Shown piece by piece: positions 1 to 64,000 of a stretch of DNA of 64,000 nucleotides. Under the pieces are notes generated by a model. It saw only the letters and a list, made by a program, of their open reading frames with translations. It was not told the DNA's origin and did no database searches. Location: positions 1,364,001 through 1,428,000 of the forward strand of contig NZ_JRMH01000001.1 in the NCBI RefSeq assembly GCF_000803315.1, in the 5' to 3' direction. How positions within the stretch are numbered: the first letter of the stretch is position 1; every line of letters starts with the position of its first letter. The position numbers and the translations under genes are program-made. Origin of the DNA: Pectobacterium actinidiae. GTDB taxonomy: Bacteria > Pseudomonadota > Gammaproteobacteria > Enterobacterales > Enterobacteriaceae.

Positions 1-353
1 GGATGCAGCAGATCGAGCCAGGCAAACGCGACAATGTAGGTTGGCATCGCCAGCGGTAGCAGCAGCGCCCAGCTAACGAACTGTCTGCCGGGGAAATCAA
101 ACGCGGTTACTAGCCAGGCGCAGCCTGCGCCAATCACTATGACGAGCACACCGACGCCGACGAGCAGGAGCAGCGTGTTGAGAGTGGCATCGGGCAGCAC
201 GTAGCGCATCAAGTGATCCCAATGGCCGATGCCAGCGCCAGCGGCTAGCCAAAGCAGGGAAACCAGCGGAGCCAGTACGCCGAGCGCAATGATGACGGCA
301 GCGATGCGCAGCGGAGAAAAAAAGAGGCGCGGCCGCCCGAAGGTGCCGCGCAT
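1..353 (-). CDS. Iron(III) ABC transporter permease, N-terminal part (cut by window edge)
   Basis: The reverse strand from the ATG at 353 translates as an open frame to the window edge, beginning MRGTFGRPRLFFSPLR and followed by hydrophobic membrane-spanning stretches (IIALGVLAPLVSLLWL; LLLLVGVGVLVIVIGAG). It matches the start of FbpB/SfuB/AfuB-type inner-membrane permeases, which move ferric iron from the periplasmic binding protein into the cytoplasm. It begins 16 bp after the stop of the binding-protein gene on the same strand, so the two are co-transcribed. Only about 117 residues are visible; the conserved EAA loop lies outside the window. The family call rests on context plus the membrane pattern. 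Confidence 0.85.
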   Translation of the reverse strand, partial: MRGTFGRPRLFFSPLRIAAVIIALGVLAPLVSLLWLAAGAGIGHWDHLMRYVLPDATLNTLLLLVGVGVLVIVIGAGCAWLVTAFDFPGRQFVSWALLLPLAMPTYIVAFAWLDLLH

Positions 354-369
354 CGTTGACGAACCGGTC

Positions 370-1416
370 TTATTGATCGAATCCAACTTTATCTACCAAC
401 TGACTGGCCTGTTTACGGAATTTAACGATGTCGGTCAGCGGGATGCTATCCACATTCACTTCACCAATCGTGCTGCCAATGGTGGAATCCAGCGTGACGC
501 CTTTGCGAACCGGATATTCGTAGTTCGCCTGTGCGTAGATCTGTTGAGCGGGAGCGGAGACCAGATATTCCATCAATTTAACGGCTTGATCTTTATGCGG
601 CGCGTGGCGTGCAACGGCTGCACCGCTGATATTGACGTGTGTGCCGCCGTTTTCAAAGGTAGGCTGAATGACTTTGATGGCATCGCCCCATTTGCGGGCG
701 TCGGTGCCTTCTTTGGCGTTCTTCATGTGGCCGACATAATAAGAGTTCGCCAGACCCACATCGCAGATGCCGCCGAGGATATCGCGTGCAACGTCGCGGT
801 CACCACCGGTGGCTTTACGCGCCAAATTGTCTTTCACGCCGCGCAGCCAGGTTTCGGTTTTGGCTTCACCGTGGTGGGCAATCATCGCGGCAACCAATGC
901 GGTATTGTAAGGGTGTTGACCCGCGCGGATACACACTTTGCCTTTCCATTTCGGATCGGCCAGATTTTCGTAAGTAATGCTTGTCAGCGGCAGTGATTTT
1001 TCCGCATAGAGCACGCGAGAGCGCATTGACAGACCAAACCATTGGTTATCTTTGTCGCGCAGCGCCGCAGGGATGGCTTCGGTCAATGCGTTGGACTGAA
1101 TCGGCTGTGTGACACCCGCGTCCACCAGATCGATCAGGTTACCGGCATCAACGGTCATCAGCAGGTCAGCTGGTGAGTTTTGGCCTTCTGCCTTCACTCG
1201 TTCCAGCATCCCGTCTTTGATGAACACGGTATTGACTTTAACAGACGTCTCTTTGGTGAACGCATCCAGCAGCGGCTGAATCAGGCCGGGCTCACGCGTA
1301 GTGTAAAGTGTCAGAGAGTCGTCTGCGGCAGCAGGCAGTGCATAGGCCACCATCAGTGATGACGCTAACGTCAGCAGGCGCGCTTTTTTGCGCAGAACAG
1401 ACAGCGTTTTTGACAT
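370..1416 (-). CDS. Periplasmic iron(III)-binding protein of ABC transporter (FbpA/SfuA/AfuA type)
   Basis: A 348-residue extracytoplasmic solute-binding protein. It has a positively charged N-terminus, a hydrophobic core and a likely signal cleavage after Ala31 (ALPAAA-DDS). The mature part begins LTLYTTREPGL, typical of class-1 ferric-binding proteins. The paired tyrosines that coordinate Fe(III) in FbpA are present at Tyr226-Tyr227 (NSYYVG). It should bind ferric ion in the periplasm and pass it to the permease encoded 16 bp downstream. It is the first gene of its operon. A weak Fur-box-like sequence lies about 80-95 bp upstream. Related sulfate, thiamine or putrescine binding proteins lack the YY motif, so iron is the favoured substrate. 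Confidence 0.92.
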   Translation of the reverse strand: MSKTLSVLRKKARLLTLASSLMVAYALPAAADDSLTLYTTREPGLIQPLLDAFTKETSVKVNTVFIKDGMLERVKAEGQNSPADLLMTVDAGNLIDLVDAGVTQPIQSNALTEAIPAALRDKDNQWFGLSMRSRVLYAEKSLPLTSITYENLADPKWKGKVCIRAGQHPYNTALVAAMIAHHGEAKTETWLRGVKDNLARKATGGDRDVARDILGGICDVGLANSYYVGHMKNAKEGTDARKWGDAIKVIQPTFENGGTHVNISGAAVARHAPHKDQAVKLMEYLVSAPAQQIYAQANYEYPVRKGVTLDSTIGSTIGEVNVDSIPLTDIVKFRKQASQLVDKVGFDQ

Positions 1417-1494
1417 GTTATTATCTTCTCCAGAGTAAAAATGACGCGTAAATGAATAAAATAAGGAGATATTTTCGGCAGGTAACTAAAACAA

Positions 1495-1512
1495 TATATG
1501 ATAATCACTCTT
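1495..1512 (-). promoter_or_regulatory. Possible Fur-like site upstream of the iron-binding protein gene
   Basis: The sequence ATATGATAATCACTCTTG contains the GATAATC half of the enterobacterial Fur box (consensus GATAATGATAATCATTATC), but the second half is degraded. It sits 79-96 bp upstream of the fbpA-type start codon, where an iron-responsive operator would be expected. This is a weak match supported mainly by gene function. Confidence 0.3.
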
Positions 1513-1650
1513 GTTTGCAATCTCATTAATGCGGTTTATTCACTATCGTGATGGGGGTCAACATACTCACTGCTCGGGAAAGATCTCGATTTTATTTGTC
1601 AGCCTATCGATAAAAACTGTGGTGATTGACTGTCTTGGGTAAGGCCATTG

Positions 1651-2490
1651 CTACGGCGTCTGGCTGTCGGCCAGCCTGCTGATATGCATAGTCAACCAGG
1701 TGAGTTCTTCTTTCGGCAAGGCTATTTGGTATTTTTCCTGCACGTAATCTCTGATGGCCCAGGAAATCGCCATCGCTTCAGGGTAGTGTTTCAGCAGTTC
1801 CTGATAGAAATCGTCCGTGCGTCCCGGTGCGATTTTGCGGGCAATCACCCGTTCGGAGAAATACCGCAGATGGGTGATAAAGCGCAGGTAATCGACGGCG
1901 TTGACATCAATATTCTTGTTTAGCTTATAGCGGACAATCTCTGCCAGACGGTTCACCAGTTGAACCTGCTGGTGGGCATCGGCAATTTCGGCGCTGCCCG
2001 CGGCATTAATGAGGTGAAACGCGATGTTGATGGCTTCGTCATCGGGTAGCGTGACGTTAAAGCGCGCCGACACGCGATCTTTTGCCTGCACCCCGATGGC
2101 GTACTCTTTTTGGTAATAGCGCTTCACTTCCCAACTGAGCTTATTGATGAAGTGATTGCCCGTTTTACAGCGTTCAACCGCAAAATAGAGATGTTCCGCC
2201 AGCGTAAAGAACAGCACCGAATTCAGTTTTTCGGCGTACTGACTTTGCGCCAGCGTAACGATCTCATGGGTGATGTCAAAAAAAGCCGCAGGGATCGTGT
2301 CGGTCAATGAAAGAAAATGCCGTGATTTCAGGTTCTCCAGCGGAATGAAAACCTGCTCAACGTGCGTCACATCAATCAACGAACCGGGTCTGGCACCAAA
2401 TCCGATGCCTTTACCCAACAGGATCATCTCCTGCTGTTCATGATCGACTAACAGCATGCTGTTATTTAACGCTTTTTTCACTTTAATCAC
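1651..2490 (-). CDS. bglG: BglG/LicT-family transcription antiterminator
   Basis: A 279-residue RNA-binding antiterminator. Residues 1-55 form the CAT RNA-binding domain (MIKVKKALNNSMLLV, a typical start). PRD1 covers about 65-170 and PRD2 about 172-279. The four PTS-phosphorylated histidines are visible: His100 (LAEHLY) and His159 (AFHLIN) in PRD1, His207 (THLRYF) and His269 (MHISRL) in PRD2. When dephosphorylated by the PTS in the presence of beta-glucosides it should bind the RNA antiterminator ahead of bglF (5981-6010) and allow read-through. It is the last gene of the operon, 95 bp after bglB, whereas in the E. coli bgl operon it comes first. The only RAT-like sequence seen is upstream of bglF. 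Confidence 0.95.
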   Translation of the reverse strand: MIKVKKALNNSMLLVDHEQQEMILLGKGIGFGARPGSLIDVTHVEQVFIPLENLKSRHFLSLTDTIPAAFFDITHEIVTLAQSQYAEKLNSVLFFTLAEHLYFAVERCKTGNHFINKLSWEVKRYYQKEYAIGVQAKDRVSARFNVTLPDDEAINIAFHLINAAGSAEIADAHQQVQLVNRLAEIVRYKLNKNIDVNAVDYLRFITHLRYFSERVIARKIAPGRTDDFYQELLKHYPEAMAISWAIRDYVQEKYQIALPKEELTWLTMHISRLADSQTP

Positions 2491-2585
2491 GTTTTTCTTC
2501 CAATCATGCTGGTTTTCTCATCAGGCTTTTCCAATCGCAGTCATTTCCTGCCATTGCACACGTAGTCTGCGGCTTAGTTGCGCTA

Positions 2586-5911
<3,326 letters not shown>

Positions 5912-5936
5912 ACGACGATTCCCCTGATCCAGAAAC

Positions 5937-5990
5937 GAAAAAAGACCTGAAGCCCTTCTCATGATGTTGAGTGGGAGAGCTTCAGGTCTT
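5937..5990 (-). terminator. Intrinsic terminator in the bgl leader
   Basis: On the minus strand AAGACCTGAAGC (5990-5979) pairs perfectly with GCTTCAGGTCTT (5953-5942) across a 25-nt loop, followed by a run of six U residues. It lies between the operon promoter and bglF and would stop transcription unless antitermination occurs, as in the E. coli bgl leader. Confidence 0.9.
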
Positions 5991-6010
5991 GCCTAGAAAA
6001 CTAGTTACAC
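5981..6010 (-). promoter_or_regulatory. RNA antiterminator (RAT) for BglG-type protein
   Basis: The transcript from 6010 to 5981 reads GUGUAACUAGUUUUCUAGGC followed by AAGACCUGAA. This matches the E. coli bgl RAT layout (a GUUACU-like part, a loop, then GGCAAAACCU) and overlaps the 5' arm of the terminator at 5937-5990. RAT folding and terminator folding are therefore mutually exclusive, the hallmark of BglG/LicT control. Confidence 0.85.
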
Positions 6011-6023
6011 GCCTGTGCTGCTG

Positions 6024-6052
6024 TTGTAATTCCTCGCACGCGGGAAAGTCAA
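6024..6052 (-). promoter_or_regulatory. Candidate promoter of the bglFBG operon
   Basis: On the minus strand TTGACT (6052-6047) and TTACAA (6029-6024) are separated by 17 bp, a good sigma-70 fit, about 115-140 bp upstream of the bglF start and just ahead of the RAT. The rest of the 343-bp gap upstream of bglF (to 6254) shows no coding signal. Confidence 0.5.
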
Positions 6053-6079
6053 ACAGATCGTGCAGACCTGATAGGTAAG

Positions 6080-6095
6080 TGTGATGGCAATAGCA
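6080..6095 (-). promoter_or_regulatory. Possible CRP-binding site ahead of bglF
   Basis: TGTGATGGCAATAGCA keeps the left TGTGA half of the CRP consensus (TGTGA-N6-TCACA), while the other half is weak (TAGCA). It lies about 28 bp upstream of the -35 element, a usual class I activator position. Catabolite control of this operon type is known; the site itself is a partial match. Confidence 0.35.
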
Positions 6096-6254
6096 GAATG
6101 GAGGGATTAGCCTGATGAGCATGCTCAGGCACTTTGGGTTGTATATCGCGTGGGGAGGGGACAGAGGCGCTTGTTAAGTCAAAAGACATCCAGCGCCTTT
6201 TTTTAAATGCGTAGGGATATAACTTAAATAGCCCGAGCTGCGGGAAAGCCGATA

Positions 6255-6593
6255 TTACCAGCCGCAGACATTGGTATCTTCATCCACATCGTAGCCACGT
6301 ACGATATTAACCAGCTCTTTTACTGCATCAGCCGAAATCGTCTTGTCTTTTAATTCTTCTGCCGTAGCGAGATCTTTATCAACGGACACGCCGTTATTAT
6401 TATTTGTGACTGTCAGTAAAAAACCTTTGTTATTTTCACTGGTTGAGGGAAGTTCGTTGAGTAATTCCACGACTGCACCTGCGGCGAAATCTGGTACATA
6501 AAAAGCCATGGGTTTAAGATAAACTTTTTCTGCTTTCTTATTATTGTCGCGGTTCAATAGTGTTAATGAATACCCTTTGTTTTCACTTGTCAT
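6255..6593 (-). CDS. Small hypothetical protein with an internal repeat
   Basis: A 112-residue protein that I do not recognise. It has no signal peptide or membrane segment and is rich in Asn, Lys, Asp and Glu. Two similar blocks stand out: TSENKGYSLTLLNRDNN at residues 2-18 and TSENNKGFLLTVTNNNN in the middle, suggesting an internal duplication. It ends DVDEDTNVCGW, giving a lone cysteine near the C-terminus. It lies 10 bp downstream of the YeaR-like cupin gene on the same strand with a GAGG ribosome site, so the two form an operon. A peptide or binding-partner role is possible; no function is assigned. Confidence 0.6.
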   Translation of the reverse strand: MTSENKGYSLTLLNRDNNKKAEKVYLKPMAFYVPDFAAGAVVELLNELPSTSENNKGFLLTVTNNNNGVSVDKDLATAEELKDKTISADAVKELVNIVRGYDVDEDTNVCGW

Positions 6594-6603
6594 TATGTTT
6601 GCC

Positions 6604-6936
6604 TCAACCTTCTATCAAAATTTTTGGATCGACATAAAAATCCACGTTAAATAGCGTATCGTCAGTTAACGCTTCGATTCTGTGCCATTTCTCTGGGGGA
6701 AATACGCCAAATTGTCCGGCTTCGATAGTTAGCGTGTCGACAGGGTCAGGACTTGTTCCATCCGCGTAACCATAATAACGAATTATCCCTTGCATCACGC
6801 ACAGGCGTGGATAGACGCCTTGCCGTGTCCCTGCATCCAAATGGCGCTGCCAGATAGACGCCGGAGCCGTTTCTTTTGTCCAAAAAGGCGTTGTACGGGT
6901 ATGAACATAATTCGCAGGTATAACAATTCGTTCCAT
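6604..6936 (-). CDS. YeaR-like DUF1971 cupin protein
   Basis: A 110-residue single-domain cupin of the DUF1971 family (YeaR; TehB-associated domain). It starts MERIVIPANYVHTRTTPFW and carries the cupin segment FGVFPPEKWHRIEAL, where His is a probable metal ligand. YeaR relatives in E. coli are induced by nitrate and nitric oxide, but the enzymatic role of the family is unknown. First gene of a two-gene operon with the hypothetical protein at 6255-6593. A near-palindrome at 6994-7010 lies 58-74 bp upstream of its start. Confidence 0.8.
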   Translation of the reverse strand: MERIVIPANYVHTRTTPFWTKETAPASIWQRHLDAGTRQGVYPRLCVMQGIIRYYGYADGTSPDPVDTLTIEAGQFGVFPPEKWHRIEALTDDTLFNVDFYVDPKILIEG

Positions 6937-6993
6937 GTTTAAACCTCATGCTTTACCCAGCCACATTGCAGGGCCGGAAGGAAAAAACTATAT

Positions 6994-7010
6994 GGTGTAT
7001 ATCATATACC
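6994..7010. promoter_or_regulatory. Near-palindromic operator candidate upstream of the DUF1971 gene
   Basis: GGTGTATATCATATACC is a 17-bp imperfect palindrome (GGT.TAT.T.ATA.ACC), typical of a dimeric repressor site. It lies in the 381-bp divergent gap (6937-7317) between the DUF1971 gene and the flavin reductase gene. It does not fit the standard NsrR, Fur or CRP consensus. Nothing else in the gap could be assigned. Confidence 0.4.
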
Positions 7011-7317
7011 TCTTTTAATGTTTGTGAATTATTTTCTGCTCATTAATTTTTTAAAATATCGCAATATGTCGCTGGAAGACCGTATTATCAAGGATCAATG
7101 TTTCCCGCGTCAGTTATTTTCTTCGTCGATGTGTCGAGGTAAGCACTAACATCAATGAATAGTTACAATATGTTATTTTTTTGATGGTCTACTTATTAGG
7201 GAGGTTAAGTGTAATAAATCGCCTTCATCGCTACTCAATGAGAGTTATTGTTAAAAAGAAATCAAAAGAGTAGAAGTGGGGAATATAACGCCACTCTGTG
7301 ATGAGGTCTGAACTCAA

Positions 7318-7908
7318 ATGAAAAAGAACGTAAAACTCAGTTCGTTTTATTATGGTTTCCCGGTTTTTCTTGTTACGACGACGGATAATAACAACGGAGA
7401 AGTCAATGTTTCCGCTGTATCATCATCAATTTCTCTCGGCGATAAAATTATTATCGGTGTCACGAAAGGAAGTAAGACTTACAGTAATTTATTATCCGGC
7501 TCTGATGTTGTCATCAATATTCCTGATTACAAACTGTGGGAGAAGGTTGAAGCGCTTGGTAAGCTGACTGGAAGCAATACGCTATCTGAAGGTCAGATTA
7601 AATGGGGCATTCAGGTATGCCACGATAAATTCACCAAAGTTGGTCTTCACACTGAAGCCTCTACCGATATTACGCCACCTCGGGTGATTGAATGTCCTAT
7701 TCAGGCAGAATGTAAAACCGTCAGCACGACGGACAAAGGGCGTTTTATTCTTGTCGAACTGGATATTGTTAATGTCTGGGTGGAAAGCGATCTATTAGGA
7801 ACACATGATGTCATCGACTCGTCAAAATGGAAGCCTCTGATCTATAACTTCCGCGAATACGACACGACGGGTGACGCATTAGGTTTTAATTTTAAATACG
7901 GTCACTAA
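7318..7908 (+). CDS. Flavin reductase-like domain protein (FMN-binding split barrel)
   Basis: A 196-residue protein with the flavin-reductase/NADH:FMN split-barrel fold. It starts with a family-like LSSFYYGFPVFLVTT, then VNVSAVSSSISLGDKIIIGV and SNLLSGSDVVINIP, the segments that line the flavin site in DIM6/NTAB-type proteins. It probably binds FMN and takes part in flavin reduction or a related redox step in the cytoplasm; no substrate can be named. It is transcribed alone, diverging from the DUF1971 operon and ending at a strong hairpin terminator. Confidence 0.8.
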   Translation: MKKNVKLSSFYYGFPVFLVTTTDNNNGEVNVSAVSSSISLGDKIIIGVTKGSKTYSNLLSGSDVVINIPDYKLWEKVEALGKLTGSNTLSEGQIKWGIQVCHDKFTKVGLHTEASTDITPPRVIECPIQAECKTVSTTDKGRFILVELDIVNVWVESDLLGTHDVIDSSKWKPLIYNFREYDTTGDALGFNFKYGH

Positions 7909-7915
7909 GGTTATT

Positions 7916-7965
7916 GAGAGAACGCTGCCGCGGTGTTACCAATGGCGGCGTTCTCTCTTTTCTCT
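7916..7965 (+). terminator. Intrinsic terminator after flavin reductase gene
   Basis: GAGAGAACGCTGCC (7916-7929) pairs with GGCGGCGTTCTCTC (7944-7957) with one mismatch, followed by TTTTCTCT. It lies between two convergent genes and probably ends transcription from both sides. Confidence 0.85.
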
Positions 7966-8003
7966 ACTACGGCGTAGACTGACATATAAAAATATGGATG
8001 CTG

Positions 8004-9338
8004 TTATTTATTTTCCGCATTTTTATCGATGGCACTGATTACCGCGAGTGTTATGGCTTCAACCCCGGTGCGAATGGTCGGTTCCGGTACAGGAGCAAAC
8101 TGTGGGGAATGGTTGCTGGGTATGGCGACACCTTCATTTTCCCATTTTTTAATTTGCTCTGGCGAGTAAATACCGATGTTAAAATAGACAGACGGAATGC
8201 CATTGTTGACGAAGACAGAGAAATCTTCGCTGGCAGAACTGGGTTCTTTCGCCTGTATGAAATTTTTACCGAATCGTTGGCTAAATACTTTCGCGGTAGA
8301 TTCGGATAGCATGTCATCGTTAATCACAGAGTCAACTTTGCTTTGACCAATAACAATCTCCGGCTTTGGTGCGTTGGCCATATCGGCAGACGCCTTGGCA
8401 AACCGAGTGATACCCTCAATCAAATTTTTACGTACGTTCTCATCGTACGTACGCAATGTTCCCTGAATATTCGCCATATCAGGAATGATATTGCCGGATG
8501 ACCCTGCGTTAAACGCACCTATCGTCACAACGCCAAATGCGTTAGGGGACGTTTCACGGCTGACGAGTGTCTGGACGTCAGTAACAAATCGTGCAGCGAT
8601 AATAATGGGATCAATGGTTTTTTCCGGCATGGAACCATGTCCCCCTTTCCCAGTAAATGTAATAGCGAATGAATCACCGTTGGATGTCTGAACGCCGGGT
8701 TTAAAAGAAACCAGCCCGTATTCCATTGGGGACGTGTGCAGGGCAAATGCGTAATCTGGTTTGCCAAACTTTTTGAAAATACCGTCCTGAATCATTGCGC
8801 TGGCACCCGTAATTTCCTCTTCAGCTGGCTGGGCAACAAACATTAAAGTCCCATTCCAGCTGTCTTTCATACTGACTAGTGCAGAAGCGGTACCGAACCA
8901 CGATGCCATATGAATGTCATGACCACAGGCGTGCGCAACGAATGTCTCTTTCCCATCCCGGCCGATCTGCTTAGCGGTACTGGCGTATGGCAGACCCGTT
9001 TTTTCCTGCATGGGTAATGCATCAAGTTCAGTGCGCACCATGACGGTAGGGCTATCCCCATTCTTGAATATGGCAACCAGCCCTGTGCCACCGATATTTT
9101 CCGTCACCTGGAAACCGATTTTGCGCATATTATCAGCAAGAAGTTTGGTAGTTCTGACTTCCTGATACCCAAGTTCAGGATTTTTATGAATATCTTTATA
9201 TAAGCTATCTAGCTGAGGGTAATGCTGATTGAGATAGAGAGTCGTTTTCTTACTGGTTTCCTGTATATCCACTGCGTTCGCCATATTGGGAATACAATTC
9301 ATTGTTAGTAGAAGGCATAATGTCGCGTTAAGTTTCAT
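8004..9338 (-). CDS. Exported M20-family amidohydrolase
   Basis: A 444-residue M20 metallopeptidase/amidohydrolase of the hippurate hydrolase/IAA-amino-acid hydrolase group. An N-terminal signal peptide is likely cleaved after Ala22 (NMANA-VDI), so the enzyme should act in the periplasm. Metal-site motifs are visible: HACGHDIHM with Cys138 and His140, and QPAEEE with the catalytic Glu173-Glu174; the C-terminal half carries the lid domain. It should remove acyl groups from N-acyl amino acids or related amides; plant-derived auxin conjugates are a possible substrate in this kind of bacterium (inference). It is divergent from the broken IclR regulator gene, its probable former controller. Confidence 0.9.
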   Translation of the reverse strand: MKLNATLCLLLTMNCIPNMANAVDIQETSKKTTLYLNQHYPQLDSLYKDIHKNPELGYQEVRTTKLLADNMRKIGFQVTENIGGTGLVAIFKNGDSPTVMVRTELDALPMQEKTGLPYASTAKQIGRDGKETFVAHACGHDIHMASWFGTASALVSMKDSWNGTLMFVAQPAEEEITGASAMIQDGIFKKFGKPDYAFALHTSPMEYGLVSFKPGVQTSNGDSFAITFTGKGGHGSMPEKTIDPIIIAARFVTDVQTLVSRETSPNAFGVVTIGAFNAGSSGNIIPDMANIQGTLRTYDENVRKNLIEGITRFAKASADMANAPKPEIVIGQSKVDSVINDDMLSESTAKVFSQRFGKNFIQAKEPSSASEDFSVFVNNGIPSVYFNIGIYSPEQIKKWENEGVAIPSNHSPQFAPVPEPTIRTGVEAITLAVISAIDKNAENK

Positions 9339-9484
9339 GAAGTATCGTCCTTTTTGATTAAAGAGCAGTGCGGTTAATGCCTTGCTTGTTCCTGAGCTGA
9401 GAAATGCTTAGCCCTGTTTCCTGCGCCACTACGCAGTGAAAATATGAGGATGAAGAAAGGTAACGTATCGGCATGTAATACGCA

Positions 9485-9517
9485 TGCTGTACCGCAATGA
9501 GATACACTTGCTGTACC
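9485..9517. promoter_or_regulatory. Paired TGCTGTACC repeats between amidohydrolase and iclR
   Basis: TGCTGTACC occurs at 9485-9493 and 9509-9517, 24 bp apart in the same orientation, in the divergent gap 26-58 bp before the IclR-type start. Such direct repeats are plausible binding sites for the adjacent IclR regulator. This is positional inference only. Confidence 0.35.
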
Positions 9518-9542
9518 ATATAGTGATTCAGGGTGAGCTATT

Positions 9543-10303
9543 ATGATCGATAAATCCGGGGGCGGTATTCAGGTTATCTCACGGGCTGCGGCTATCTTGC
9601 GTGAAGTTTGTGAGAGCCCCGACGGCCTCAGCCTGGGACAGCTTGCGGCGTTGACAGGGTTGGCTCGATCAACCGTCCAGCGGATTGTCGATGCGCTGGA
9701 AAGTGAACATCTTGTTCAGGCTGGTGCAAAGGGGTTCGCCCTGGTTGGGGGCTGCGACGTTTGGGGGAGATATCAGGTCCGGGGCCTGCTCACGATCTCC
9801 GTCCTGCGCTGTATCGACTGTATGAAAAAACAGAAGAAACCGTCGATTTATCAACGTTAGATGGAACGTCCGTTTTGTTTATGGATCGCTTTTTGTCAGA
9901 GCAGCGTATCCGAGCGGTTCCGGATGTTCGTGTGACCTATCCCGCTTATACAATGGCAAACGGAAAAGCATTACTTTCAACTTTATCTGATGATGACGTC
10001 TATGCGCGCTATGGAACGGATATTCTGGAGAGAGTCACGCCTCGTTCGGTTGCTAATGTTGATGATTTAATTGAGCAATTGAATACAATTCGTGCCGGGG
10101 GATTTGCCTACGATGTTGAAGAGCACGCAATGGGTTCATGCGCGATTGGTCTTCCTCTTGCGAACCCAGGCAAACTGACCTTAGCCATATCGGTTGTCGT
10201 TCCTATCAGCCGATTTCACTCACACAGAAGTGCCATAGAAGATGCCCTAAGGCATTGTGTTAGCGAATGCCATGATCAGTTGTATAACCACATAACAAAG
10301 TAG
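9543..10303 (+). pseudogene. IclR-family transcriptional regulator, frameshifted
   Basis: The N-terminal part (from 9543) is a normal IclR winged helix-turn-helix ([35 protein letters not shown]). The effector-binding part continues in another frame (LRRLGEIS then [17 protein letters not shown] to the stop at 10303). The shift maps to a run of five G at 9747-9751: with six G the frame would read through as GFALVGGLRRLGE, matching the family. The gene is therefore either recently inactivated, switched at a poly-G tract, or affected by a sequencing error. It diverges from the amidohydrolase gene that it may regulate. Confidence 0.85.
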
Positions 10304-10535
10304 GCAAACGCAACTCGCTCCTATGGCTGAACGGTGGGCACAACTTTTAAATAACGGAGCCGTTAAACCTTTCCAGAGTGAATAACTACTCGTCAGAAAT
10401 CAAAATGGGGGTCACGCCGTTATCGAACCAACGTGACCCTCAATCTGACCACCATATTCTCCCGATGCGGAGGGAAAACGGAATATGCATCGGGAACACT
10501 TTTCACGTTAAATTGTTGAATAAACGGCTAAAAGC

Positions 10536-10573
10536 AAAAATCCCGCTTAAGTTTCCTTAAGCGGGATTTTTTA
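10536..10573. terminator. Strong bidirectional terminator, formerly of the tRNA-Asn gene
   Basis: AAAAATCCCGCTTAAG (10536-10551) pairs perfectly with CTTAAGCGGGATTTTT (10556-10571) around a TTTC loop, with T-runs on both sides. It sits 6 bp from the 3' end of the tRNA-Asn fragment, as tRNA terminators usually do. Confidence 0.85.
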
Positions 10574-10576
10574 AAT

Positions 10577-10593
10577 TTGGCTCCTCTGACTGG
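10577..10593 (-). repeat. tRNA-Asn 3' end fragment, attachment core of an HPI-type element
   Basis: TTGGCTCCTCTGACTGG is the reverse complement of CCAGTCAGAGGAGCCAA. That is the 3' end of enterobacterial tRNA-Asn and the 17-bp core used by integrases of the Yersinia high-pathogenicity island, ICEEc1 and ICEKp elements (established knowledge). Only this 3' end remains: sequence beyond 10594 no longer matches the tRNA. This is the signature of an att junction, with the element to the right. No second copy was found in the window. Confidence 0.8.
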
Positions 10594-10958
10594 GATCGCC
10601 TTCGCCAGTAACTGGCTGATAAAAATAGTGATCCATAATTCTCGAGTTGTCAAGACCACCAAAGTGACCCCATTTTGATCATGCGCTTAACCACATTCAA
10701 CGTATGGAGTAAGGCTAATTCAACCAAATCAACTCTACAGTGGATTGTCTAAGAGTTCCCTTTTCTGTGAAATTAAGTTCGGACATTCGCATAAAATGAA
10801 TTGACAGATCTTGAAGCATGGATAATTTGCATTTTTAACTGGATAAAAAAACAGTGTTGAATTAAGATGTTTGTGATTGATTTTCTGAATTTTTTGTTTC
10901 AAAAAATGATTTCAGCATTTACATTATCTATATGTTTTTTGGACCAATGTGGAATGTT

Positions 10959-12143
10959 ATGGCTGAGTTACATGAGGTTAAACCGAGAGAACAAGCAGGC
11001 AGAGACACATTAGAACGATATAACGCTCAAATTCGAGCGGCCAGTATCGCGTGTTTATCAATTTTAGAAGGTAAAGATGTAAAACGTGTGTTTTGTGAAT
11101 TTCACGACGATTTTGTGGTCGAGAGAGTTGTCGCTAATGATATCCATTATACCTTTGTGCAAGTCAAAACTAAGGAGAAATTACGTGAAATATGGAAACT
11201 TCGAGAAGTTTTTGGAATATTAAAAAGAAAAACTAAAAAAAACCCTCAAACAGATGAGATGATTAGAGATAGTTTTGTTGGTAAACTATTACAACACACT
11301 ATAAATTTTGAAGATACCTGTAAGGAAGTCATTTTTCTTACAAATACCCATATTGACGAAGATATTGAGAATGTCATTGATGATATTATAACCGATGCGT
11401 TTTCCAGTGTACATTGTAAGCTGATTATTGATTCGTTTAATAACTGCTTCATTTCTATCAGAGACGGGAAGAAAAATCTCGAAATTGAAGAAATAAAAGA
11501 AAACCTCAAGAAATTAAAATTTGAAACCGATGTTGAATATATAAAAAGCAAACATGAAACATTTGAGATTCTTGCAAAGGAAAAAATTTTTAAATACAGC
11601 GAAATAGATTTATCACATATTGAAGCTAAGGAGATATTACTTTCTCTTTTAGCTCTTGTTAATAGTAAGTCAAGCGTAAAAATCAACGATTGCTCAAGGG
11701 GCAATATTAAGGATCTGTCTGGAATAGATATAGATGATTTATTGGATGTACTGAGTATCTCCAAAAATGCTTATTATGAGTTTCTTTATAATGGGGATGA
11801 GCATGCATTGAAATCAGCATCTGTGATTGAGAGATTGTTAAGAAAGGCTGGAGCTAGTGAAAGTCAAATTGATTTTTTTGCAAGGTGTAAAATAAAATGG
11901 GATCAGTGGTTAAGAAAAAACAGACATGTAATTTCTGACTTAGATTACATTACTATAGATAGTGAAATAAATTCAACATTAGATAAGCTGACATTTATGC
12001 ATGGTGTTTTATTTCTCTCAGGCTTAAGATCGGTTGTTAATGAATTACATGATTCGTTATTTGAAAATAATTTACTTAATTCTTTAGATAAAGAAGCTTT
12101 GACTGGAAGCCTCTTTGCGAGACTTGTAGAGCGTTCAAAATGA
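10959..12143 (+). CDS. ABC-3C effector: DUF4297-type nuclease-like protein
   Basis: First gene of a three-gene operon. The N-terminal 100 residues match the DUF4297 (dsDNA nuclease-like) domain found in anti-phage systems: REQAGRDTLERYNAQIRAA, then an acidic segment (CEFHDDFVVE) and VQVKTK, which give a plausible PD-(D/E)xK nuclease site. The remaining ~300 residues are helical and AT-rich in codon use. In ABC-three-component systems such proteins are the toxic effectors controlled by the ATPase partner. The frame is open from 10932; ATG 10959 is preferred because GTGGA precedes it at a suitable distance. It overlaps the next gene by 4 bp (ATGA). Nuclease activity is inferred from motifs. Confidence 0.8.
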   Translation: MAELHEVKPREQAGRDTLERYNAQIRAASIACLSILEGKDVKRVFCEFHDDFVVERVVANDIHYTFVQVKTKEKLREIWKLREVFGILKRKTKKNPQTDEMIRDSFVGKLLQHTINFEDTCKEVIFLTNTHIDEDIENVIDDIITDAFSSVHCKLIIDSFNNCFISIRDGKKNLEIEEIKENLKKLKFETDVEYIKSKHETFEILAKEKIFKYSEIDLSHIEAKEILLSLLALVNSKSSVKINDCSRGNIKDLSGIDIDDLLDVLSISKNAYYEFLYNGDEHALKSASVIERLLRKAGASESQIDFFARCKIKWDQWLRKNRHVISDLDYITIDSEINSTLDKLTFMHGVLFLSGLRSVVNELHDSLFENNLLNSLDKEALTGSLFARLVERSK

Positions 12144-12619
12144 ATTACGATGAATTTTTCGATAGTATATCTCAAAAAGATATTAGAATAGATATAAAAA
12201 ATATTGAAAGACAAGAAAGTGTTGGCCTTAATAATGAAGCTCTTTTTCAACTTCCTTTAATAGCTATGATAATACTTTTAATATCTAAAAATAGAGTGAA
12301 ACCAAGAGTAAATGAAGTTGGAGGTTTGGTAGGGAAACTTTTAGAGGATGTCATGCTAGGTTTTAAAGGATCATCACAATTATTAGGATGGTCAGCAAAT
12401 CTTAGGATACGAACCGTTACCGCTTTGAATTTCCTTGAGTCAGTATGTCTAATTATAATAGACGAAAGAAATAACAAGTTAAACATTACGAAATTGGGGA
12501 AGAAAGTTATTGACGAAGTGTTTATATATGAAAGTGATTTGTCTTATAATCTAGCCTTGATAGATAGAGCATACAGGAATTACTGCGTTGATTCAAAATT
12601 GGACGGTGAAATTTTATGA
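12140..12619 (+). CDS. ABC-3C middle component
   Basis: A 159-residue protein between the nuclease-like effector and the ATPase, with 4-bp ATGA overlaps at both ends, so the three are translated together. Its size, its place and its helical segments (ALFQLPLIAMIILLISKNRV; LGWSANLRIRTVTALNFLESVCLI, as in a winged-helix-like fold) fit the middle component of ABC-three-component conflict systems, which links ATPase and effector. No enzymatic motif is visible. The assignment depends largely on context. Confidence 0.7.
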   Translation: MNYDEFFDSISQKDIRIDIKNIERQESVGLNNEALFQLPLIAMIILLISKNRVKPRVNEVGGLVGKLLEDVMLGFKGSSQLLGWSANLRIRTVTALNFLESVCLIIIDERNNKLNITKLGKKVIDEVFIYESDLSYNLALIDRAYRNYCVDSKLDGEIL

Positions 12620-14367
12620 AATTATTAAGTCTCAAAATAAATGGAAGAGATTTTTCAGGTCTTGAATCAGATGAGCTTATTTTTGGGGAGCATATAACTG
12701 AGCTTTATGGCCCAAATGGATGTGGCAAAACTCCATTATTACAATCTATCTCCTATTGCTTAGGGTATCCATGTAAGTTCAGAGAGGATATTTATAAACT
12801 ATGCAAATCGGCCACCCTTACTTTTACCATAGGAAATGATAATTTTAGGGCGACAAGAGATTTTGAACATACTGAGTTCATTTTATCATTAGTATGTAAT
12901 AGCAAAAAATCAATGTTTTATAATCAAGCGGATTACTCTAAATATATCCTAGAAAAGCTATCACTAGCATATCCATCTCTTCTTACAACCCAAAATAAGC
13001 AATCATACCCGTATTTAGCAACTATTTTACCAATTTTTTATTTAGATCAGGATTTCGGATATTCAAAGTTTTATTATTCACCAAGTAATTTTATAAAAGA
13101 TCAATTCTCTGAAATGCTTAGAATTGTATTCTTTTTGCCCGAAAAACATTCCTTCGATGTTAAGAAAAAATCCATTAATATAATGGAGGAAATTAAATAC
13201 CTAGATAACTCGTTGGCTATACAAAGAAGAGATATTGAAATAGCTAAAGAGGCTAATAAAGATAAAGATATAGAATTTATCGATAATTCAATTATAGATC
13301 TAAAAAATGAACTTTCAGTATTGAAAAATAGTAAGTCATTGAAGAATGATTCCCTTCATAGCATTGATGAAATTATAAGAAGACAAAAAGAAAACTTGAG
13401 GGATTTAAACGAAGAACTGAGTTTTATCGCTAGAAGAGAGTCTTCATTAGTTCAGATAATGAAAGAAATTAATACAGAGATCAATACGTTAAACCTTAAC
13501 GAAGAAGCTAAAAGAATATTTCGTTCTTTTGAAGAAATATGTCCGTCTCTTGATTGTAAAATGTTTTCGCGTAGTTCGGAAAGTTATGCAAAACATCTCT
13601 TATATCTTAAAGATCAAATCAAGGATATTGAAAGAAGCTTGAATTTGGATGGAGGACGATATGATCAAATCACACAAGAAATAGCTTATGTTAATAAAAC
13701 TGTCGAAGACCTCAACTCTATGAGAAATGGAATCATAGAAGAAGAGGACCTCTCATCAGTAATTGATGCAATTTCTGCAATAACATCTATGTTGTTTAAA
13801 TTACAGTTAGAAAAAAGTGAGTTACATAAAATATCAATTTTGGAGGATAAGTATGTCGAAATGCTTAATAAGCGGGAAAATGCGCTAGATAAACTGGAGG
13901 GGTTAGGTAAAAATAGACAGTCAATACCACGGCTAACGCGGGTTAAATCTACATTGAGAGAAAAGTACATCAGTTGGCTAAAAGTTTTAAAAACCCCAAA
14001 TATAGATTTTAATATATCATTTGAGCAAGATTTTAGCCCTGTTCTAGGTTTTGAAACTTTAGAGCAACTCAAAGGAAGTACAAAAGTAAGAGCTATACTT
14101 GCTTATCGTAGTGCATTAATTGAAAGCATGCTTGAATTAGAAAATAAATCGTTCATGTTTGCTATATTCGATACGCCTAAACAGCATGAGATACATTACG
14201 AAGATATCAATAACTTCATTTTTAATTTGAAGAAGTTATCTCAAAAGTTTAATTTTCAATTTATATTCTCTTCCACAGAGTATAAGTATTTAGGTGATGA
14301 AAATGATATTTTGCTTACACCAAAATATCCTGGTGAACAGCATGAGATGTTTTTAAGAAGATACTAG
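12616..14367 (+). CDS. ABC-3C ATPase (SMC/RecN-like ABC ATPase)
   Basis: A 583-residue ABC ATPase. Walker A is at residues 32-39 (GPNGCGKT), then a long charged coiled-coil middle (about 180-440), a signature-like KGSTKVRAILAYRSALIE near 485-500, and a Walker B-like FMFAIFDTP near 513-521, where the catalytic Glu is replaced by Thr-Pro. It follows the usual RecN/SMC order of elements. As the third gene of the operon it should sense infection or DNA structure and license the DUF4297 effector. The Asp without a following Glu in Walker B suggests slow hydrolysis, a common trait of switch ATPases (inference). Codon use is strongly AT-rich relative to the flanking host genes. Confidence 0.82.
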   Translation: MKLLSLKINGRDFSGLESDELIFGEHITELYGPNGCGKTPLLQSISYCLGYPCKFREDIYKLCKSATLTFTIGNDNFRATRDFEHTEFILSLVCNSKKSMFYNQADYSKYILEKLSLAYPSLLTTQNKQSYPYLATILPIFYLDQDFGYSKFYYSPSNFIKDQFSEMLRIVFFLPEKHSFDVKKKSINIMEEIKYLDNSLAIQRRDIEIAKEANKDKDIEFIDNSIIDLKNELSVLKNSKSLKNDSLHSIDEIIRRQKENLRDLNEELSFIARRESSLVQIMKEINTEINTLNLNEEAKRIFRSFEEICPSLDCKMFSRSSESYAKHLLYLKDQIKDIERSLNLDGGRYDQITQEIAYVNKTVEDLNSMRNGIIEEEDLSSVIDAISAITSMLFKLQLEKSELHKISILEDKYVEMLNKRENALDKLEGLGKNRQSIPRLTRVKSTLREKYISWLKVLKTPNIDFNISFEQDFSPVLGFETLEQLKGSTKVRAILAYRSALIESMLELENKSFMFAIFDTPKQHEIHYEDINNFIFNLKKLSQKFNFQFIFSSTEYKYLGDENDILLTPKYPGEQHEMFLRRY

Positions 14368-14419
14368 TTTAATTTTTTCATGCCGTTTATTACGGCATGT
14401 GTCATTTTATTATGGCAAG

Positions 14420-14436
14420 TTATATATAATGATATG
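14420..14436 (+). repeat. 17-bp direct repeat, left copy, bracketing the ubiquitin-like module
   Basis: TTATATATAATGATATG is identical to 17922-17938. Here it is followed by AGCACCTCC (14436-14444); the right copy is preceded by GGAGGTGCT (17914-17922), its exact reverse complement. The pair looks like direct repeats outside short terminal inverted repeats. The sequence is AT-rich, so chance cannot be excluded. Confidence 0.5.
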
Positions 14437-14539
14437 AGCACCTCCTTTAAGCATCCCTGCAAAACGAATCATCCACTTTTAGAGATCTTCCGACAGCCGG
14501 ATTATGTTCCCTGAGGACATCGCTATGCGTTGAACCCTA

Positions 14540-14880
14540 TTCACGGAACACCAGATCATCGCCGTTTTGAAGTCCGTCAAAGCCGTACGTACTGTCAAGT
14601 ATTTCTGCTGTGAAGCAGGCATATCTGTGGCCTCGAACTACAACTGGGAAGCTAAGTACAGTGGGATGGAAGCCTCTGATATCAAAAAGATGAAAGGCCT
14701 TGAGGATGAAAACCGTCGTCTCAAAAGGATGTTTACCGAGCTTGGTCGTGAATATGGGGCACTGAAAGATGTCATCGAAAAAAGCTTTAAAACCAACGAT
14801 AAAACGTGAACTTATGGGCTATCTGATCGCAAAAATTTGGCATGAGCATCTGCCGGGCATGCAGGAAGTTATCACTGAGT
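14540..14880 (+). pseudogene. IS3-family transposase OrfA/OrfB remnant
   Basis: The translated DNA reads as a decayed IS3 transposase: FTEHQIIAVLKSV, a helix-turn-helix with EAGISVASNYNWEAKY, then MEASDIKKMKGLEDENRRLK (leucine-zipper region of OrfA). After a stop at 14809 another frame continues with KRELMGYLIAK, the OrfAB junction, and ends at a stop near 14879. There is no DDE catalytic region and no intact ends. It is a relic lying between two defence-type operons and shows that the region has been shaped by insertion elements. Confidence 0.85.
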
Positions 14881-15052
14881 AGGGCAGTCTATTTTTAGCA
14901 GCCCGAACCCCCACCTAAATCCTCTCTTAGAAAAATTATTTGTCAGCAAGATGTAAATACTAATCGAAATTCGATTTTTAATCTTCATTCTTAAAAAATA
15001 ATTGTTAAAAAACAATTACTTATAAAAATAATCCTAATTATTTCATGTTTAC

Positions 15053-15081
15053 TTGACTGTCGTAATTTTCGGTAATAAATT
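15053..15081 (+). promoter_or_regulatory. Candidate promoter of the ubiquitin-like operon
   Basis: TTGACT (15053-15058) and TAAATT (15076-15081) are 17 bp apart, about 60 bp upstream of the first start codon. A strong AGGTGA ribosome site (15132-15137) precedes ATG 15142. Confidence 0.5.
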
Positions 15082-15141
15082 GAAACATGAATTCGATTTA
15101 AAAAGTCAATGATGATTCCTCCTAAAAAAGATAGGTGAAAA

Positions 15142-15825
15142 ATGAGTAACAATAACTACGTTGTTAAAATTTCCGATGATAAATTTGAATTTAGTGATTT
15201 CACCTTTGACGATGCCAAAGTTACAGGTGGAGAGTTGGCTGATGTTTTTGGTGTGCACCCAGTTGAAAATTATAGGGTTTATCAGCAGGTAAAAAATTTA
15301 GAGCTGGAAGAATTAAGGCCTAATGAAAAAATAGATATTTCCAGCCCTAGCGATATTTATATCATAGAAGGCGATGCTAGTTATAATTTTACTGTTGATG
15401 GTCTCAACTTGGTTTGGCCGAGGGCAATCAGGGGGGGTGATATAAAGAAACTTATCAAAAAAAACTCAAGCGATTTCGATCTGTTTTTAGAGTATAAGGA
15501 TGAGGCTGATCAAATAGTTAATGATGATAGGCTTATAGATATTACCCAACCCAGTGTTGAACGCTTTTATACTAAAAAGAAGCCTGACTTATCATTTGAT
15601 ATTTTTGTAGAAGGAATTTTACATAAGTGGTACAAAAAAGAAATTAGTTATGAAGAGGTAGTCACATTGGAAGTGCCTGATTACGCTACCCACCCTGAAA
15701 TAACGTATTCTGTTAAATATAAAAAAGGTCCAGGGGTAAAGCCTGAAGGCATTCTCACTAAAGGCGCTATCATTAATGTAAAAAATGGGATTGAATTCAA
15801 TGTTTCAGAAACTGGTCAGTCATAA
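15142..15825 (+). CDS. Multiubiquitin-domain protein (bacterial ubiquitin-like modifier)
   Basis: A 227-residue protein built of three beta-grasp (ubiquitin-like) repeats: about 4-70 (NYVVKISDDKFEFSDFTFDD... TGGEL), 77-145 (YNFTVDGLNLVWPRAIRGGDI) and 150-222 (SFDIFVEGILHKWYKKEISYE... GIEFNV). The repeated pattern 'short strand, W-x-x-x-x-I-x-G, helix' is that of the Pfam multiubiquitin family. In such operons the protein is the presumed substrate of the E1-like enzyme encoded next. The C-terminus is SETGQS, not Gly-Gly, so activation would need trimming or a different chemistry. First gene of three; overlaps the next. Confidence 0.85.
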   Translation: MSNNNYVVKISDDKFEFSDFTFDDAKVTGGELADVFGVHPVENYRVYQQVKNLELEELRPNEKIDISSPSDIYIIEGDASYNFTVDGLNLVWPRAIRGGDIKKLIKKNSSDFDLFLEYKDEADQIVNDDRLIDITQPSVERFYTKKKPDLSFDIFVEGILHKWYKKEISYEEVVTLEVPDYATHPEITYSVKYKKGPGVKPEGILTKGAIINVKNGIEFNVSETGQS

Positions 15826-16993
15826 TCAAGACTTAAACTTGTTAGTTGAAAAAGGTTATGCGGTAAGCTTCGATAGTAATTATCTGATAATTAGAGATAT
15901 TCCTTACTTAAATGAAAGTAAGGAATTATTGTACGCTGCATTTATATGCAAAATCGTATATAAAGACGCAGAAACTGTTATGCAAGAAGATCATCAGGTT
16001 TTTTTTACCGGAGAATCTCCTTGTGATGTAAACGGCATGTTGATCCCGAATTTAGCAGACCGTCCTGCTACATTAACATTAAGCGAAAATTGTACAGATT
16101 TAATAGTTGAAAGACAATTTTCAAATAAACCCTATGTAAAAGGGGTACCTGGCAACTTTGAAGATTTTTTTAAAAAAATTGAAAGCTATACATCAATAAT
16201 ATCTGGACCAGCTATGGAATTATACAATGTTGATCCTTATACCTTTAATCATAAAATTGATATAGAAGAAAATAGCGTTTTTAAATTCCAAGATACTTTA
16301 ACGAGCAGAGCCGAAATAGTTGAGTTGTCGAATAAATTTAAAAGTGAAATTGTAGCAATTATAGGGCTAGGGGGCACTGGTTCTTATATTCTTGATTTTT
16401 TGGTCAAGACTCCAGTCAAGGAAATAAGGGGGTTCGATTTCGACGATTTCTTCATTCATAATGCTTTCAGGTCTCCTGGGAAAACGGAAAATACCGAGTT
16501 TAAGAAAAAGAAAAGCACTGTATATCAGGAGCGATATGATAATTTCAGACATGGAGTTTTCCTTAAAACACAGAAGATTGGTACAGAATCATTAGAGTTA
16601 CTACAGGGAGTGACTTTTGCTTTTGTCTGTGTAGATAATGGGGAGTCAAGAGCAGAGATATTTGAAGCATTAATTAGTTTAGGAATACCTTACATTGATG
16701 TTGGCATGGGCTTATCTAAGAAATCAGGAACCTTAAGCGGAATGATAAGAACTACTTACTATCCGGAGGGGAGCGCCCAAGAAGTGTTGGATAAAAATCT
16801 TTCTGACTTATCTAAACAAAGGGATAATTTATATCGCACTAATATTCAAATCGGCGAGCTCAATGCATTGAATGCCTGCTTGGCAGTTATAAAATTTAAG
16901 CAATATAAAGGATTTTACTCGAGTGAAGAAGACTTTTACCATACATTATTCAACATATCTGATTTGAAAATTGTATCTGAGTCAATATCATGA
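15800..16993 (+). CDS. E1-like ThiF-family adenylyltransferase with N-terminal DUF6791-type domain
   Basis: About 397 residues. The N-terminal ~155 residues resemble DUF6791, and the C-terminal ~210 are a ThiF/E1 Rossmann domain. Its nucleotide site is GLGGTGS (about residues 189-195), followed by the acidic strand end GFDFDDFFIHNAFRSPG, the usual E1 layout. It should adenylate the C-terminus of a ubiquitin-like protein, most likely the multiubiquitin partner. No cysteine stands out as the thioester residue. The frame opens at 15785; ATG 15800 is preferred for its GGGA ribosome site. It overlaps the upstream gene by 26 bp and the downstream gene by 4 bp. Confidence 0.82.
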   Translation: MFQKLVSHNQDLNLLVEKGYAVSFDSNYLIIRDIPYLNESKELLYAAFICKIVYKDAETVMQEDHQVFFTGESPCDVNGMLIPNLADRPATLTLSENCTDLIVERQFSNKPYVKGVPGNFEDFFKKIESYTSIISGPAMELYNVDPYTFNHKIDIEENSVFKFQDTLTSRAEIVELSNKFKSEIVAIIGLGGTGSYILDFLVKTPVKEIRGFDFDDFFIHNAFRSPGKTENTEFKKKKSTVYQERYDNFRHGVFLKTQKIGTESLELLQGVTFAFVCVDNGESRAEIFEALISLGIPYIDVGMGLSKKSGTLSGMIRTTYYPEGSAQEVLDKNLSDLSKQRDNLYRTNIQIGELNALNACLAVIKFKQYKGFYSSEEDFYHTLFNISDLKIVSESIS

Positions 16994-17397
16994 AAACTTT
17001 TACTATAAAGCTAGTTGAAGTTGATAGTATGCCTAGAGAGCTTGAGCCAAATACCCTTTATTACTCGGAAAGATTTGGTACGGCATCTCATTTATGTGCA
17101 TGTGGATGCGGAGCAAAGATTAGAACCCCAATAGATGTCAACGAGTGGAGTATTGTTAAAACTGAGCAGGGGCCAACTTTACATCCCTCTGTAGGTAATT
17201 GGCAAAAAGAATGTAAATCTCACTATTATATTAGAAAAGGTAAGATAGTATGGTGCGGCGCTTGGACTGAAAAGCAAATCCAAGAAGGAAGGTATAGAGA
17301 GCAACAAGCCCGAATTGACCATTATAATCGCATTTACTCCAAGCAGAGCGTGATTAATAAAATTTGGTTGTGGATTAAAGATAAACTTGGCTTATAA
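16990..17397 (+). CDS. DUF6527 family protein
   Basis: A 135-residue protein recurrently found beside multiubiquitin/ThiF genes. It has a compact cysteine cluster CACGCGAKI (about residues 36-44), further cysteines and histidines (KECKSHYYI, VWCGAW) that could form a zinc site, and a basic, aromatic C-terminal tail (IWLWIKDKLGL). It may be the conjugation- or substrate-selecting partner, but no biochemical role is known to me. Its ATG overlaps the E1 stop (ATGA), so it is part of the same operon. Confidence 0.78.
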   Translation: MKTFTIKLVEVDSMPRELEPNTLYYSERFGTASHLCACGCGAKIRTPIDVNEWSIVKTEQGPTLHPSVGNWQKECKSHYYIRKGKIVWCGAWTEKQIQEGRYREQQARIDHYNRIYSKQSVINKIWLWIKDKLGL

Positions 17398-17552
17398 GAT
17401 TTGGGGTTTTGAAGTATTTATGGGGGCAATTAGATTGCCCCTCCCTAATATTTTATTGTGATTTTTTTAAATTAAATATGGATGTATGGTTAATAAATTT
17501 TTTGCAAAACGCAAGCTCAAAAGGTGAAGAGGCGGGGCCCTAGGTAATAGAA

Positions 17553-17672
17553 CTCCTTAAAAAGCGGCCAGTAAACCTTGCATCGGCGGTGCTGGACAAT
17601 AAAATGGCCAGAACCATTTGCTCTATTCTGCCTCACGATAAGCAGTATTTAAACCAGCCGGAAACGATGTAG
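17553..17672 (+). pseudogene. IS110/IS1111-family transposase C-terminal remnant
   Basis: One frame reads KKRPVNLASAVLDNKMART followed by ICSILPHDKQYLNQP, the characteristic C-terminal end of IS110/IS116/IS902 transposases (K/R-R-P-x-N-x-A-x-x-A-x-x-N-K-x-A-R-x-I), ending at TAG 17670. All upstream domains, including the DEDD and serine motifs, are missing. Its presence just inside the right-hand inverted repeat suggests that the ubiquitin-like operon sits within a dead IS110-type element. Confidence 0.75.
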
Positions 17673-17913
17673 CTGTTAAGGACTCAAAATCAGTAAGTCT
17701 CCTGCGATTGCTCAACTAGTCGTAAGTAATGACAAAATAGGTAAGGTCCAGGCGTACTAAACCTGAAAAAGTATCGAACTCTGGGTTCGTACAAGTAACG
17801 AGACATAAGCCAGCGAAGTTCATTAGGGCTCGCGTCAGCTTAGGCTGACACAACAAGGCCGGAAATATAACTGCAATCGCCTTAATGTTGTAACCACAAC
17901 TGCCTAGCACATG

Positions 17914-17938
17914 GGAGGTGCTTATATATAATGATATG
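17914..17938 (+). repeat. Right copy of 17-bp direct repeat with adjacent inverted end
   Basis: GGAGGTGCT (17914-17922) runs into TTATATATAATGATATG (17922-17938). The first part is the reverse complement of AGCACCTCC at 14436-14444 and the second is identical to 14420-14436. Together the two sites outline a 3.5-kb segment with the layout of a mobile element. Confidence 0.5.
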
Positions 17939-18208
17939 GCTAGTCGGGAGATCAATCTAGGAGAGGGATTTTAATTTTGACTGGCTTGGAGTGACTGTTA
18001 ATTATTAGTTAATTCATGTTTTTATATTATTTTTTATACCGACTTGTTGTTTGGATTAATTTTTCTGAATAAATTTTAATTTAGCTATCATATATACGAA
18101 TCAGAATGGCGGAGCGAGACTTTACAGAACAAACCATCTCCAGCGAACATGAATGCCTAACTCGGTTGATAAACATATTATCACCCACTATGTGATTCTA
18201 TCAGGAAA

Positions 18209-18232
18209 CCCCCAACCCCAACCCCAACCCCC
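18209..18232 (-). other. Potential G-quadruplex tract (four G-runs separated by TT)
   Basis: The plus strand has C5-AA-C4-AA-C4-AA-C5. The minus strand therefore carries four G-runs of 4-5 with TT loops, as strong a quadruplex pattern as ciliate telomere repeats. It lies 237 bp upstream of the ArdC start. Whether it folds or has a function is unknown. Confidence 0.7.
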
Positions 18233-18351
18233 AAATCCCTTTCACCACTCTGGAACAAGGGGCGCTACGCCCGCCTATGCAGGAGCAGTTTTTTCTCCCG
18301 CGTGATTTTCGTTCCCGTATCAGCTTCCGGTTAATCGTTTCCCAACACAAC

Positions 18352-18399
18352 CCGTCCCGCAAGGGTAAATGGCACGCATTCTGCGCCCTTGCGGGACGG
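18352..18399. repeat. Perfect 14-bp inverted repeat upstream of ArdC
   Basis: CCGTCCCGCAAGGG (18352-18365) and CCCTTGCGGGACGG (18386-18399) are exact reverse complements with a 20-nt loop. No T-run follows, so a plain terminator is less likely. It could be a single-stranded promoter-like hairpin or a leading-region structure, since ArdC-type genes are often expressed from incoming single-stranded DNA (inference). Confidence 0.75.
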
Positions 18400-18468
18400 A
18401 ACGATGCCGGGAAAGCGAACCGTCAGGCGATACGAAGACGAAAATCACACCACTGACGGAGAAAAAAC

Positions 18469-19416
18469 ATGACCATTTCCCTGCATACCACCCAGACTAG
18501 CGCCCCTAACACCGCAGCGGCGACCAGCGTATCCCCGCTGGAGCAGTCAGGCTCCTCAAAAACGAAGTTTTCTCAAACCAGAACAGATATTTATCAGACC
18601 GTCACCGACAACATCATTGCAGCGCTTGAAGTCGGTGTAAAACCATGGTCTTGCCCGTGGCAACGGGTGCCGGGCATGTCTGGGTTGCCTTGCAACTTCG
18701 CAACCGGTATCTCGTATAGCGGAATGAATATCATGCTGCTGTGGTGCAGTGCGTCAAAACAGGGCTTCGGTGATTCACGCTGGATGACCTACAAACAAGC
18801 ACAGGCAGTAGGTGGGCAGGTTCGCAAAGGCGAGCACGGCACGACAGCCATTTTCTATACAACCTTAGAGAAAGAAAACGAAGACGGTGGAATCGACCAG
18901 ATCCCGATGCTGAAAACTTTCACCGTGTTTAACGTTCAGCAAATTGACGGCTTGCCTCTGACAACTGAAACAGTCAGCCCGGAAGCAACCTTTGACCCAT
19001 TGCCGAAGGCTGAAAATCTGTTCCAGAAGAGCGGCGCAAACATTATTGAGAAAGGACAAAACGCCTTTTTCAGACCCTCAACTGATGAAGTCTGGCTACC
19101 AGAGCGCTATCTGTTTTCAGATGCAGCCAATTTCTACGCCACTGGACTGCATGAACTGGTGCACTGGAGTGGTGGTAAAAGCCGCCTGAATCGCGAGATT
19201 AAAGGAAAATTTGGTAGTGAGGATTATGCTTATGAGGAGTTGATCGCCGAGCTGGGAAGCGCGTTCCTTATGGCGGATCTGGGAATTCTCGGAGAGGTTC
19301 AGCACGAAAGCTATATCGCTTCCTGGCTGAAAGCACTGAAAAACGACAAACGCTATATTTTCAAAGCCGCCAGTGCGGCATCAAAAGCACATCGTTATTT
19401 GATGGATAAAGCCTGA
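18469..19416 (+). CDS. ardC: ArdC-like anti-restriction protein (ssDNA-binding, zincin metallopeptidase)
   Basis: A 315-residue protein with the two-part ArdC layout. The N-terminal ssDNA-binding domain (about 36-165) contains DIYQTVTDNIIAALEVGVKPWSCPW, RWMTYKQAQAVGGQVRKGE and FTVFNVQQIDGLP. The C-terminal SprT-like metallopeptidase domain has HELVHWSGGKSRL with the zinc motif HELVH at 228-232. ArdC proteins protect incoming conjugative DNA from restriction. Here it lies between defence modules and the conjugation genes. It has a good upstream ribosome site (CGGAG) and GC content closer to the transfer genes than to its AT-rich left neighbours. Confidence 0.9.
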   Translation: MTISLHTTQTSAPNTAAATSVSPLEQSGSSKTKFSQTRTDIYQTVTDNIIAALEVGVKPWSCPWQRVPGMSGLPCNFATGISYSGMNIMLLWCSASKQGFGDSRWMTYKQAQAVGGQVRKGEHGTTAIFYTTLEKENEDGGIDQIPMLKTFTVFNVQQIDGLPLTTETVSPEATFDPLPKAENLFQKSGANIIEKGQNAFFRPSTDEVWLPERYLFSDAANFYATGLHELVHWSGGKSRLNREIKGKFGSEDYAYEELIAELGSAFLMADLGILGEVQHESYIASWLKALKNDKRYIFKAASAASKAHRYLMDKA

Positions 19417-19791
19417 GGGCAGGGGCAAGAAGCCGCAAAGGAATGTGGCTTTGACAATATATTCTTGTGGGCAGAGTCGTGGTGGTGTTAAAGGTATAAC
19501 CTCCCTACGAATTTTTCGTGGCACTGTGTGTCAGGAAAAATTCGCAGGCTGCGGGGGCGGGCGGCAAAGAGCCCGCTCATCACTTTAGATGTATAGGCTC
19601 AGACTTGATCTGGCCGTGTTCTTTGTTATAACACGATTCAGCATGACGGTCGGCAACGAGCGAAAAGCGGGCATTAACGCCCAATTAAAGTGTGAAGCAC
19701 ATATTCACCATACTCAATTTGAATACCTTAATCACTAAATTTGAACCAAACTGAAAATGCCAAGCGTGCTGAGCCATTCTTAAATTGTTTG
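19417..19791. other. 375-bp gap, no gene recognised
   Basis: Contains short inverted segments (CGAATTTTTCGTG; GAAAAATTCG) and GC-rich DNA immediately after ArdC, then AT-rich sequence. No open frame, tRNA or clear terminator with a U-run was found. Confidence 0.5.
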
Positions 19792-20757
19792 TTATATTTC
19801 AAGCACGACAGAGTCAATAGACAACCTTGAGTTATCAGAAATATCCTCGACAAACTCAGCCCACGTACCTCTCTCGACTCTTCGACTGCAATAATGCGAA
19901 GTAGCCCTAATGAAGCCAATAGCGACGTCATACAAATCTTGGATAAATTTTTCTATAATAGCTTCGTTGTTGTCACCGTAGGATAAAAATATAGAGTCAC
20001 GATAGTTCGCTTTACCACGGTATCTAAATGCCTGAATAAGGAAATTAACTTGTCCTTTTTCTAGTGCGTGATCGCGAACTTCGCGAGCAGCTTTCGTGCG
20101 AAAGTTGTCAACACCAAGAGCTTTGAAATCACGAGAAGTTCTCACCCTCTCTTCTGTTTCCCACTTTTTGTAGCCATGAGTCCCCTTTAGATAGGAAACC
20201 AGTGCACCATGAGCAGTTTCATTATCATAAGCTCTATCATTCAGGTCGAAACGGTTAGCACCTCTATATGCAGCAATCTCGGCATCAGCAGTGTTTGAAA
20301 CTAAACTAGTTAGAAGAAGGTTAAATGGATATGGGATAAGTTCTTTTTCCGCGATATCTGACTGCCAAACTTTTGCTGTGGCTGTATGTGTCTCTTGAAT
20401 AGAACCAGAAGATGCTGCAACCATCGCGCTAGCGGAAAAATAGATACTGTAATACCAAGAAATAATAGCTGAACGACATATGTCATATTTATCTTCGACA
20501 TCTTTATTCATACTTTTCAAAGATGACAGATTATGTAAGGCCATCATTGTGTTCTCAAACACAAGCGTATCAGCTTCACGATTGACAGGTCTACGTTGTA
20601 CCCGAGCATATAAATCATTTAGTTTATCATCGGCACAAGCGCCACCGTTAACGACTTCGGCAAGGGCCCTCATCCAATTTACAGTCCCCTGAAACGCAAA
20701 CCGGGGCTCTGCCTGATCACCGGCTTCAAATAGCCTGTCTAATAGCCACTTACTCAT
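19792..20757 (-). CDS. Hypothetical protein, possibly HEPN-like
   Basis: A 321-residue protein I do not recognise. It is mostly helical and soluble. The segment SAIISWYYSIYFSASAMVAASSG resembles the helix of HEPN/nucleotidyltransferase-partner proteins (typically S-A-Y-Y-S-x-F-x-A-A), and NYRDSIFLSYGD follows later. No classical R-x4-6-H ribonuclease motif could be fixed. It is a single gene on the minus strand between ArdC and IS debris, within a region rich in immunity genes, so a phage-response role is possible but unproven. Confidence 0.6.
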   Translation of the reverse strand: MSKWLLDRLFEAGDQAEPRFAFQGTVNWMRALAEVVNGGACADDKLNDLYARVQRRPVNREADTLVFENTMMALHNLSSLKSMNKDVEDKYDICRSAIISWYYSIYFSASAMVAASSGSIQETHTATAKVWQSDIAEKELIPYPFNLLLTSLVSNTADAEIAAYRGANRFDLNDRAYDNETAHGALVSYLKGTHGYKKWETEERVRTSRDFKALGVDNFRTKAAREVRDHALEKGQVNFLIQAFRYRGKANYRDSIFLSYGDNNEAIIEKFIQDLYDVAIGFIRATSHYCSRRVERGTWAEFVEDISDNSRLSIDSVVLEI

Positions 20758-21025
20758 GATAAACCTTTGGAAATATGCGGTTATTCAGAGGAAAAATCTG
20801 TATCTAAACACGGACTTTTCCACGTTTGTAAATTTAATGTGTGGAACACTACATCGCTTTTGTATAACTGACAACAGCTTATAGGTACAGCCGGGAATTG
20901 TATTTGTTATAAATACGGATTAATCCACCTAACAAGTGGTGGCGATACCTTGATCCGGACAAGATATTTTTGCAGTGCAACAACGTCTGCAATTGGCACA
21001 GAGCGGACCGGCCCGAAGAACGATG

Positions 21026-21042
21026 TCCGCTGTGAGCGAGGA
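21026..21042 (+). repeat. Left copy of 17-bp dispersed repeat flanking the two-gene module
   Basis: TCCGCTGTGAGCGAGGA differs by one base from TCCGCTGTAAGCGAGGA at 24014-24030. The two copies lie in the same orientation on either side of the gene pair at 21597-23927, as if the pair had been inserted or exchanged as a unit. Confidence 0.55.
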
Positions 21043-21222
21043 GCAGAAGTTCGCTCATAGTAGTATCACTAACATTGTCATTTGGGGATCAACTGGGCGG
21101 TGGTCAAGGAATAATTCAGATATAACTAACTGGCCGTTGTATCAAATGGGAGTAGGTCAGCCAACCAGACATCGGATCCAAGCGTACTAATCTGTAGTGA
21201 TAAAAGCATGCAAGGAGAGAAT

Positions 21223-21384
21223 ATGTCATTTGAAAACCTCCCCCGTCGACTTCAGAGATGGAAGGTGATCATCGTTAGAGGAGCTAAGTCTTACGAGTCA
21301 TGGGATGAGATGGTCACTAGCAGAACTTCCCGTAATAAGTCCGACACAACTACGAGAAACACCGCATCAAGGCTATCGACCTAA
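21223..21384 (+). CDS. Short open frame, possible small protein or relic
   Basis: 53 codons from ATG 21223 with a strong AGGAGAG ribosome site 6 bp upstream. The peptide starts MSFENLPRRLQRWKVIIVRG and is basic and polar. It is not recognised and has no detectable domain. It could be the surviving start of a broken gene, since flanking DNA is degenerate. Confidence 0.25.
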   Translation: MSFENLPRRLQRWKVIIVRGAKSYESWDEMVTSRTSRNKSDTTTRNTASRLST

Positions 21385-21596
21385 CGATAAAAAACCGGTT
21401 AAGGTAAACGGGAACGTAACAAAAGGCTCTCTGCCGTTAGACTCATGTGTGCAATCACGAACAGCTATTGTTTTCATGAGGTTCAGCATCACTAGTCATT
21501 TTTTAAGCCAGAACCCCACACTTCAATAGATTGATGCTTGCCCGACAGCACATTCAGACATAAATTTGTGAGGTCATTAAACCTACAGGAGCGGAT

Positions 21597-22511
21597 GTGG
21601 AATATTTCAGCGACAAAGAAAGAGGCCCCGTTCAACGGATAAATAACGAAGTAACAACTAAAGTCTGGGCTGGGCTTGTTTCATACATTAATGTTCTGGT
21701 AAACAACGGATACTTCGGTAAAGACTTTCCTGAAGAATGTCCCGATGGGCAGGGATGCGTAGGCACCGAGGTCAAAGACCTCAAAGCCGCGTTACAGGCT
21801 GAGATACCAAATCTTGACTGGCCATTGGCAACAGAAGTTGAATCAGAGGAATCGTCATCTTGGTCTAGGGAGATGATACCTTTTGTTCCAAACTATCTGG
21901 ATGTAATGGATTTACTCCAGTTCTGCTATAAACATGTGGCCATGCCTGTTAAAGGGGGCTATCACAGCTATTTCAGGCATTACCACTTTGACGATTTTCA
22001 AATTGAAGCTGGTAAAGAAGAATTTAGGGAAAAGGTAAACACAATATTTGCCAGAAACGGCCTTGCTTACGAGCTTCTTGTATCAGGTGATATCATTCGA
22101 ATGCTAAGCCCGGAACTGAAGCAAATGATGGCAAGCATAAGCATTCCTGTAGAGAAAGAGTTACGCAGCATGCTCATGCGCGCGAATGAAAAAATAATCA
22201 ACTATGATGTCACCATTCGTTATGATGCACTTAAAGAGCTTTGGGACTTTTGGGAGCGGCTCAAAAGCATATCTTATCCAACTGACAAAAGAGAGTCTGT
22301 GAAGAAGTTACTTGATGCGGCAGCCCATACATCGGAATTTAGATCGATTTTAGAAATAGAGGCAAAAGCACTTACAGATATTGGAAATAGTTATTTCATT
22401 CGCCATACCGAAATGAAACAGATCAAGATTCAGGAAAGTGTTCATATCGAATATCTATATCAGCGCATGTTCAGCTTGATACATCTTTTACTAAAAACAC
22501 TTCCAAGTTGA
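21597..22511 (+). CDS. Hypothetical protein, Abi-like (AbiJ N-terminal-type start)
   Basis: A 304-residue soluble protein starting at GTG 21597 behind AGGAG. The start MEYFSDKERGPVQRINNEV, with TTKVWAGLVSYI and a CPDGQGC stretch, resembles the N-terminal domain seen in AbiJ-type abortive infection proteins. The C-terminus (IRHTEMKQIKI... EYLYQRMFSLIHLLLK) is helical and HEPN-like. I rate this as a family resemblance, not an identification. It precedes a zincin metalloprotease gene by 87 bp on the same strand, so they probably form a two-gene defence-type unit. Confidence 0.6.
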   Translation: MEYFSDKERGPVQRINNEVTTKVWAGLVSYINVLVNNGYFGKDFPEECPDGQGCVGTEVKDLKAALQAEIPNLDWPLATEVESEESSSWSREMIPFVPNYLDVMDLLQFCYKHVAMPVKGGYHSYFRHYHFDDFQIEAGKEEFREKVNTIFARNGLAYELLVSGDIIRMLSPELKQMMASISIPVEKELRSMLMRANEKIINYDVTIRYDALKELWDFWERLKSISYPTDKRESVKKLLDAAAHTSEFRSILEIEAKALTDIGNSYFIRHTEMKQIKIQESVHIEYLYQRMFSLIHLLLKTLPS

Positions 22512-22598
22512 TATTATTGCTTTTTCAGCAGGCTATGGATATAAAGAAAGCTGATGAATATTTTCAGGAAGACAAGTTGCTTGATAGGAGAGAAGTGA

Positions 22599-23927
22599 AT
22601 GGATGATCGTCCAGTCGTAGATTTTAACGCAATAAGTCATGCCAAAATAAGCACTGACTGGGATATCATTAGTCTAGTTATAAGCAAAGATGATATAGAT
22701 GATATAGTAGTTAGAGCTGCTGCATTAACAATTCAAGCTGGTGAATCACCCCTTTTCATGGAAGCAACCATCCTAGATTTGGAAAGTTTATGCACACTAG
22801 ACTATCGTCAATTGCCAGAGCTAACAAAAGACCAAGTAGTTTTGATGGAAAAAAGGTTATCAGGTGAGACAGACTCGGTAATAGACATGTTTTTTCTTGA
22901 GCTTAGATGTACAATCACACTCGGATGGAAGGAGCCAGAATCTAATGATGATATAAAATCTATTAGTTATCACAATAGCACTTTTAATAATCTCATCTAC
23001 AGGAAAGCTAATTTTTTAGCATCTAATTTCGGAAGTAATAGATACAATATGCCTTATTGGCTGCGGCTCAGTCAACTCAGAATTATGAGTCACATACCAA
23101 ATAAGTTGATCAATGAAGCACAACTTGATGAGATATTCTTTTTCCCTATCCACCGGAGAGGCCTCAATGCAACAAGTTGTTCAATCAACGGACAAAAATA
23201 CGTTACAGCCAACTTTGGACTCAATGGGATCCTTCATGAACTTAACCGATTTATTTATCACTTCCAGTCAACAGAGATTTATAGCCTGGAGAATAGAGAG
23301 AAGCGTGCGTTACCTGAGATAATTCCAGTCGTCTTGTATTTTTTAACATCATGTAGCCCAAGGTATTTCTATCCACAATTTCTTTTTGGTAAATCGAGCT
23401 GGAAAGTAAAAACTTTCACTGATTATCAACTTGATTTCATAATCCTACATGAAATATCCCATCATATCCTTGAACACCCTCAACGAGTCAGTTTGATAAA
23501 GGATTATGTTGAACGTCAGAACAAAATTAAGCAGTTTGAATATGAAGCCGATACATTAGCAAATGTACTTATGGCTTCGTCGATTATAACGGAAGGAAAT
23601 GACGAACCACGAAGTAAGCATTCAGTCATTGTTTATGCGGACGCAATTGAGGCGGTCGAGCTTCTTTTTGAACATATGAACTTCATTGAAGAAATGGAGG
23701 AGATCATACGTCATAGATTCGGGTCATTTATAAATATTTCATCAACTAAAGGTGCACATCCGGAAGCATATACTCGCCTTGAGTATTTTCATAGAATTTT
23801 TGATAAGAATAGACAACTTTCTGAAACTGCACTGTATGCAAGGAATTTATATAACAGAATGACCAATTATTGCCTTGAGCTTTCTAATGATGAATTGGCG
23901 TCATTGATGAGAGATTATCTTGTCTGA
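22599..23927 (+). CDS. Putative zincin metallopeptidase (HEXXH), unknown target
   Basis: A 442-residue protein whose only clear catalytic signature is HEISH at residues 284-288 (IILHEISHHILEHP), followed about 25 residues later by FEYEADTLAN, where Glu or Asp could be the third zinc ligand. This layout is that of single-domain zincins such as ImmA/IrrE-like or Lit (U49)-like peptidases. The N-terminal 250 residues are not recognised. It lies 87 bp after the Abi-like gene with an AGGAG ribosome site. In phage-exclusion systems such proteases cleave a host or phage protein; that role is inference here. Confidence 0.68.
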   Translation: MDDRPVVDFNAISHAKISTDWDIISLVISKDDIDDIVVRAAALTIQAGESPLFMEATILDLESLCTLDYRQLPELTKDQVVLMEKRLSGETDSVIDMFFLELRCTITLGWKEPESNDDIKSISYHNSTFNNLIYRKANFLASNFGSNRYNMPYWLRLSQLRIMSHIPNKLINEAQLDEIFFFPIHRRGLNATSCSINGQKYVTANFGLNGILHELNRFIYHFQSTEIYSLENREKRALPEIIPVVLYFLTSCSPRYFYPQFLFGKSSWKVKTFTDYQLDFIILHEISHHILEHPQRVSLIKDYVERQNKIKQFEYEADTLANVLMASSIITEGNDEPRSKHSVIVYADAIEAVELLFEHMNFIEEMEEIIRHRFGSFINISSTKGAHPEAYTRLEYFHRIFDKNRQLSETALYARNLYNRMTNYCLELSNDELASLMRDYLV

Positions 23928-24013
23928 TCTAGTGTGAGCTCAACTGTTGAATAAAAGTGTTGCATCCATTGGTTGAACTCACTGTACGAAGCGACAAGCT
24001 ACTAAGTTGAAGA

Positions 24014-24030
24014 TCCGCTGTAAGCGAGGA
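24014..24030 (+). repeat. Right copy of 17-bp dispersed repeat
   Basis: TCCGCTGTAAGCGAGGA, one mismatch from 21026-21042, 87 bp after the end of the zincin gene. See the left copy. Confidence 0.55.
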
Positions 24031-24071
24031 ATGGGCATGCGACTCACACGCTTAACTAGCAGTTTTTTTCA

Positions 24072-25412
24072 TCATCGCGATGAATTGGGATTGATGTTAA
24101 AAATTGAAAAGTTGATGTAATCCTCGGGATAAAGATGATAGGTAAATGCATTGAATGAATTATTTTCATCAAAGATCAGCGAATATTCATTTGATCTCAA
24201 ACTTGATAAATCATTCGATATATTATCAATGCCTAGAGGCTTTAAAAATTTTTCAAATGTTTTTGTGTAAGAGTCTATCACGTCAAAATTAATTACTTCA
24301 TATGATTTTCCTTCAACTAGGTTACTTGAGCCATTCATTATTTCACATCTCCCATTGCTAATGGCGCAGTATATCTTGGCATGAAAGTCATTTTTATTTT
24401 TTAATTCGCCAATCAACTCGGATCCCAAGTTAAAACTTTCCATCTGCTCATAGCTTATTTCATTTGTTTTTGAAAAGGACTCTTTAAACACTTTAGATTG
24501 ACCATTCCTTACTAACATGGAGGTATTTTCTGGATTTAAACGGTTTAGCAAATTAAGCCAAGAATCTACTTTCCCTTGGCTTTTAAGGAACTGATGGCCA
24601 ACAAAAGGAGATATTATGTAGATTTTCGCATAAAGGAAATTCCACCTAGCAATCAATTTATAAAGCCATGTCATTATGGTGGTTTTCGAATAAACGCCAA
24701 AAATCACATCTGATAGTTCTCTTGAACCAAATATATTTACAATTGAGAATGCTTGTGCTTCGAATGAGTTATTTTCTTGATATCGACTTACAAAATTTGC
24801 ATCATGTTTTTTCCCGCATTTACATTCAAAAGCAAACTTAATCATGATATTATTTGGAGCCGGCCCTCTAGATTGAGAGAGGGACCAATTTGTGAACTCC
24901 CAGTGTTTTTTTGCTATTACTTCCCATTTACTCTTTAGAAGCTCAAATGAAATTATTTCCAGATTCTCTTCACAGTCATCACATATGTAAAGAGGGTGGT
25001 TGTAAAAATCGTAATCCGTATTCCTCTCTGTTAATACAGTGTTTTTATCAATGAAGTCTGTTAGCAGTGGTAGATCTTTGTATTTTAACAGTTTGGCTTC
25101 ATCATTGTCAGAGTTTATATAAAAATCTGTTTTCTCCCAACCGCTACTAGGTCCAGAGTAGTCTGGATTTACGATATTAACTTTAAATATTCCAGCACAT
25201 TTATCACAGGTCCCAATCATCACTCCATCCTCTTCTATATCAGGAATAATGATGCTCCTTCCTGGAAGTGTAGTTGAAGATGTGTGAACTTCATGATACT
25301 CAATCGTAGTTGTACAGTGAGGGCACTTACCATGAAAATGCATGGTTTTATCACGGTCTATAAGGTTAAATTTCATTCTCCGTAAGAATTCATGACTAAT
25401 CTCAAATTCCAT
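24072..25412 (-). CDS. Zinc-ribbon protein with C-terminal PLD-like nuclease domain
   Basis: A 446-residue protein. The N-terminal half contains several zinc-ribbon-like cysteine pairs: CPHC (about 30-33), CDKC, CDDC and CKCGKKH. The C-terminal half has the single phospholipase D-type signature HAKIY with His344 and Lys346, then NGSSNL with Asn360. That is the H-x-K-(x)n-N half-site used by PLD-superfamily nucleases, which act as dimers. It may be a DNA- or RNA-cutting effector with zinc-binding recognition modules. It is a stand-alone gene in the AT-rich defence-like region; no named system fits. Confidence 0.62.
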   Translation of the reverse strand: MEFEISHEFLRRMKFNLIDRDKTMHFHGKCPHCTTTIEYHEVHTSSTTLPGRSIIIPDIEEDGVMIGTCDKCAGIFKVNIVNPDYSGPSSGWEKTDFYINSDNDEAKLLKYKDLPLLTDFIDKNTVLTERNTDYDFYNHPLYICDDCEENLEIISFELLKSKWEVIAKKHWEFTNWSLSQSRGPAPNNIMIKFAFECKCGKKHDANFVSRYQENNSFEAQAFSIVNIFGSRELSDVIFGVYSKTTIMTWLYKLIARWNFLYAKIYIISPFVGHQFLKSQGKVDSWLNLLNRLNPENTSMLVRNGQSKVFKESFSKTNEISYEQMESFNLGSELIGELKNKNDFHAKIYCAISNGRCEIMNGSSNLVEGKSYEVINFDVIDSYTKTFEKFLKPLGIDNISNDLSSLRSNEYSLIFDENNSFNAFTYHLYPEDYINFSIFNINPNSSR

Positions 25413-25561
25413 ATTTACTCCGAAAATCCCGTATTAGTTATAGAGTGGTTGATTACCATATTCTGTTGATTAATGATGCCATAATCCTTAATCTATTTCC
25501 TTAGCTATGTCCGCTTCTGGCACAAAGCTGTCTGTCAGGTTAGGTTATGGCCTTGAGCCAT

Positions 25562-25595
25562 AAAAATGTTAGCTCAAATCTTCGCTAACATTTTT
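25562..25595. terminator. Bidirectional hairpin terminator after the methyltransferase gene
   Basis: AAAAATGTTAGC (25562-25573) and GCTAACATTTTT (25584-25595) are exact complements with a 10-nt loop and A/T-runs on both sides. It lies 20 bp beyond the methyltransferase stop and separates the transfer operon from the AT-rich defence region. Confidence 0.8.
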
Positions 25596-25614
25596 AGAGG
25601 CATTTTACCCGAAT

Positions 25615-26664
25615 TCAATTGTCAATGTGTATTCCTGCATCGCCAGAACGAGCCATGGTGCTACGTGCTGCCGCAATACGCCTGCGAGCAATTTCCACAT
25701 AATCCGCTTCGCGCTCAATACCGATGAAACAGAAACCTTCCATCACCGCGGCTTTGCCGGTGCTTCCACTTCCCATAAAGGGATCAAGTACAGTGCCGCC
25801 CGGTGGAGTAATAAGGCGGCAAAGGTAACGCATCAGCTCCGTGGGCTTTACACATGGATGATTGTTACCATCACCACGGTCCTTTCTGTTGGCTTTCGCA
25901 CAATAAAAGAACCGACTGGCGCTGCTAATTTCTATCTGCTGAGAGGTATCAGGGAACATAGCAAGTACTGTATCACTGCCATCATGGATAAGATTGGCAG
26001 GCCAGCGACCATCAGGGCTTCCTTGTCTGGCGATACCACCATCACCTTTACTTCTTCCGCGCCACATATGGTTGGGTTCAGATCCACCCGGTCCATTTGG
26101 ATAATCATAGGGTGATTCCCCTTTTACCAGAGGGATCCTGCATTCGCTGATGTTCAGAGCGCCGGTACCATGCGCGCACAGATTCGATCCTATAGACCCC
26201 CTGAATGGCTTACGGGCAAGGGTAATCGGCTCCAGTGCGGGCTTTAACGCGTGGTGAGATTTAGGAAAACCCGAACCGTATACCCAACCCAGCATTCCGT
26301 CATGTCCAAATGCCGCGTCCAGCAATTTGAGCTGGTCCGACGATAAACTTTCAATTAGGGCATGAGCAGCATTATTGGTCTCATAGAGAAATACAATCAT
26401 GTCACGTATTTCAAAGCCCGCATCCTCAATACGTGCTGCCATCCGGTGCTGAGTACGCGATCCCGCGAAGGACAGCAGATGACCACCGGGTTTGAGTACG
26501 CGCAGACATTCTTCCCAGATGGCTTGTGAAGGAACATCATAGTCCCATGCCTTACCCATGAATTTAATACCATAGGGCGGGTCGGTCACGATGCTGTCCA
26601 CCGAGTTGCCCGGAATATTGCGCAGTACGTCAAGGCAGTCGCCATGGCTCAGAACGTCATGCAT
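25615..26664 (-). CDS. Site-specific DNA methyltransferase (beta-class, DPPY)
   Basis: 349 residues from ATG 26664, which has GGGAGGGA upstream; the open frame reaches 26799 but that part overlaps mobC. Motif IV is DPPY at about 28-31 (VTDPPYGIKFMGKAWDYD). Motif I comes at the C-terminal end (DPFMGSGSTGKAA, about 294-306). DPPY first and FxGxG last is the beta-class order of N6-adenine/N4-cytosine methyltransferases. It overlaps the end of mobC by 8 bp and is carried by the conjugative operon. No restriction partner is present, so it may serve as an anti-restriction or regulatory orphan enzyme. Confidence 0.9.
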   Translation of the reverse strand: MHDVLSHGDCLDVLRNIPGNSVDSIVTDPPYGIKFMGKAWDYDVPSQAIWEECLRVLKPGGHLLSFAGSRTQHRMAARIEDAGFEIRDMIVFLYETNNAAHALIESLSSDQLKLLDAAFGHDGMLGWVYGSGFPKSHHALKPALEPITLARKPFRGSIGSNLCAHGTGALNISECRIPLVKGESPYDYPNGPGGSEPNHMWRGRSKGDGGIARQGSPDGRWPANLIHDGSDTVLAMFPDTSQQIEISSASRFFYCAKANRKDRGDGNNHPCVKPTELMRYLCRLITPPGGTVLDPFMGSGSTGKAAVMEGFCFIGIEREADYVEIARRRIAAARSTMARSGDAGIHIDN

Positions 26665-27460
26665 GGTATTCCCTCCCGTCATCTCCATGAGCTGATGAAG
26701 AAGGGGCTTCCTGCTTATAACTGATACTCCCTTCCAGTTCATCAATTGTGCGGAACAGAAACATCTCGCGGTGCTTCGCATCAAACGGAACGGGAACACT
26801 GTTTCTCATCACCGTCCTGATGCTGCCAAACAGCCTGACCAGTGATTCTTTCGTTTTATCATCCGGCATAACATACATCGCATAGTGCCAGCGTCCGGCG
26901 TCGCTGGCGGCAAGATGACTGTTAATAATGCTGATGTAACGGGCGCGGGTTTTCATTGAGCGCTCTGTTTCCACCGCAACGATGGCACCGCTGCTTAAGG
27001 TAATAATGCCGTCCGGTCGGTGCCGGATACCTTGGTACCGCGCCATAAACTCTCCCCGGTCGCCGTTAAGCCAGCCTGTGCCGCCTTTTTCCTCCAAGGC
27101 GATCCTGACCCGCTGGTTTAACAGGCGATGCTCCAGCGTCCAGTGTCTGAGTTTGCCCGGCTCAAAATAGGCAGGGAAAACCTTGTCATTAGCGCTGACC
27201 ACCATCGCTAGTCCCTGCATGGTGATCCCCCACAATGATTTTTTTCCGGTCAATATCGGGTATTCATGTTTATTCAGGAAGCCCATCGCAACCGCTTTAT
27301 TAAGCAGGTTATACATCGCATGGTTATGTTTTCCTTTATAGCCGACAACTTTTTTTAAGGTCCGGAAATCAGAGAACGTTTCTTCCTTGAGAAAATACAG
27401 TAAGGCCCGCATTCTCCGTTTTGCGGCTTCATTTCTTTCAGCAACGTTATGAACAAGCAT
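26657..27460 (-). CDS. mobC: MOBC-family relaxase
   Basis: 267 residues from ATG 27460, which has GAGG 7 bp upstream; a GTG at 27472 overlapping the mobB stop is an alternative. The protein matches the CloDF13 MobC/replication-relaxation family, with an N-terminal winged helix (about 15-85) and a restriction-endonuclease-like core with HRPDGIITL (Asp) and VAVETE (two Glu). MOBC relaxases nick oriT with a metal-dependent PD-(D/E)xK-like site rather than the HUH site of other relaxases (established for CloDF13). It sits directly after mobB and before the methyltransferase, as in ICEKp/ICEEc1-type elements. Confidence 0.83.
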   Translation of the reverse strand: MLVHNVAERNEAAKRRMRALLYFLKEETFSDFRTLKKVVGYKGKHNHAMYNLLNKAVAMGFLNKHEYPILTGKKSLWGITMQGLAMVVSANDKVFPAYFEPGKLRHWTLEHRLLNQRVRIALEEKGGTGWLNGDRGEFMARYQGIRHRPDGIITLSSGAIVAVETERSMKTRARYISIINSHLAASDAGRWHYAMYVMPDDKTKESLVRLFGSIRTVMRNSVPVPFDAKHREMFLFRTIDELEGSISYKQEAPSSSAHGDDGREYHA

Positions 27461-27468
27461 TGATAGCC

Positions 27469-29205
27469 TCACAGGTTAATGGAGGGTTTGTGGATCTGGC
27501 TTTCTTTTTCGGTATGCAGGTTTTTTGTTTGCTCAAATGAAAGCAGGTCGATATATTGCTTTTTCGCCGGTATGTGGAATAGTTTGGTTGCCTTCGCCAG
27601 ATCATTCTGGGTAAAAACAAAACCAACAAACTGGGGGAGGTTAAGCAACATGTTGCTGTCTATGTAATAGCGTTCAGCCTGGCGGATCATCCTGTCAGTT
27701 TCTATTTTCTCCGTCAGGGATATATCCGTTTTAACTTTTCTCATTTCATCGTCTACCAGAATAGAGCCTGTCATCCTTGCCACCCAGTCGGCGGTATCCG
27801 GATCGCGAAGGCGGTAAACCAGCATAAACTTGCAGTTCTCAATCACTGAACCGGCAACGGCGTCACCCTCCAGATCTGCCGGACAGTCATACAAATCTTT
27901 TACCGACTGGTGAGCCATGATGATATGCACGCCTTTATCCCTCGCTGCGCCAAGTCCTTCAAGCGCAGGGCGGGACAGGTGATACTTGAGTTCATCAAGG
28001 AAAATAGCGACCGGGCGAGGTTTGCCTTTTATCCGGTCACGCATTTCGGCTATCTGAATCAGGCGAGTTAAAATCATTCGCTGAGCCGATATGATTTTCT
28101 GATTACGCATTGAGCCGATGATGTAGCAACATCCGCCTTCATCAAAAATGGTCTTTAAGGAAAATCCGTTGCGGGCATTAATGGAACTCACTAAAGCGAT
28201 TTCTTCAAGCTCGCCATAAAAAGCAGGCACATCTTCACTGAGTGATTTCACAAAGTCAGTGTTAAATAAGTCGCGTAACGTCATTCCCTTTTCGTAAATA
28301 GCTGCCGTATTTCTGGCTGCGCGACGGTCGGCGATACGGTAAAAGTCAGCACCTTCGCCTTTTTTACCCAGGCTGAAACCGGCATTAAACAGCTCCTCCA
28401 GTTGTTCATGAGAAATATCAGCCAGTAAATCAAGTTGGAAATTAAGGTCATTCAGGTTAATAAGAACAAATTGTTTTCCGGCTTTCTGACAGGCCTCCCG
28501 CAGAACATGTGGTGCCCACTCATCATTTTTTGGGTCCTCTACAAATACCCCTTCACCTGAAAGTATTGCCTGATAAAGCAGGATGCAGGCGCTCACCCCT
28601 TTACCGGAGCCGGTGGTGCCGATAAGATCAGCGTGTTGAGCTTGAAATTCTTCGGCGGTGATATATTGCGGCTGGTCATCTTTATCCAGCCCGATAAAAA
28701 TACCGTTATTCAGCGCAATATAATCCAACGGATTATACGCAATGCTGTCAGGTAACATGTTTCTGACTTCACGAACATCTGTTCTGACATTTCTTTCCAG
28801 TTTGCTTTTTTTAATCATCCGATGTTTTAAACTGTCGATTTCACCCGCCAGCAGCCTTCGGGCAGAAATATGAAAAGCCAGACCGGCAAGGGTAAAACCG
28901 ACCGTCAGTATCCAGAGTGATAATCTGAGCAGAATGTTATTGTCGAGTACTTTGAAGAAAAAACTCAGCCCCTGAATGGTCAGTGGTGACAGGGTGCCAA
29001 ATATGAAAAAGAAGGTGGATACACCCGCTACCGATTTTAACCAGAGGGGGGCATTTTTTCTTTCTTCACGTGGCAGATGAAAGATGAATGGCAGCGTCAG
29101 CCCGGCAAATACGGACAATATTACCGGGTTGTGTTGTAGCCAGAGCAGAAAAAAAGAAAAGGCATCCGAAAAGGCATTCAGTCTTTGCATCAGATGGATT
29201 CCCAT
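27469..29205 (-). CDS. mobB: Type IV coupling protein (VirD4/TraG-like, CloDF13 MobB type)
   Basis: A 578-residue ATPase. Two N-terminal hydrophobic segments (about 28-45 and 60-115) anchor it in the inner membrane. Walker A is GTTGSGKG at 196-203 and Walker B is VAIFLDELKYHL near 385-396. It should link the MobC relaxosome to the VirB channel and pump DNA. GGAG lies 9 bp before ATG 29205. It overlaps mobC through CTGTGAGG and is preceded by the hairpin-rich oriT candidate. Its length and pairing with mobC match CloDF13-like coupling proteins better than the larger TraD. Confidence 0.88.
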   Translation of the reverse strand: MGIHLMQRLNAFSDAFSFFLLWLQHNPVILSVFAGLTLPFIFHLPREERKNAPLWLKSVAGVSTFFFIFGTLSPLTIQGLSFFFKVLDNNILLRLSLWILTVGFTLAGLAFHISARRLLAGEIDSLKHRMIKKSKLERNVRTDVREVRNMLPDSIAYNPLDYIALNNGIFIGLDKDDQPQYITAEEFQAQHADLIGTTGSGKGVSACILLYQAILSGEGVFVEDPKNDEWAPHVLREACQKAGKQFVLINLNDLNFQLDLLADISHEQLEELFNAGFSLGKKGEGADFYRIADRRAARNTAAIYEKGMTLRDLFNTDFVKSLSEDVPAFYGELEEIALVSSINARNGFSLKTIFDEGGCCYIIGSMRNQKIISAQRMILTRLIQIAEMRDRIKGKPRPVAIFLDELKYHLSRPALEGLGAARDKGVHIIMAHQSVKDLYDCPADLEGDAVAGSVIENCKFMLVYRLRDPDTADWVARMTGSILVDDEMRKVKTDISLTEKIETDRMIRQAERYYIDSNMLLNLPQFVGFVFTQNDLAKATKLFHIPAKKQYIDLLSFEQTKNLHTEKESQIHKPSINL

Positions 29206-29542
29206 CGCAGTGATCTCCGGTCTGATTTCGGTGTGAAGGGCGCATCACATGGACGTCATCGATGGACGTTAAACCCCACGCCCATACGCTACGCCTATTG
29301 ATGACGCCCATAAAAGGATGAAAAGAAATGAACGTCTCCGACGCTCATGCCCGTTATCCGCGCTTTCAGAAAACAGCCGACCAGTGGTCGTCAGTCTCCT
29401 GAAAAGCCCGAATGACGGGCAACGGCGTGTGACATTACGCTCGGGCTGGACGCTCTCCCTGCATGTCACATGGGGGTAATGTCGTGGCTGGACGCCGCGC
29501 CAAAATCCCCAGGGTCAAAGGCGGCACACCGTCGCCCGCTAC

Positions 29543-29634
29543 GCGCGACCAACCCCTTTAAGACGCGCGTTTCGCCTGTTTTTTCTCGCAAGCTCCAAAA
29601 AACGGGAACGCTGCTTTAAAGGGGTTGGTCGCGC
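29543..29634. repeat. Perfect 19-bp inverted repeat with 54-nt spacer
   Basis: GCGCGACCAACCCCTTTAA at 29543-29561 and its exact complement TTAAAGGGGTTGGTCGCGC at 29616-29634. The length and exactness exceed normal terminators, and the spacer itself contains partly complementary T- and A-runs. A good candidate for a relaxosome-binding site or oriT hairpin. Confidence 0.85.
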
Positions 29635-29822
29635 CTGATCGGTAATATTCCCCGCTGGGGCGGGAAATATTACCTGGCTTGACGGTGTGCGGGGCAAGCC
29701 CCCCAAATAAACCGCTGTCGTGGGCGACAGCTTTTCGCTCGCTGGGGCGGCGAAATTTATTCGGCTCCCCCCGGCCTGCTCAATTCGCTTTGGGCGAATG
29801 TTCGCAGGTGGGCGCGGTGCCT

Positions 29823-29922
29823 GAAAATTAGCAATTTCTGCGAAATTGAATTTTCTGTCCGCGCTCCACATGCTTATTTTACGGCTTAGCAATTTCTCCG
29901 AAATTGAAGCCAAAAATAAGCA
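29823..29922. repeat. Two long hairpins sharing a 23-bp direct repeat
   Basis: A 23-bp block beginning TTAGCAATTTCT occurs at 29828-29850 and 29886-29908 with one mismatch. Each block is itself a stem (CAATTTC/GAAATTG) and is extended by flanking complementary arms: GAAAATT/AATTTTC around the first, TGCTTATTTT/AAAATAAGCA and GGCTT/AAGCC around the second. Possible protein-binding iterons or RNA hairpins. Confidence 0.75.
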
Positions 29923-29984
29923 CGCCTGAAACCCGCTGTCTGCCAGTCTGTGGCGTCATTCGAGACATTATCAATGTTTGTGAT

Positions 29985-30290
29985 TCACATCTGTTCGCGG
30001 GCTATTTCAGCCCGGCATTCCCGTTCCGCGTTTAATGCCGCATGGTACGTTTCATCATCGATTTTCGTTCCCTGACTTTCGGCATACCGTCTGAGCTTCT
30101 CTGCGTCCGATTCATTAAGCTGTGATAGCTGATCTCGCAATAAACCGACAAATCGGCTCTCATATATTTCGTAATAAAGCCCACATCCGTGATGTGCTCT
30201 TTTTGACAGAGAATCATAGATACACGTGACAGATATTCTGTCGTGATGAGTTGAGTGAATATTGGCAATAAACAGGTCTTCTTTATTCAC
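29985..30290 (-). CDS. Small conjugation-region hypothetical protein
   Basis: A 101-residue, charged, cysteine-containing protein without signal peptide or membrane segment. The C-terminal half (SQLNESDAEKLRRYAESQG, then ECRAEIAREQM) is helical. It lies between the trbM-like gene and the oriT candidate, on the same strand as the virB and mob genes, so it probably belongs to the transfer operon. No family recognised. Confidence 0.6.
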   Translation of the reverse strand: MNKEDLFIANIHSTHHDRISVTCIYDSLSKRAHHGCGLYYEIYESRFVGLLRDQLSQLNESDAEKLRRYAESQGTKIDDETYHAALNAERECRAEIAREQM

Positions 30291-30338
30291 TTTTGTTTCT
30301 CCATGCAGGGAATATATTAAGATAACGGCGAGGATTTA

Positions 30339-30641
30339 TTACCCTCTGAACCTGCCAAAGCTGGAAAGGATTTTATTCACCGCCTCCGGGTCAGCACTGG
30401 CGCATTCTCCCAGAAAGGCTTTTCTGGCATTCAGTGTGTGGTTGGGTAAAAAACCGTGCTTATTTTTTTTAACGATATTAAAGAAAACATGCTCCGCAGA
30501 ACGACATTCACTTCCTCCGCTGTTTCCGGTTGCTTTACCGTACATACAAAGCACCACTTCGCACGGGTCGGCTGCGAAAGAATAAACAGGTGTTCCGGCG
30601 ACAATGCACAGCATTGCCGCCACAATAACGAAGTATTTCAT
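30339..30641 (-). CDS. TrbM/KikA-family conjugal transfer protein
   Basis: A 100-residue exported protein. The signal peptide MKYFVIVAAMLCIVAGTPVY is cleaved near SFAA-DPC. The mature part is cysteine-rich (DPCEVVLCMYG, GSECRSAEHVFF, GECASAD), the pattern of the TrbM/KikA family encoded near conjugation genes of IncN and IncP plasmids. It acts in the periplasm; its exact role in transfer is unknown. It lies downstream of the lipoprotein gene at 30689 in the same direction. Confidence 0.78.
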   Translation of the reverse strand: MKYFVIVAAMLCIVAGTPVYSFAADPCEVVLCMYGKATGNSGGSECRSAEHVFFNIVKKNKHGFLPNHTLNARKAFLGECASADPEAVNKILSSFGRFRG

Positions 30642-30688
30642 GATGGATTCTTTAGCCTATGATTAATTTCAGAATGTGAGAGGAGGAT

Positions 30689-31087
30689 TTAATGTGAAAA
30701 ATAAATGCGGGTGTCGCTGCATGTCAGGCATCCAGAGACAGGTTGATATTCAATAACGCCTTTTGCGCCATATTGACGCAGCCAGTCTTTTGCAGTAAAG
30801 AATTCTGCGCCTGATGGCGCTGCAACAACAATACGTGCAGAGTGGGCGACCGCGTAAAATACGGCGGGCGTCCAGTGTGTCTCATTAAAATTCCGTGCGT
30901 GAATGGATAATAACCATTTATATTTAATCATCGGAGAAGGAATAATAACCGGGTTGTCCCGCCATTGCGGTAAACCGGTATTCACTGACTGGCCCGGTTT
31001 ATCCCATTCAACAGGAACCGGTAGCGGGGGTGAAGAACAGCCAGAAATCACCAGTAAAAATAACAAAATATGGATAACTTTCATCAT
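30689..31087 (-). CDS. Cag12-family transfer lipoprotein
   Basis: A 132-residue lipoprotein with signal MMKVIHILLFLLVI and lipobox ISGC (Cys17). The mature part (PVEWDKPGQSVNTGLP, WLLSIHARNFNETHWTPAVFY) matches the Cag12-like family found beside VirB11 genes in enterobacterial conjugative elements. It is probably anchored in the outer membrane and associated with the secretion channel. Its ATG overlaps the end of virB11 by 4 bp, so they are translated together. Confidence 0.72.
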   Translation of the reverse strand: MMKVIHILLFLLVISGCSSPPLPVPVEWDKPGQSVNTGLPQWRDNPVIIPSPMIKYKWLLSIHARNFNETHWTPAVFYAVAHSARIVVAAPSGAEFFTAKDWLRQYGAKGVIEYQPVSGCLTCSDTRIYFSH

Positions 31088-32103
31088 GCTTTCATCTCCT
31101 CAAAAAAGGTGCTGCGGTGCAGTGGCCGGAAATAAATATCATTCATCCGGCGCACATTACCGTCCAGGTCGATACTCACGATAACGTCCAGACTGTCCAG
31201 TACCTTGCGTAACATGAAGGTGTATGGGAGTCGGGCGCATTGCGGGTTTTCATAACAACGGGTAATAAACCCGTCTACCGCTTCCATTGCTGAACCGGCA
31301 TGGACAGAGGTCATACTGCCTTCATGGCCGGAGCCAGTTATCTTGAGAAAATCCCAAGCCTCACCGCCACGCACTTCGGTTAATAGTATGCGGTCGGGAT
31401 TCATGCGGTAATTCCAGCGCAGCAGGCTGGCGGGCGTCACAATTGACCCTTTTTCATCTGCCGATTCCGACGGATAAAAAAGGTGGACGTAGTTTTTATG
31501 AATAAATAAGGTGATTTCCGGATTATCTTCAATGGTCGTAATACGCAGATGGCGGGGGATATAACCAATCAGCATCTTCATATAGGTGGTTTTACCGGTA
31601 CTGGTTTCCCCGGCCACCGCAATGGTTTTGCCGTATTCCACACATTTCTCCATAAAGCGCGGAATGTCCTTCGCGTTATATAATGCCAGTAATTCCTGAT
31701 CGTGCGTCTGCGTTTTTTCCGTGCCCGTCACCCGATTATAAAACCCGGCGGCGATATAGTCCTGATGCGGGATTTGCACCTGTGAGGGTTTACGCAGGGT
31801 GATCGACACCGTGTTACGCTCGCAGGCCGGGGGCACAATAACCTGACAACGTTCGCCGGATTCCAGCGTGGCTGACAGCCCCGGCTTGATATCTTCGATA
31901 TTGTCGCCGTGATGCTTCGCGAGGCATCTGGCAAAGTTGTAGCAGCCCTCATAATCCAGCGGAACGGTGTGCTGTTCCCAAATGCCGTTAATTTTGGTGA
32001 AAAGCTCACCCGGGCGGTTGACGGCGATCTCTGTCAGTCCCCGGCGATCCAAAAAATCGCCAAAAAATCGCTGCTTATAGCGGTCGAGAGAGAGGTTTTT
32101 CAT
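31084..32103 (-). CDS. virB11: VirB11 traffic ATPase
   Basis: A 339-residue hexameric ATPase of the secretion channel base. Walker A is GETSTGKT at 165-172, followed by the His/Asp boxes (TTIEDNPEI, LLTEVRGGEAWDFL) and GSGHEGSMTSVHAG. It powers pilus assembly and substrate transfer at the inner membrane. ATG 32103 is chosen because AAGGAT lies 6 bp upstream; the open frame extends 13 codons further without a ribosome site. It is separated from virB10 by a short gene and an antisense gene, so its transcription must cross the latter or start nearby. Confidence 0.92.
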   Translation of the reverse strand: MKNLSLDRYKQRFFGDFLDRRGLTEIAVNRPGELFTKINGIWEQHTVPLDYEGCYNFARCLAKHHGDNIEDIKPGLSATLESGERCQVIVPPACERNTVSITLRKPSQVQIPHQDYIAAGFYNRVTGTEKTQTHDQELLALYNAKDIPRFMEKCVEYGKTIAVAGETSTGKTTYMKMLIGYIPRHLRITTIEDNPEITLFIHKNYVHLFYPSESADEKGSIVTPASLLRWNYRMNPDRILLTEVRGGEAWDFLKITGSGHEGSMTSVHAGSAMEAVDGFITRCYENPQCARLPYTFMLRKVLDSLDVIVSIDLDGNVRRMNDIYFRPLHRSTFFEEMKA

Positions 32104-32140
32104 GTGATATCCTTGAGTCGGATGAACGTATGGAGGGCGC

Positions 32141-33148
32141 ATGTCGAAGACGAAGGTACTGTTCGCTTATTGCCATGAACTGGGGCGCTGCTTGTCCATT
32201 GATGAAGCGCGAACGGAATTTTTTTCCAGAAAGCCGGAAGAAAGAAAGCGGTTCACTTTTTCCTGTAGCGATCGCAACTGTAATGTCACCATTAGCGGCG
32301 TTAACTATCACGTCAAAGCTGAGGATGGCGAAAAATTCAGGGCTGCACACTTCCGTTCCCCCCATCCTCACAAGTTCGGATGTGAATGGATCGCGTTCTC
32401 CGAGGATGTCGATCAGGACAGACGTCCGGACGAATCAGAAGCTGATTTCACGGAAAGAAAAGCAAAGCAAAAGCTGACGGACTATATCAACTGCTTTGAT
32501 CCTTCAATTGATGATCCTGATGATGAGCCAGCCGATCCCAATAAGCTTGTTACTCCTGCATATGTAAAAAAACCTGACGGGGCTGATGATAAGCCCGGTA
32601 CAGGTGAAGAGCCCCGCTGGAGCCGCTATACGCGAACTAACCAGCTTCAGCGACTGATCGACACATGGCAGGAAGCGAAAGAGACGCTGCCTCAGGATGA
32701 GTTCAGGGCATTGAGACTCAGGATCATGCATCACGGTCAGGTTTATCTTCATGAATATTTAACGCATATTCAGCGAGGATTGACTAACCTCTACGCGGGC
32801 GTCATTTATGGCGGTGGGACGCTAATGCATCGGTATGGACGGGGTTTTCTTATTAATTTCTTTGATAAACATGAGGGTAAACCTGTTCGCCTGTATGTCA
32901 GTAAAGATCTGATGGCGAAAGGCCGGTTTGGTCATTATATCGATGAAATTCTGGACACAGATAACGTCAGGTATTTCCGTGTATTCCTGCTCAATCCGGT
33001 TGTTTCTGAACGGGAAAACAGCGCAGGAAAATCCGTTATCAACCTTGAAATATCAAAACTACGTCAACTGGCGATTTACTACGAGCTGAACTCCAGCAAG
33101 GCAGATGATTCTCCATCACCGGAGAAGGATGGGGATAGTCCGGCATAG
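32141..33148 (+). CDS. CoiA-like / zinc-finger cargo protein inserted antisense in the virB operon
   Basis: A 335-residue protein with its own strong ribosome site (GGAGGGCGC-ATG), on the strand opposite to all virB genes and placed between virB10 and virB11. The N-terminal region carries a zinc-binding-like set: CSDRNCNVTISG, then HFRSPHPHKFGCEW (Cys-x4-Cys ... His ... Cys), resembling the N-terminal part of competence protein CoiA-like families. The acidic middle (DPSIDDPDDEPADP) is a linker and the C-terminal 150 residues are unknown. It may be a stowaway gene such as a surface-exclusion or defence factor. Its 3' end overlaps the convergent gene at 33079-33465 by 70 bp. Confidence 0.7.
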   Translation: MSKTKVLFAYCHELGRCLSIDEARTEFFSRKPEERKRFTFSCSDRNCNVTISGVNYHVKAEDGEKFRAAHFRSPHPHKFGCEWIAFSEDVDQDRRPDESEADFTERKAKQKLTDYINCFDPSIDDPDDEPADPNKLVTPAYVKKPDGADDKPGTGEEPRWSRYTRTNQLQRLIDTWQEAKETLPQDEFRALRLRIMHHGQVYLHEYLTHIQRGLTNLYAGVIYGGGTLMHRYGRGFLINFFDKHEGKPVRLYVSKDLMAKGRFGHYIDEILDTDNVRYFRVFLLNPVVSERENSAGKSVINLEISKLRQLAIYYELNSSKADDSPSPEKDGDSPA

Positions 33149-33465
33149 CGGGCTAATGTCGTCGCAAGAATGATAATATCGGTGACGTCAGGCAGCGATA
33201 TCTGCTTATGTGCCAGCCGGATATCGTCTGAGGTAAAAGGCGCTACATCCAGAGGACCTTCACAGATGGTGAGGCAGAACGTTTGTTCTTCCCCTGAGGA
33301 AATGATGAGCTCTGTCAATGCGCCCCCGGCACGATAGCATCTCATGACTATTCTCCTGATCCCGTTAAGGTGTGACATTACGTCGTTGATTACGGCATTG
33401 TTGTAATCGTCCCTTACGATGACGTCTGTCGCGGTGACGCCAAACAGAAACTTTCGATTATTCAC
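33079..33465 (-). CDS. Small hypothetical protein after virB10
   Basis: A 128-residue soluble protein starting MNNRKFLFGVTATDVIVRDD. Its ATG overlaps the last codons of virB10 by 8 bp, as expected for an operon member. It has a compact alpha/beta pattern with no motif I recognise. Its 3' end overlaps the convergent CoiA-like gene by 70 bp. Being tied to virB10 on one side and to the antisense gene on the other, it may be part of the same insertion. Confidence 0.55.
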   Translation of the reverse strand: MNNRKFLFGVTATDVIVRDDYNNAVINDVMSHLNGIRRIVMRCYRAGGALTELIISSGEEQTFCLTICEGPLDVAPFTSDDIRLAHKQISLPDVTDIIILATTLARYAGLSPSFSGDGESSALLEFSS

Positions 33466-34699
33466 TCTTCATCCTCAGCGTATAGATGCCGGAAAAATCA
33501 ATATCCCGCCCTGTGATCAGATTGATGATCTCCCCCTGATTTTTGTCGAGGGTCGGTGGGATATTGATGCTGTTTTCCAGCGTGGTACGTGCCATATCCG
33601 CCATGGCCTGACGGCTGTTTTCGGTATAGTCCGTATTTCGATCTTTCTGACCAGCACTGTTGGATGCCCATGCACCAATATCAGGGATCATACCAACCAG
33701 TAATGCGCCGCCGAATCGCTCTCTGAAATGCGTGTCGATCCAGCCGTCAACGCCAGCCTCGCCCAGTTCTCCGGCAGCACGGGTATCGACCAGCGGAATA
33801 TCAAGATAAGGAGGCAGGCGGGTACGCAGCTTTGTGATGATCAGAAAGGCGCGTCCCTGTCCGTGCGTCATTCCTGTTTCTGCGCCAGTCTGATAAATGC
33901 CTGAGGCACTAGTCCCTTTTTCAATCAACTTAGTATTACCGCTGGCACTCCAGATATCTTCGGCGATCGTGCAGCGGATTTTCCCCGCCCGATCCGAGAC
34001 AAAGCGGTAATCCAGTGAACAGGGAATAGCGGTATTTTCCGGGACGTACAGATCCGGGTTGTAAGGAATACGCCGGACCGCTGCAGGGGAGGGTTCCGGT
34101 TGTGGCGCGGTGGTGTTTTGCTGATCCGTGGATGACGTTCCTAACGGTTGCCTGTCAGAGGTTGCCTGCGACATCTCCTGCTGCCGGGTCCGTACCAGGT
34201 TTTGGGCCGCAGCGGCTGAACCATCGCGCCGAACCAGAAAATGGGCTTTATCGAGTTGAGGCGGCATTTCAGGCTCCGGGGCTGTCGTCATGCGCGGGCT
34301 GTTTTCAGCCGGTTCCGATGATTCGACTCCGGTATCTTGCGTACCCAGATCGGTACGCTGTCGATAATCGCTGCGGTTTGTCTGTGGCGTAGCATCCTGC
34401 CGCTTCTCTTCACCGGGTTGCCAGAGTAGATTGCGGTATACCCAGTTGCCCGCCCATGCCAGCGCAATCAGCGCAACGGCGGCGATCGCCAGAAACGCGG
34501 TGGCTTTCCCGCGCCTGCGCTTTTTCAGTTTATTGACGGCGGGTTGTAGCGGGTCGTTCTCTTCATCGTCCTGCGCGGTGAGAAGCGTCGCTTCCCGCCT
34601 TGCACGGGCTTCGCGCTCCAGCGCGGCAATATCGTCATCCTGTTGCGAAGGAGAAGGCTCTGCACCATCAGGCACCGGATGCGGGTGTTCATCGTTCAT
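33458..34699 (-). CDS. virB10: VirB10-like channel scaffold protein
   Basis: About 413 residues (a second ATG at 34705 is possible; 34699 has the better GGAG spacing). The N-terminal cytoplasmic part is charged, a single membrane helix follows (ATAFLAIAAVALIALAWAGNW, about 65-85), then a Pro-rich periplasmic linker, then the TrbI/VirB10 domain (NPDLYVPENTAIPCSLDY, ... GRAFLIITKLRT, ... VGMIPDIGAW). It spans both membranes and gates the channel core with VirB7 and VirB9. Confidence 0.93.
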   Translation of the reverse strand: MNDEHPHPVPDGAEPSPSQQDDDIAALEREARARREATLLTAQDDEENDPLQPAVNKLKKRRRGKATAFLAIAAVALIALAWAGNWVYRNLLWQPGEEKRQDATPQTNRSDYRQRTDLGTQDTGVESSEPAENSPRMTTAPEPEMPPQLDKAHFLVRRDGSAAAAQNLVRTRQQEMSQATSDRQPLGTSSTDQQNTTAPQPEPSPAAVRRIPYNPDLYVPENTAIPCSLDYRFVSDRAGKIRCTIAEDIWSASGNTKLIEKGTSASGIYQTGAETGMTHGQGRAFLIITKLRTRLPPYLDIPLVDTRAAGELGEAGVDGWIDTHFRERFGGALLVGMIPDIGAWASNSAGQKDRNTDYTENSRQAMADMARTTLENSINIPPTLDKNQGEIINLITGRDIDFSGIYTLRMKSE

Positions 34700-34718
34700 C
34701 TGCATGACTCCTCAGTTG

Positions 34719-35624
34719 TCAGTGGGTTGCGGGCTTTTCCACCCGGTCAACATGCGGTGAAACCGTGGCACCATCAGCGGCCTGGACCTTACCGACACCA
34801 CGATTTTCCAGGCCGACCACGGCGTTACCGGAACGCAGGACCAGACGGGGTGTGACCTCCTGAATGACCAATACGGTGAAGTTGCCTTTTCTGCGTATAC
34901 TGCTGTTAACCACATGCTCCTGGCCGTTCAGCTCTTTTGTCACGGAGGGAATAGATTTGGCCGGGGAGAAGCCTACGAACGTAAAGCGGCCATCGTCATA
35001 CGCGAAATCCGGCACGATACGGGGGCTGTCGCGCCCCGGATATTTGAGGTAGTCCCAGTTGCGCGGCGTCTGCGCGGCATTCAGGGCCTGCTGAATGTCA
35101 GCCTGCTGCTGTTTTTGCTCCCGCTCCAGCGTTCTGGCCGCTGTCTCACGGCTGGCCTTTTCCTGTGTTTCACCCGGATAACGGTAACTCACCTGGAAAG
35201 CGGGCTGCTGCGGTGACTTATCATCGATGACGTTCAGCTCGACGTTGTACAGCCGACGGGTGGTGACGACCAGCAGGTTGGTATGCCAGTCGCGGCTGCT
35301 GGGCGGGATAACCACCTGCGTGGTATTACCGTCCGCGCCGGGCGCGCCCTGAACGAGCGCCACCGGGCGGATGTTGACCCGGTTAGCGTCCGGTGTGGCT
35401 TCCCACGCTTCCTCAAAACCGGGTCTGGCGCTGATAACCGCCTCGTCGTTGTCAAAGACCAGTGTGGTCATGAAACCGGGACGGGTATTGACGACGGTAA
35501 CGTTCAGCGGGTTATAGACAACCTGCTGAACGCGGGCATCATAGCGGCTGGCCTGCGGGGTGGCCGCGCACCATGCTGTGCCACATATCATCAGCGCCAG
35601 CGGGATAAGAATGATGCTTTTCAT
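34719..35624 (-). CDS. virB9: VirB9-like outer-membrane core component
   Basis: A 301-residue exported protein with a signal peptide (MKSIILIPLALMICGTAWCA-AT). The mature part has the VirB9/TrbG/CagX pattern: YDARVQQVVYNPLNVTVVNT at the N-terminus and a C-terminal region DDGRFTFVGFSPAKSIPSV... VIQEVTPRLVLRSGNAVVGL. It forms the outer-membrane ring with VirB7 and VirB10. Its ATG overlaps the virB8 stop (TAATG). Confidence 0.93.
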   Translation of the reverse strand: MKSIILIPLALMICGTAWCAATPQASRYDARVQQVVYNPLNVTVVNTRPGFMTTLVFDNDEAVISARPGFEEAWEATPDANRVNIRPVALVQGAPGADGNTTQVVIPPSSRDWHTNLLVVTTRRLYNVELNVIDDKSPQQPAFQVSYRYPGETQEKASRETAARTLEREQKQQQADIQQALNAAQTPRNWDYLKYPGRDSPRIVPDFAYDDGRFTFVGFSPAKSIPSVTKELNGQEHVVNSSIRRKGNFTVLVIQEVTPRLVLRSGNAVVGLENRGVGKVQAADGATVSPHVDRVEKPATH

Positions 35625-36307
35625 TATTCACCTCCCCGGATCTCACGGTCTGCCTGCCAGCTGGTCACGATAAAGCCGAACGGGTTAACCTCCCGCTCCG
35701 TATCGCTCATTTCTCTGCCAGGGTCGGAGTGAAACGTCAGACGGGCATCCCAGTATTCGGTGCGGGTGCTGTTGTCTGCGAGGCGGCGGATGGTCTTTTT
35801 GTAACGAAGGGTGGCAACTTTATCGGGGTCAGTGCCTGAGGTGATCTGGTTTGAAAGTATGTCGATTCGTACGGTATGCACCCCGTTCAGGTACACCTTA
35901 TCCGGGGCGTCATTTCCAGCATAGAGTGCCAGATAGTCATCGTTGACCTGAGGACTGTTATAAACCTGTACCGTGGCGTAATCATCCTGCAGGGAAGGGT
36001 AAACATACCGTTCACGCAGCCTGACGTAACTGGACGTCATCGCTTTCTGATAAGCCGCCTCCGCCGTCAGACTGGTTTTCGACGCACGGGTGACGTGTTC
36101 CACTCGTCCGGTATGATTATCCACGGCGTAGAGCTCAATGACCGTTTGTTTCAGCGGCAACATCAGCACCACGGCGGTAAGCGCCAGTGCGGCGGTGAGC
36201 AGGCCCGCGACGCCCACCATAAACCCGGCTTTTGTGGCACGTTTGTCCCGCTCAATCATCTGCTGTTCAAAGGTGCGCGAATCCGCAATGAGGGTCTGTT
36301 CACTCAT
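35624..36307 (-). CDS. virB8: VirB8-like inner-membrane component
   Basis: A 227-residue bitopic protein with a short cytoplasmic N-terminus, one membrane helix (about 30-55, VGVAGLLTAALALTAVVLML) and a periplasmic NTF2-like domain (LRERYVYPSLQDDYATVQVY, VATLRYKKTIR, NPFGFIVTSWQ). It is the assembly factor linking channel and pilus. It overlaps virB9 at the 3' side and virB7 at the 5' side. Confidence 0.93.
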   Translation of the reverse strand: MSEQTLIADSRTFEQQMIERDKRATKAGFMVGVAGLLTAALALTAVVLMLPLKQTVIELYAVDNHTGRVEHVTRASKTSLTAEAAYQKAMTSSYVRLRERYVYPSLQDDYATVQVYNSPQVNDDYLALYAGNDAPDKVYLNGVHTVRIDILSNQITSGTDPDKVATLRYKKTIRRLADNSTRTEYWDARLTFHSDPGREMSDTEREVNPFGFIVTSWQADREIRGGE

Positions 36308-36437
36308 GATTGTTTAACTCCGCCATTATCTGAGGGGTGTTCACCGGGATGCCCTGACCACCAAAGGCACAGGGACGGGGGGACTGCGCGCATCCGGAAA
36401 GCGCGCACAGCAAAACCAGCGCAATCAAGCGTTTCAT
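36300..36437 (-). CDS. virB7: VirB7-like small lipoprotein
   Basis: 45 codons between virB6 and virB8, too short to appear in usual ORF lists. It starts MKRLIALVLLCALSGC with a clear lipobox (ALSG-Cys16), followed by a short tail with a second Cys (PRPCAFGG) and ending AELNNHE. AAGGAAAC provides the ribosome site. VirB7 lipoproteins stabilise VirB9 in the outer membrane. Its stop overlaps the virB8 start. Confidence 0.85.
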   Translation of the reverse strand: MKRLIALVLLCALSGCAQSPRPCAFGGQGIPVNTPQIMAELNNHE

Positions 36438-36521
36438 GGGATGTTTCCTTAGTGAGATGAAAACAAGGTTATGTTTTCGTCGGGAGGATTAACGGGAATA
36501 TTTCAGCAGGGGATGACAGGT

Positions 36522-37586
36522 TTAACGATGGAATTTCTGAACGGCCGTTTCTCTTGATTGCGCCAGCCGCCGGGCTTCGTTGCGGGCGATCATCTGTTCA
36601 ATCGCGTTCTTACGTGCCTGAGCTGCGCTGTATCCCGGACCACTGCCGGGTTTACCCGCACTGGCATCACTCCAGCCCTGGATAGTGTCCTGAAGGGTAC
36701 GGGTAGTCTGCTTACCGGCTCCTGCTGCCAGTTTCCCGGCACCAAACGCCGCCGCGCCGATACCCACCGCCGCCAGCCCCTGCATAGACACGGTTGCACT
36801 GGCCCCGGCCAGCGCGCTGGCCAGTTTTGCGGAGAGGTAGACCAGTATTGCTGCGCAGATACCGGCCAGACAGACCTGTGCACCTAGTTCCACAATGTTG
36901 GATTGTGCAGACAGTTGTGTTGCAATATCTAACCGCGAGTTTAAATAATTAACGACAATGCGTAGCGACAACGCAGAAAACAGAACCGTTAATATGGCGG
37001 CGAAAACATTTTGCAGCCAGTTGTTAAACATGGGGCGTAAAAAGCCATACAGCAGACAAAAGATAAATACGGGAGCTGTAATACTCAGCAGTAAAACCAT
37101 GACTTCCGCGATCATTGAAATAAAGGCGGTGATAATCATTAAAACGAATATCCCGAGCCAGACATAAAATTGAGCCGTCATACCCTCATCTTTTATGTAT
37201 GTTGAGTTATCCATGTCGTGTAACGTTTTACCCAACACCTTCGCTTTACCCCATAAGCTATCCAGTAACTGCCAGATATTATCACTGCCGGAAAATCCCT
37301 CCTTCAGGCCATTAATGGCATCAATGACCCCATCAAGATAACCGCTGACATTTGCCACAAAGGACAGGATGATTGCCATCCTCATGATGTCCCACGTGAC
37401 ATCCTCCATAGGCATGGACAACTTACCTGCCAGGGTCTGGTATCCACGCCACATGATATAGAGCGTGGCTGACGTTGCCACCAGCCCCACCATCATGGAG
37501 GAGTATGACATCATCAGTCCCTTTGTGGCGTCAGTAATTCCTCCTATCAGGTGTTTTTCAACACCGATAAATACACCACCGGGCAT
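36522..37586 (-). CDS. virB6: VirB6-like polytopic channel protein
   Basis: A 354-residue inner-membrane protein with about six hydrophobic segments (SYSSMMVGLVATSATLYIMW; IFVLMIITAFISMIAEVMVL; VFIFCLLYGFLRPMF; VFAAILTVLFSALSLRI; VCLAGICAAILVYLSAKLAS), the TrbL/VirB6 pattern. The C-terminal 70 residues are soluble and basic, rich in Arg and Gln. It forms part of the inner-membrane passage for DNA. Located between eexN and virB7. Confidence 0.9.
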   Translation of the reverse strand: MPGGVFIGVEKHLIGGITDATKGLMMSYSSMMVGLVATSATLYIMWRGYQTLAGKLSMPMEDVTWDIMRMAIILSFVANVSGYLDGVIDAINGLKEGFSGSDNIWQLLDSLWGKAKVLGKTLHDMDNSTYIKDEGMTAQFYVWLGIFVLMIITAFISMIAEVMVLLLSITAPVFIFCLLYGFLRPMFNNWLQNVFAAILTVLFSALSLRIVVNYLNSRLDIATQLSAQSNIVELGAQVCLAGICAAILVYLSAKLASALAGASATVSMQGLAAVGIGAAAFGAGKLAAGAGKQTTRTLQDTIQGWSDASAGKPGSGPGYSAAQARKNAIEQMIARNEARRLAQSRETAVQKFHR

Positions 37587-37596
37587 ATTAACCTCA

Positions 37597-37821
37597 CTAT
37601 GAGTTCAGGTCGGGAGTGGGGGCATTTAACTGCTGGATTTGATAATGGGCTTCATTGGCGTTTTTACAGTTATCCGAGGCATCGCCGGTTTTCTGGCATT
37701 TTTCATACACCGCTTTTAGCTCATCGGGATGATCTTTGTACCACTGAGTGGTTTTGGCTTCTTCTTTACAGCCACTGATGATAAATAATAAAGACAGGAA
37801 AGAGAGGGTTAATAAACGCAT
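37597..37821 (-). CDS. eexN: EexN-family entry-exclusion lipoprotein
   Basis: A 74-residue lipoprotein with signal and lipobox (LLFIISGCKE, Cys18). The mature part reads TQWYKDHPDELKAVYEKCQ, then TGDASDNCKNANEAHYQIQ, the EexN pattern (W-Y-x-x-H-P-x-E... C... C-x-N-A). EexN proteins block uptake of a related element by the host cell. The C-terminus QQLNAPTPDLNS is very similar to the end of VirB5 encoded just upstream (QQLTAPTPDLNG), a feature discussed as a finding. Confidence 0.85.
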   Translation of the reverse strand: MRLLTLSFLSLLFIISGCKEEAKTTQWYKDHPDELKAVYEKCQKTGDASDNCKNANEAHYQIQQLNAPTPDLNS

Positions 37822-37832
37822 GTGAGACTCCT

Positions 37833-38540
37833 TTAGCCGTTTAAATCAGGGGTTGGTGCAGTTAACTGTTGCTGATTCCACTGTTTAATACGCATATCCT
37901 CCAGGACTTTTTCGCGCTTTTCTGCTGCCTTCACGCTCATTTCCCACTGGTCAGTGAGCGTGTTCAGCATCACTGATTTTAGCTGAATACTGTTGGCAAG
38001 GTCCTGAGATTCCTTTGAGTCTTTGGACAGTGCGATACGGTTCGAGAGGCCGTTAATCTCGCCCAGTGTCTGGCTGACCTGATTCTGGATTTCGTCAGTC
38101 TGCTCAAGCTGGATCGCCTTATTAATGACCAGTTGTTTGCAGGTATCTGCATAGCGTCCTGACTGTTCGGCATTGCAGGTATCGAAAACCCGGTACTTCG
38201 CGTACAGTGCATCGAACTGTCCTGAGGTGCCGCCGGAAAGTAGCAGGTCATTGAGTGTCTGGCCTGGCTTGCGCAGTTTTTCCAGATCAGATTTCAGACT
38301 CTTCGCCTGATCCACAAAGTCTGCAATATCCCGGACGCCGGTGGCCGTCGCTAACTGATTTTTGTACGCCTGGATCTGGCTCTGGTAATGTTGCGCGGTC
38401 TGCATCCAGCGCTGCGCTTCTTTCAGCCATTCGAGCTCACGCAGCGGGTCAGCATCAACAAGGACAGGAATACCGGCATGCGCCAGCGGGCTGACAATGA
38501 CGCACGCGAAAATCAGAGCATGAAAATGCCTTTTCATCAT
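37833..38540 (-). CDS. virB5: VirB5-like minor pilin
   Basis: 235 residues from ATG 38540, with AAGGAG just upstream; ATG 38537 is equally possible, and the open frame further upstream overlaps virB4. A signal peptide is cleaved after AHA (SPLAHA-GIP). The mature protein is helical (ELEWLKEAQRWMQTAQHYQS, ... DFVDQAKSLKSDLEKLRKPG), the VirB5/TrbJ pattern. It sits at the pilus tip. The C-terminus QQLTAPTPDLNG recurs in EexN. Confidence 0.9.
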   Translation of the reverse strand: MMKRHFHALIFACVIVSPLAHAGIPVLVDADPLRELEWLKEAQRWMQTAQHYQSQIQAYKNQLATATGVRDIADFVDQAKSLKSDLEKLRKPGQTLNDLLLSGGTSGQFDALYAKYRVFDTCNAEQSGRYADTCKQLVINKAIQLEQTDEIQNQVSQTLGEINGLSNRIALSKDSKESQDLANSIQLKSVMLNTLTDQWEMSVKAAEKREKVLEDMRIKQWNQQQLTAPTPDLNG

Positions 38541-38557
38541 GGATCTCCTTTGGGTTA

Positions 38558-41302
38558 TCAGAGTGCCTGAGCCAGGTAGGGTTCCAGCCATTCATGGGGC
38601 TGCATCCCTTCACGGTACAGGGAATCAAAGATTTCGAGGTTATCGGCGCTGCCGCTCATCACTCGGGTGTATCTGCCGATACCTGAGAGGTCGAGCGTCA
38701 CGCGTGCAGCAAAACGTTTTGTGTCGCCACGCCTGAACTGATTTTTCACTACCACATACTGGCGGGCCTGCGGATCCAGATTTTTCACCACATCGAACAC
38801 TTCCGGTTCAAACTTCATCCCGTCAACATAGTGGGCCCGGTCGGCGCTGGGGTTCGCTGCCAGAATCTGCGTGCCACACTGCTCAATCACGGCGGGCGCA
38901 ATCTCATCCCTGATGATCTCCGCCGGGGACTGGGTTCCCACAACCAGCATCCCGTTGAGCTTACGGATGGTTTTCAGTCGGTTATAGGCGAAATCCTTAA
39001 AGATCGGATCCCGCAGCCATTTCCAGAACTCATCCATGAAGATAACCAGTCGTCGTCCGTCGAGCAGCGTGGTGATGCGGTACAGCAGGTAAAAGGAGAT
39101 CGGCGCACAGACGTTGACATCATCCAGAAACTCCGTGCCGTCAATGCCAAAGTTATCGCAGTGGCTGATATCGAAGGTATCCGATGCGTTATCAAAGACC
39201 CAGCCAAACTCGCCGCCCTGCGCCCACTGCGACAGCCGAATACTCAGGCCGTTTTCCTGTGCCTCCCGGGTGGCAGGCTCCGGCAAATTCTCCAGTAAAC
39301 GGGTGATCCCATGGATGCGGTACTGTGGCTCATTACTCATCACCGCCTGAACGGCGTCATTCAGGCGGCGTTCATCACGGGGCGTGATGGTCGCGCCGTT
39401 ACGCGTACACAGCAGTTTCATCAACTGACTGATGAAACTGATATTGCGTTTCGTGGGTAACAGTGAAAACGGGTTCCAACCTGTAGGGTCGCCATGCGTG
39501 ATGCGATAGTAACGGCCTCCCAGCGCCCGGATATTCATTTCCGCGCCCCGATCCTTGTCCAGATAAACGGTGGTCAGTCGTTTGGTTTTCGCATCGGGAG
39601 AAAAACTGTCCATACGGCCGTATTTCTGCTGCATGTTTTCAAGGAAAGTCATCAGCATGGTTTTACCCGAACCGTTGGTGCCGAGAATGCAGGTACTGGC
39701 CGGGTTCTTCTCGTTGAACTCGTCCTTGTCCGCCAGCGTGTTATGCAGGTTCAGATAGTAGCCATCCCCTGACGGGGTGCGCAGTAAGGCCATCGCATCC
39801 CCCCAGGGTGCGTTATCGCGCTTGCCGGGATAGAAATTGTGCAGCGCGGCCAGCTCAACAAAGTTCTGACTGCTCAGCTCTCCCTTGCGTGGGCGCAGGT
39901 GATAATTGCCGGGCAGTTGCGCCATATACGCAGCTGAAAGCGAAAGCGCGGCGGGAACCGGTGTAATGCCGAGGTTGTTCAGGGCACTGCTGATTTCACT
40001 GGTATCGGCCACCAGATTGTCCAGCGAGCGGGAAAACACCATGATGGATAAATGGTGTTTTCCATAGGCGATTTTCCCCGAGGTCAGCAGGTCGAGCGCC
40101 ACATCCAGATCCAGTCGCTGTGACACCGCATCATCATCTGAACTCATTAACAGACGTCGGGTACGTTTGATGGCCTTGCGGGCTTCTTCACGTGACATGC
40201 AGGTGTACGACTGGGTGATTATATAATCGCAGGGGGCGTACAGCAGCGAGTCCATCATCCCTGTCGCGGTCTCCTCCGGGAACTCCTTCACCTCCAGCCC
40301 CCGGAAATACTGTGTACCGCTGGCGTGGTTTATCTGCCCGGACTCCCCGGAAAAGAACAGCGCCGCCGACCCCATCATTGAATAGGCCGGAGCGCGGGTG
40401 ACGGGCACCTTGCGCCAGTGGTGCGTCAACAGGTACTCATAAAAAGATAACTGGGAGGAGAATACCACGTGACCTTCGGTGAACGTGCCAAGAGGACGTG
40501 CGGCGTAGCGTGACAGTGCGGAATCGAGCGAGCTTTTGATTTCCAGCATTTCCCGCAGTGCAGCGTCAAGCTCCTTCAGTTTCTTGCCGTCATTCATGCG
40601 TCTGCGCCCGGCTTTTTCCAGGCTGACAAACGGACGGTAACAGATGGTCAGGAACAGGCGGTTACGGCGAAATGGATCCGCCGCCAGCGAGGCATAATAC
40701 AGACGGCTGATTTCATCGGCGTAAGGGTTGCCGGACGGCTTGTGCAGCGAGTCGGTAAATGGCTCCCGCACGTTATGGATATAAAAGGTGACCGGCATCC
40801 CCTCGAATGAGCGGATGAGTCCGTGCAACTGGTTGCGGTCAATACTGAGGGTTTCGTCTGATTCGCAATCGAACGGGGTCCCCGTCAGTTCCCAGGTACA
40901 GTAGAGATCACTGTGTGGTGAGCGAACAACATGCTGATGAATATGCGATGAATACGGAATGTACTTCCTGAGCGTGGCACATTGATTCAGTTTCATGGCG
41001 TTGAGAAACTCCGTGATATCAACAGCATCATGCTCGACGGGCATAAATGTTGTTGCGCCAAACAGACGGTTTGCTGCCGGTTTTCCTCTTGCCCTGAGCC
41101 AGACGGCAATCAGGCTGAACCGCATGGGTTCATTCCGGGTGACGGATTTCATCACCAGAAATTCAACCGGGAGCAGGGCAAGGAGAGCGACGGAAGTCCA
41201 GACAGCGACGATGATGGTGATACCGGTGACACCCAGCAGGGGCACCATCGGCACCCCCCACAGTGCCGCCGGGCGTTTCATTGCTTTGAGCAGCTTTGCC
41301 AT
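38558..41302 (-). CDS. virB4: VirB3-VirB4 fusion, conjugation ATPase
   Basis: 914 residues, longer than stand-alone VirB4 (about 800). The first ~85 residues look like VirB3 (MKRPAALWGVPMVPLLGVTG followed by two membrane helices). The rest is VirB4, with Walker A GTNGSGKT around residue 540 (nucleotides about 39660-39685) and Walker B LVIFMDEFW around 750-758. It energises pilus biogenesis at the inner membrane. No separate virB3 gene lies between virB2 and virB4, which supports the fusion. ATG 41302 is 10 bp after the virB2 stop. Confidence 0.93.
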   Translation of the reverse strand: MAKLLKAMKRPAALWGVPMVPLLGVTGITIIVAVWTSVALLALLPVEFLVMKSVTRNEPMRFSLIAVWLRARGKPAANRLFGATTFMPVEHDAVDITEFLNAMKLNQCATLRKYIPYSSHIHQHVVRSPHSDLYCTWELTGTPFDCESDETLSIDRNQLHGLIRSFEGMPVTFYIHNVREPFTDSLHKPSGNPYADEISRLYYASLAADPFRRNRLFLTICYRPFVSLEKAGRRRMNDGKKLKELDAALREMLEIKSSLDSALSRYAARPLGTFTEGHVVFSSQLSFYEYLLTHHWRKVPVTRAPAYSMMGSAALFFSGESGQINHASGTQYFRGLEVKEFPEETATGMMDSLLYAPCDYIITQSYTCMSREEARKAIKRTRRLLMSSDDDAVSQRLDLDVALDLLTSGKIAYGKHHLSIMVFSRSLDNLVADTSEISSALNNLGITPVPAALSLSAAYMAQLPGNYHLRPRKGELSSQNFVELAALHNFYPGKRDNAPWGDAMALLRTPSGDGYYLNLHNTLADKDEFNEKNPASTCILGTNGSGKTMLMTFLENMQQKYGRMDSFSPDAKTKRLTTVYLDKDRGAEMNIRALGGRYYRITHGDPTGWNPFSLLPTKRNISFISQLMKLLCTRNGATITPRDERRLNDAVQAVMSNEPQYRIHGITRLLENLPEPATREAQENGLSIRLSQWAQGGEFGWVFDNASDTFDISHCDNFGIDGTEFLDDVNVCAPISFYLLYRITTLLDGRRLVIFMDEFWKWLRDPIFKDFAYNRLKTIRKLNGMLVVGTQSPAEIIRDEIAPAVIEQCGTQILAANPSADRAHYVDGMKFEPEVFDVVKNLDPQARQYVVVKNQFRRGDTKRFAARVTLDLSGIGRYTRVMSGSADNLEIFDSLYREGMQPHEWLEPYLAQAL

Positions 41303-41312
41303 AGATGACCTC

Positions 41313-41606
41313 TCAGCTCATCAGCAGTGCGCCGATCTCACTGCCCCCGCCAATCAGGATCCCGCCGATAATGATGTAGGCGCACTGGGACAGGCTTTCG
41401 CCTTTCCAGAGGGTCTTGTAACCCACCCAGATCACGGCCACGGTGATGGTGATCGCCGCCAGACCATGAAGACCGGTGGAGACCTTTTCCATCACGGTAT
41501 TTGCGCGAGTGAAACCATCGGCAAACGCCGGGGTTGTTGAAAAAACCATGAGCACACCTACGGAAACAGCACTGACAGCGGTCTTTAGCTTGCGAAAAAG
41601 TGTCAT
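41313..41606 (-). CDS. virB2: VirB2-like major pilin
   Basis: A 97-residue prepilin with a long signal peptide (MTLFRKLKTAVSAVSVGVLM... TPAFA-DGF) and two hydrophobic helices (GLHGLAAITITVAVIWVGYK; QCAYIIIGGILIGGGSEIGA), the VirB2/TrbC pattern. It polymerises into the conjugative pilus. Its ATG overlaps the virB1 stop (TAATG). Confidence 0.92.
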   Translation of the reverse strand: MTLFRKLKTAVSAVSVGVLMVFSTTPAFADGFTRANTVMEKVSTGLHGLAAITITVAVIWVGYKTLWKGESLSQCAYIIIGGILIGGGSEIGALLMS

Positions 41607-42313
41607 TATTCTTCCTCACGGGGTGACTGAGAGAGTCTGCGACGTACTGACGGCGCGGAGATCTGTGCGATGGCGATTTTCCCCTGACGGAGTTTTGCGG
41701 GGACGGCCCGGACAACTGTCCCCGGCCAGATCAGACGGGGAGGGGATGGCTTATCAGCAGGGATCGCTTCGAGGGGATTCGATGTTGTGGATTTATCCTC
41801 GCGGGTACCCGGTACGGCATAACGGGGAGATGCCGAAACATAACCCATCCGCTGCACATAGCTGGTCCCGGAAAAAGCCGCTTCAGGCTTTTGTCCGGTA
41901 CGGAAATTGCCGGAGTAATAGCAGCTCAACGCTCTTTCTAGAGAACCGCCACGTTGGTAGCAGTCGCTGAGAATGCGTTCAAAAACGGACAAATTGGTGC
42001 AGGGATCAAGCAGGTCAGTGGCCGTCACACCGTAGTGACGGAAATTGGTGCTGGTGATTTGCATCAGTCCCACAGAGTAACGGCGGCCCTGTGTCACGAG
42101 GCGGCGAATAATGAGCTCAGCTTTGTCCCGGCTGGCGGGCTGATGGGAAATAACATTGTTATCTCCGAGGGAGCGAGTGGCCTTCGGGATAATTTCGGCG
42201 ATGGCATAAGGGTTAAAACCGGATTCCACCCGTGCCACGTCGAGTGCAGTGGACGGATGAATGCTGGCGGCACACTGCATGGCCGCCGCCAGAAAGGCAG
42301 TGGTGGAAAGCAT
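41606..42313 (-). CDS. virB1: VirB1-like lytic transglycosylase
   Basis: 235 residues from ATG 42313, which has GAGGCAATC upstream; the longer open frame to 42478 overlaps the next gene and is rejected. It has the SLT lysozyme-like fold with the catalytic glutamate in DVARVESGFNPYAI and the motif YSVGLMQITSTNFRHYG. It has a short hydrophobic N-terminus (MLSTTAFLAAAMQCAASIHP). The C-terminal tail is basic. It opens the peptidoglycan for assembly of the secretion channel. First gene of the virB series after the small gene at 42390. Confidence 0.9.
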   Translation of the reverse strand: MLSTTAFLAAAMQCAASIHPSTALDVARVESGFNPYAIAEIIPKATRSLGDNNVISHQPASRDKAELIIRRLVTQGRRYSVGLMQITSTNFRHYGVTATDLLDPCTNLSVFERILSDCYQRGGSLERALSCYYSGNFRTGQKPEAAFSGTSYVQRMGYVSASPRYAVPGTREDKSTTSNPLEAIPADKPSPPRLIWPGTVVRAVPAKLRQGKIAIAQISAPSVRRRLSQSPREEE

Positions 42314-42389
42314 GATTGCCTCGGAGTTGAAGGCAGTGTGCCAGTCAGTCGACCCGGCACGCTGCGGAGTAAGGGGTAATAAAGAAGGG

Positions 42390-42623
42390 TTAAAGCGCCG
42401 TTTCGCCGGGCTCCGCACTCTGTGGCGGATTGTTATCCTCTCGTGGTTCAAGCAGGACCAGTTTGCCGGAAACCGCAATACCGGGTGTCAGGACAATATT
42501 CAGGCCGGGTTTGCCGTTATGGGCAAATGCCACGCCAACCCTGGTCCAGTAGGTGTTTTTTTCGCCCTGCATATCGGGCGGGCCTTCCTGGGTGACAAAT
42601 ACGTGGTAGATGGGTTTTCTCAT
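42390..42623 (-). CDS. Small conserved transfer-region protein
   Basis: A 77-residue protein (MRKPIYHVFVTQEGPPDMQG... YWTRVGVAFAHNGKPGLNI). The pattern 'xWxRVGxAFxHxxGxGxNIVL' recurs in small proteins of conjugative plasmids and ICEs, but no function is known to me. It ends in an acidic tail. It lies immediately upstream of virB1 on the same strand and is likely co-transcribed with it. Confidence 0.65.
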   Translation of the reverse strand: MRKPIYHVFVTQEGPPDMQGEKNTYWTRVGVAFAHNGKPGLNIVLTPGIAVSGKLVLLEPREDNNPPQSAEPGETAL

Positions 42624-42984
42624 GAATTATCCTCTCATCAGAACGACAACGAATGAAATAAACGGGTCACATCCCGATTCTGCATTCCGGTTTTAACGGG
42701 TCAGCGAGAACATTCAGCGGCACCCTGAATTGTGGTTGTGTGACAGCCCGAAGCACATTGTTAAAGAGCAATACTCGCCCTGGACGCATAAACGCCCATC
42801 AGGTGGACCATCGAATACTGGTGTGTTGAGGATGCTATTTCAGTCAGGAGGTGGAAATGGGAAAATCAAAACGTTGATGAGAGATAAAATAAATAAAGGT
42901 TATTATTGGAATGCGATTTTATATATGGGGAAATATAAAGACGCGCAAAGAAAATAATTTCTCCGCACGTCTTAATGATTATTT
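42624..42984. other. 360-bp gap upstream of the virB series, no reliable gene
   Basis: Holds an open frame at 42730-42957 on the plus strand with no protein character, except that a GGAGGTG ribosome-like site precedes a six-codon peptide (ATG 42856) whose stop overlaps ATG 42876. That second frame encodes a basic 26-residue peptide (MRDKINKGYYWNAILYMGKY...). It could be a leader or small peptide. The promoter of the transfer operon is probably here but could not be fixed. Confidence 0.4.
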
Positions 42985-43194
42985 TTAGCGATTACGGCGT
43001 TCAATTATGGACTGACATTCAATACAGGTTGTCACTCCTGGCAATGATTGTCTTCGCTTCTCTGGAATGGGCTTACCGCAGAAACGACAGTCGGATAGTG
43101 AGGGAGTGCCAGCCGGTTTGAAACGGCTTTGTTCAATCATTTCTTCCAGTCGCTGCTCATTAAACTCCTGATCACGGTCGATCTCATCTGGCAT
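42985..43194 (-). CDS. TraR/DksA-type zinc-finger protein
   Basis: A 69-residue protein with a C4 zinc finger: Cys36-x2-Cys39 and Cys57-x2-Cys60 (DCRFCGKPIP ... TTCIECQ), the signature of TraR/DksA proteins. The N-terminal helix (DEIDRDQEFNEQRLEEMIEQ) could reach into the RNA polymerase secondary channel as in TraR of the F plasmid. It may adjust host transcription during transfer. It overlaps the preceding DUF2857 gene and has GGAGG upstream. Confidence 0.88.
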   Translation of the reverse strand: MPDEIDRDQEFNEQRLEEMIEQSRFKPAGTPSLSDCRFCGKPIPEKRRQSLPGVTTCIECQSIIERRNR

Positions 43195-43768
43195 GCGATG
43201 TCCTCCTGTTCAGTGCTTCTTTCTCACAAAGGGTGATGCAGTTCCAGACGGCGGTGAGGGAAGGCCCTTTTTCCCGCGAGGACAATGATTCAGTGACCTG
43301 CATCATCGCTTCCAGTGCTTCAGAAGTATCAAGGTTTTCATGACGGTTCTTTTGCCATGACAGCCAGATTTCGGCATCGATAGCTTCATCAGGGACAGGC
43401 GTTCGGCCATAAGGGATGGTGACACCCAGCAACCGGCGACGAGTACAGACCTCGTTTGAGGTGAGACCAAAAAAGTGATTAAGGAGCGCAATAGACCCTC
43501 TCAATCTTATGGCACGATTAATCTGTTGCTGATGTTGTACCTCCTCGCGTGAAAACGTCAGGAGCTCTTGTAAAGCGTCGTGATGGACTGTGATCGACAT
43601 AAACTGTGTGGATGCACGGATGACGATGAAGAGTTCGTCGAGGGACAGCTGATTGAGGGCATTCAATTCGTCGTATGTGAATCCTAACGTTTCACAATAA
43701 CGAAAGTTGCCTTCCTTGAGGGCGGCAAGGGCATTTGTTAATACTGCATAATTCAGTGAGGGGAACAT
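43184..43768 (-). CDS. DUF2857 family ICE protein
   Basis: 194 residues from ATG 43768, which has GGAGGTG 8 bp upstream; an extension to a TTG at 43786 is less likely. The segment RRLLGVTIPYGRTPVPDEAI, then EIWLSWQ, is typical of DUF2857 proteins that accompany AlpA-like regulators and transfer genes in integrative elements. Function unknown, presumably regulatory or replication related. It overlaps the TraR-like gene by 11 bp. Confidence 0.75.
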   Translation of the reverse strand: MFPSLNYAVLTNALAALKEGNFRYCETLGFTYDELNALNQLSLDELFIVIRASTQFMSITVHHDALQELLTFSREEVQHQQQINRAIRLRGSIALLNHFFGLTSNEVCTRRRLLGVTIPYGRTPVPDEAIDAEIWLSWQKNRHENLDTSEALEAMMQVTESLSSREKGPSLTAVWNCITLCEKEALNRRTSHAR

Positions 43769-43782
43769 AGGTACACCTCCCT

Positions 43783-43977
43783 TCAACGCGTCAAGCGGTT
43801 AGCTAACTTGAGGTTAATCCATTCGTCAATTTCAGATTCGAGCCAAGCTACGCTGGCAGGCCCAATCTTTATTGAAGAAGGAAAGGTTCCCTCTTTCATG
43901 TACAGGTAGATTTGTGAGCGCTTTAGTCCGGTTTTTACTTCCACTTGTTTCAGCCGTAATAACTGATGAGATGTCAT
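43783..43977 (-). CDS. AlpA-family DNA-binding protein
   Basis: 64 residues from ATG 43977 (GGAGGTATTT upstream; the open frame extends to 44028 without support). The MerR/AlpA-like winged helix-turn-helix is clear: LLRLKQVEVKTGLKRSQIYL, MKEGTFPSSIKIGPASVAWL, ESEIDEWIN. AlpA proteins regulate integrase or excision genes in prophages and ICEs. It leads the three-gene set AlpA-DUF2857-TraR on the minus strand. Confidence 0.88.
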   Translation of the reverse strand: MTSHQLLRLKQVEVKTGLKRSQIYLYMKEGTFPSSIKIGPASVAWLESEIDEWINLKLANRLTR

Positions 43978-44129
43978 AAATACCTCCAGTGCAGAAATGG
44001 GATATGCCCGGAGTGGGTAAAAAAACACAGATAGGGGAGGAGGGAAAGTTGATGAGCCCGCATTACGGACACCACAATCCTTAATACGGGTTTTTAGATT
44101 GAAGTATGTAGTGTCATTTTAACTGGGCC

Positions 44130-45044
44130 CTAAATGGACGTAGGAGAACCGCGTTCAAGCGCCGTTTTTAACGTATCGCCGCTGAATCGGTCGGTCATGC
44201 CTTCGGCTGATGCCCACTGTTCAAAGATGGATAGAAGTTTATAAGGTTGTCTTATTAGTGGTCTTATAGACTCATTATTTTTACAGGCAAGCCAAAACAG
44301 TCTAGATAATGGTGTAGATATACGCGTCGAGGATGTTTCGGAAATATCGTTTTTGGCATGTATACTAAGTAATTTGTCAAACTCGGCCTGTCTGATGACA
44401 AAACAAGCATCTTCTGGTAAATCATGAATCGGGAAATATTCACTATGGCTGTATTGATTCGTTTTTTGGTATGGTTTTTTTTCAGTAATATGCAATGCAA
44501 TATTCTTAGGGAGTTTCATGAGTTGCAGTCTTATCCTTTCACGATATCTGATTTTTTCAAATATTTGAAAATGACAATCGTCAATGTTGACGGTAAGTCC
44601 ATAGTTAATATTAGTTTCTCCGACTACCGGTAGTGGGATACCGAGGGACCTAGCCAATAAACGTTGAATTAGTATGTATTCATATCCGATAAGCGTGGTG
44701 TCAATCACTTTTTGCTTGAAGTGAATATATTCCCCTCCGGTGATGACGATTAATCTTCTATTATTGATAAAGCAGTTTTTTTCTAGAATGCATAGCTGGT
44801 TAATCAGGTTGCCTCCTATAGTTTTAAGTTTTACTTTAGCATTTGAAAACTTTATTTTTCGTAAGATTACTTGAGATTGAAAATAGATAGAAAGGTTGAT
44901 GTATCCATATAAAGCATAGCGATAAATGTCAGCTTCTGTTAACTGTGATTTTCTTGTCTTCGTCGCTATAACGATTGCCTCTGGTATCGTAATCCAGTTA
45001 TGATTATTTTTCGTGATATTTATTTTTCTATTTTTTATTGTCAT
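44130..45044 (-). CDS. Hypothetical ICE protein
   Basis: 304 residues from ATG 45044 with GGAGATT 7 bp upstream. It is basic and AT-rich in codon use compared with the virB genes. The N-terminus NWITIPEAIVIATK, then LTEADIYRYALYGYINLSIY, looks like a helix-turn-helix or winged-helix adaptor. The C-terminus reads RPLIRQPYKLLSIFEQWASA, then MTDRFSGDTLKTALERGSP. No named family comes to mind. It lies upstream of the AlpA-type gene on the same strand, in the place where regulatory genes of ICEs are common. Confidence 0.62.
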   Translation of the reverse strand: MTIKNRKINITKNNHNWITIPEAIVIATKTRKSQLTEADIYRYALYGYINLSIYFQSQVILRKIKFSNAKVKLKTIGGNLINQLCILEKNCFINNRRLIVITGGEYIHFKQKVIDTTLIGYEYILIQRLLARSLGIPLPVVGETNINYGLTVNIDDCHFQIFEKIRYRERIRLQLMKLPKNIALHITEKKPYQKTNQYSHSEYFPIHDLPEDACFVIRQAEFDKLLSIHAKNDISETSSTRISTPLSRLFWLACKNNESIRPLIRQPYKLLSIFEQWASAEGMTDRFSGDTLKTALERGSPTSI

Positions 45045-45719
45045 GATTAATCTCCATTTATATGACGGCAATCTATTACCTGAAGATCCTTTCTCTCTTT
45101 AGTAATTTATGGCATATATTAGTCTCTAATAAATTTCCGGATAGATGATCGGTTTTGAAAGTCATAGTTTTGTCGATAAATTATTTAATTGTATTTTTTA
45201 TTGTAGTTTTTATTTCATGAGTGAGTTTTTTTTCCTACTCATGCGCTATTTCATAATCAATCTAGACGTGGTGATCCTGTTGTTATAAATTGGCTACAGT
45301 GCTGTTGGTTATTTTAAAACCCCCTTCGTTAACTTTCCATTGAGGGGTGGAAATTAGCAAGTTCAACGAATTTTAGAGCTTATTTAATTTTTTTTAGACT
45401 GGCTGATTTCATGATGGAATTAGGAAGTACAGGCGGCCCTCGTCAGTGAAGATTTGGACGCCATTCTGGATACCATCATTTTACATCTATATCTGAAATA
45501 TACTGATGTTGTTTAGTGTAGTGATGCGCTGATACTGAAAACTAAATATCCGTATTGTGAGGATAAACGTCTCGCTTTCGAGACGTTACTGGCTCAAGGG
45601 CGCTTAAAATTCTGAGTCCTATTAAGATGGAACTGACAATAATCTAAACGCCAAAATTTCTCGACTTGGGTCAGTTAGCATGTAGCTGATATCTATCTAC
45701 ACATTGGGGTGCCCCATTT
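45045..45719. other. 675-bp gap, probable right-hand decay zone of the element
   Basis: Very AT-rich up to about 45400, then a decayed coding fragment (listed separately), then about 100 bp with no features before the AraC gene. No attachment repeat or tRNA was found here, so the border of the integrated element cannot be placed. Confidence 0.5.
45424..45615 (+). pseudogene. Decayed coding fragment with an internal stop
   Basis: One frame reads EVQAALVSEDLDAILDTIIL and continues HLYLKYTDVV up to a TAG at 45514, then CSDALILKTKYPYCEDKRLA, FETLLAQGRLKF, ending at TGA 45613. The steady protein-like composition on both sides of the stop suggests a broken gene. The family is not recognised. Confidence 0.45.
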
Positions 45720-46622
45720 TTATTTGCTTGAGGAATATTTCCTTAATTTTTTCATATCTCGGAGCGGAGGTGAGCCAAACAGTCGGGTATATTCACGGCT
45801 GAACTGGGATGCGCTTTCATATCCGACACGAACGGCAGCGCTGCTCGCATCAAGACTTTCGTTCATCATCAACTGCCGAGCTTCTTGTAATCGCAAATTC
45901 TTTAAATATTGCAAGGGACTCATATCGGTTAGTGATCGGAAGTGCTGACGGAAGGCCGAAGGACTCATATATGCTTTGGCGGCCAATTCCTCCATCGATA
46001 AGTCCTGGGTGAAATTGAGCTTTAGCCATGACAGGACTTTGGCAATTTGCTGCCCTGGTGACCCCAGTGTGACTAGATGTCTCAATGTTGGGCCATGTTG
46101 TCCGTGTAGTAACCGCGCGGTTATCTCCTGCTGAATTAAGGGGGCTATGTGGGGAAGTAACGTATGGTCATTCAATAGTCGAATAAGTCGACAGATGGCT
46201 TCCAAAAGGCTCTCATCAAGTTCAACTACCGATATTGCACTGGTGCTACACGTTTTTACTGTATGGGAAAAATCCATATCGGCCACCAGTTGAGAGATAA
46301 GCCGAGCATCCAGATTCAGACGAATTCCCAGATAGGGCTCATCTGCACTGGCTTTGGTGACATGGGAGACAACCGGCAAATCGACAGAGGTTACAAGAGA
46401 TTGACCTGGCCCATAGTCGAAGATTTTATCACCCAGTGTTACCCGTTTCCCACCCTGAACGGTAATGCCTAGCCCCAGCCCGTAGATACAAGGCATGGGT
46501 GCGGTGGCGGCGCTTCTGCGATAAAGTGAGAGTGCAGGGATTGCTGTTTCGTAATCACCATCGATAGTTGCCATCTTGGCTACCAAGAGTGCCAATCTTT
46601 CACTGCCGTTTTGAGCTAGCAT
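45720..46622 (-). CDS. AraC-family transcriptional regulator (AraC_N type)
   Basis: A 300-residue regulator. The N-terminal cupin-like AraC_N domain (about 20-170; YDYETAIPALSLYRRSAATA-like start, GKRVTLGDKIFDYGPGQSLV) is followed by the two helix-turn-helix motifs of the AraC family (MEELAAKAYMSPSAFRQHF; AAVRVGYESASQFSREYTRLFG). GGAGGAG precedes the ATG. It diverges from the MdaB-like gene at 46841, and regulators of this subgroup often control nearby oxidoreductase genes. It is a good candidate reader of the TAGGCAAT repeats seen across the cluster. Confidence 0.9.
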   Translation of the reverse strand: MLAQNGSERLALLVAKMATIDGDYETAIPALSLYRRSAATAPMPCIYGLGLGITVQGGKRVTLGDKIFDYGPGQSLVTSVDLPVVSHVTKASADEPYLGIRLNLDARLISQLVADMDFSHTVKTCSTSAISVVELDESLLEAICRLIRLLNDHTLLPHIAPLIQQEITARLLHGQHGPTLRHLVTLGSPGQQIAKVLSWLKLNFTQDLSMEELAAKAYMSPSAFRQHFRSLTDMSPLQYLKNLRLQEARQLMMNESLDASSAAVRVGYESASQFSREYTRLFGSPPLRDMKKLRKYSSSK

Positions 46623-46722
46623 CTGCTCCTCCCCTTTTCGTAAGATTTTCCGATATGTTCAGTAATGAAAAGTCTAACATTGTTCTGTAATTATATTGCC
46701 GATATTGATAGCGGTTAATCGA

Positions 46723-46732
46723 ATTAGGCAAA
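46723..46732 (+). promoter_or_regulatory. TTAGGCAA-type element upstream of mdaB-like gene
   Basis: ATTAGGCAAA, a near match to the TAGGCAAT element found at several other promoters of the redox cluster, lies in the AraC/MdaB divergent gap 109 bp upstream of the MdaB-like start. Confidence 0.4.
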
Positions 46733-46840
46733 AAATCAATCATATCTGGCAAGCGTGAGTTTCACTCACCGAGCCATACTATCTGCCTACAAATACTGTC
46801 TTTCGCACGTCTCTTAAGGCAATCAAACGCAGGAAATATT

Positions 46841-47434
46841 ATGAAGAACGTATTGATCATCAACGCACATCAGTTCTATGAAGGTATTTCGTCAGGGAGT
46901 TTAAACAAGACGTTAATTAGCGTGATTCAAGAGGCAATGGAAAAGCGCGGTTACACGGTGAAACTCACCGATATAGAACGAGGCTATGATATTAATGAAG
47001 AGGTTGAAAAGCATCTTTGGGCTGACATCATTATTACCCAATCTCCTGTGTACTGGTTCAGCACACCTTGGATTTATAAAAAGTATGTCGATGAAGTCTT
47101 TACTGCTGGTCTTATGCAACAGTGTTTCCTGGTGGATGATGGCAGAACGCGGCAAGATCCAAGTCGGCAATATGGTTCGGGGGGGAAAATGCAAGGTAAG
47201 CAGTACATGCTTTCGCTGACTTGGAATGCCCCGAGAGAGGCCTTTGATGACAAAGAACAGATCTTATTTTCCGGAAAATCGGTGGATGATGTGTTCGCTT
47301 ACAATACGGTCAATTACAAGTTTTGCGGTGTCGAACCAGTGCCGTCATTTTCGTGTTTCGATGTAATGAAAGCTCCTGAGATCGAGAAAGATATCGAAAG
47401 ACTGAAAGAACATTTGGCATATATTTTTTCCTAA
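46841..47434 (+). CDS. MdaB-like NAD(P)H:quinone oxidoreductase (cytoplasmic)
   Basis: A 197-residue flavodoxin-fold enzyme starting NVLIINAHQFYEGISSGSLN, with the FAD-binding segment TQSPVYWFSTPWIYKKYVDE and YGSGGKMQGKQYMLSLTWNA, the MdaB (modulator of drug activity B) pattern. It should reduce quinones in two-electron steps and limit oxidative stress. It has no signal peptide. A close paralogue with a Tat-type leader is encoded at 54129-54872. AGGAAA gives its ribosome site. Confidence 0.88.
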   Translation: MKNVLIINAHQFYEGISSGSLNKTLISVIQEAMEKRGYTVKLTDIERGYDINEEVEKHLWADIIITQSPVYWFSTPWIYKKYVDEVFTAGLMQQCFLVDDGRTRQDPSRQYGSGGKMQGKQYMLSLTWNAPREAFDDKEQILFSGKSVDDVFAYNTVNYKFCGVEPVPSFSCFDVMKAPEIEKDIERLKEHLAYIFS

Positions 47435-47744
47435 AATAGATATCTGGTTGATTACCATCGGTTATGTTTTAAAAGAGCTAAAAAACCTAGACGGTACAAT
47501 GCTTAAATCTATTAATAACTATTTTAAATAAATAGATGTATCTGGTTTGAATCTATAATGTCGTCTCCTCGTGATTTAGCAGTGTTAATCGAGGAGATAA
47601 TATTAATATCTCCTTAGTCAGTAATCGGTTGTGCCAATTTTACAATAATCACTTATTTCTTGATAAATAGAAATTAATTGACTCAATATACTCTGATACC
47701 AGAATTCCTGCTAAATATTTAATGTTATCGAAAAGGATAAAAAG
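47435..47744. other. 310-bp intergenic region with a palindrome
   Basis: AT-rich. A hairpin AGGAGATA/TATCTCCT (47592-47614) without a T-run is the only clear structure. No gene. Confidence 0.45.
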
Positions 47745-48422
47745 ATGACAAAAATTCTGCATATTGATGCCAGTGCGCGCCCGGGTTTAGGCGGAATTGA
47801 TTTACATGGTTCTTACAGCCGCCGCTTGACCCACGATTTCGTAAAGTATTGGTTATCACGTCAGCCTGATGCTGCCGTTCGTTATCGTGATGTTGGGCTG
47901 CAACCACCCGATCATATAAACCATTCTTGGATTGAGGCTGGATTCGGTTCGGGTCTTGAGCCGGTAGAAGTCGATCGCGTATTGGAAAAAAGTAATGAAT
48001 TCGTCGATGAATTACTCTGGGCCGATTTGTTGGTTCTGGGGGTTCCTATGTACAATTTTGGTATGCCATCTAGCCTGAAAGCGTGGATAGATAAAATTGT
48101 TCGGCTGGGGCGGACACTGTTTTATACTCCCGATGTTCCTGGACATCCTTTCACTGGTGCCTTTTCTGAACGGCCACTACCGGTTGTACTTTTATCTTCA
48201 CGCGGTGACCATGGAATGGATCCGGGGGGAGAATATGCACATATGAATCATCTTGACCCTGCTATAAAGACAGCTCTGGGTTTTATTGGCATCAATGAGA
48301 TTCATTGCATTGCTGTTGAACATCAATCTGAAGGGGGAGACGCTTTATCCCATTCCCTAAAGAGTGCCTTGTCACGTACTACGGATCTGGCGGATACCCT
48401 ATTGGCAACACGCGGTGTCTGA
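47745..48422 (+). CDS. FMN-dependent NADH-azoreductase-like protein
   Basis: A 225-residue flavodoxin-fold protein of the AzoR group: KILHIDASARPGLGG at the N-terminus and the signature VLGVPMYNFGMPSSLKAWID, then RLGRTLFYT, which binds FMN. It should reduce azo compounds and quinones with NAD(P)H in the cytoplasm. AAGGAT precedes the start. Single-gene unit ended by a strong hairpin. Confidence 0.88.
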   Translation: MTKILHIDASARPGLGGIDLHGSYSRRLTHDFVKYWLSRQPDAAVRYRDVGLQPPDHINHSWIEAGFGSGLEPVEVDRVLEKSNEFVDELLWADLLVLGVPMYNFGMPSSLKAWIDKIVRLGRTLFYTPDVPGHPFTGAFSERPLPVVLLSSRGDHGMDPGGEYAHMNHLDPAIKTALGFIGINEIHCIAVEHQSEGGDALSHSLKSALSRTTDLADTLLATRGV

Positions 48423-48493
48423 GGTTTTGTTAGGAGGCTGAAGTTTTTTCTTGGCCGATAGTGTGGAGATAAAAATATTTTCACCATGATGAA

Positions 48494-48530
48494 AATAATT
48501 AGGCCGAAACATCTTTTCGGCCTAATTATT
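48494..48530. terminator. Bidirectional terminator between convergent azoreductase and aldo/keto reductase genes
   Basis: AATAATTAGGCCGAAA (48494-48509) and TTTCGGCCTAATTATT (48515-48530) are perfect 16-bp complements with a 5-nt loop. Confidence 0.9.
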
Positions 48531-48555
48531 TAGTCGTGTTTTGAAGCTACCGCGT

Positions 48556-49901
<1,346 letters not shown>

Positions 49902-50915
49902 ATGAAAGCATATCGTTTAGATAATTTCACAAGTATTGATGACCTGCATGTACAACAGGAGAGCATCCCACACCCACAACAAGGTGAGGTATTAGTTCGC
50001 ATTCATGCGGTATCACTGAATTTTAGAGATATCGCAATCCTTCGCGGTCAGTATCCTGCTCCTCATTTAAAGGGATTGATCCCAACAAGCGATGGAGCCG
50101 GTGAAGTTATTGCCATTGGGGAGGGGGTTGATTATTTTAACGTCGGAGATCGGGTAATGGGGACGTTCCACCCCCGTTGGTTCGCAGGGCATATGCCGAC
50201 TAATCTCTTCCATTATGGTTATGGCAGTATGTCTGATGGTTGGCTGGTTGAGCAGAAAGTCGTCAACCAGGAATCACTCGTTCGTATACCAAATAATCTT
50301 TCCTATGAAGAGGCTGCTACATTGCCTTGTGCTGCATTAACAGCATGGAGCGCACTTACCGACGGTTCTCCTGTTCGCTGTGGTGATACAGTCTTGATTC
50401 AAGGGACAGGTGGTGTCTCTATCTTTGCGCTTCAGCTTGCTAAGGCTGCTGGCGCTTCTGTTATTGCGACGACATCCAGCACGGAGAAAGCTAAACGTTT
50501 ACGCGAGCTTGGAGCCGATCAGGTTATTAACTACCGCGAAGAACCGCGCTGGGGAGATCGTGTGCGGGATTTGTCTAACGGGCAAGGTGTGGATCGTATT
50601 GTGGAAGTGGGTGGGCCTGGCACAATAGCGGAAAGTCTACGTGCAATCCGTCCTGGTGGCGAAATAGCCCTTGTTGGTTTCGTGAGTTCTGGGGGCGCGG
50701 GCGTAGACTACATCAATATGTTTATGAGCGGTGCGACATTGCGGCATATTTCAGTTGGTAGTCGTGAAGCACTTAAGGAGCTCGTGCGTGCGATCGAGAT
50801 GGCCGATATTAAACCAGTTATCAACCGCGTTTTTGATTTTGAGGAAGCTAAGCAGGCTTTTGTTCATCTTGACAGCAGAGCACACTTCGGAAAAGTCGTC
50901 ATAAGATGTTCCTAG
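49902..50915 (+). CDS. Zinc-type/quinone-reductase-like alcohol dehydrogenase (MDR family)
   Basis: 337 residues from ATG 49902 (MKAYRLDNFTSIDDLHVQQE; the open frame upstream is not supported). GroES-like N-terminal fold followed by the Rossmann domain with VLIQGTGGVSIFALQLAKAA. The structural-zinc cysteine cluster of classical alcohol dehydrogenases is absent, as in quinone oxidoreductase-type members. Uses NAD(P)H in the cytoplasm; substrate unknown. Preceded by the tandem TAGGCAAT elements. Confidence 0.9.
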   Translation: MKAYRLDNFTSIDDLHVQQESIPHPQQGEVLVRIHAVSLNFRDIAILRGQYPAPHLKGLIPTSDGAGEVIAIGEGVDYFNVGDRVMGTFHPRWFAGHMPTNLFHYGYGSMSDGWLVEQKVVNQESLVRIPNNLSYEEAATLPCAALTAWSALTDGSPVRCGDTVLIQGTGGVSIFALQLAKAAGASVIATTSSTEKAKRLRELGADQVINYREEPRWGDRVRDLSNGQGVDRIVEVGGPGTIAESLRAIRPGGEIALVGFVSSGGAGVDYINMFMSGATLRHISVGSREALKELVRAIEMADIKPVINRVFDFEEAKQAFVHLDSRAHFGKVVIRCS

Positions 50916-51053
50916 AAGCAGACCTACGTAGAGTGGCAAAACCATTCCACTGATCGTTCACGCTGCTGTGTAATGGTTGTTGCAAATCGGTTTATCACCT
51001 ATCAGCTTCGCAGATTAACCCGTTAGTCTGCGCCCTATATAGAGGTAAGCAAG

Positions 51054-51692
51054 GTGAGCTGGAAGAAAAACATGTTTGTTTATGCAGCGGTGTTGGTCTT
51101 GGTTGTTGGGAGTATCCCTTTTATCGTTATGGTCGTAAAGGATCGGACTTATGTTCCAAGCCCTGTTTATGCGCCTACTGGTGAATCAAACCGTGCAGTT
51201 GCAGTCGTCTATTATTCTCGTTCAGGGCATTCTGAGGCTGTGGCGCGTGAAATTGCCCAGACATTTAATGCCCCGATTGCTCGTATATATGCTGAATATA
51301 CTCTCGATATTGCAGGGCAAAGAAATGCTGTATCGGATGCAAGTAAGGAAATACACCCCAAAATCATTGTGGAACCTATCGAGTTAGCGCCAGTTAAGCG
51401 AATTTTTCTGGTTTCACCGACCTGGATGTTCCGCCCTGCAACACCTCTCTGGGCTTATGTTGAGCAGACGGATCTTACAGGAAAACAAGTTGTGCTTATT
51501 ACCACGGGTAATAGCAGATTCAAACAAGAAGAGACGGATGCTTTTGCGGCGCGGGTGGCGGCCCACGGCGGTCATCTCGTTCACCATATCTTCCTGCGTC
51601 GTGGGCGTATTTATTGGCAGAAGAATCGTGAAGAATTGATTGAGGACGTCAGAGATCAGATACGTCAATACCAGCATGTCATATTATTGTAA
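51054..51692 (+). CDS. Membrane-anchored flavodoxin-like protein
   Basis: 212 residues from GTG 51054 (AGAGG 8 bp upstream). An N-terminal signal-anchor (FVYAAVLVLVVGSIPFIVMV, about 8-27) is followed by a flavodoxin domain: VAVVYYSRSGHSEAVAREIA binds the FMN phosphate, and VSPTWMFRPATPLWAYVEQ forms the second loop. The flavodoxin part would face the periplasm if the anchor is N-in. It may serve in electron transfer to periplasmic or membrane partners of this cluster, such as the DUF4405 protein. Confidence 0.82.
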   Translation: MSWKKNMFVYAAVLVLVVGSIPFIVMVVKDRTYVPSPVYAPTGESNRAVAVVYYSRSGHSEAVAREIAQTFNAPIARIYAEYTLDIAGQRNAVSDASKEIHPKIIVEPIELAPVKRIFLVSPTWMFRPATPLWAYVEQTDLTGKQVVLITTGNSRFKQEETDAFAARVAAHGGHLVHHIFLRRGRIYWQKNREELIEDVRDQIRQYQHVILL

Positions 51693-51995
51693 TTATACGC
51701 TAACTCATCAGCGGATGAATATTCCTTGTTTGAGCTATAAAACGCTACGCTACATTTACTATTTTCAAGAATGGACTTATTAGTTTAGGCAATAACCGGG
51801 GTGATTTTTCACAGCGTATTTTATCGTACTTAGGCGATACCGAATGTGTAAGAAAATATTATCATCTGTGCATATGTAAGGTGGTATTGAAACTAAATAG
51901 TCATGACTACGAATGATATCAGTGTACAGTCATTCTAGGAGCTGAATTGGTGGGATTATAGGACCGAGAACAATCTATTTTTAACAGGTAATCCT
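51693..51995. other. 303-bp intergenic region with a TAGGCAAT element
   Basis: No gene. TAGGCAAT at 51786-51793 and a TTAGGCGAT variant at 51830-51838 precede the old yellow enzyme gene by about 160-210 bp. Confidence 0.5.
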
Positions 51996-53138
51996 ATGAA
52001 TGAGAACTTTCATAAAATATTTGAACCCTTCGTTTTCCCCAACGGAATTACTCTACGTAACCGTATGGTGATGGCTCCTATGACAACGTGGGCCGGTAAT
52101 ACCGATGGAAGCATCTCTGATGAAGAGATTACATACTATCGGCGCAGGGTAAATGGAGTTGGCCTTGTCATTACCGGCTGTACTCACGTTCAGGAAAACG
52201 GTATTGGTTTCACCAATGAATTTGCTTCTTACGACGATCGTTTTATTCCGAGTTTGAAGCGGTTGGCTGACGCGGGGAAGGGCGGAGGATCACACATGAT
52301 TTTGCAATTATTTCATGCGGGAAACAAAGCTATACCTGAGTTGATACCTAACGGTGATGTTGTCAGTGCCAGCGCGGTCAATACTGAGGCTGGGCCTTTC
52401 GGCGTGCCTGCGCTTACGCCGCGTCAACTTACTCACGATGAGATCAAAGAGGCCATCAGGGCCTTTGGCGATGCCACTCGTCGCGCCATAGAAGCCGGTT
52501 TTGATGGTGTTGAACTGCATGGTGCTCATAGTTTTCTGATTCAGAATTTCTTTTCACCAAAATTTAACCGCCGGACGGATGAATGGGGCGGATCGCTTGA
52601 GAATCGCCTGCGTTTCCCGCTGGCCGTGGTGCAGGAAGTAAAACGCGTCATCAAGACCTATGCTACTGGACCGTTTATTCTTGGCTACAGGCTTTCACCG
52701 GAAGAACCGGATAGGGAGGGACTGAGAATTGACGATACCTATGTACTTATCGATGAGCTAATTAACCACGGTATTGGCTATATTCACGTTTCACTCACAA
52801 ATATCCTTGAAACCTTGCCTATAGATAGTGCTGAAGACAAAACGATAGCGATGCTACTTCTCGAGCGCATCAATGGACGTGCCCCTGTCATTGCCGCTGG
52901 GCAGATCAAAACCCCCAATCAGGCTGCTGAGGCCCTTGAGCTTGGCTTGCCACTTGTGGCGATCGGCAAAACTCTTGTCGTTAATCCCGATTGGATAGAG
53001 CTGGCAGAAAAGGGACATTCTGAAGAAATAGACATCGCTTTAGACCAGTCAAAAATCGCGTACAGTGATATCCCGAGTAAGTTGTGGGACGTGATTGACG
53101 CTACTCCTGGTTGGTTCGACATTAAAAACGCAAAGTAG
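51996..53138 (+). CDS. Old yellow enzyme-type NADH:flavin oxidoreductase
   Basis: A 380-residue FMN TIM barrel. It starts FEPFVFPNGITLRNRMVMAP and contains HGAHSFLIQNFFSPKFNRRT, then DEWGGSLENRLRFP, the OYE fingerprint with the substrate-binding His-x-x-His/Asn and the FMN segment. It should reduce activated C=C bonds of enones or nitro compounds. The domain arrangement is closer to YqjM/ene-reductases than to NemA (inference). CAGGTAA upstream of the ATG. Confidence 0.92.
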   Translation: MNENFHKIFEPFVFPNGITLRNRMVMAPMTTWAGNTDGSISDEEITYYRRRVNGVGLVITGCTHVQENGIGFTNEFASYDDRFIPSLKRLADAGKGGGSHMILQLFHAGNKAIPELIPNGDVVSASAVNTEAGPFGVPALTPRQLTHDEIKEAIRAFGDATRRAIEAGFDGVELHGAHSFLIQNFFSPKFNRRTDEWGGSLENRLRFPLAVVQEVKRVIKTYATGPFILGYRLSPEEPDREGLRIDDTYVLIDELINHGIGYIHVSLTNILETLPIDSAEDKTIAMLLLERINGRAPVIAAGQIKTPNQAAEALELGLPLVAIGKTLVVNPDWIELAEKGHSEEIDIALDQSKIAYSDIPSKLWDVIDATPGWFDIKNAK

Positions 53139-53144
53139 AATATT

Positions 53145-53152
53145 TAGGCAAT
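53145..53152 (+). promoter_or_regulatory. TAGGCAAT element upstream of the SDR gene
   Basis: TTTAGGCAATAG lies directly after the old yellow enzyme stop and about 190 bp before the SDR start, on the same strand as the other copies. Confidence 0.4.
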
Positions 53153-53177
53153 AGCTGACACGATCGATTAATTAAAT

Positions 53178-53309
53178 ATCGACACCCCCATTCGCTTTGC
53201 GGCTGGCGCTGATGCTGTACAGGCTTTTGAGAATAAGGCCCAGGTGCTTCTCGATCAGGCTGATGTTCACCGCAAGCTATCTTCATCGCTCGCGCATGGT
53301 GATGTTTAA
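53178..53309 (+). pseudogene. C-terminal remnant of an unidentified gene
   Basis: A 43-codon frame IDTPIRFAAGADAVQAFENK, then AQVLLDQADVHRKLSSSLAH, then GDV-stop lies between the old yellow enzyme and SDR genes without a start codon. The composition is protein-like, suggesting a deleted gene of which only the end survives. The family could not be named. Confidence 0.45.
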
Positions 53310-53342
53310 CGCTCTGTTTCATAATTCACTGAGGATATATTC

Positions 53343-54104
53343 ATGACATCAAAACTTAACGGTACCGTCGCCCTTGTGACGGGGGCGAGTAGTGGAATCG
53401 GTCATGCCACTGCTTTGGTTCTTGCTGCACAGGGAGCATCAGTCGCACTGGTTGCCCGCCGACAAGAAAGGTTGGAAGCGCTTGTTAGACAGATTGAAGA
53501 GGTTGGTGGGACTGCATTTGCCATTCCTGCAGATATAACTGACCGTGGACAAGCAGAAGCGGCGGTCCAACAGGTGATCGATCGATTTGGACATCTGGAT
53601 ATTTTGGTCAACAATGCAGGGCTGATGTTGCTCGGCCCTATTGTTGGTGCAGATCCTGATGAATGGGAGCGTATGATCGCCATTAACCAGAAGGGTTTGC
53701 TCTATATGACGCATGCGGCTTTGCCTCATTTATTAGAAGCTGCGGAGAACGGCCCCCGCCGCGTTGCCGATATTGTAAATATCTCCTCAATTGCTGGCCG
53801 TGTAGCATGGGCGAATTACGGTGTTTACAACATGACAAAGTTCGGTGTTAACGGGTTCACCGAGTCGTTGCGCCAAGAGATCACCAAAAAACATGTTCGA
53901 GTTGGTGTGCTTGAACCAGGCGGTGTCAATACAGAATTAGGCTCGCACAATAGTGGGCCGATGCGCGAAAGCATCGATACGTTCTATAAGACTACCGAGG
54001 TTCTGCAATCGGAAGATATAGCCGAAGGCGTCGCTTATATGGTTACACGACCACGCCATACATCTGTCAGTGAGCTGTGGATCATGCCTACCGATCAAGC
54101 CTAA
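53343..54104 (+). CDS. Short-chain dehydrogenase/reductase
   Basis: A 253-residue classical SDR: TGASSGIG cofactor loop at 13-20, NNAG at 90-93, catalytic Ser near 148 (VNISSIAG) and Tyr162-x3-Lys166 (YNMTK). It uses NAD(P)H on an unknown carbonyl or alcohol substrate. GAGGATAT precedes the ATG. It is followed at 24 bp by the exported MdaB-like gene, so the two are probably one transcript. Confidence 0.93.
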   Translation: MTSKLNGTVALVTGASSGIGHATALVLAAQGASVALVARRQERLEALVRQIEEVGGTAFAIPADITDRGQAEAAVQQVIDRFGHLDILVNNAGLMLLGPIVGADPDEWERMIAINQKGLLYMTHAALPHLLEAAENGPRRVADIVNISSIAGRVAWANYGVYNMTKFGVNGFTESLRQEITKKHVRVGVLEPGGVNTELGSHNSGPMRESIDTFYKTTEVLQSEDIAEGVAYMVTRPRHTSVSELWIMPTDQA

Positions 54105-54128
54105 CTCTTTCTTATAGGAACTATCCAA

Positions 54129-54872
54129 ATGAGTAATCCACCGTTCAAAGAGGATGAAGATAAGGATGTGGGTAATATCGCGGGATATGAGCGCCGCACA
54201 TTCATTAATATGGGGCTCATTGTAACTGCGGCGGCACTGTTACCTGGCTTTGTAGATAGTGCCGTTGCTGCCCCACAAAGCACGAAACAGAATGTTCTTG
54301 TGATCAACGCACATCAAAAATATCCCGGTATTAGCGAGGGAAAGCTTAATAATACGTTCACGGCCTTGATCAAGGATGAGATGACGAACAAGGGGTACGA
54401 GGTCCGGGAAACTTATATCGAGCAGGGTTATAATATTGATGAGGAAGTGCAAAAGCATCTTTGGGCAGATATTGTTATTACTCAGTCACCGATGTTCTGG
54501 TTCGGAGCGCCTTGGATCTATAAAAAGTATGTCGATGAAGTGTTCACCGCAGGTATGATACAGCAAAGTTTTATATCGGGGGATGGGCGGACATCAGATG
54601 ATCCGAGTAGGCAGTACGGTAGCGGTGGGAAATTGCAGGGTAAAAAATTCCTGTTATCCTTGACAATGAATTCGCCAAAAGAAGCATTTAACGACAAGAA
54701 TCAAAAGTTGCATGCAGGGCGCTCTCTCGAGGATCTATTTTCTGCGACCACATCTGTTTATAAATTTTGCGGTTTTGAAATTCTGCCTATATTCGGCTCT
54801 TATGATGTAATGAGAGCTCCGCAAGTTAGCCGTGATATGGAACAATTGAAACAGCAGTTGGCGACCTTGTAG
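54129..54872 (+). CDS. MdaB-like quinone oxidoreductase with Tat-type leader
   Basis: A 247-residue paralogue of the protein encoded at 46841 with an extra N-terminal leader containing ERRTFINMG (twin Arg22-Arg23), a hydrophobic stretch and AVA-APQ as a likely cleavage site. This is a Tat export signal that would carry the folded flavoprotein to the periplasm. The enzyme part has the same TQSPMFWFGAPWIYKKYVDE segment. An exported MdaB homologue is uncommon (inference). Confidence 0.85.
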   Translation: MSNPPFKEDEDKDVGNIAGYERRTFINMGLIVTAAALLPGFVDSAVAAPQSTKQNVLVINAHQKYPGISEGKLNNTFTALIKDEMTNKGYEVRETYIEQGYNIDEEVQKHLWADIVITQSPMFWFGAPWIYKKYVDEVFTAGMIQQSFISGDGRTSDDPSRQYGSGGKLQGKKFLLSLTMNSPKEAFNDKNQKLHAGRSLEDLFSATTSVYKFCGFEILPIFGSYDVMRAPQVSRDMEQLKQQLATL

Positions 54873-54913
54873 TTTTATGTGTCAAAATAAGCCTGTTTTT
54901 TTAGAGTAAAAAA

Positions 54914-54944
54914 ATCAAGTCACTGAAAAAATCAGTGACTTGAT
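54914..54944. terminator. Hairpin terminator between convergent genes
   Basis: ATCAAGTCACTG (54914-54925) pairs with CAGTGACTTGAT (54933-54944), with an A-run before it and a T-rich stretch shortly after. It separates the SDR/MdaB-like unit from the DUF4405 gene. Confidence 0.8.
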
Positions 54945-55012
54945 ATTATATCTTTTTTTCGCGATTTAATACTGTTGTGTAACATATTCCAAGAAGGTAT
55001 ATCCTTCCATTA

Positions 55013-55699
55013 TTATCCTCCTGTAGGCTTTTCTCTAAACAAAAATAGCCATAATAAATATCTTGTCAGGTAAGAGAAAAAAATGATGACAGCAAAAAAA
55101 TCCCAATAAAATATTGCTTTCGACTCTTCAAAGTTGAAGAAGGCAAAATCCACCTGAATCAATAAATATGGCAGCATGTCTCGATAAATAAAGGTATAAA
55201 GGCCGTATATTGATATCACAATAAAAATAAGTGGCATTATTTTTGTGGCGAATAATGAAATTGGTGAAATACTCCATATCTTGCAGAAAAAATTAGCTAA
55301 CATTTTCCAATGCAAACCTAAATGCAGGGCAATAATAACCTGCCCCCAATGTACACTGGTCATGTGTATTTTCCTGACAAGATCTGATGTGCTATGGATC
55401 GGCAAGTCAGGTAAGACATGCCGTGATAGCATTATTCCACTAAGTATTGCGGAAAGTAAAACCAACATTAAGAGAATATTCACCGATACTTGTAGGAAAC
55501 GGAGTGCCGAATATTCCCCTTGAAAGAGTTTTTGGAACCAATGGCTATTTAAACCGTTATGCAATAAAATAATAAAGAAAAAAATAACACCAAGCCATTC
55601 ATGTATATTTTCACCCCATAAATGAAACCCCATCAGTGATAACAAAATTAACAGCATCACCGTATCTTGAATGACCTGGAATTTATATTTTGCTTTCAT
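55013..55699 (-). CDS. DUF4405-type cytochrome b-like membrane protein
   Basis: A 228-residue protein with five or six membrane helices and paired histidines suited to heme binding (MGFHLWGENIHEWLG; LLHNGLNSHWF; KIHMTSVHWGQ; LHLGLHWKM). These DUF4405 proteins often accompany extracytoplasmic flavin electron-transfer proteins. It is the last gene of a three-gene minus-strand unit with a periplasmic flavodoxin and a Tat-exported hydrolase, and may pass electrons between quinol and the periplasm. Confidence 0.78.
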   Translation of the reverse strand: MKAKYKFQVIQDTVMLLILLSLMGFHLWGENIHEWLGVIFFFIILLHNGLNSHWFQKLFQGEYSALRFLQVSVNILLMLVLLSAILSGIMLSRHVLPDLPIHSTSDLVRKIHMTSVHWGQVIIALHLGLHWKMLANFFCKIWSISPISLFATKIMPLIFIVISIYGLYTFIYRDMLPYLLIQVDFAFFNFEESKAIFYWDFFAVIIFFSYLTRYLLWLFLFREKPTGG

Positions 55700-55719
55700 T
55701 TACTACCCTGCGATTTCTG

Positions 55720-56379
55720 TTATTGAGGCAACTTATCCAGCCAATTGGTAACGTCTGTTACTGTCTCATCATCCGTCACATCGTTTCTTGAAATCGTGAG
55801 TCCTTGAGTAATGAGTTTGGCATTCGGTTGAAGGCGTGCAATTTCACTAAGTGAGTCTGAGAAACGGCTACCGCCATGCGTTGTAAAGGGAATGATGGTT
55901 TTTCCACGTAGGTCGTGTTGTTCTAAGAAGCTGTATAACACCATCGGCATTTTGTACCACCAAATGGGGTAACCAATAAATACCGTGTCATAATTATTAA
56001 GATTTTCAATCTTTGCTTTCATTGCTGGACGTGCATTTTCTTTTTGTTCTTTTTCAGCATATTGTAATAAAGGGTCATGCTGCAAAGGGTAAGGATTCAC
56101 TGTTTCGATACGAAATAGGTCTCCGCCAGTTTGCTTCTGAATGAGCTGAGCAATATATTGCGTGCTACCGAGCCTCTCGTTATTTTTCTGTAATACGCTA
56201 GCCCCAGACACGCCATCAACGCCTTCTAACTTGACATCTTCAGGCTGAGAAAAATAGACAACTAAAATACGCTTTCCTTCCTGACTCTGTGGGGCGGCGA
56301 TAGCCGTTAAACTGCTGACGGACATTGCCAGAAAAATAAATAACCGTACGGTAATGAGTCGCAAAGGGGAATTTCTCAT
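55720..56379 (-). CDS. Exported flavodoxin-like protein
   Basis: 219 residues from ATG 56379 (GAGGATT upstream; the open frame reaches further but lacks support). A signal peptide (RLFIFLAMSVSSLTAIAA-PQS) is followed by a flavodoxin fold: RILVVYFSQPEDVKLEGVDG, FIGYPIWWYKMPMVLYSFLE, IPFTTHGGSRFSDSL. It should bind FMN in the periplasm. It lies 20 bp upstream of the DUF4405 gene, a likely redox partner. Confidence 0.85.
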   Translation of the reverse strand: MRNSPLRLITVRLFIFLAMSVSSLTAIAAPQSQEGKRILVVYFSQPEDVKLEGVDGVSGASVLQKNNERLGSTQYIAQLIQKQTGGDLFRIETVNPYPLQHDPLLQYAEKEQKENARPAMKAKIENLNNYDTVFIGYPIWWYKMPMVLYSFLEQHDLRGKTIIPFTTHGGSRFSDSLSEIARLQPNAKLITQGLTISRNDVTDDETVTDVTNWLDKLPQ

Positions 56380-56484
56380 ACAGTAATCCTCATAGTATGT
56401 CTGGAATTTACGTTGATACTTATGTGCTGCGCCCACTGGAGTGTAGACAGTGGGCGGTTTTTTCCTGGTGTGGCAATGTTCAAT

Positions 56485-57609
56485 CTACGCTAAATATTGT
56501 TGGTAAAAGGCCGTCAACTTTGTGACAGCTGGTGTAACGTATTGTGGTTTATCATACATATCAATATGGCTTGCACCCGGAACGAGGAAGAGTTCCTTAG
56601 GTTCCTGCGTTTTCTGATAAGCAAGCTCACTAAAATACAGGCTATCTGCTTTGTCACCAGCGATCATCAGTGCTGGGCGTGGTGAAATCGTTTCAAGTTG
56701 TTCAAACGCGTAATATGCCATCTGGGCAGGAAGACTTGAGAATACGGAACGAGCGGGCGCATTCGGGTGTTGGGCCCGCGCTGTACGGTAGTACTCATAG
56801 CCCTCTTTATACATAACAGGCGTGCTGTCTGTGAAATCCTTTGTTGATTCCGGCACTGCTGCGGTAAGGCGAATAGGTTCTCCCCGTGCTTCGCGAGTTC
56901 TTTGCTCTGAGGCTTCTTTCAGAAGTTTCATGCGTTGCTCGTAGGTGCGGGAATTTGCAAGACCGTTTCGCCGTAGATCGCCAATGTCAGCGGCGCTGAC
57001 AGTAGCAACAGCTTTGACGCGTAGCTCAGTCTGAGCCGCGTTTAATACATATCCGCCGCCGCCGCATATACCGAGTGAACCGATACGATCTGCATCAACA
57101 TAGGGAAGGGTGCTGAGAAAATCGATGGAACAACTGATGTCGTCCACACGGGAGGATGGTAATTCCATCAGATAGGGTTCACCACCGCTCTCTCCCTGAT
57201 AGGAAGCATCGTACGCGAGTGTGACAAAGCCCTGTTCGGCCAATTTTTGGGCATAAAGGCCGGCAGTTTGTTCTTTTACTCCGCCGATCGGGTGAGTAAC
57301 AACAATGGCTGCGTATCTTTTATTCTTATCAAAATCAGCAGGTTTGAATAGATTCGCAACGATATTTGTCTGTGTATTTCTGTTGGAATAAGTAACACGA
57401 TCGATGGTAAGACCTTTCTCGTTGGCGTATCCAATCACGGTAGGCACTGTTACTGTCGCACGTGGGGAAGCTGAGGCCGTAGATTTTGCTGATGCAGCTG
57501 AGGCTAAAGAAGGCATCAACATGCTTCCCCCCATTGCAACGCCAGAGACTACCAGCGCGGATGTACCCAGAAACTTACGTCTTTGCTCGTTAAATACTTT
57601 ATCGTTCAT
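56485..57609 (-). CDS. Tat-exported dienelactone hydrolase-like alpha/beta hydrolase
   Basis: A 374-residue protein. Its Tat leader has QRRKFLGTSAL (Arg10-Arg11) and a cleavage region near ASA-ASA. The alpha/beta hydrolase core has an atypical nucleophile, Cys182 in GICGGGG, as in dienelactone hydrolases, with Asp near IAGDKAD and His in GASHIDMYD completing the triad. It should hydrolyse an ester or lactone in the periplasm. First gene of the unit that includes the flavodoxin and DUF4405 genes. Confidence 0.87.
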   Translation of the reverse strand: MNDKVFNEQRRKFLGTSALVVSGVAMGGSMLMPSLASAASAKSTASASPRATVTVPTVIGYANEKGLTIDRVTYSNRNTQTNIVANLFKPADFDKNKRYAAIVVTHPIGGVKEQTAGLYAQKLAEQGFVTLAYDASYQGESGGEPYLMELPSSRVDDISCSIDFLSTLPYVDADRIGSLGICGGGGYVLNAAQTELRVKAVATVSAADIGDLRRNGLANSRTYEQRMKLLKEASEQRTREARGEPIRLTAAVPESTKDFTDSTPVMYKEGYEYYRTARAQHPNAPARSVFSSLPAQMAYYAFEQLETISPRPALMIAGDKADSLYFSELAYQKTQEPKELFLVPGASHIDMYDKPQYVTPAVTKLTAFYQQYLA

Positions 57610-57913
57610 AGTAAACTCCGTTGTACCATATTTGTAAATTTGATCGCATTATTACTTTGGTAACTGTATTCGGTAGAAGAGCGATGAATGCGCCCCCCAT
57701 GAATTAATGGTAATCCATTGATAGGGTCGAGATGCTGACATTTGGCTGACATAGCTGTCAGAATTTATACTGATAAGCGATTTTATAAAAAAATAATTTT
57801 TTTCTTCCTGACAAAAATGTTATTGGATGGTCATGCGTATGTCAGGTACGCGATCATATTATGGCTGCGTTAAATAGGTTTTCCTAGAATAGTGAATTTA
57901 TTAAGGTGGTTAT
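57610..57913. promoter_or_regulatory. Divergent gap with CTGACAT repeats
   Basis: A 304-bp gap between the hydrolase unit and the YhcN-like gene. CTGACAT occurs at 57735-57741 and 57746-57752 (11 bp apart), followed by CTGTCAG at 57755-57761 and by CTGACA (57809) and GTCAG (57841) further right. Similar TGACAT/TGACAG repeats lie ahead of the response regulator gene (60440-60455). This fits OmpR-type direct-repeat binding by that regulator. Confidence 0.45.
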
Positions 57914-58168
57914 ATGAATCGTATTAAATGTATCCTTTCTGCATGTGTTATTCTTTCTATTTCAACCAGTGCCTTTGCTGCTAAGAGCGTGACCTCGGAT
58001 GAGGGCTTAACAAAGATTGGCGTTGTTTCAGTGCGTAGCGCTTCTACGCTGGATGATCTGGAGAATAAAGTTGCTGATAAAGCAAGTAAGGCTGGGGCTA
58101 GTGCTTACAGAATTATTTCTGCCCACGGGAATAATAGCCTACATGGCGTTGCAGTTATTTATCGATAG
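57914..58168 (+). CDS. YhcN/BhsA-family (DUF1471) small periplasmic protein
   Basis: An 84-residue exported protein with signal peptide (ILSACVILSISTSAFA-AKS) and the DUF1471 fold (TKIGVVSVRSASTLDDLENK, ADKASKAGASAYRIISAHG, LHGVAVIYR). BhsA/McbA/YhcN proteins are induced by stress such as copper, acid or oxidants. It diverges from the hydrolase unit and shares the CTGACAT-rich gap, so the nearby two-component system may control both. Confidence 0.9.
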   Translation: MNRIKCILSACVILSISTSAFAAKSVTSDEGLTKIGVVSVRSASTLDDLENKVADKASKAGASAYRIISAHGNNSLHGVAVIYR

Positions 58169-58197
58169 TTAGTATATATCTATTGAGTATGTATGAT

Positions 58198-58229
58198 GCA
58201 AAGGCGATAACATTAGTTATCGCCTTTGC
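58198..58229. terminator. Hairpin terminator after yhcN-like gene
   Basis: GCAAAGGCGATAAC and GTTATCGCCTTTGC (58198-58211 and 58216-58229) are perfect 14-bp complements with a 4-nt loop, between convergent genes. Confidence 0.85.
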
Positions 58230-58258
58230 ATTATTGGTGCTTGCAACGTAAATCTCTT

Positions 58259-59647
58259 TTACTGCTCTTTTTCGTGTGGAGCAATGGATAGAGAAAAGCC
58301 GAATGTATTGATACCATCCTTACTTTTAGCAAATACATCCCCGTGGTGCATTAACGCGATAGCGCGGACGATCGAGAGGCCCAGTCCATGATGCATATCA
58401 CTGCGGGAACGTGAGGCGTCTACACGATAAAAACGTTCAAATAGACGGTTCAAATGCGTATTTTCAATAGGCTCTCCTTCGTTAGCGACGGCTATATGGG
58501 CCAACTCACCAACCTTTTCTATTGTTACTGTTATTTCGCTGTTTTCAGGAGCGTGTCGTGCGCTATTTTCTAATAAATTAGCAAGAGAACGATGAAAAAG
58601 TCTACGATCGACCTGAACCAATACGTCACCATCAATACTGAGGGTGAGGGCTTTTTCGGCAAAGGAAGGTTCCACGTATTCCGCAGTTTTTAACGTTTCC
58701 TCACGCAGCGACACCTCGGTTAATTGCTTAGCAAACTGGCCCGCCTGAGCATGAGAAAGGAATAGCATGTCATTGACAATCGAGGTCATTCGCTCGAGTT
58801 CTTCGAGGTTAGACTGGAGTAAATCCTCCCACTCGCGGGAGGTACGCTTTCGCGATAGTCCAAGTTGAGTTTGGCCAATAAGATTGGTGAGTGGTGTCCG
58901 TAATTCGTGGGCGACATCAGCGTTAAAACTTTCTAGCTGTTTCCAGGCTACCTCCTGACGGGCAAGAACACCGTTAAATGAGGTTGCGAGTTTTTGCAGT
59001 TCAACAGGTAGAGCTACGGTATCAAGGCGACGGCTATTATCTCCAGGGGCAAGGGTATGTGCTTGTCTGCTTAGGTAGTTAACTGGCCGCATGCCAATAC
59101 GCGCAATAACGAAACCCAACACCGCAACTAACAGTACACCGAGTACAGTAATAATGATTAACACCCGAGTAAATTCGTTTAGCGTACCCAAGTAAGGGGT
59201 GGAATCAATCGCTACTGCGGAACGCAGAGCTGGACGTTCATCACGCGAGGGGATATCGGTAATCAATAGGTAAAATGAGCGGGTATCTTCGTTGTCGGGC
59301 ATTTTGGTAAAACCACTTTTTAATTGTGCCCAATTGACGCCACTTGGGAGTGGGGAACCTATGCGATAGCGGGGATCCTCACTGAGGATCCAATATTGTG
59401 CTTTCCCACCTTCGACTTGAATGAGATTGTCGAATTTAGCCTGAATCATTTGCCAGTCTTTTGGCGTGGTTAGCGAGGTTAAATAGGGGGCGATTAGCGA
59501 GTGGCGAAATTGCAACTCTTTATGCATTTGGTTACGCAACGATTCATGCAAAGAGTTGTGGAGTAGGACGGCGTAGCCGGAAACGATCACCATAGCAGCC
59601 AAGGCGAACATCAGCGCTAGGCGGATGGATATAGAGAGTTTCGTCAT
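58259..59647 (-). CDS. Heavy-metal-sensor-type histidine kinase (CusS-like)
   Basis: A 462-residue inner-membrane kinase. Two membrane helices (about 8-28 and 160-182) enclose a periplasmic sensor of about 130 residues, followed by HAMP, then the H-box ADVAHELRTPLTNL with His247, and a HATPase domain (NLLENSARHAPEN, HHGLGLSIVRAI). It should sense a periplasmic signal, in related systems copper or silver or other stress, and phosphorylate the regulator encoded 8 bp upstream. Transcribed after the response regulator. Confidence 0.92.
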   Translation of the reverse strand: MTKLSISIRLALMFALAAMVIVSGYAVLLHNSLHESLRNQMHKELQFRHSLIAPYLTSLTTPKDWQMIQAKFDNLIQVEGGKAQYWILSEDPRYRIGSPLPSGVNWAQLKSGFTKMPDNEDTRSFYLLITDIPSRDERPALRSAVAIDSTPYLGTLNEFTRVLIIITVLGVLLVAVLGFVIARIGMRPVNYLSRQAHTLAPGDNSRRLDTVALPVELQKLATSFNGVLARQEVAWKQLESFNADVAHELRTPLTNLIGQTQLGLSRKRTSREWEDLLQSNLEELERMTSIVNDMLFLSHAQAGQFAKQLTEVSLREETLKTAEYVEPSFAEKALTLSIDGDVLVQVDRRLFHRSLANLLENSARHAPENSEITVTIEKVGELAHIAVANEGEPIENTHLNRLFERFYRVDASRSRSDMHHGLGLSIVRAIALMHHGDVFAKSKDGINTFGFSLSIAPHEKEQ

Positions 59648-59655
59648 GGTTTAGC

Positions 59656-60351
59656 TCATTGATCAGCTTGAGGCGTGGGGCGATTTTCTAACACATAGCC
59701 CATTCCCCTGACGGTATGGAGCAGTTTCACTGTATAGGGGGTGTCCACTTTGGCTCTTAGTCGCTTGACAGCCACCTCTACCACATTGGCATCGCTATCG
59801 AAATTCATATCCCATACCTGCTCGGCAATCATCATTTTCGACAGTATCTCGCCTTGATGTCGTGCTAGCAGGCTCAGTAACGCGAATTCTTTAGCTGTCA
59901 GTTCCAGACGTTGCCCTGCACGAGTTACGCGTCTTGCCAGAAGATCGAGATGCATATCATCAATATGTAGCTGTGTGACATCTGCACCGTCACTGACTCG
60001 GCGACGCAGTAGCGCCTGAATCCGAGCGACAAGCTCAATTAAAGAAAAGGGCTTTGACAAATAATCGTCAGCCCCATGCCGTAATCCTTTCACGCGCTCA
60101 TCGACTGAGCCGCGAGCTGATAGCATTAGCACTGGTGTTTGTTTATGGAGGCGTAATCCTTCCAGTACTGAGTATCCATCTTTTCCCGGCAGCATAACGT
60201 CCAGAATTATGGCGTCATAGTCGTACTGAACTGCGAGATGTAAGCCTTCTATCCCGTCGGCAGCTATATCGACCATATAGCCTAGTTCGCTTAGCGCTCG
60301 GTAGATATAAGATGAGGTTTTCTCCTCATCTTCAACTAGTAGTAATCGCAT
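59656..60351 (-). CDS. OmpR/CusR-type response regulator
   Basis: 231 residues from ATG 60351 (AAGGTAAC upstream; the open frame extends to 60480 without a better site). The receiver domain has the phosphorylated Asp51 (IILDVMLPG) and Lys100 (YLSKPF). The winged-helix domain is VTRAGQRLELTAKEFALLSL... NVVEVAVKRLRAKVD. It forms a two-component pair with the kinase and is a likely reader of the TGACAT repeats in front of this operon and in the 57.7-kb gap. Confidence 0.94.
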   Translation of the reverse strand: MRLLLVEDEEKTSSYIYRALSELGYMVDIAADGIEGLHLAVQYDYDAIILDVMLPGKDGYSVLEGLRLHKQTPVLMLSARGSVDERVKGLRHGADDYLSKPFSLIELVARIQALLRRRVSDGADVTQLHIDDMHLDLLARRVTRAGQRLELTAKEFALLSLLARHQGEILSKMMIAEQVWDMNFDSDANVVEVAVKRLRAKVDTPYTVKLLHTVRGMGYVLENRPTPQADQ

Positions 60352-60834
60352 GTTACCTTTCTCTATCATGTTATTTTTGCACCTATCTGCGTTTTTCCAC
60401 AGTATAAATGCCTCAATCCAACGCCAGCCTGACTGTCCCCTGACATTTATGACAGCCAGGTTAAGATGTACCCAATTCAAGTAAAGGTAAGAGGGCGACT
60501 TCCTGTTTCAGGCAGATGACGATTTACGCTTAAACGCGAGAATATTGAGTCGCTGATGATGTAGCAGTATGCGGGGATAAAAAGGAATCGTATTGCCAGA
60601 TTTGATTTAATTATTGCCTATTTCAGCAGGATTTAGTGAATCATGATCATAATAAAAAGAGATAAAACTAATCTTTTAGATGATTGATTATAGTGTCTTT
60701 TTTATGAGCTTGTTTATTTTTGAATGCATGTGAGAATATGGCACAATTTACGATAAAATATACAGAAGTTGATATACCTAAAAGTTTTGTTCAGTGTAGA
60801 TCAGCATGTCGGCTTACTAAGGTAGGATATCTGA
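60352..60834. promoter_or_regulatory. 483-bp divergent gap with TGACAT repeats and a reverse TAGGCAAT element
   Basis: No gene. CCTGACATTTATGACAGCC (60439-60457) holds TGACAT and TGACAG 9 bp apart, upstream of the response regulator. ATTGCCTA (60613-60620) is the reverse complement of TAGGCAAT. The rest is AT-rich and leads to the LysR gene. Confidence 0.45.
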
Positions 60835-61728
60835 ATGAAAAAAGGTGATTTTAGTGATTTTGCCGTCTTTATTGCTGTAGCTGAAGAGGGTAGCTTTACG
60901 CGAGCAGCTGCAAAACTTGGGCTGTCACAGTCGGCACTGAGCTACACAGTACGCATGCTTGAGCAGCGTCTTGATACACGCCTACTCTCCCGAACCACCC
61001 GTAGCTTATCGCTAACGGATGCAGGGGAGCGACTACTCCATGCGTTAAAGCCGGCATTTGAACATATCAACCATGAAATTGCGGCCCTCAGTTCCCAGCG
61101 AGGTAAGCCCGCAGGGACTATCCGTATCACCACGTTTCGACATGCCGCCAGAACGGTACTCCTGCCAGCACTGACTCCATTCTTACACGATTACCCAGAT
61201 ATCATGGTCGAGATCAGTGTTAACGAAGGGCTGACTGATATTGTTGCTGGTCGGTTTGACGCCGGTATTCGCATGGGGGAGCAGGTGCAGAAAGATATGA
61301 TCGCAGTCAGAATAAGTCCCGATATTCGTATGGCTGTGGTTGGTTCTGCCTCCTACTTTACGGCACGAAAGCCCCCCAAAACGCCGCGTGAGTTGAGTGA
61401 ACACCGTTGCATCAGTTACAGACAGAGTTCAGGTGGCGGTATTTATGCTTGGGAGTTTGAAAAGGAGGGAGATGCGCTGGAGGTTCGTGTTAACGGGCCG
61501 TTGATTATCAACGATAACGAAATGTTGGAGGATGCGGCGCTAAGCGGATTGGGCCTGGTTTACACTTTTGAAAGCCATGTTATTCAGCATATTACTGCAG
61601 GGCGTTTAATCCGAGTCTTGGAAGATTGGTGTCCACCTGTCTCAGGTTACCATCTTTACTACCCCAGCAGAAAACAACATACACCAGCCTTCGCCCTTCT
61701 GATTGACACACTTCGCTACAAAGGCTAG
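60835..61728 (+). CDS. LysR-family transcriptional regulator
   Basis: A 297-residue LysR regulator. The winged helix-turn-helix is FAVFIAVAEEGSFTRAAAKL, then GLSQSALSYTVRMLEQRL (residues 8-45), followed by the substrate-binding domain (GTIRITTFRHAARTVLLPAL... VEISVNEGLTDIVAGRFDAG). The effector is unknown. It is probably involved in control of neighbouring oxidoreductase and hydrolase genes. It diverges from the two-component operon. Confidence 0.93.
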   Translation: MKKGDFSDFAVFIAVAEEGSFTRAAAKLGLSQSALSYTVRMLEQRLDTRLLSRTTRSLSLTDAGERLLHALKPAFEHINHEIAALSSQRGKPAGTIRITTFRHAARTVLLPALTPFLHDYPDIMVEISVNEGLTDIVAGRFDAGIRMGEQVQKDMIAVRISPDIRMAVVGSASYFTARKPPKTPRELSEHRCISYRQSSGGGIYAWEFEKEGDALEVRVNGPLIINDNEMLEDAALSGLGLVYTFESHVIQHITAGRLIRVLEDWCPPVSGYHLYYPSRKQHTPAFALLIDTLRYKG

Positions 61729-61810
61729 TAGAGTATGAACTCTCAGTTAACTAGGTTGTGAATCTGCGTACTGTAGCCTATTCATAAAATTCCTTTCTAA
61801 GTGCATGCAA

Positions 61811-61824
61811 ATTATTGCCTCTAA
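61811..61824 (-). promoter_or_regulatory. AGGCAAT-type element upstream of DUF1330 gene
   Basis: ATTATTGCCTCTAA contains the AGGCAAT core in reverse, 95 bp upstream of the DUF1330 start. Confidence 0.35.
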
Positions 61825-61918
61825 TCTAACCAATTTTTTCCGGTTATTCTCTCCTCAATTTACGACTACCGACGACCTATTTTCGTCGCATCAATAACCA
61901 CACTGGGGAGTTTATATA

Positions 61919-62296
61919 ATGAAAAAATGTTTTATCGGTGCGATTGCTGCTATGAGTTTGGTATTTTCTGCCATGGGACACGCACAGGAGATTCAACCAC
62001 GCGGATATATGATCGCAAATTATGATATTAAAGATCAGGCTGGTTTTCAGAAGTATATGGATGCAGCCGGATCGTTGGCACCGAAATATCATGGCACCGT
62101 GACTGTTTTTAATTTAAATGCAACCGCTGTGGAAGGGCATCCAAAATCAGTCATGGCCATTGCTGAATTCCCAAGTCTTGCAGATGCACAGCGCTTTTAT
62201 AATTCCCCTGAATATACCGCAGCCAAGAAATTTCGCATTGCATCGACGGAAGGGTCCGTAATCCTTACTGAAGGATTCGTGCCGCCGAAACAATAG
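61919..62296 (+). CDS. Exported DUF1330 protein
   Basis: 125 residues. A signal peptide (CFIGAIAAMSLVFSAMGHA-QEI) precedes a DUF1330 ferredoxin-like dimeric alpha/beta barrel (GYMIANYDIKDQAGFQKYMD, AVEGHPKSVMAIAEFPSLAD, AQRFYNSPEYTAAK). Cytoplasmic DUF1330 proteins are common; an exported one suggests a periplasmic role together with the hydrolase encoded downstream. Function unknown. Confidence 0.88.
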   Translation: MKKCFIGAIAAMSLVFSAMGHAQEIQPRGYMIANYDIKDQAGFQKYMDAAGSLAPKYHGTVTVFNLNATAVEGHPKSVMAIAEFPSLADAQRFYNSPEYTAAKKFRIASTEGSVILTEGFVPPKQ

Positions 62297-62297
62297 A

Positions 62298-62309
62298 AGG
62301 CAATTGCCT
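62298..62309. promoter_or_regulatory. Perfect palindrome AGGCAATTGCCT
   Basis: Two AGGCAAT cores in head-to-head orientation form a 12-bp palindrome between the DUF1330 and hydrolase genes. It looks like the symmetrical form of the TAGGCAAT element found across the cluster. Confidence 0.45.
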
Positions 62310-62357
62310 CATGGTTTAACGGCAACTCACGTTTAGATAGGAAATAAGGAGACTAAC

Positions 62358-63434
62358 ATGCGTCATAATAACGATACCAAAACTGTACAGGAACGGTCCC
62401 TTTTACAAAGTCGTCGACAGATGTTGAAAACAGGTCTGTCTCTTGCTGCACTTCCGATTGTTGCTGCAGTCTCTTCGGGAGTGGTGGCCGCGAGTGCCTC
62501 TGCAGCCACCACCGTAACGACTACGAATGACGCTACGGCCGATACTGCATCCGATGCATTTATCAACGGATTGGCTGACTTAATGGCGCACTCGACTCGT
62601 ACGCCTATTTTGAGATGGCCAAACGAATATGGTATGGAATTTGAGGAAATATTTTTCCCTGCCATCGATGGTGTCACTGTCGAAGGTTGGTTCATTCCCG
62701 CGAACTCGAATAAACTTATCATCTGTAACCACCCCATGCCGTGTAATCGTTATGGCTATCCTGGGCACTTAGAACCCTGGACCAATTTTGGCGGTTTCGA
62801 GGTGAATTTCCTGCCAGAATATAAAGTGTTACACGATGCAGGCTATAACATCATTGCTTATGATATCCGTAATCATGGGCGTAGCGGGTTGGGAAGCGGT
62901 GGTGTTAATGGGCATGGTGTACTGGAATATCGTGATGTGATTGGTTCTTTACGCTATGCGAAAACGCGTTCTGAAACGAAAAAAATGAAAACAGCGCTTT
63001 ACAGCCGTTGCTTGGGCGCAAATGCCACGATTGTGGGGATGCACAAGCACCCGAAAGATTTTGCACACGTTAAAGCATTATTTGCTTTGCAACCTGTGAC
63101 GCCGAGGGTGTTTGTTGAGAAAGCAGTGGAGGCACAACACATTGTTAATGGCGTAGAGAAATTCGATACCGCATTCCACAGAAGAACCGGCTATCATCTG
63201 GCTGATGTCTGGCCGATGGAATATGCTAAAGCAGTCACGGTGCCAACGTTGGTTGCGCAGGTTCGCAATGATTTTCTGACTAAGCCCTCGAATGTGCAGG
63301 AAATTTATGACACGATATCTGCCACGGATAAAAAGTTGTTCTGGATAGAAGGAACCGATCAGCGTTTTCAGGGCTACAACTATTTCGGTAAAAATCCAGA
63401 AGTGATGCTTGATTGGTTTAATAGTCATATCTGA
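62358..63434 (+). CDS. Tat-exported alpha/beta hydrolase-fold protein
   Basis: 358 residues. The Tat leader contains SRRQMLKTG (Arg19-Arg20) and ends near ASA-ATT. The core is an alpha/beta hydrolase (GWFIPANSNKLIICNHPMPC, NIIAYDIRNHGRSGLGSGG). The elbow has Cys218 in YSRCLGAN instead of the usual G-x-S-x-G serine, so it may be a cysteine-nucleophile enzyme or an inactive fold. Downstream of DUF1330 on the same strand and upstream of tatA. Confidence 0.85.
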   Translation: MRHNNDTKTVQERSLLQSRRQMLKTGLSLAALPIVAAVSSGVVAASASAATTVTTTNDATADTASDAFINGLADLMAHSTRTPILRWPNEYGMEFEEIFFPAIDGVTVEGWFIPANSNKLIICNHPMPCNRYGYPGHLEPWTNFGGFEVNFLPEYKVLHDAGYNIIAYDIRNHGRSGLGSGGVNGHGVLEYRDVIGSLRYAKTRSETKKMKTALYSRCLGANATIVGMHKHPKDFAHVKALFALQPVTPRVFVEKAVEAQHIVNGVEKFDTAFHRRTGYHLADVWPMEYAKAVTVPTLVAQVRNDFLTKPSNVQEIYDTISATDKKLFWIEGTDQRFQGYNYFGKNPEVMLDWFNSHI

Positions 63435-63581
63435 ATAAGTAACAGGATTTAAGTTCAGCGCAATATCATTAATAGCCTGTGCTAATTTAATTGGCTAGGT
63501 GGATTTTGGTTTTCGCGCTGACCCTGTTCAATATAGAGTTATGTTATTCCTGATTAAGGAAAGTTAACTGATGAGGTATCT

Positions 63582-63824
63582 ATGGGTGGCATTAGTATCA
63601 CGCAGCTATTAATTATCGCGGCAATTATTATTTTACTCTTTGGGACGAAAAAATTAAGCAGTCTGGGTGCTGATTTAGGGGCATCGATTAAAGGTTTTAA
63701 AAAAGCAATGGATGAGGAAAATGACAAAGCTACATCTGCTGATGAAAGTAGCAAGCTCCCCCCATCTTTGAGCGAGCATCATCTTAACGATCTACCGGAC
63801 GAAACCTATAAAAAAGACAAGTGA
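63582..63824 (+). CDS. TatA/TatE-type twin-arginine translocase subunit
   Basis: 80 residues: N-terminal membrane helix ([20 protein letters not shown]), hinge GTKKLSSLG, amphipathic helix [17 protein letters not shown] and an acidic/basic tail, the TatA/TatE pattern. It forms the pore part of the Tat system. No tatB or tatC is adjacent, so it must work with the host TatBC. Its position just after a Tat substrate gene, with two others within 10 kb, suggests a role in exporting this cluster's enzymes. Confidence 0.9.
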
Positions 63825-63837
63825 AAATCACTTTCAC

Positions 63838-64000
63838 TTGTTAACCTGCGAAGTCGGTAATGGCTCGATTCGTAAACGATTAACATTCGCTCGAGTGAAT
63901 GTAGGATTAAAACAGGTCGAGCTCGGTTGTGTCGCTGGACTGGATGAAGAAACGTCGAGTTCCCGCGTAAGCCAATATGAAAGGGAAGTCAGTTCGCCGG
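63838..64000 (+). other. Partial XRE-type helix-turn-helix coding sequence at window edge
   Basis: One frame reads GSIRKRLTFARVNVGLKQVE, then LGCVAGLDEETSSSRVSQYE, then REVSSP, a XRE-like DNA-binding domain. No ATG or ribosome site is found upstream in this frame (only TTG 63838), so it is either a 5'-truncated gene or starts at a rare codon. It continues past the window. Confidence 0.5.

Follow-up and report, generated by a model that had tools for sequence, protein, structure and literature searches.

A mobile three-gene ubiquitin-like operon in Pectobacterium actinidiae and its putative sister relationship to the bacterial Bub pathway

Introduction

Can a ubiquitin-like protein (Ubl) be activated and conjugated by an operon that encodes neither an E2 nor a JAB domain? 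The question is raised by three overlapping genes in a 64,000-nucleotide stretch of the Pectobacterium actinidiae genome (contig NZ_JRMH01000001.1, positions 1,364,001 to 1,428,000; hereafter the window), which encode a multiubiquitin protein (mUb), an E1-like protein and a DUF6527 protein and are here called the trio. If the reading offered below is correct, the trio would constitute a minimal ubiquitin-like system of three genes, one that tests if an E2 or a cysteine is required for conjugation and if a Ubl tail that does not end in glycine can be activated. Its distinctive features are the missing E2, an E1 that has no conserved cysteine, a Ser-ended Ubl and the existence of viral DUF6527 genes without partners, which offer a direct test of phage counter-action against Bub-type pathways. 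An initial annotation had taken the trio for a poorly described conjugation operon whose setting fits an anti-phage role. This interpretation is partly supported: the trio is real and conserved, and it is better known than had been thought.

Gene organisation and annotation

The three open reading frames (15142-15825, 15785-16993 and 16990-17397, all on the forward strand) are open and intact in the positions where three overlapping genes had been annotated. The first encodes mUb, a protein of 227 aa (15142..15825) with three repeats matched by the Pfam family Multi_ubiq (E 2.8e-30) at about 15190-15345, 15382-15579 and 15595-15813. Residues 6-226 of mUb align with a chain of solved structure, PDB 9cd2 (E 5.4e-30), titled 'ZDHYS365 multi-ubiquitin domain protein'. 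The description of the first gene product as a triple beta-grasp protein is upheld by this homology, in Pfam and in the alignment alike, and the concern that it might fold otherwise did not materialise. The protein ends in FNVSETGQS and, as had been remarked, is without a C-terminal Gly-Gly.

The second gene encodes an E1-like protein of 397 aa when read from Met15800 (15800..16993), in which Pfam recognises a DUF6791 domain (E 3.6e-39; residues 10-166, 15827..16297) and a ThiF adenylation domain (E 4.4e-13; 16331..16750), the latter covering the GLGGTGS site noted in the initial annotation. Met15800 was preferred to a start at Met15785 (402 aa), being a conserved methionine that gives the same 26-nt overlap with the 3' end of the mUb gene (15800..15825) as in relatives. 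The third gene (16990..17397) overlaps the E1 gene by 4 nt and encodes a DUF6527 protein of 135 aa (Pfam E 2.9e-23) that contains C36, C38, C40, C75, S67 and H78 and has a C-terminal extension (residues 89-135, 17254..17394) typical of trio copies. PADLOC has no model for mUb or DUF6527 and gives only weak E1-E2 matches for the E1, and in a scan for promoters and terminators the signals were no commoner than in shuffled sequences.

Relationship to known systems

Class 6e, as set out in Iyer 2006 (PMC1779556), comprises a polyUbl, an inactive E2/RWD-like domain, a JAB fused to an E1 and a metal-binding protein, and some class 6e E1s are described there as bearing a distinct domain X instead of the JAB. 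The trio resembles this variant in having a polyUbl, an X-E1 and a metal-binding Y, where X is equated with DUF6791 and Y with DUF6527 by position only. The label 'poorly described' was therefore too strong, as the arrangement already occupies row 6e and its parts point to a sister of a characterised pathway.

That pathway, Bub (Citrobacter BubA, BubB and BubCD), shares with the trio a multi-unit Ubl of the multiubiquitin type, a BubD-like E1 core and an adjoining DUF6527 gene. Bub loci contain mUb, Prok-E2_E (fused or separate), a JAB-E1 and DUF6527, the last annotated in 10/10 Bub plasmid loci examined, and the E1 of an Enterobacter IncHI2 plasmid matches Citrobacter BubCD with an E value of 1.2e-253. 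Whereas Bub has a Prok-E2_E protein (BubB) and a JAB domain (BubC), the trio has neither: Prok-E2_E and a JAB fused to the E1 were each found in 0/25 of the loci surveyed below, as judged by HMMs built from the Bub E2 and JAB domains, which agrees with the earlier remark that no E2 or JAB gene adjoins the trio. The N-terminus of the trio E1 is DUF6791 in place of the Bub JAB, and the trio Ubl ends in T-x-[QKR]-S whereas the PDB construct of BubA has NNG at its end. Since Bub loci also have mUb, E1 and DUF6527, the trio looks like Bub minus E2 and JAB, plus DUF6791, and on its sequences it is best regarded as a sister of Bub. The sequence of 9cd2 is ...VTQTDK where its aligned part stops, at residue 221 of 222, and the BubA chain ends in ...DVNNG, so that 9cd2 is probably a trio-type protein and not BubA. 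Bub reportedly conjugates through oxyester chemistry. In one Bub-like operon (L120), an APH/TCAD9-type protein is encoded between E1 and DUF6527.

Residues 6-147 of mUb also align with the Bil protein Ubl-BilA (8u38), but the E1 profile ranks BubCD first. The likeness to Type II CBASS-type E1-E2 and 6A-MBL cap2_3 proteins is confined to the E1 part and is weak (E 1.5e-5 for PADLOC E1-E2 and 0.0085 for NCBIfam 6A-MBL_cap2_3); no E2 part was matched, and the trio has no cyclase gene. A SUMO review (PMC12687455) mentions Bub in passing, the cited literature includes an EMBO J paper of 2026 (PMC13373217), and no paper that mentions DUF6527, DUF6791, PF20137 or PF20590 was found in the open-licence literature searched.

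Conservation and distribution

Relatives were drawn from GTDB contigs, further genomes, plasmids, viral contigs and E. coli, and of 115 plasmid records that gave a match, 10 were examined. The window apart, the survey covers 25 DUF6791 loci, each flanked by at least 300 nt on the upstream side and at least 450 nt on the downstream side. The window itself has all the features and is absent from the count because its copy (L001) is short of 3' flank; 8 of the 33 distinct DUF6791 matches are likewise short of flank, mostly the same loci in cut form. L007 is not among the DUF6791 matches, its E1 match beginning only at residue 235 and its upstream frame entering another gene. An mUb gene lies upstream of the E1 in 25/25 loci, which include the close pairs L011/L012 and L030/L147 and are thus not all independent. 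DUF6527 lies downstream in 24/25 by script and in 25/25 when L037, where it fell outside the script's search range, is added by a separate look; the copy of a Methylomonas plasmid trio (L029, 6154-8062), apparently split by an IS256 insertion, is counted as present. The expectation that the three genes would go together in other genomes is borne out by these loci.

The ten plasmid loci span Alphaproteobacteria, Gammaproteobacteria, Bacillota, Bacteroidota and Cyanobacteriota. The trio is nevertheless rare and patchy, DUF6791 occurring in 8 of 398 genomes of the phylum (own genome included) and trio DNA in one of 25 genomes of the genus, the own genome. A trio version with 83 percent DNA identity to a Klebsiella plasmid copy is carried by 3/5426 E. 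coli genomes, and a search of E. coli genomes did not turn up a trio of the window type. The trio travels between bacteria on mobile DNA. One E. coli trio (L147) lies between fimH, with an IS1 intervening, and an integrase adjoining tRNA-Leu; genes annotated WYL or ImmA/IrrE occur in the flanks examined of 3/10 trio plasmid loci (L024, L025, L031); and a viral contig that bears the trio (L036) has a second multiubiquitin-like frame at 315-549 on the reverse strand.

Proposed mechanism

It is proposed, with a probability of about 0.5, that the trio is a mobile ubiquitin-like conjugation operon, a sister of Bub, that works as follows. The three-unit Ubl would be made in step with its E1 by way of the overlapping genes, and its C-terminal serine would be adenylated by the E1, as fold and conserved residues suggest. 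The Ubl would then be moved without a cysteine, probably via a hydroxyl, for which Tyr345 in the disordered crossover loop of the E1 and Ser108 of DUF6791 are candidates, with DUF6791 standing in for the missing E2. DUF6527, as a zinc-stabilised serine hydrolase, would process or remove the Ubl in lieu of JAB, a step for which conserved residues and a single NCBI product name speak. A putative role in the response to stress or phage is plausible. A bolder version, in which a Ser-ended Ubl passes through E1 and DUF6791 as hydroxyl esters, free of cysteine and E2, and stand-alone phage DUF6527 proteins are deconjugases directed against this path, is considered improbable.

DUF6527

The third protein is probably a zinc-stabilised protease, a putative assignment that competes with the somewhat doubtful reading of DUF6527 as a zinc adaptor that chooses targets; Iyer 2006 (PMC1779556) suggested target recognition as the task of a Synechocystis Zn-finger protein, sll6052. 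The comparison covers 87 distinct DUF6527 cores, those in which gaps exceed 15 of 69 positions being left out. Operon cores, with an E1 or mUb gene in the locus, number 37 (26 with DUF6791, 11 without). The 50 partnerless cores, with neither (47 from viral contigs, 3 from phage records), are so called from flanks no longer than 5 kb, which contig ends often truncate, and the label depends on HMM sensitivity; a count that keeps fragments and assigns L146 (a Bub operon) and L080 to the 'no E1' group differs. None of the 87 cores lacks C36 or C40, and C75 is invariant in the 37 operon cores, as would suit an adaptor; C75 is Tyr in 23 of the 50 partnerless ones. However, no operon core departs from S67 or H78 either (37/37), which tells against an adaptor and fits the Ser nucleophile and His expected of a serine protease. 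The pair at 67/78 in partnerless cores is S-H in 45, C-H in 2, and S-Y, M-R and S-gap in one each. Replacement of Ser by Cys with the His unchanged would be tolerated in a nucleophile and, together with the joint loss in the M-R case, speaks against an adaptor, whereas the S-Y case (L157) favours one and goes against a strict Ser-His dyad. H34 is kept in 50/50 partnerless cores and differs in 8/37 operon cores.

One E. coli record gives its DUF6527 copy the NCBI product name 'ubiquitination-like system serine protease family protein', again at odds with an adaptor; the paper behind this name was not found, and in two other E. coli records the copy is still named DUF6527. The predicted structure is confident (pLDDT 93) and resembles no fold in the PDB at E <= 0.001, so the case for a protease draws on the residues and the database name. 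One BFVD viral protein matches (E 1.0e-11), and VIA matches mostly span the C-terminal helix.

The residues past the core have a median of 52 (range 20-73) in trio copies, 10 (1-86) in Bub and other E1-linked copies and 1 (1-38) in partnerless copies, where the lengths are ORF-based and some trio loci enter more than once through cut pieces. In 28/28 trio copies the final 20 residues carry a net positive charge, in 26/28 they contain Trp, and they are more amphipathic than shuffles at p < 0.05 in 8/28 (p 0.215 in the window), so a membrane or partner anchor is possible. The loci with partnerless DUF6527 (L148, L149, L203, and viral contigs within L041-L067 and L152-L202) include an Erwinia phage (249 kb) and a Burkholderia phage (322 kb).

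The mUb tail

Serine is the last mUb residue in 25/25 loci; it is preceded by Q in 12, K in 7 and R in 6, and position -4 is T in 24 and S in one. In 24/25 loci the E1 frame has a start codon that yields an overlap of exactly 26 nt, counted to the end of the mUb stop codon (Met15800 in the window), and plasmid annotations adopt this start in 10/10, from which we infer translational coupling of the two genes. As L006 keeps the tail TNRS with an overlap of 1 nt, the protein tail itself seems to be constrained.

Instead of tagging targets, the E1 could join mUb to itself or cap it, yielding a filament or chain. Such self-assembly is consistent with the three beta-grasp units, the solved relative 9cd2 and the lack of an E2 gene beside the trio, and three-unit bacterial Ubls reportedly form Ca-dependent filaments (by an account attributed to Gong, 2025). 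Against it, mUb shrinks to 85 aa (L025) and 81 aa (L027), about one unit, so that a three-unit filament cannot be common to all trios, and this explanation is deemed unlikely.

E1 and DUF6791

BubCD ranks first for the trio E1 both by sequence profile and by fold, which weighs against the very unlikely alternative that the E1 adenylates a small molecule or peptide with mUb as carrier; MccB and ThiF, which act in this way, are among its fold matches, but no recurring biosynthesis genes were seen in the ten annotated plasmid loci. The trio E1s have no conserved cysteine. The segment of Bub Tyr370 falls in a gap in the trio E1s, so its equivalence to Tyr345 is a guess.

DUF6791, whose invariant residues include H65, P74, G79 and S108, had been named, like DUF6527, as a place where an E2 or JAB fold might hide. 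For JAB there is no signal (hhalign against Bub JAB: 7 columns, score 12.4) and this candidate was rejected, although MAFFT pairs F107-S108 with the FS in the JAB motif of Bub, and DUF6791 may accordingly be a decayed JAB. For E2 the profiles are suggestive only: DUF6791 aligns with Prok-E2_E in register from the first helix with a weak score of 18.7, reached by 9/200 column shuffles (reversed profile 15.8), and the global score, which 80/200 shuffles reach, does not exceed chance level. The modelled order (helix, helix, strands 21-25, 28-37, 43-54 and 66-69, short strands, helix 123-142) would be compatible with an E2 or RWD fold. Pfam finds DUF6791 in 20/20 members and no E2 or JAB family among them, a PDB search with the DUF6791 profile gave just two matches at E <= 10, both irrelevant, and in the fold search with the whole E1 model the matches were taken up by the E1 part.

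Genomic surroundings

The setting is mobile and rich in defence genes, as had been perceived. A complete-looking Lamassu operon, LmuA-LmuC-LmuB (10932-14367, forward strand; PADLOC E 8e-169, 6e-68 and 2e-253), lies directly upstream as a neighbour outside the system, followed by a transposase HTH remnant (14567-14809) just before the trio. That the trio is decaying passenger DNA without function here, as this remnant and its presence in a single genome of the genus might suggest, is scarcely credible given three intact frames with overlaps and conserved residues kept. The end of the remnant is overlapped by an Rfam match to the isrN sRNA (14789-14930, reverse strand, 78 bits), which may be repeat-derived. 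Pfam also finds ArdC in the surroundings and VirB/VirD4-type conjugation genes at 27469-42478 (VirB3-VirB4, VirB6, VirB8, VirB9, VirB10, a VirB11-like ATPase and a coupling protein).

The own genome has no match to PF14462 (Prok-E2_E); a search for Prok-E2_B gave none, and none with its controls either. Two JAB matches lie away from the trio, and one JAB gene, beside a gene for a 410-aa ThiF protein (C1:223441-224984), apparently belongs to a separate system. A JAB gene of the own genome could act on the trio in trans. Further along the window are a gene with an AbiJ N-terminal domain (PADLOC PDC-S32, 21597-22511) and an N6/N4 DNA methylase gene (25615-26799), and the segment 21405-25000 is, in pieces, about 99 percent identical to Klebsiella plasmids.
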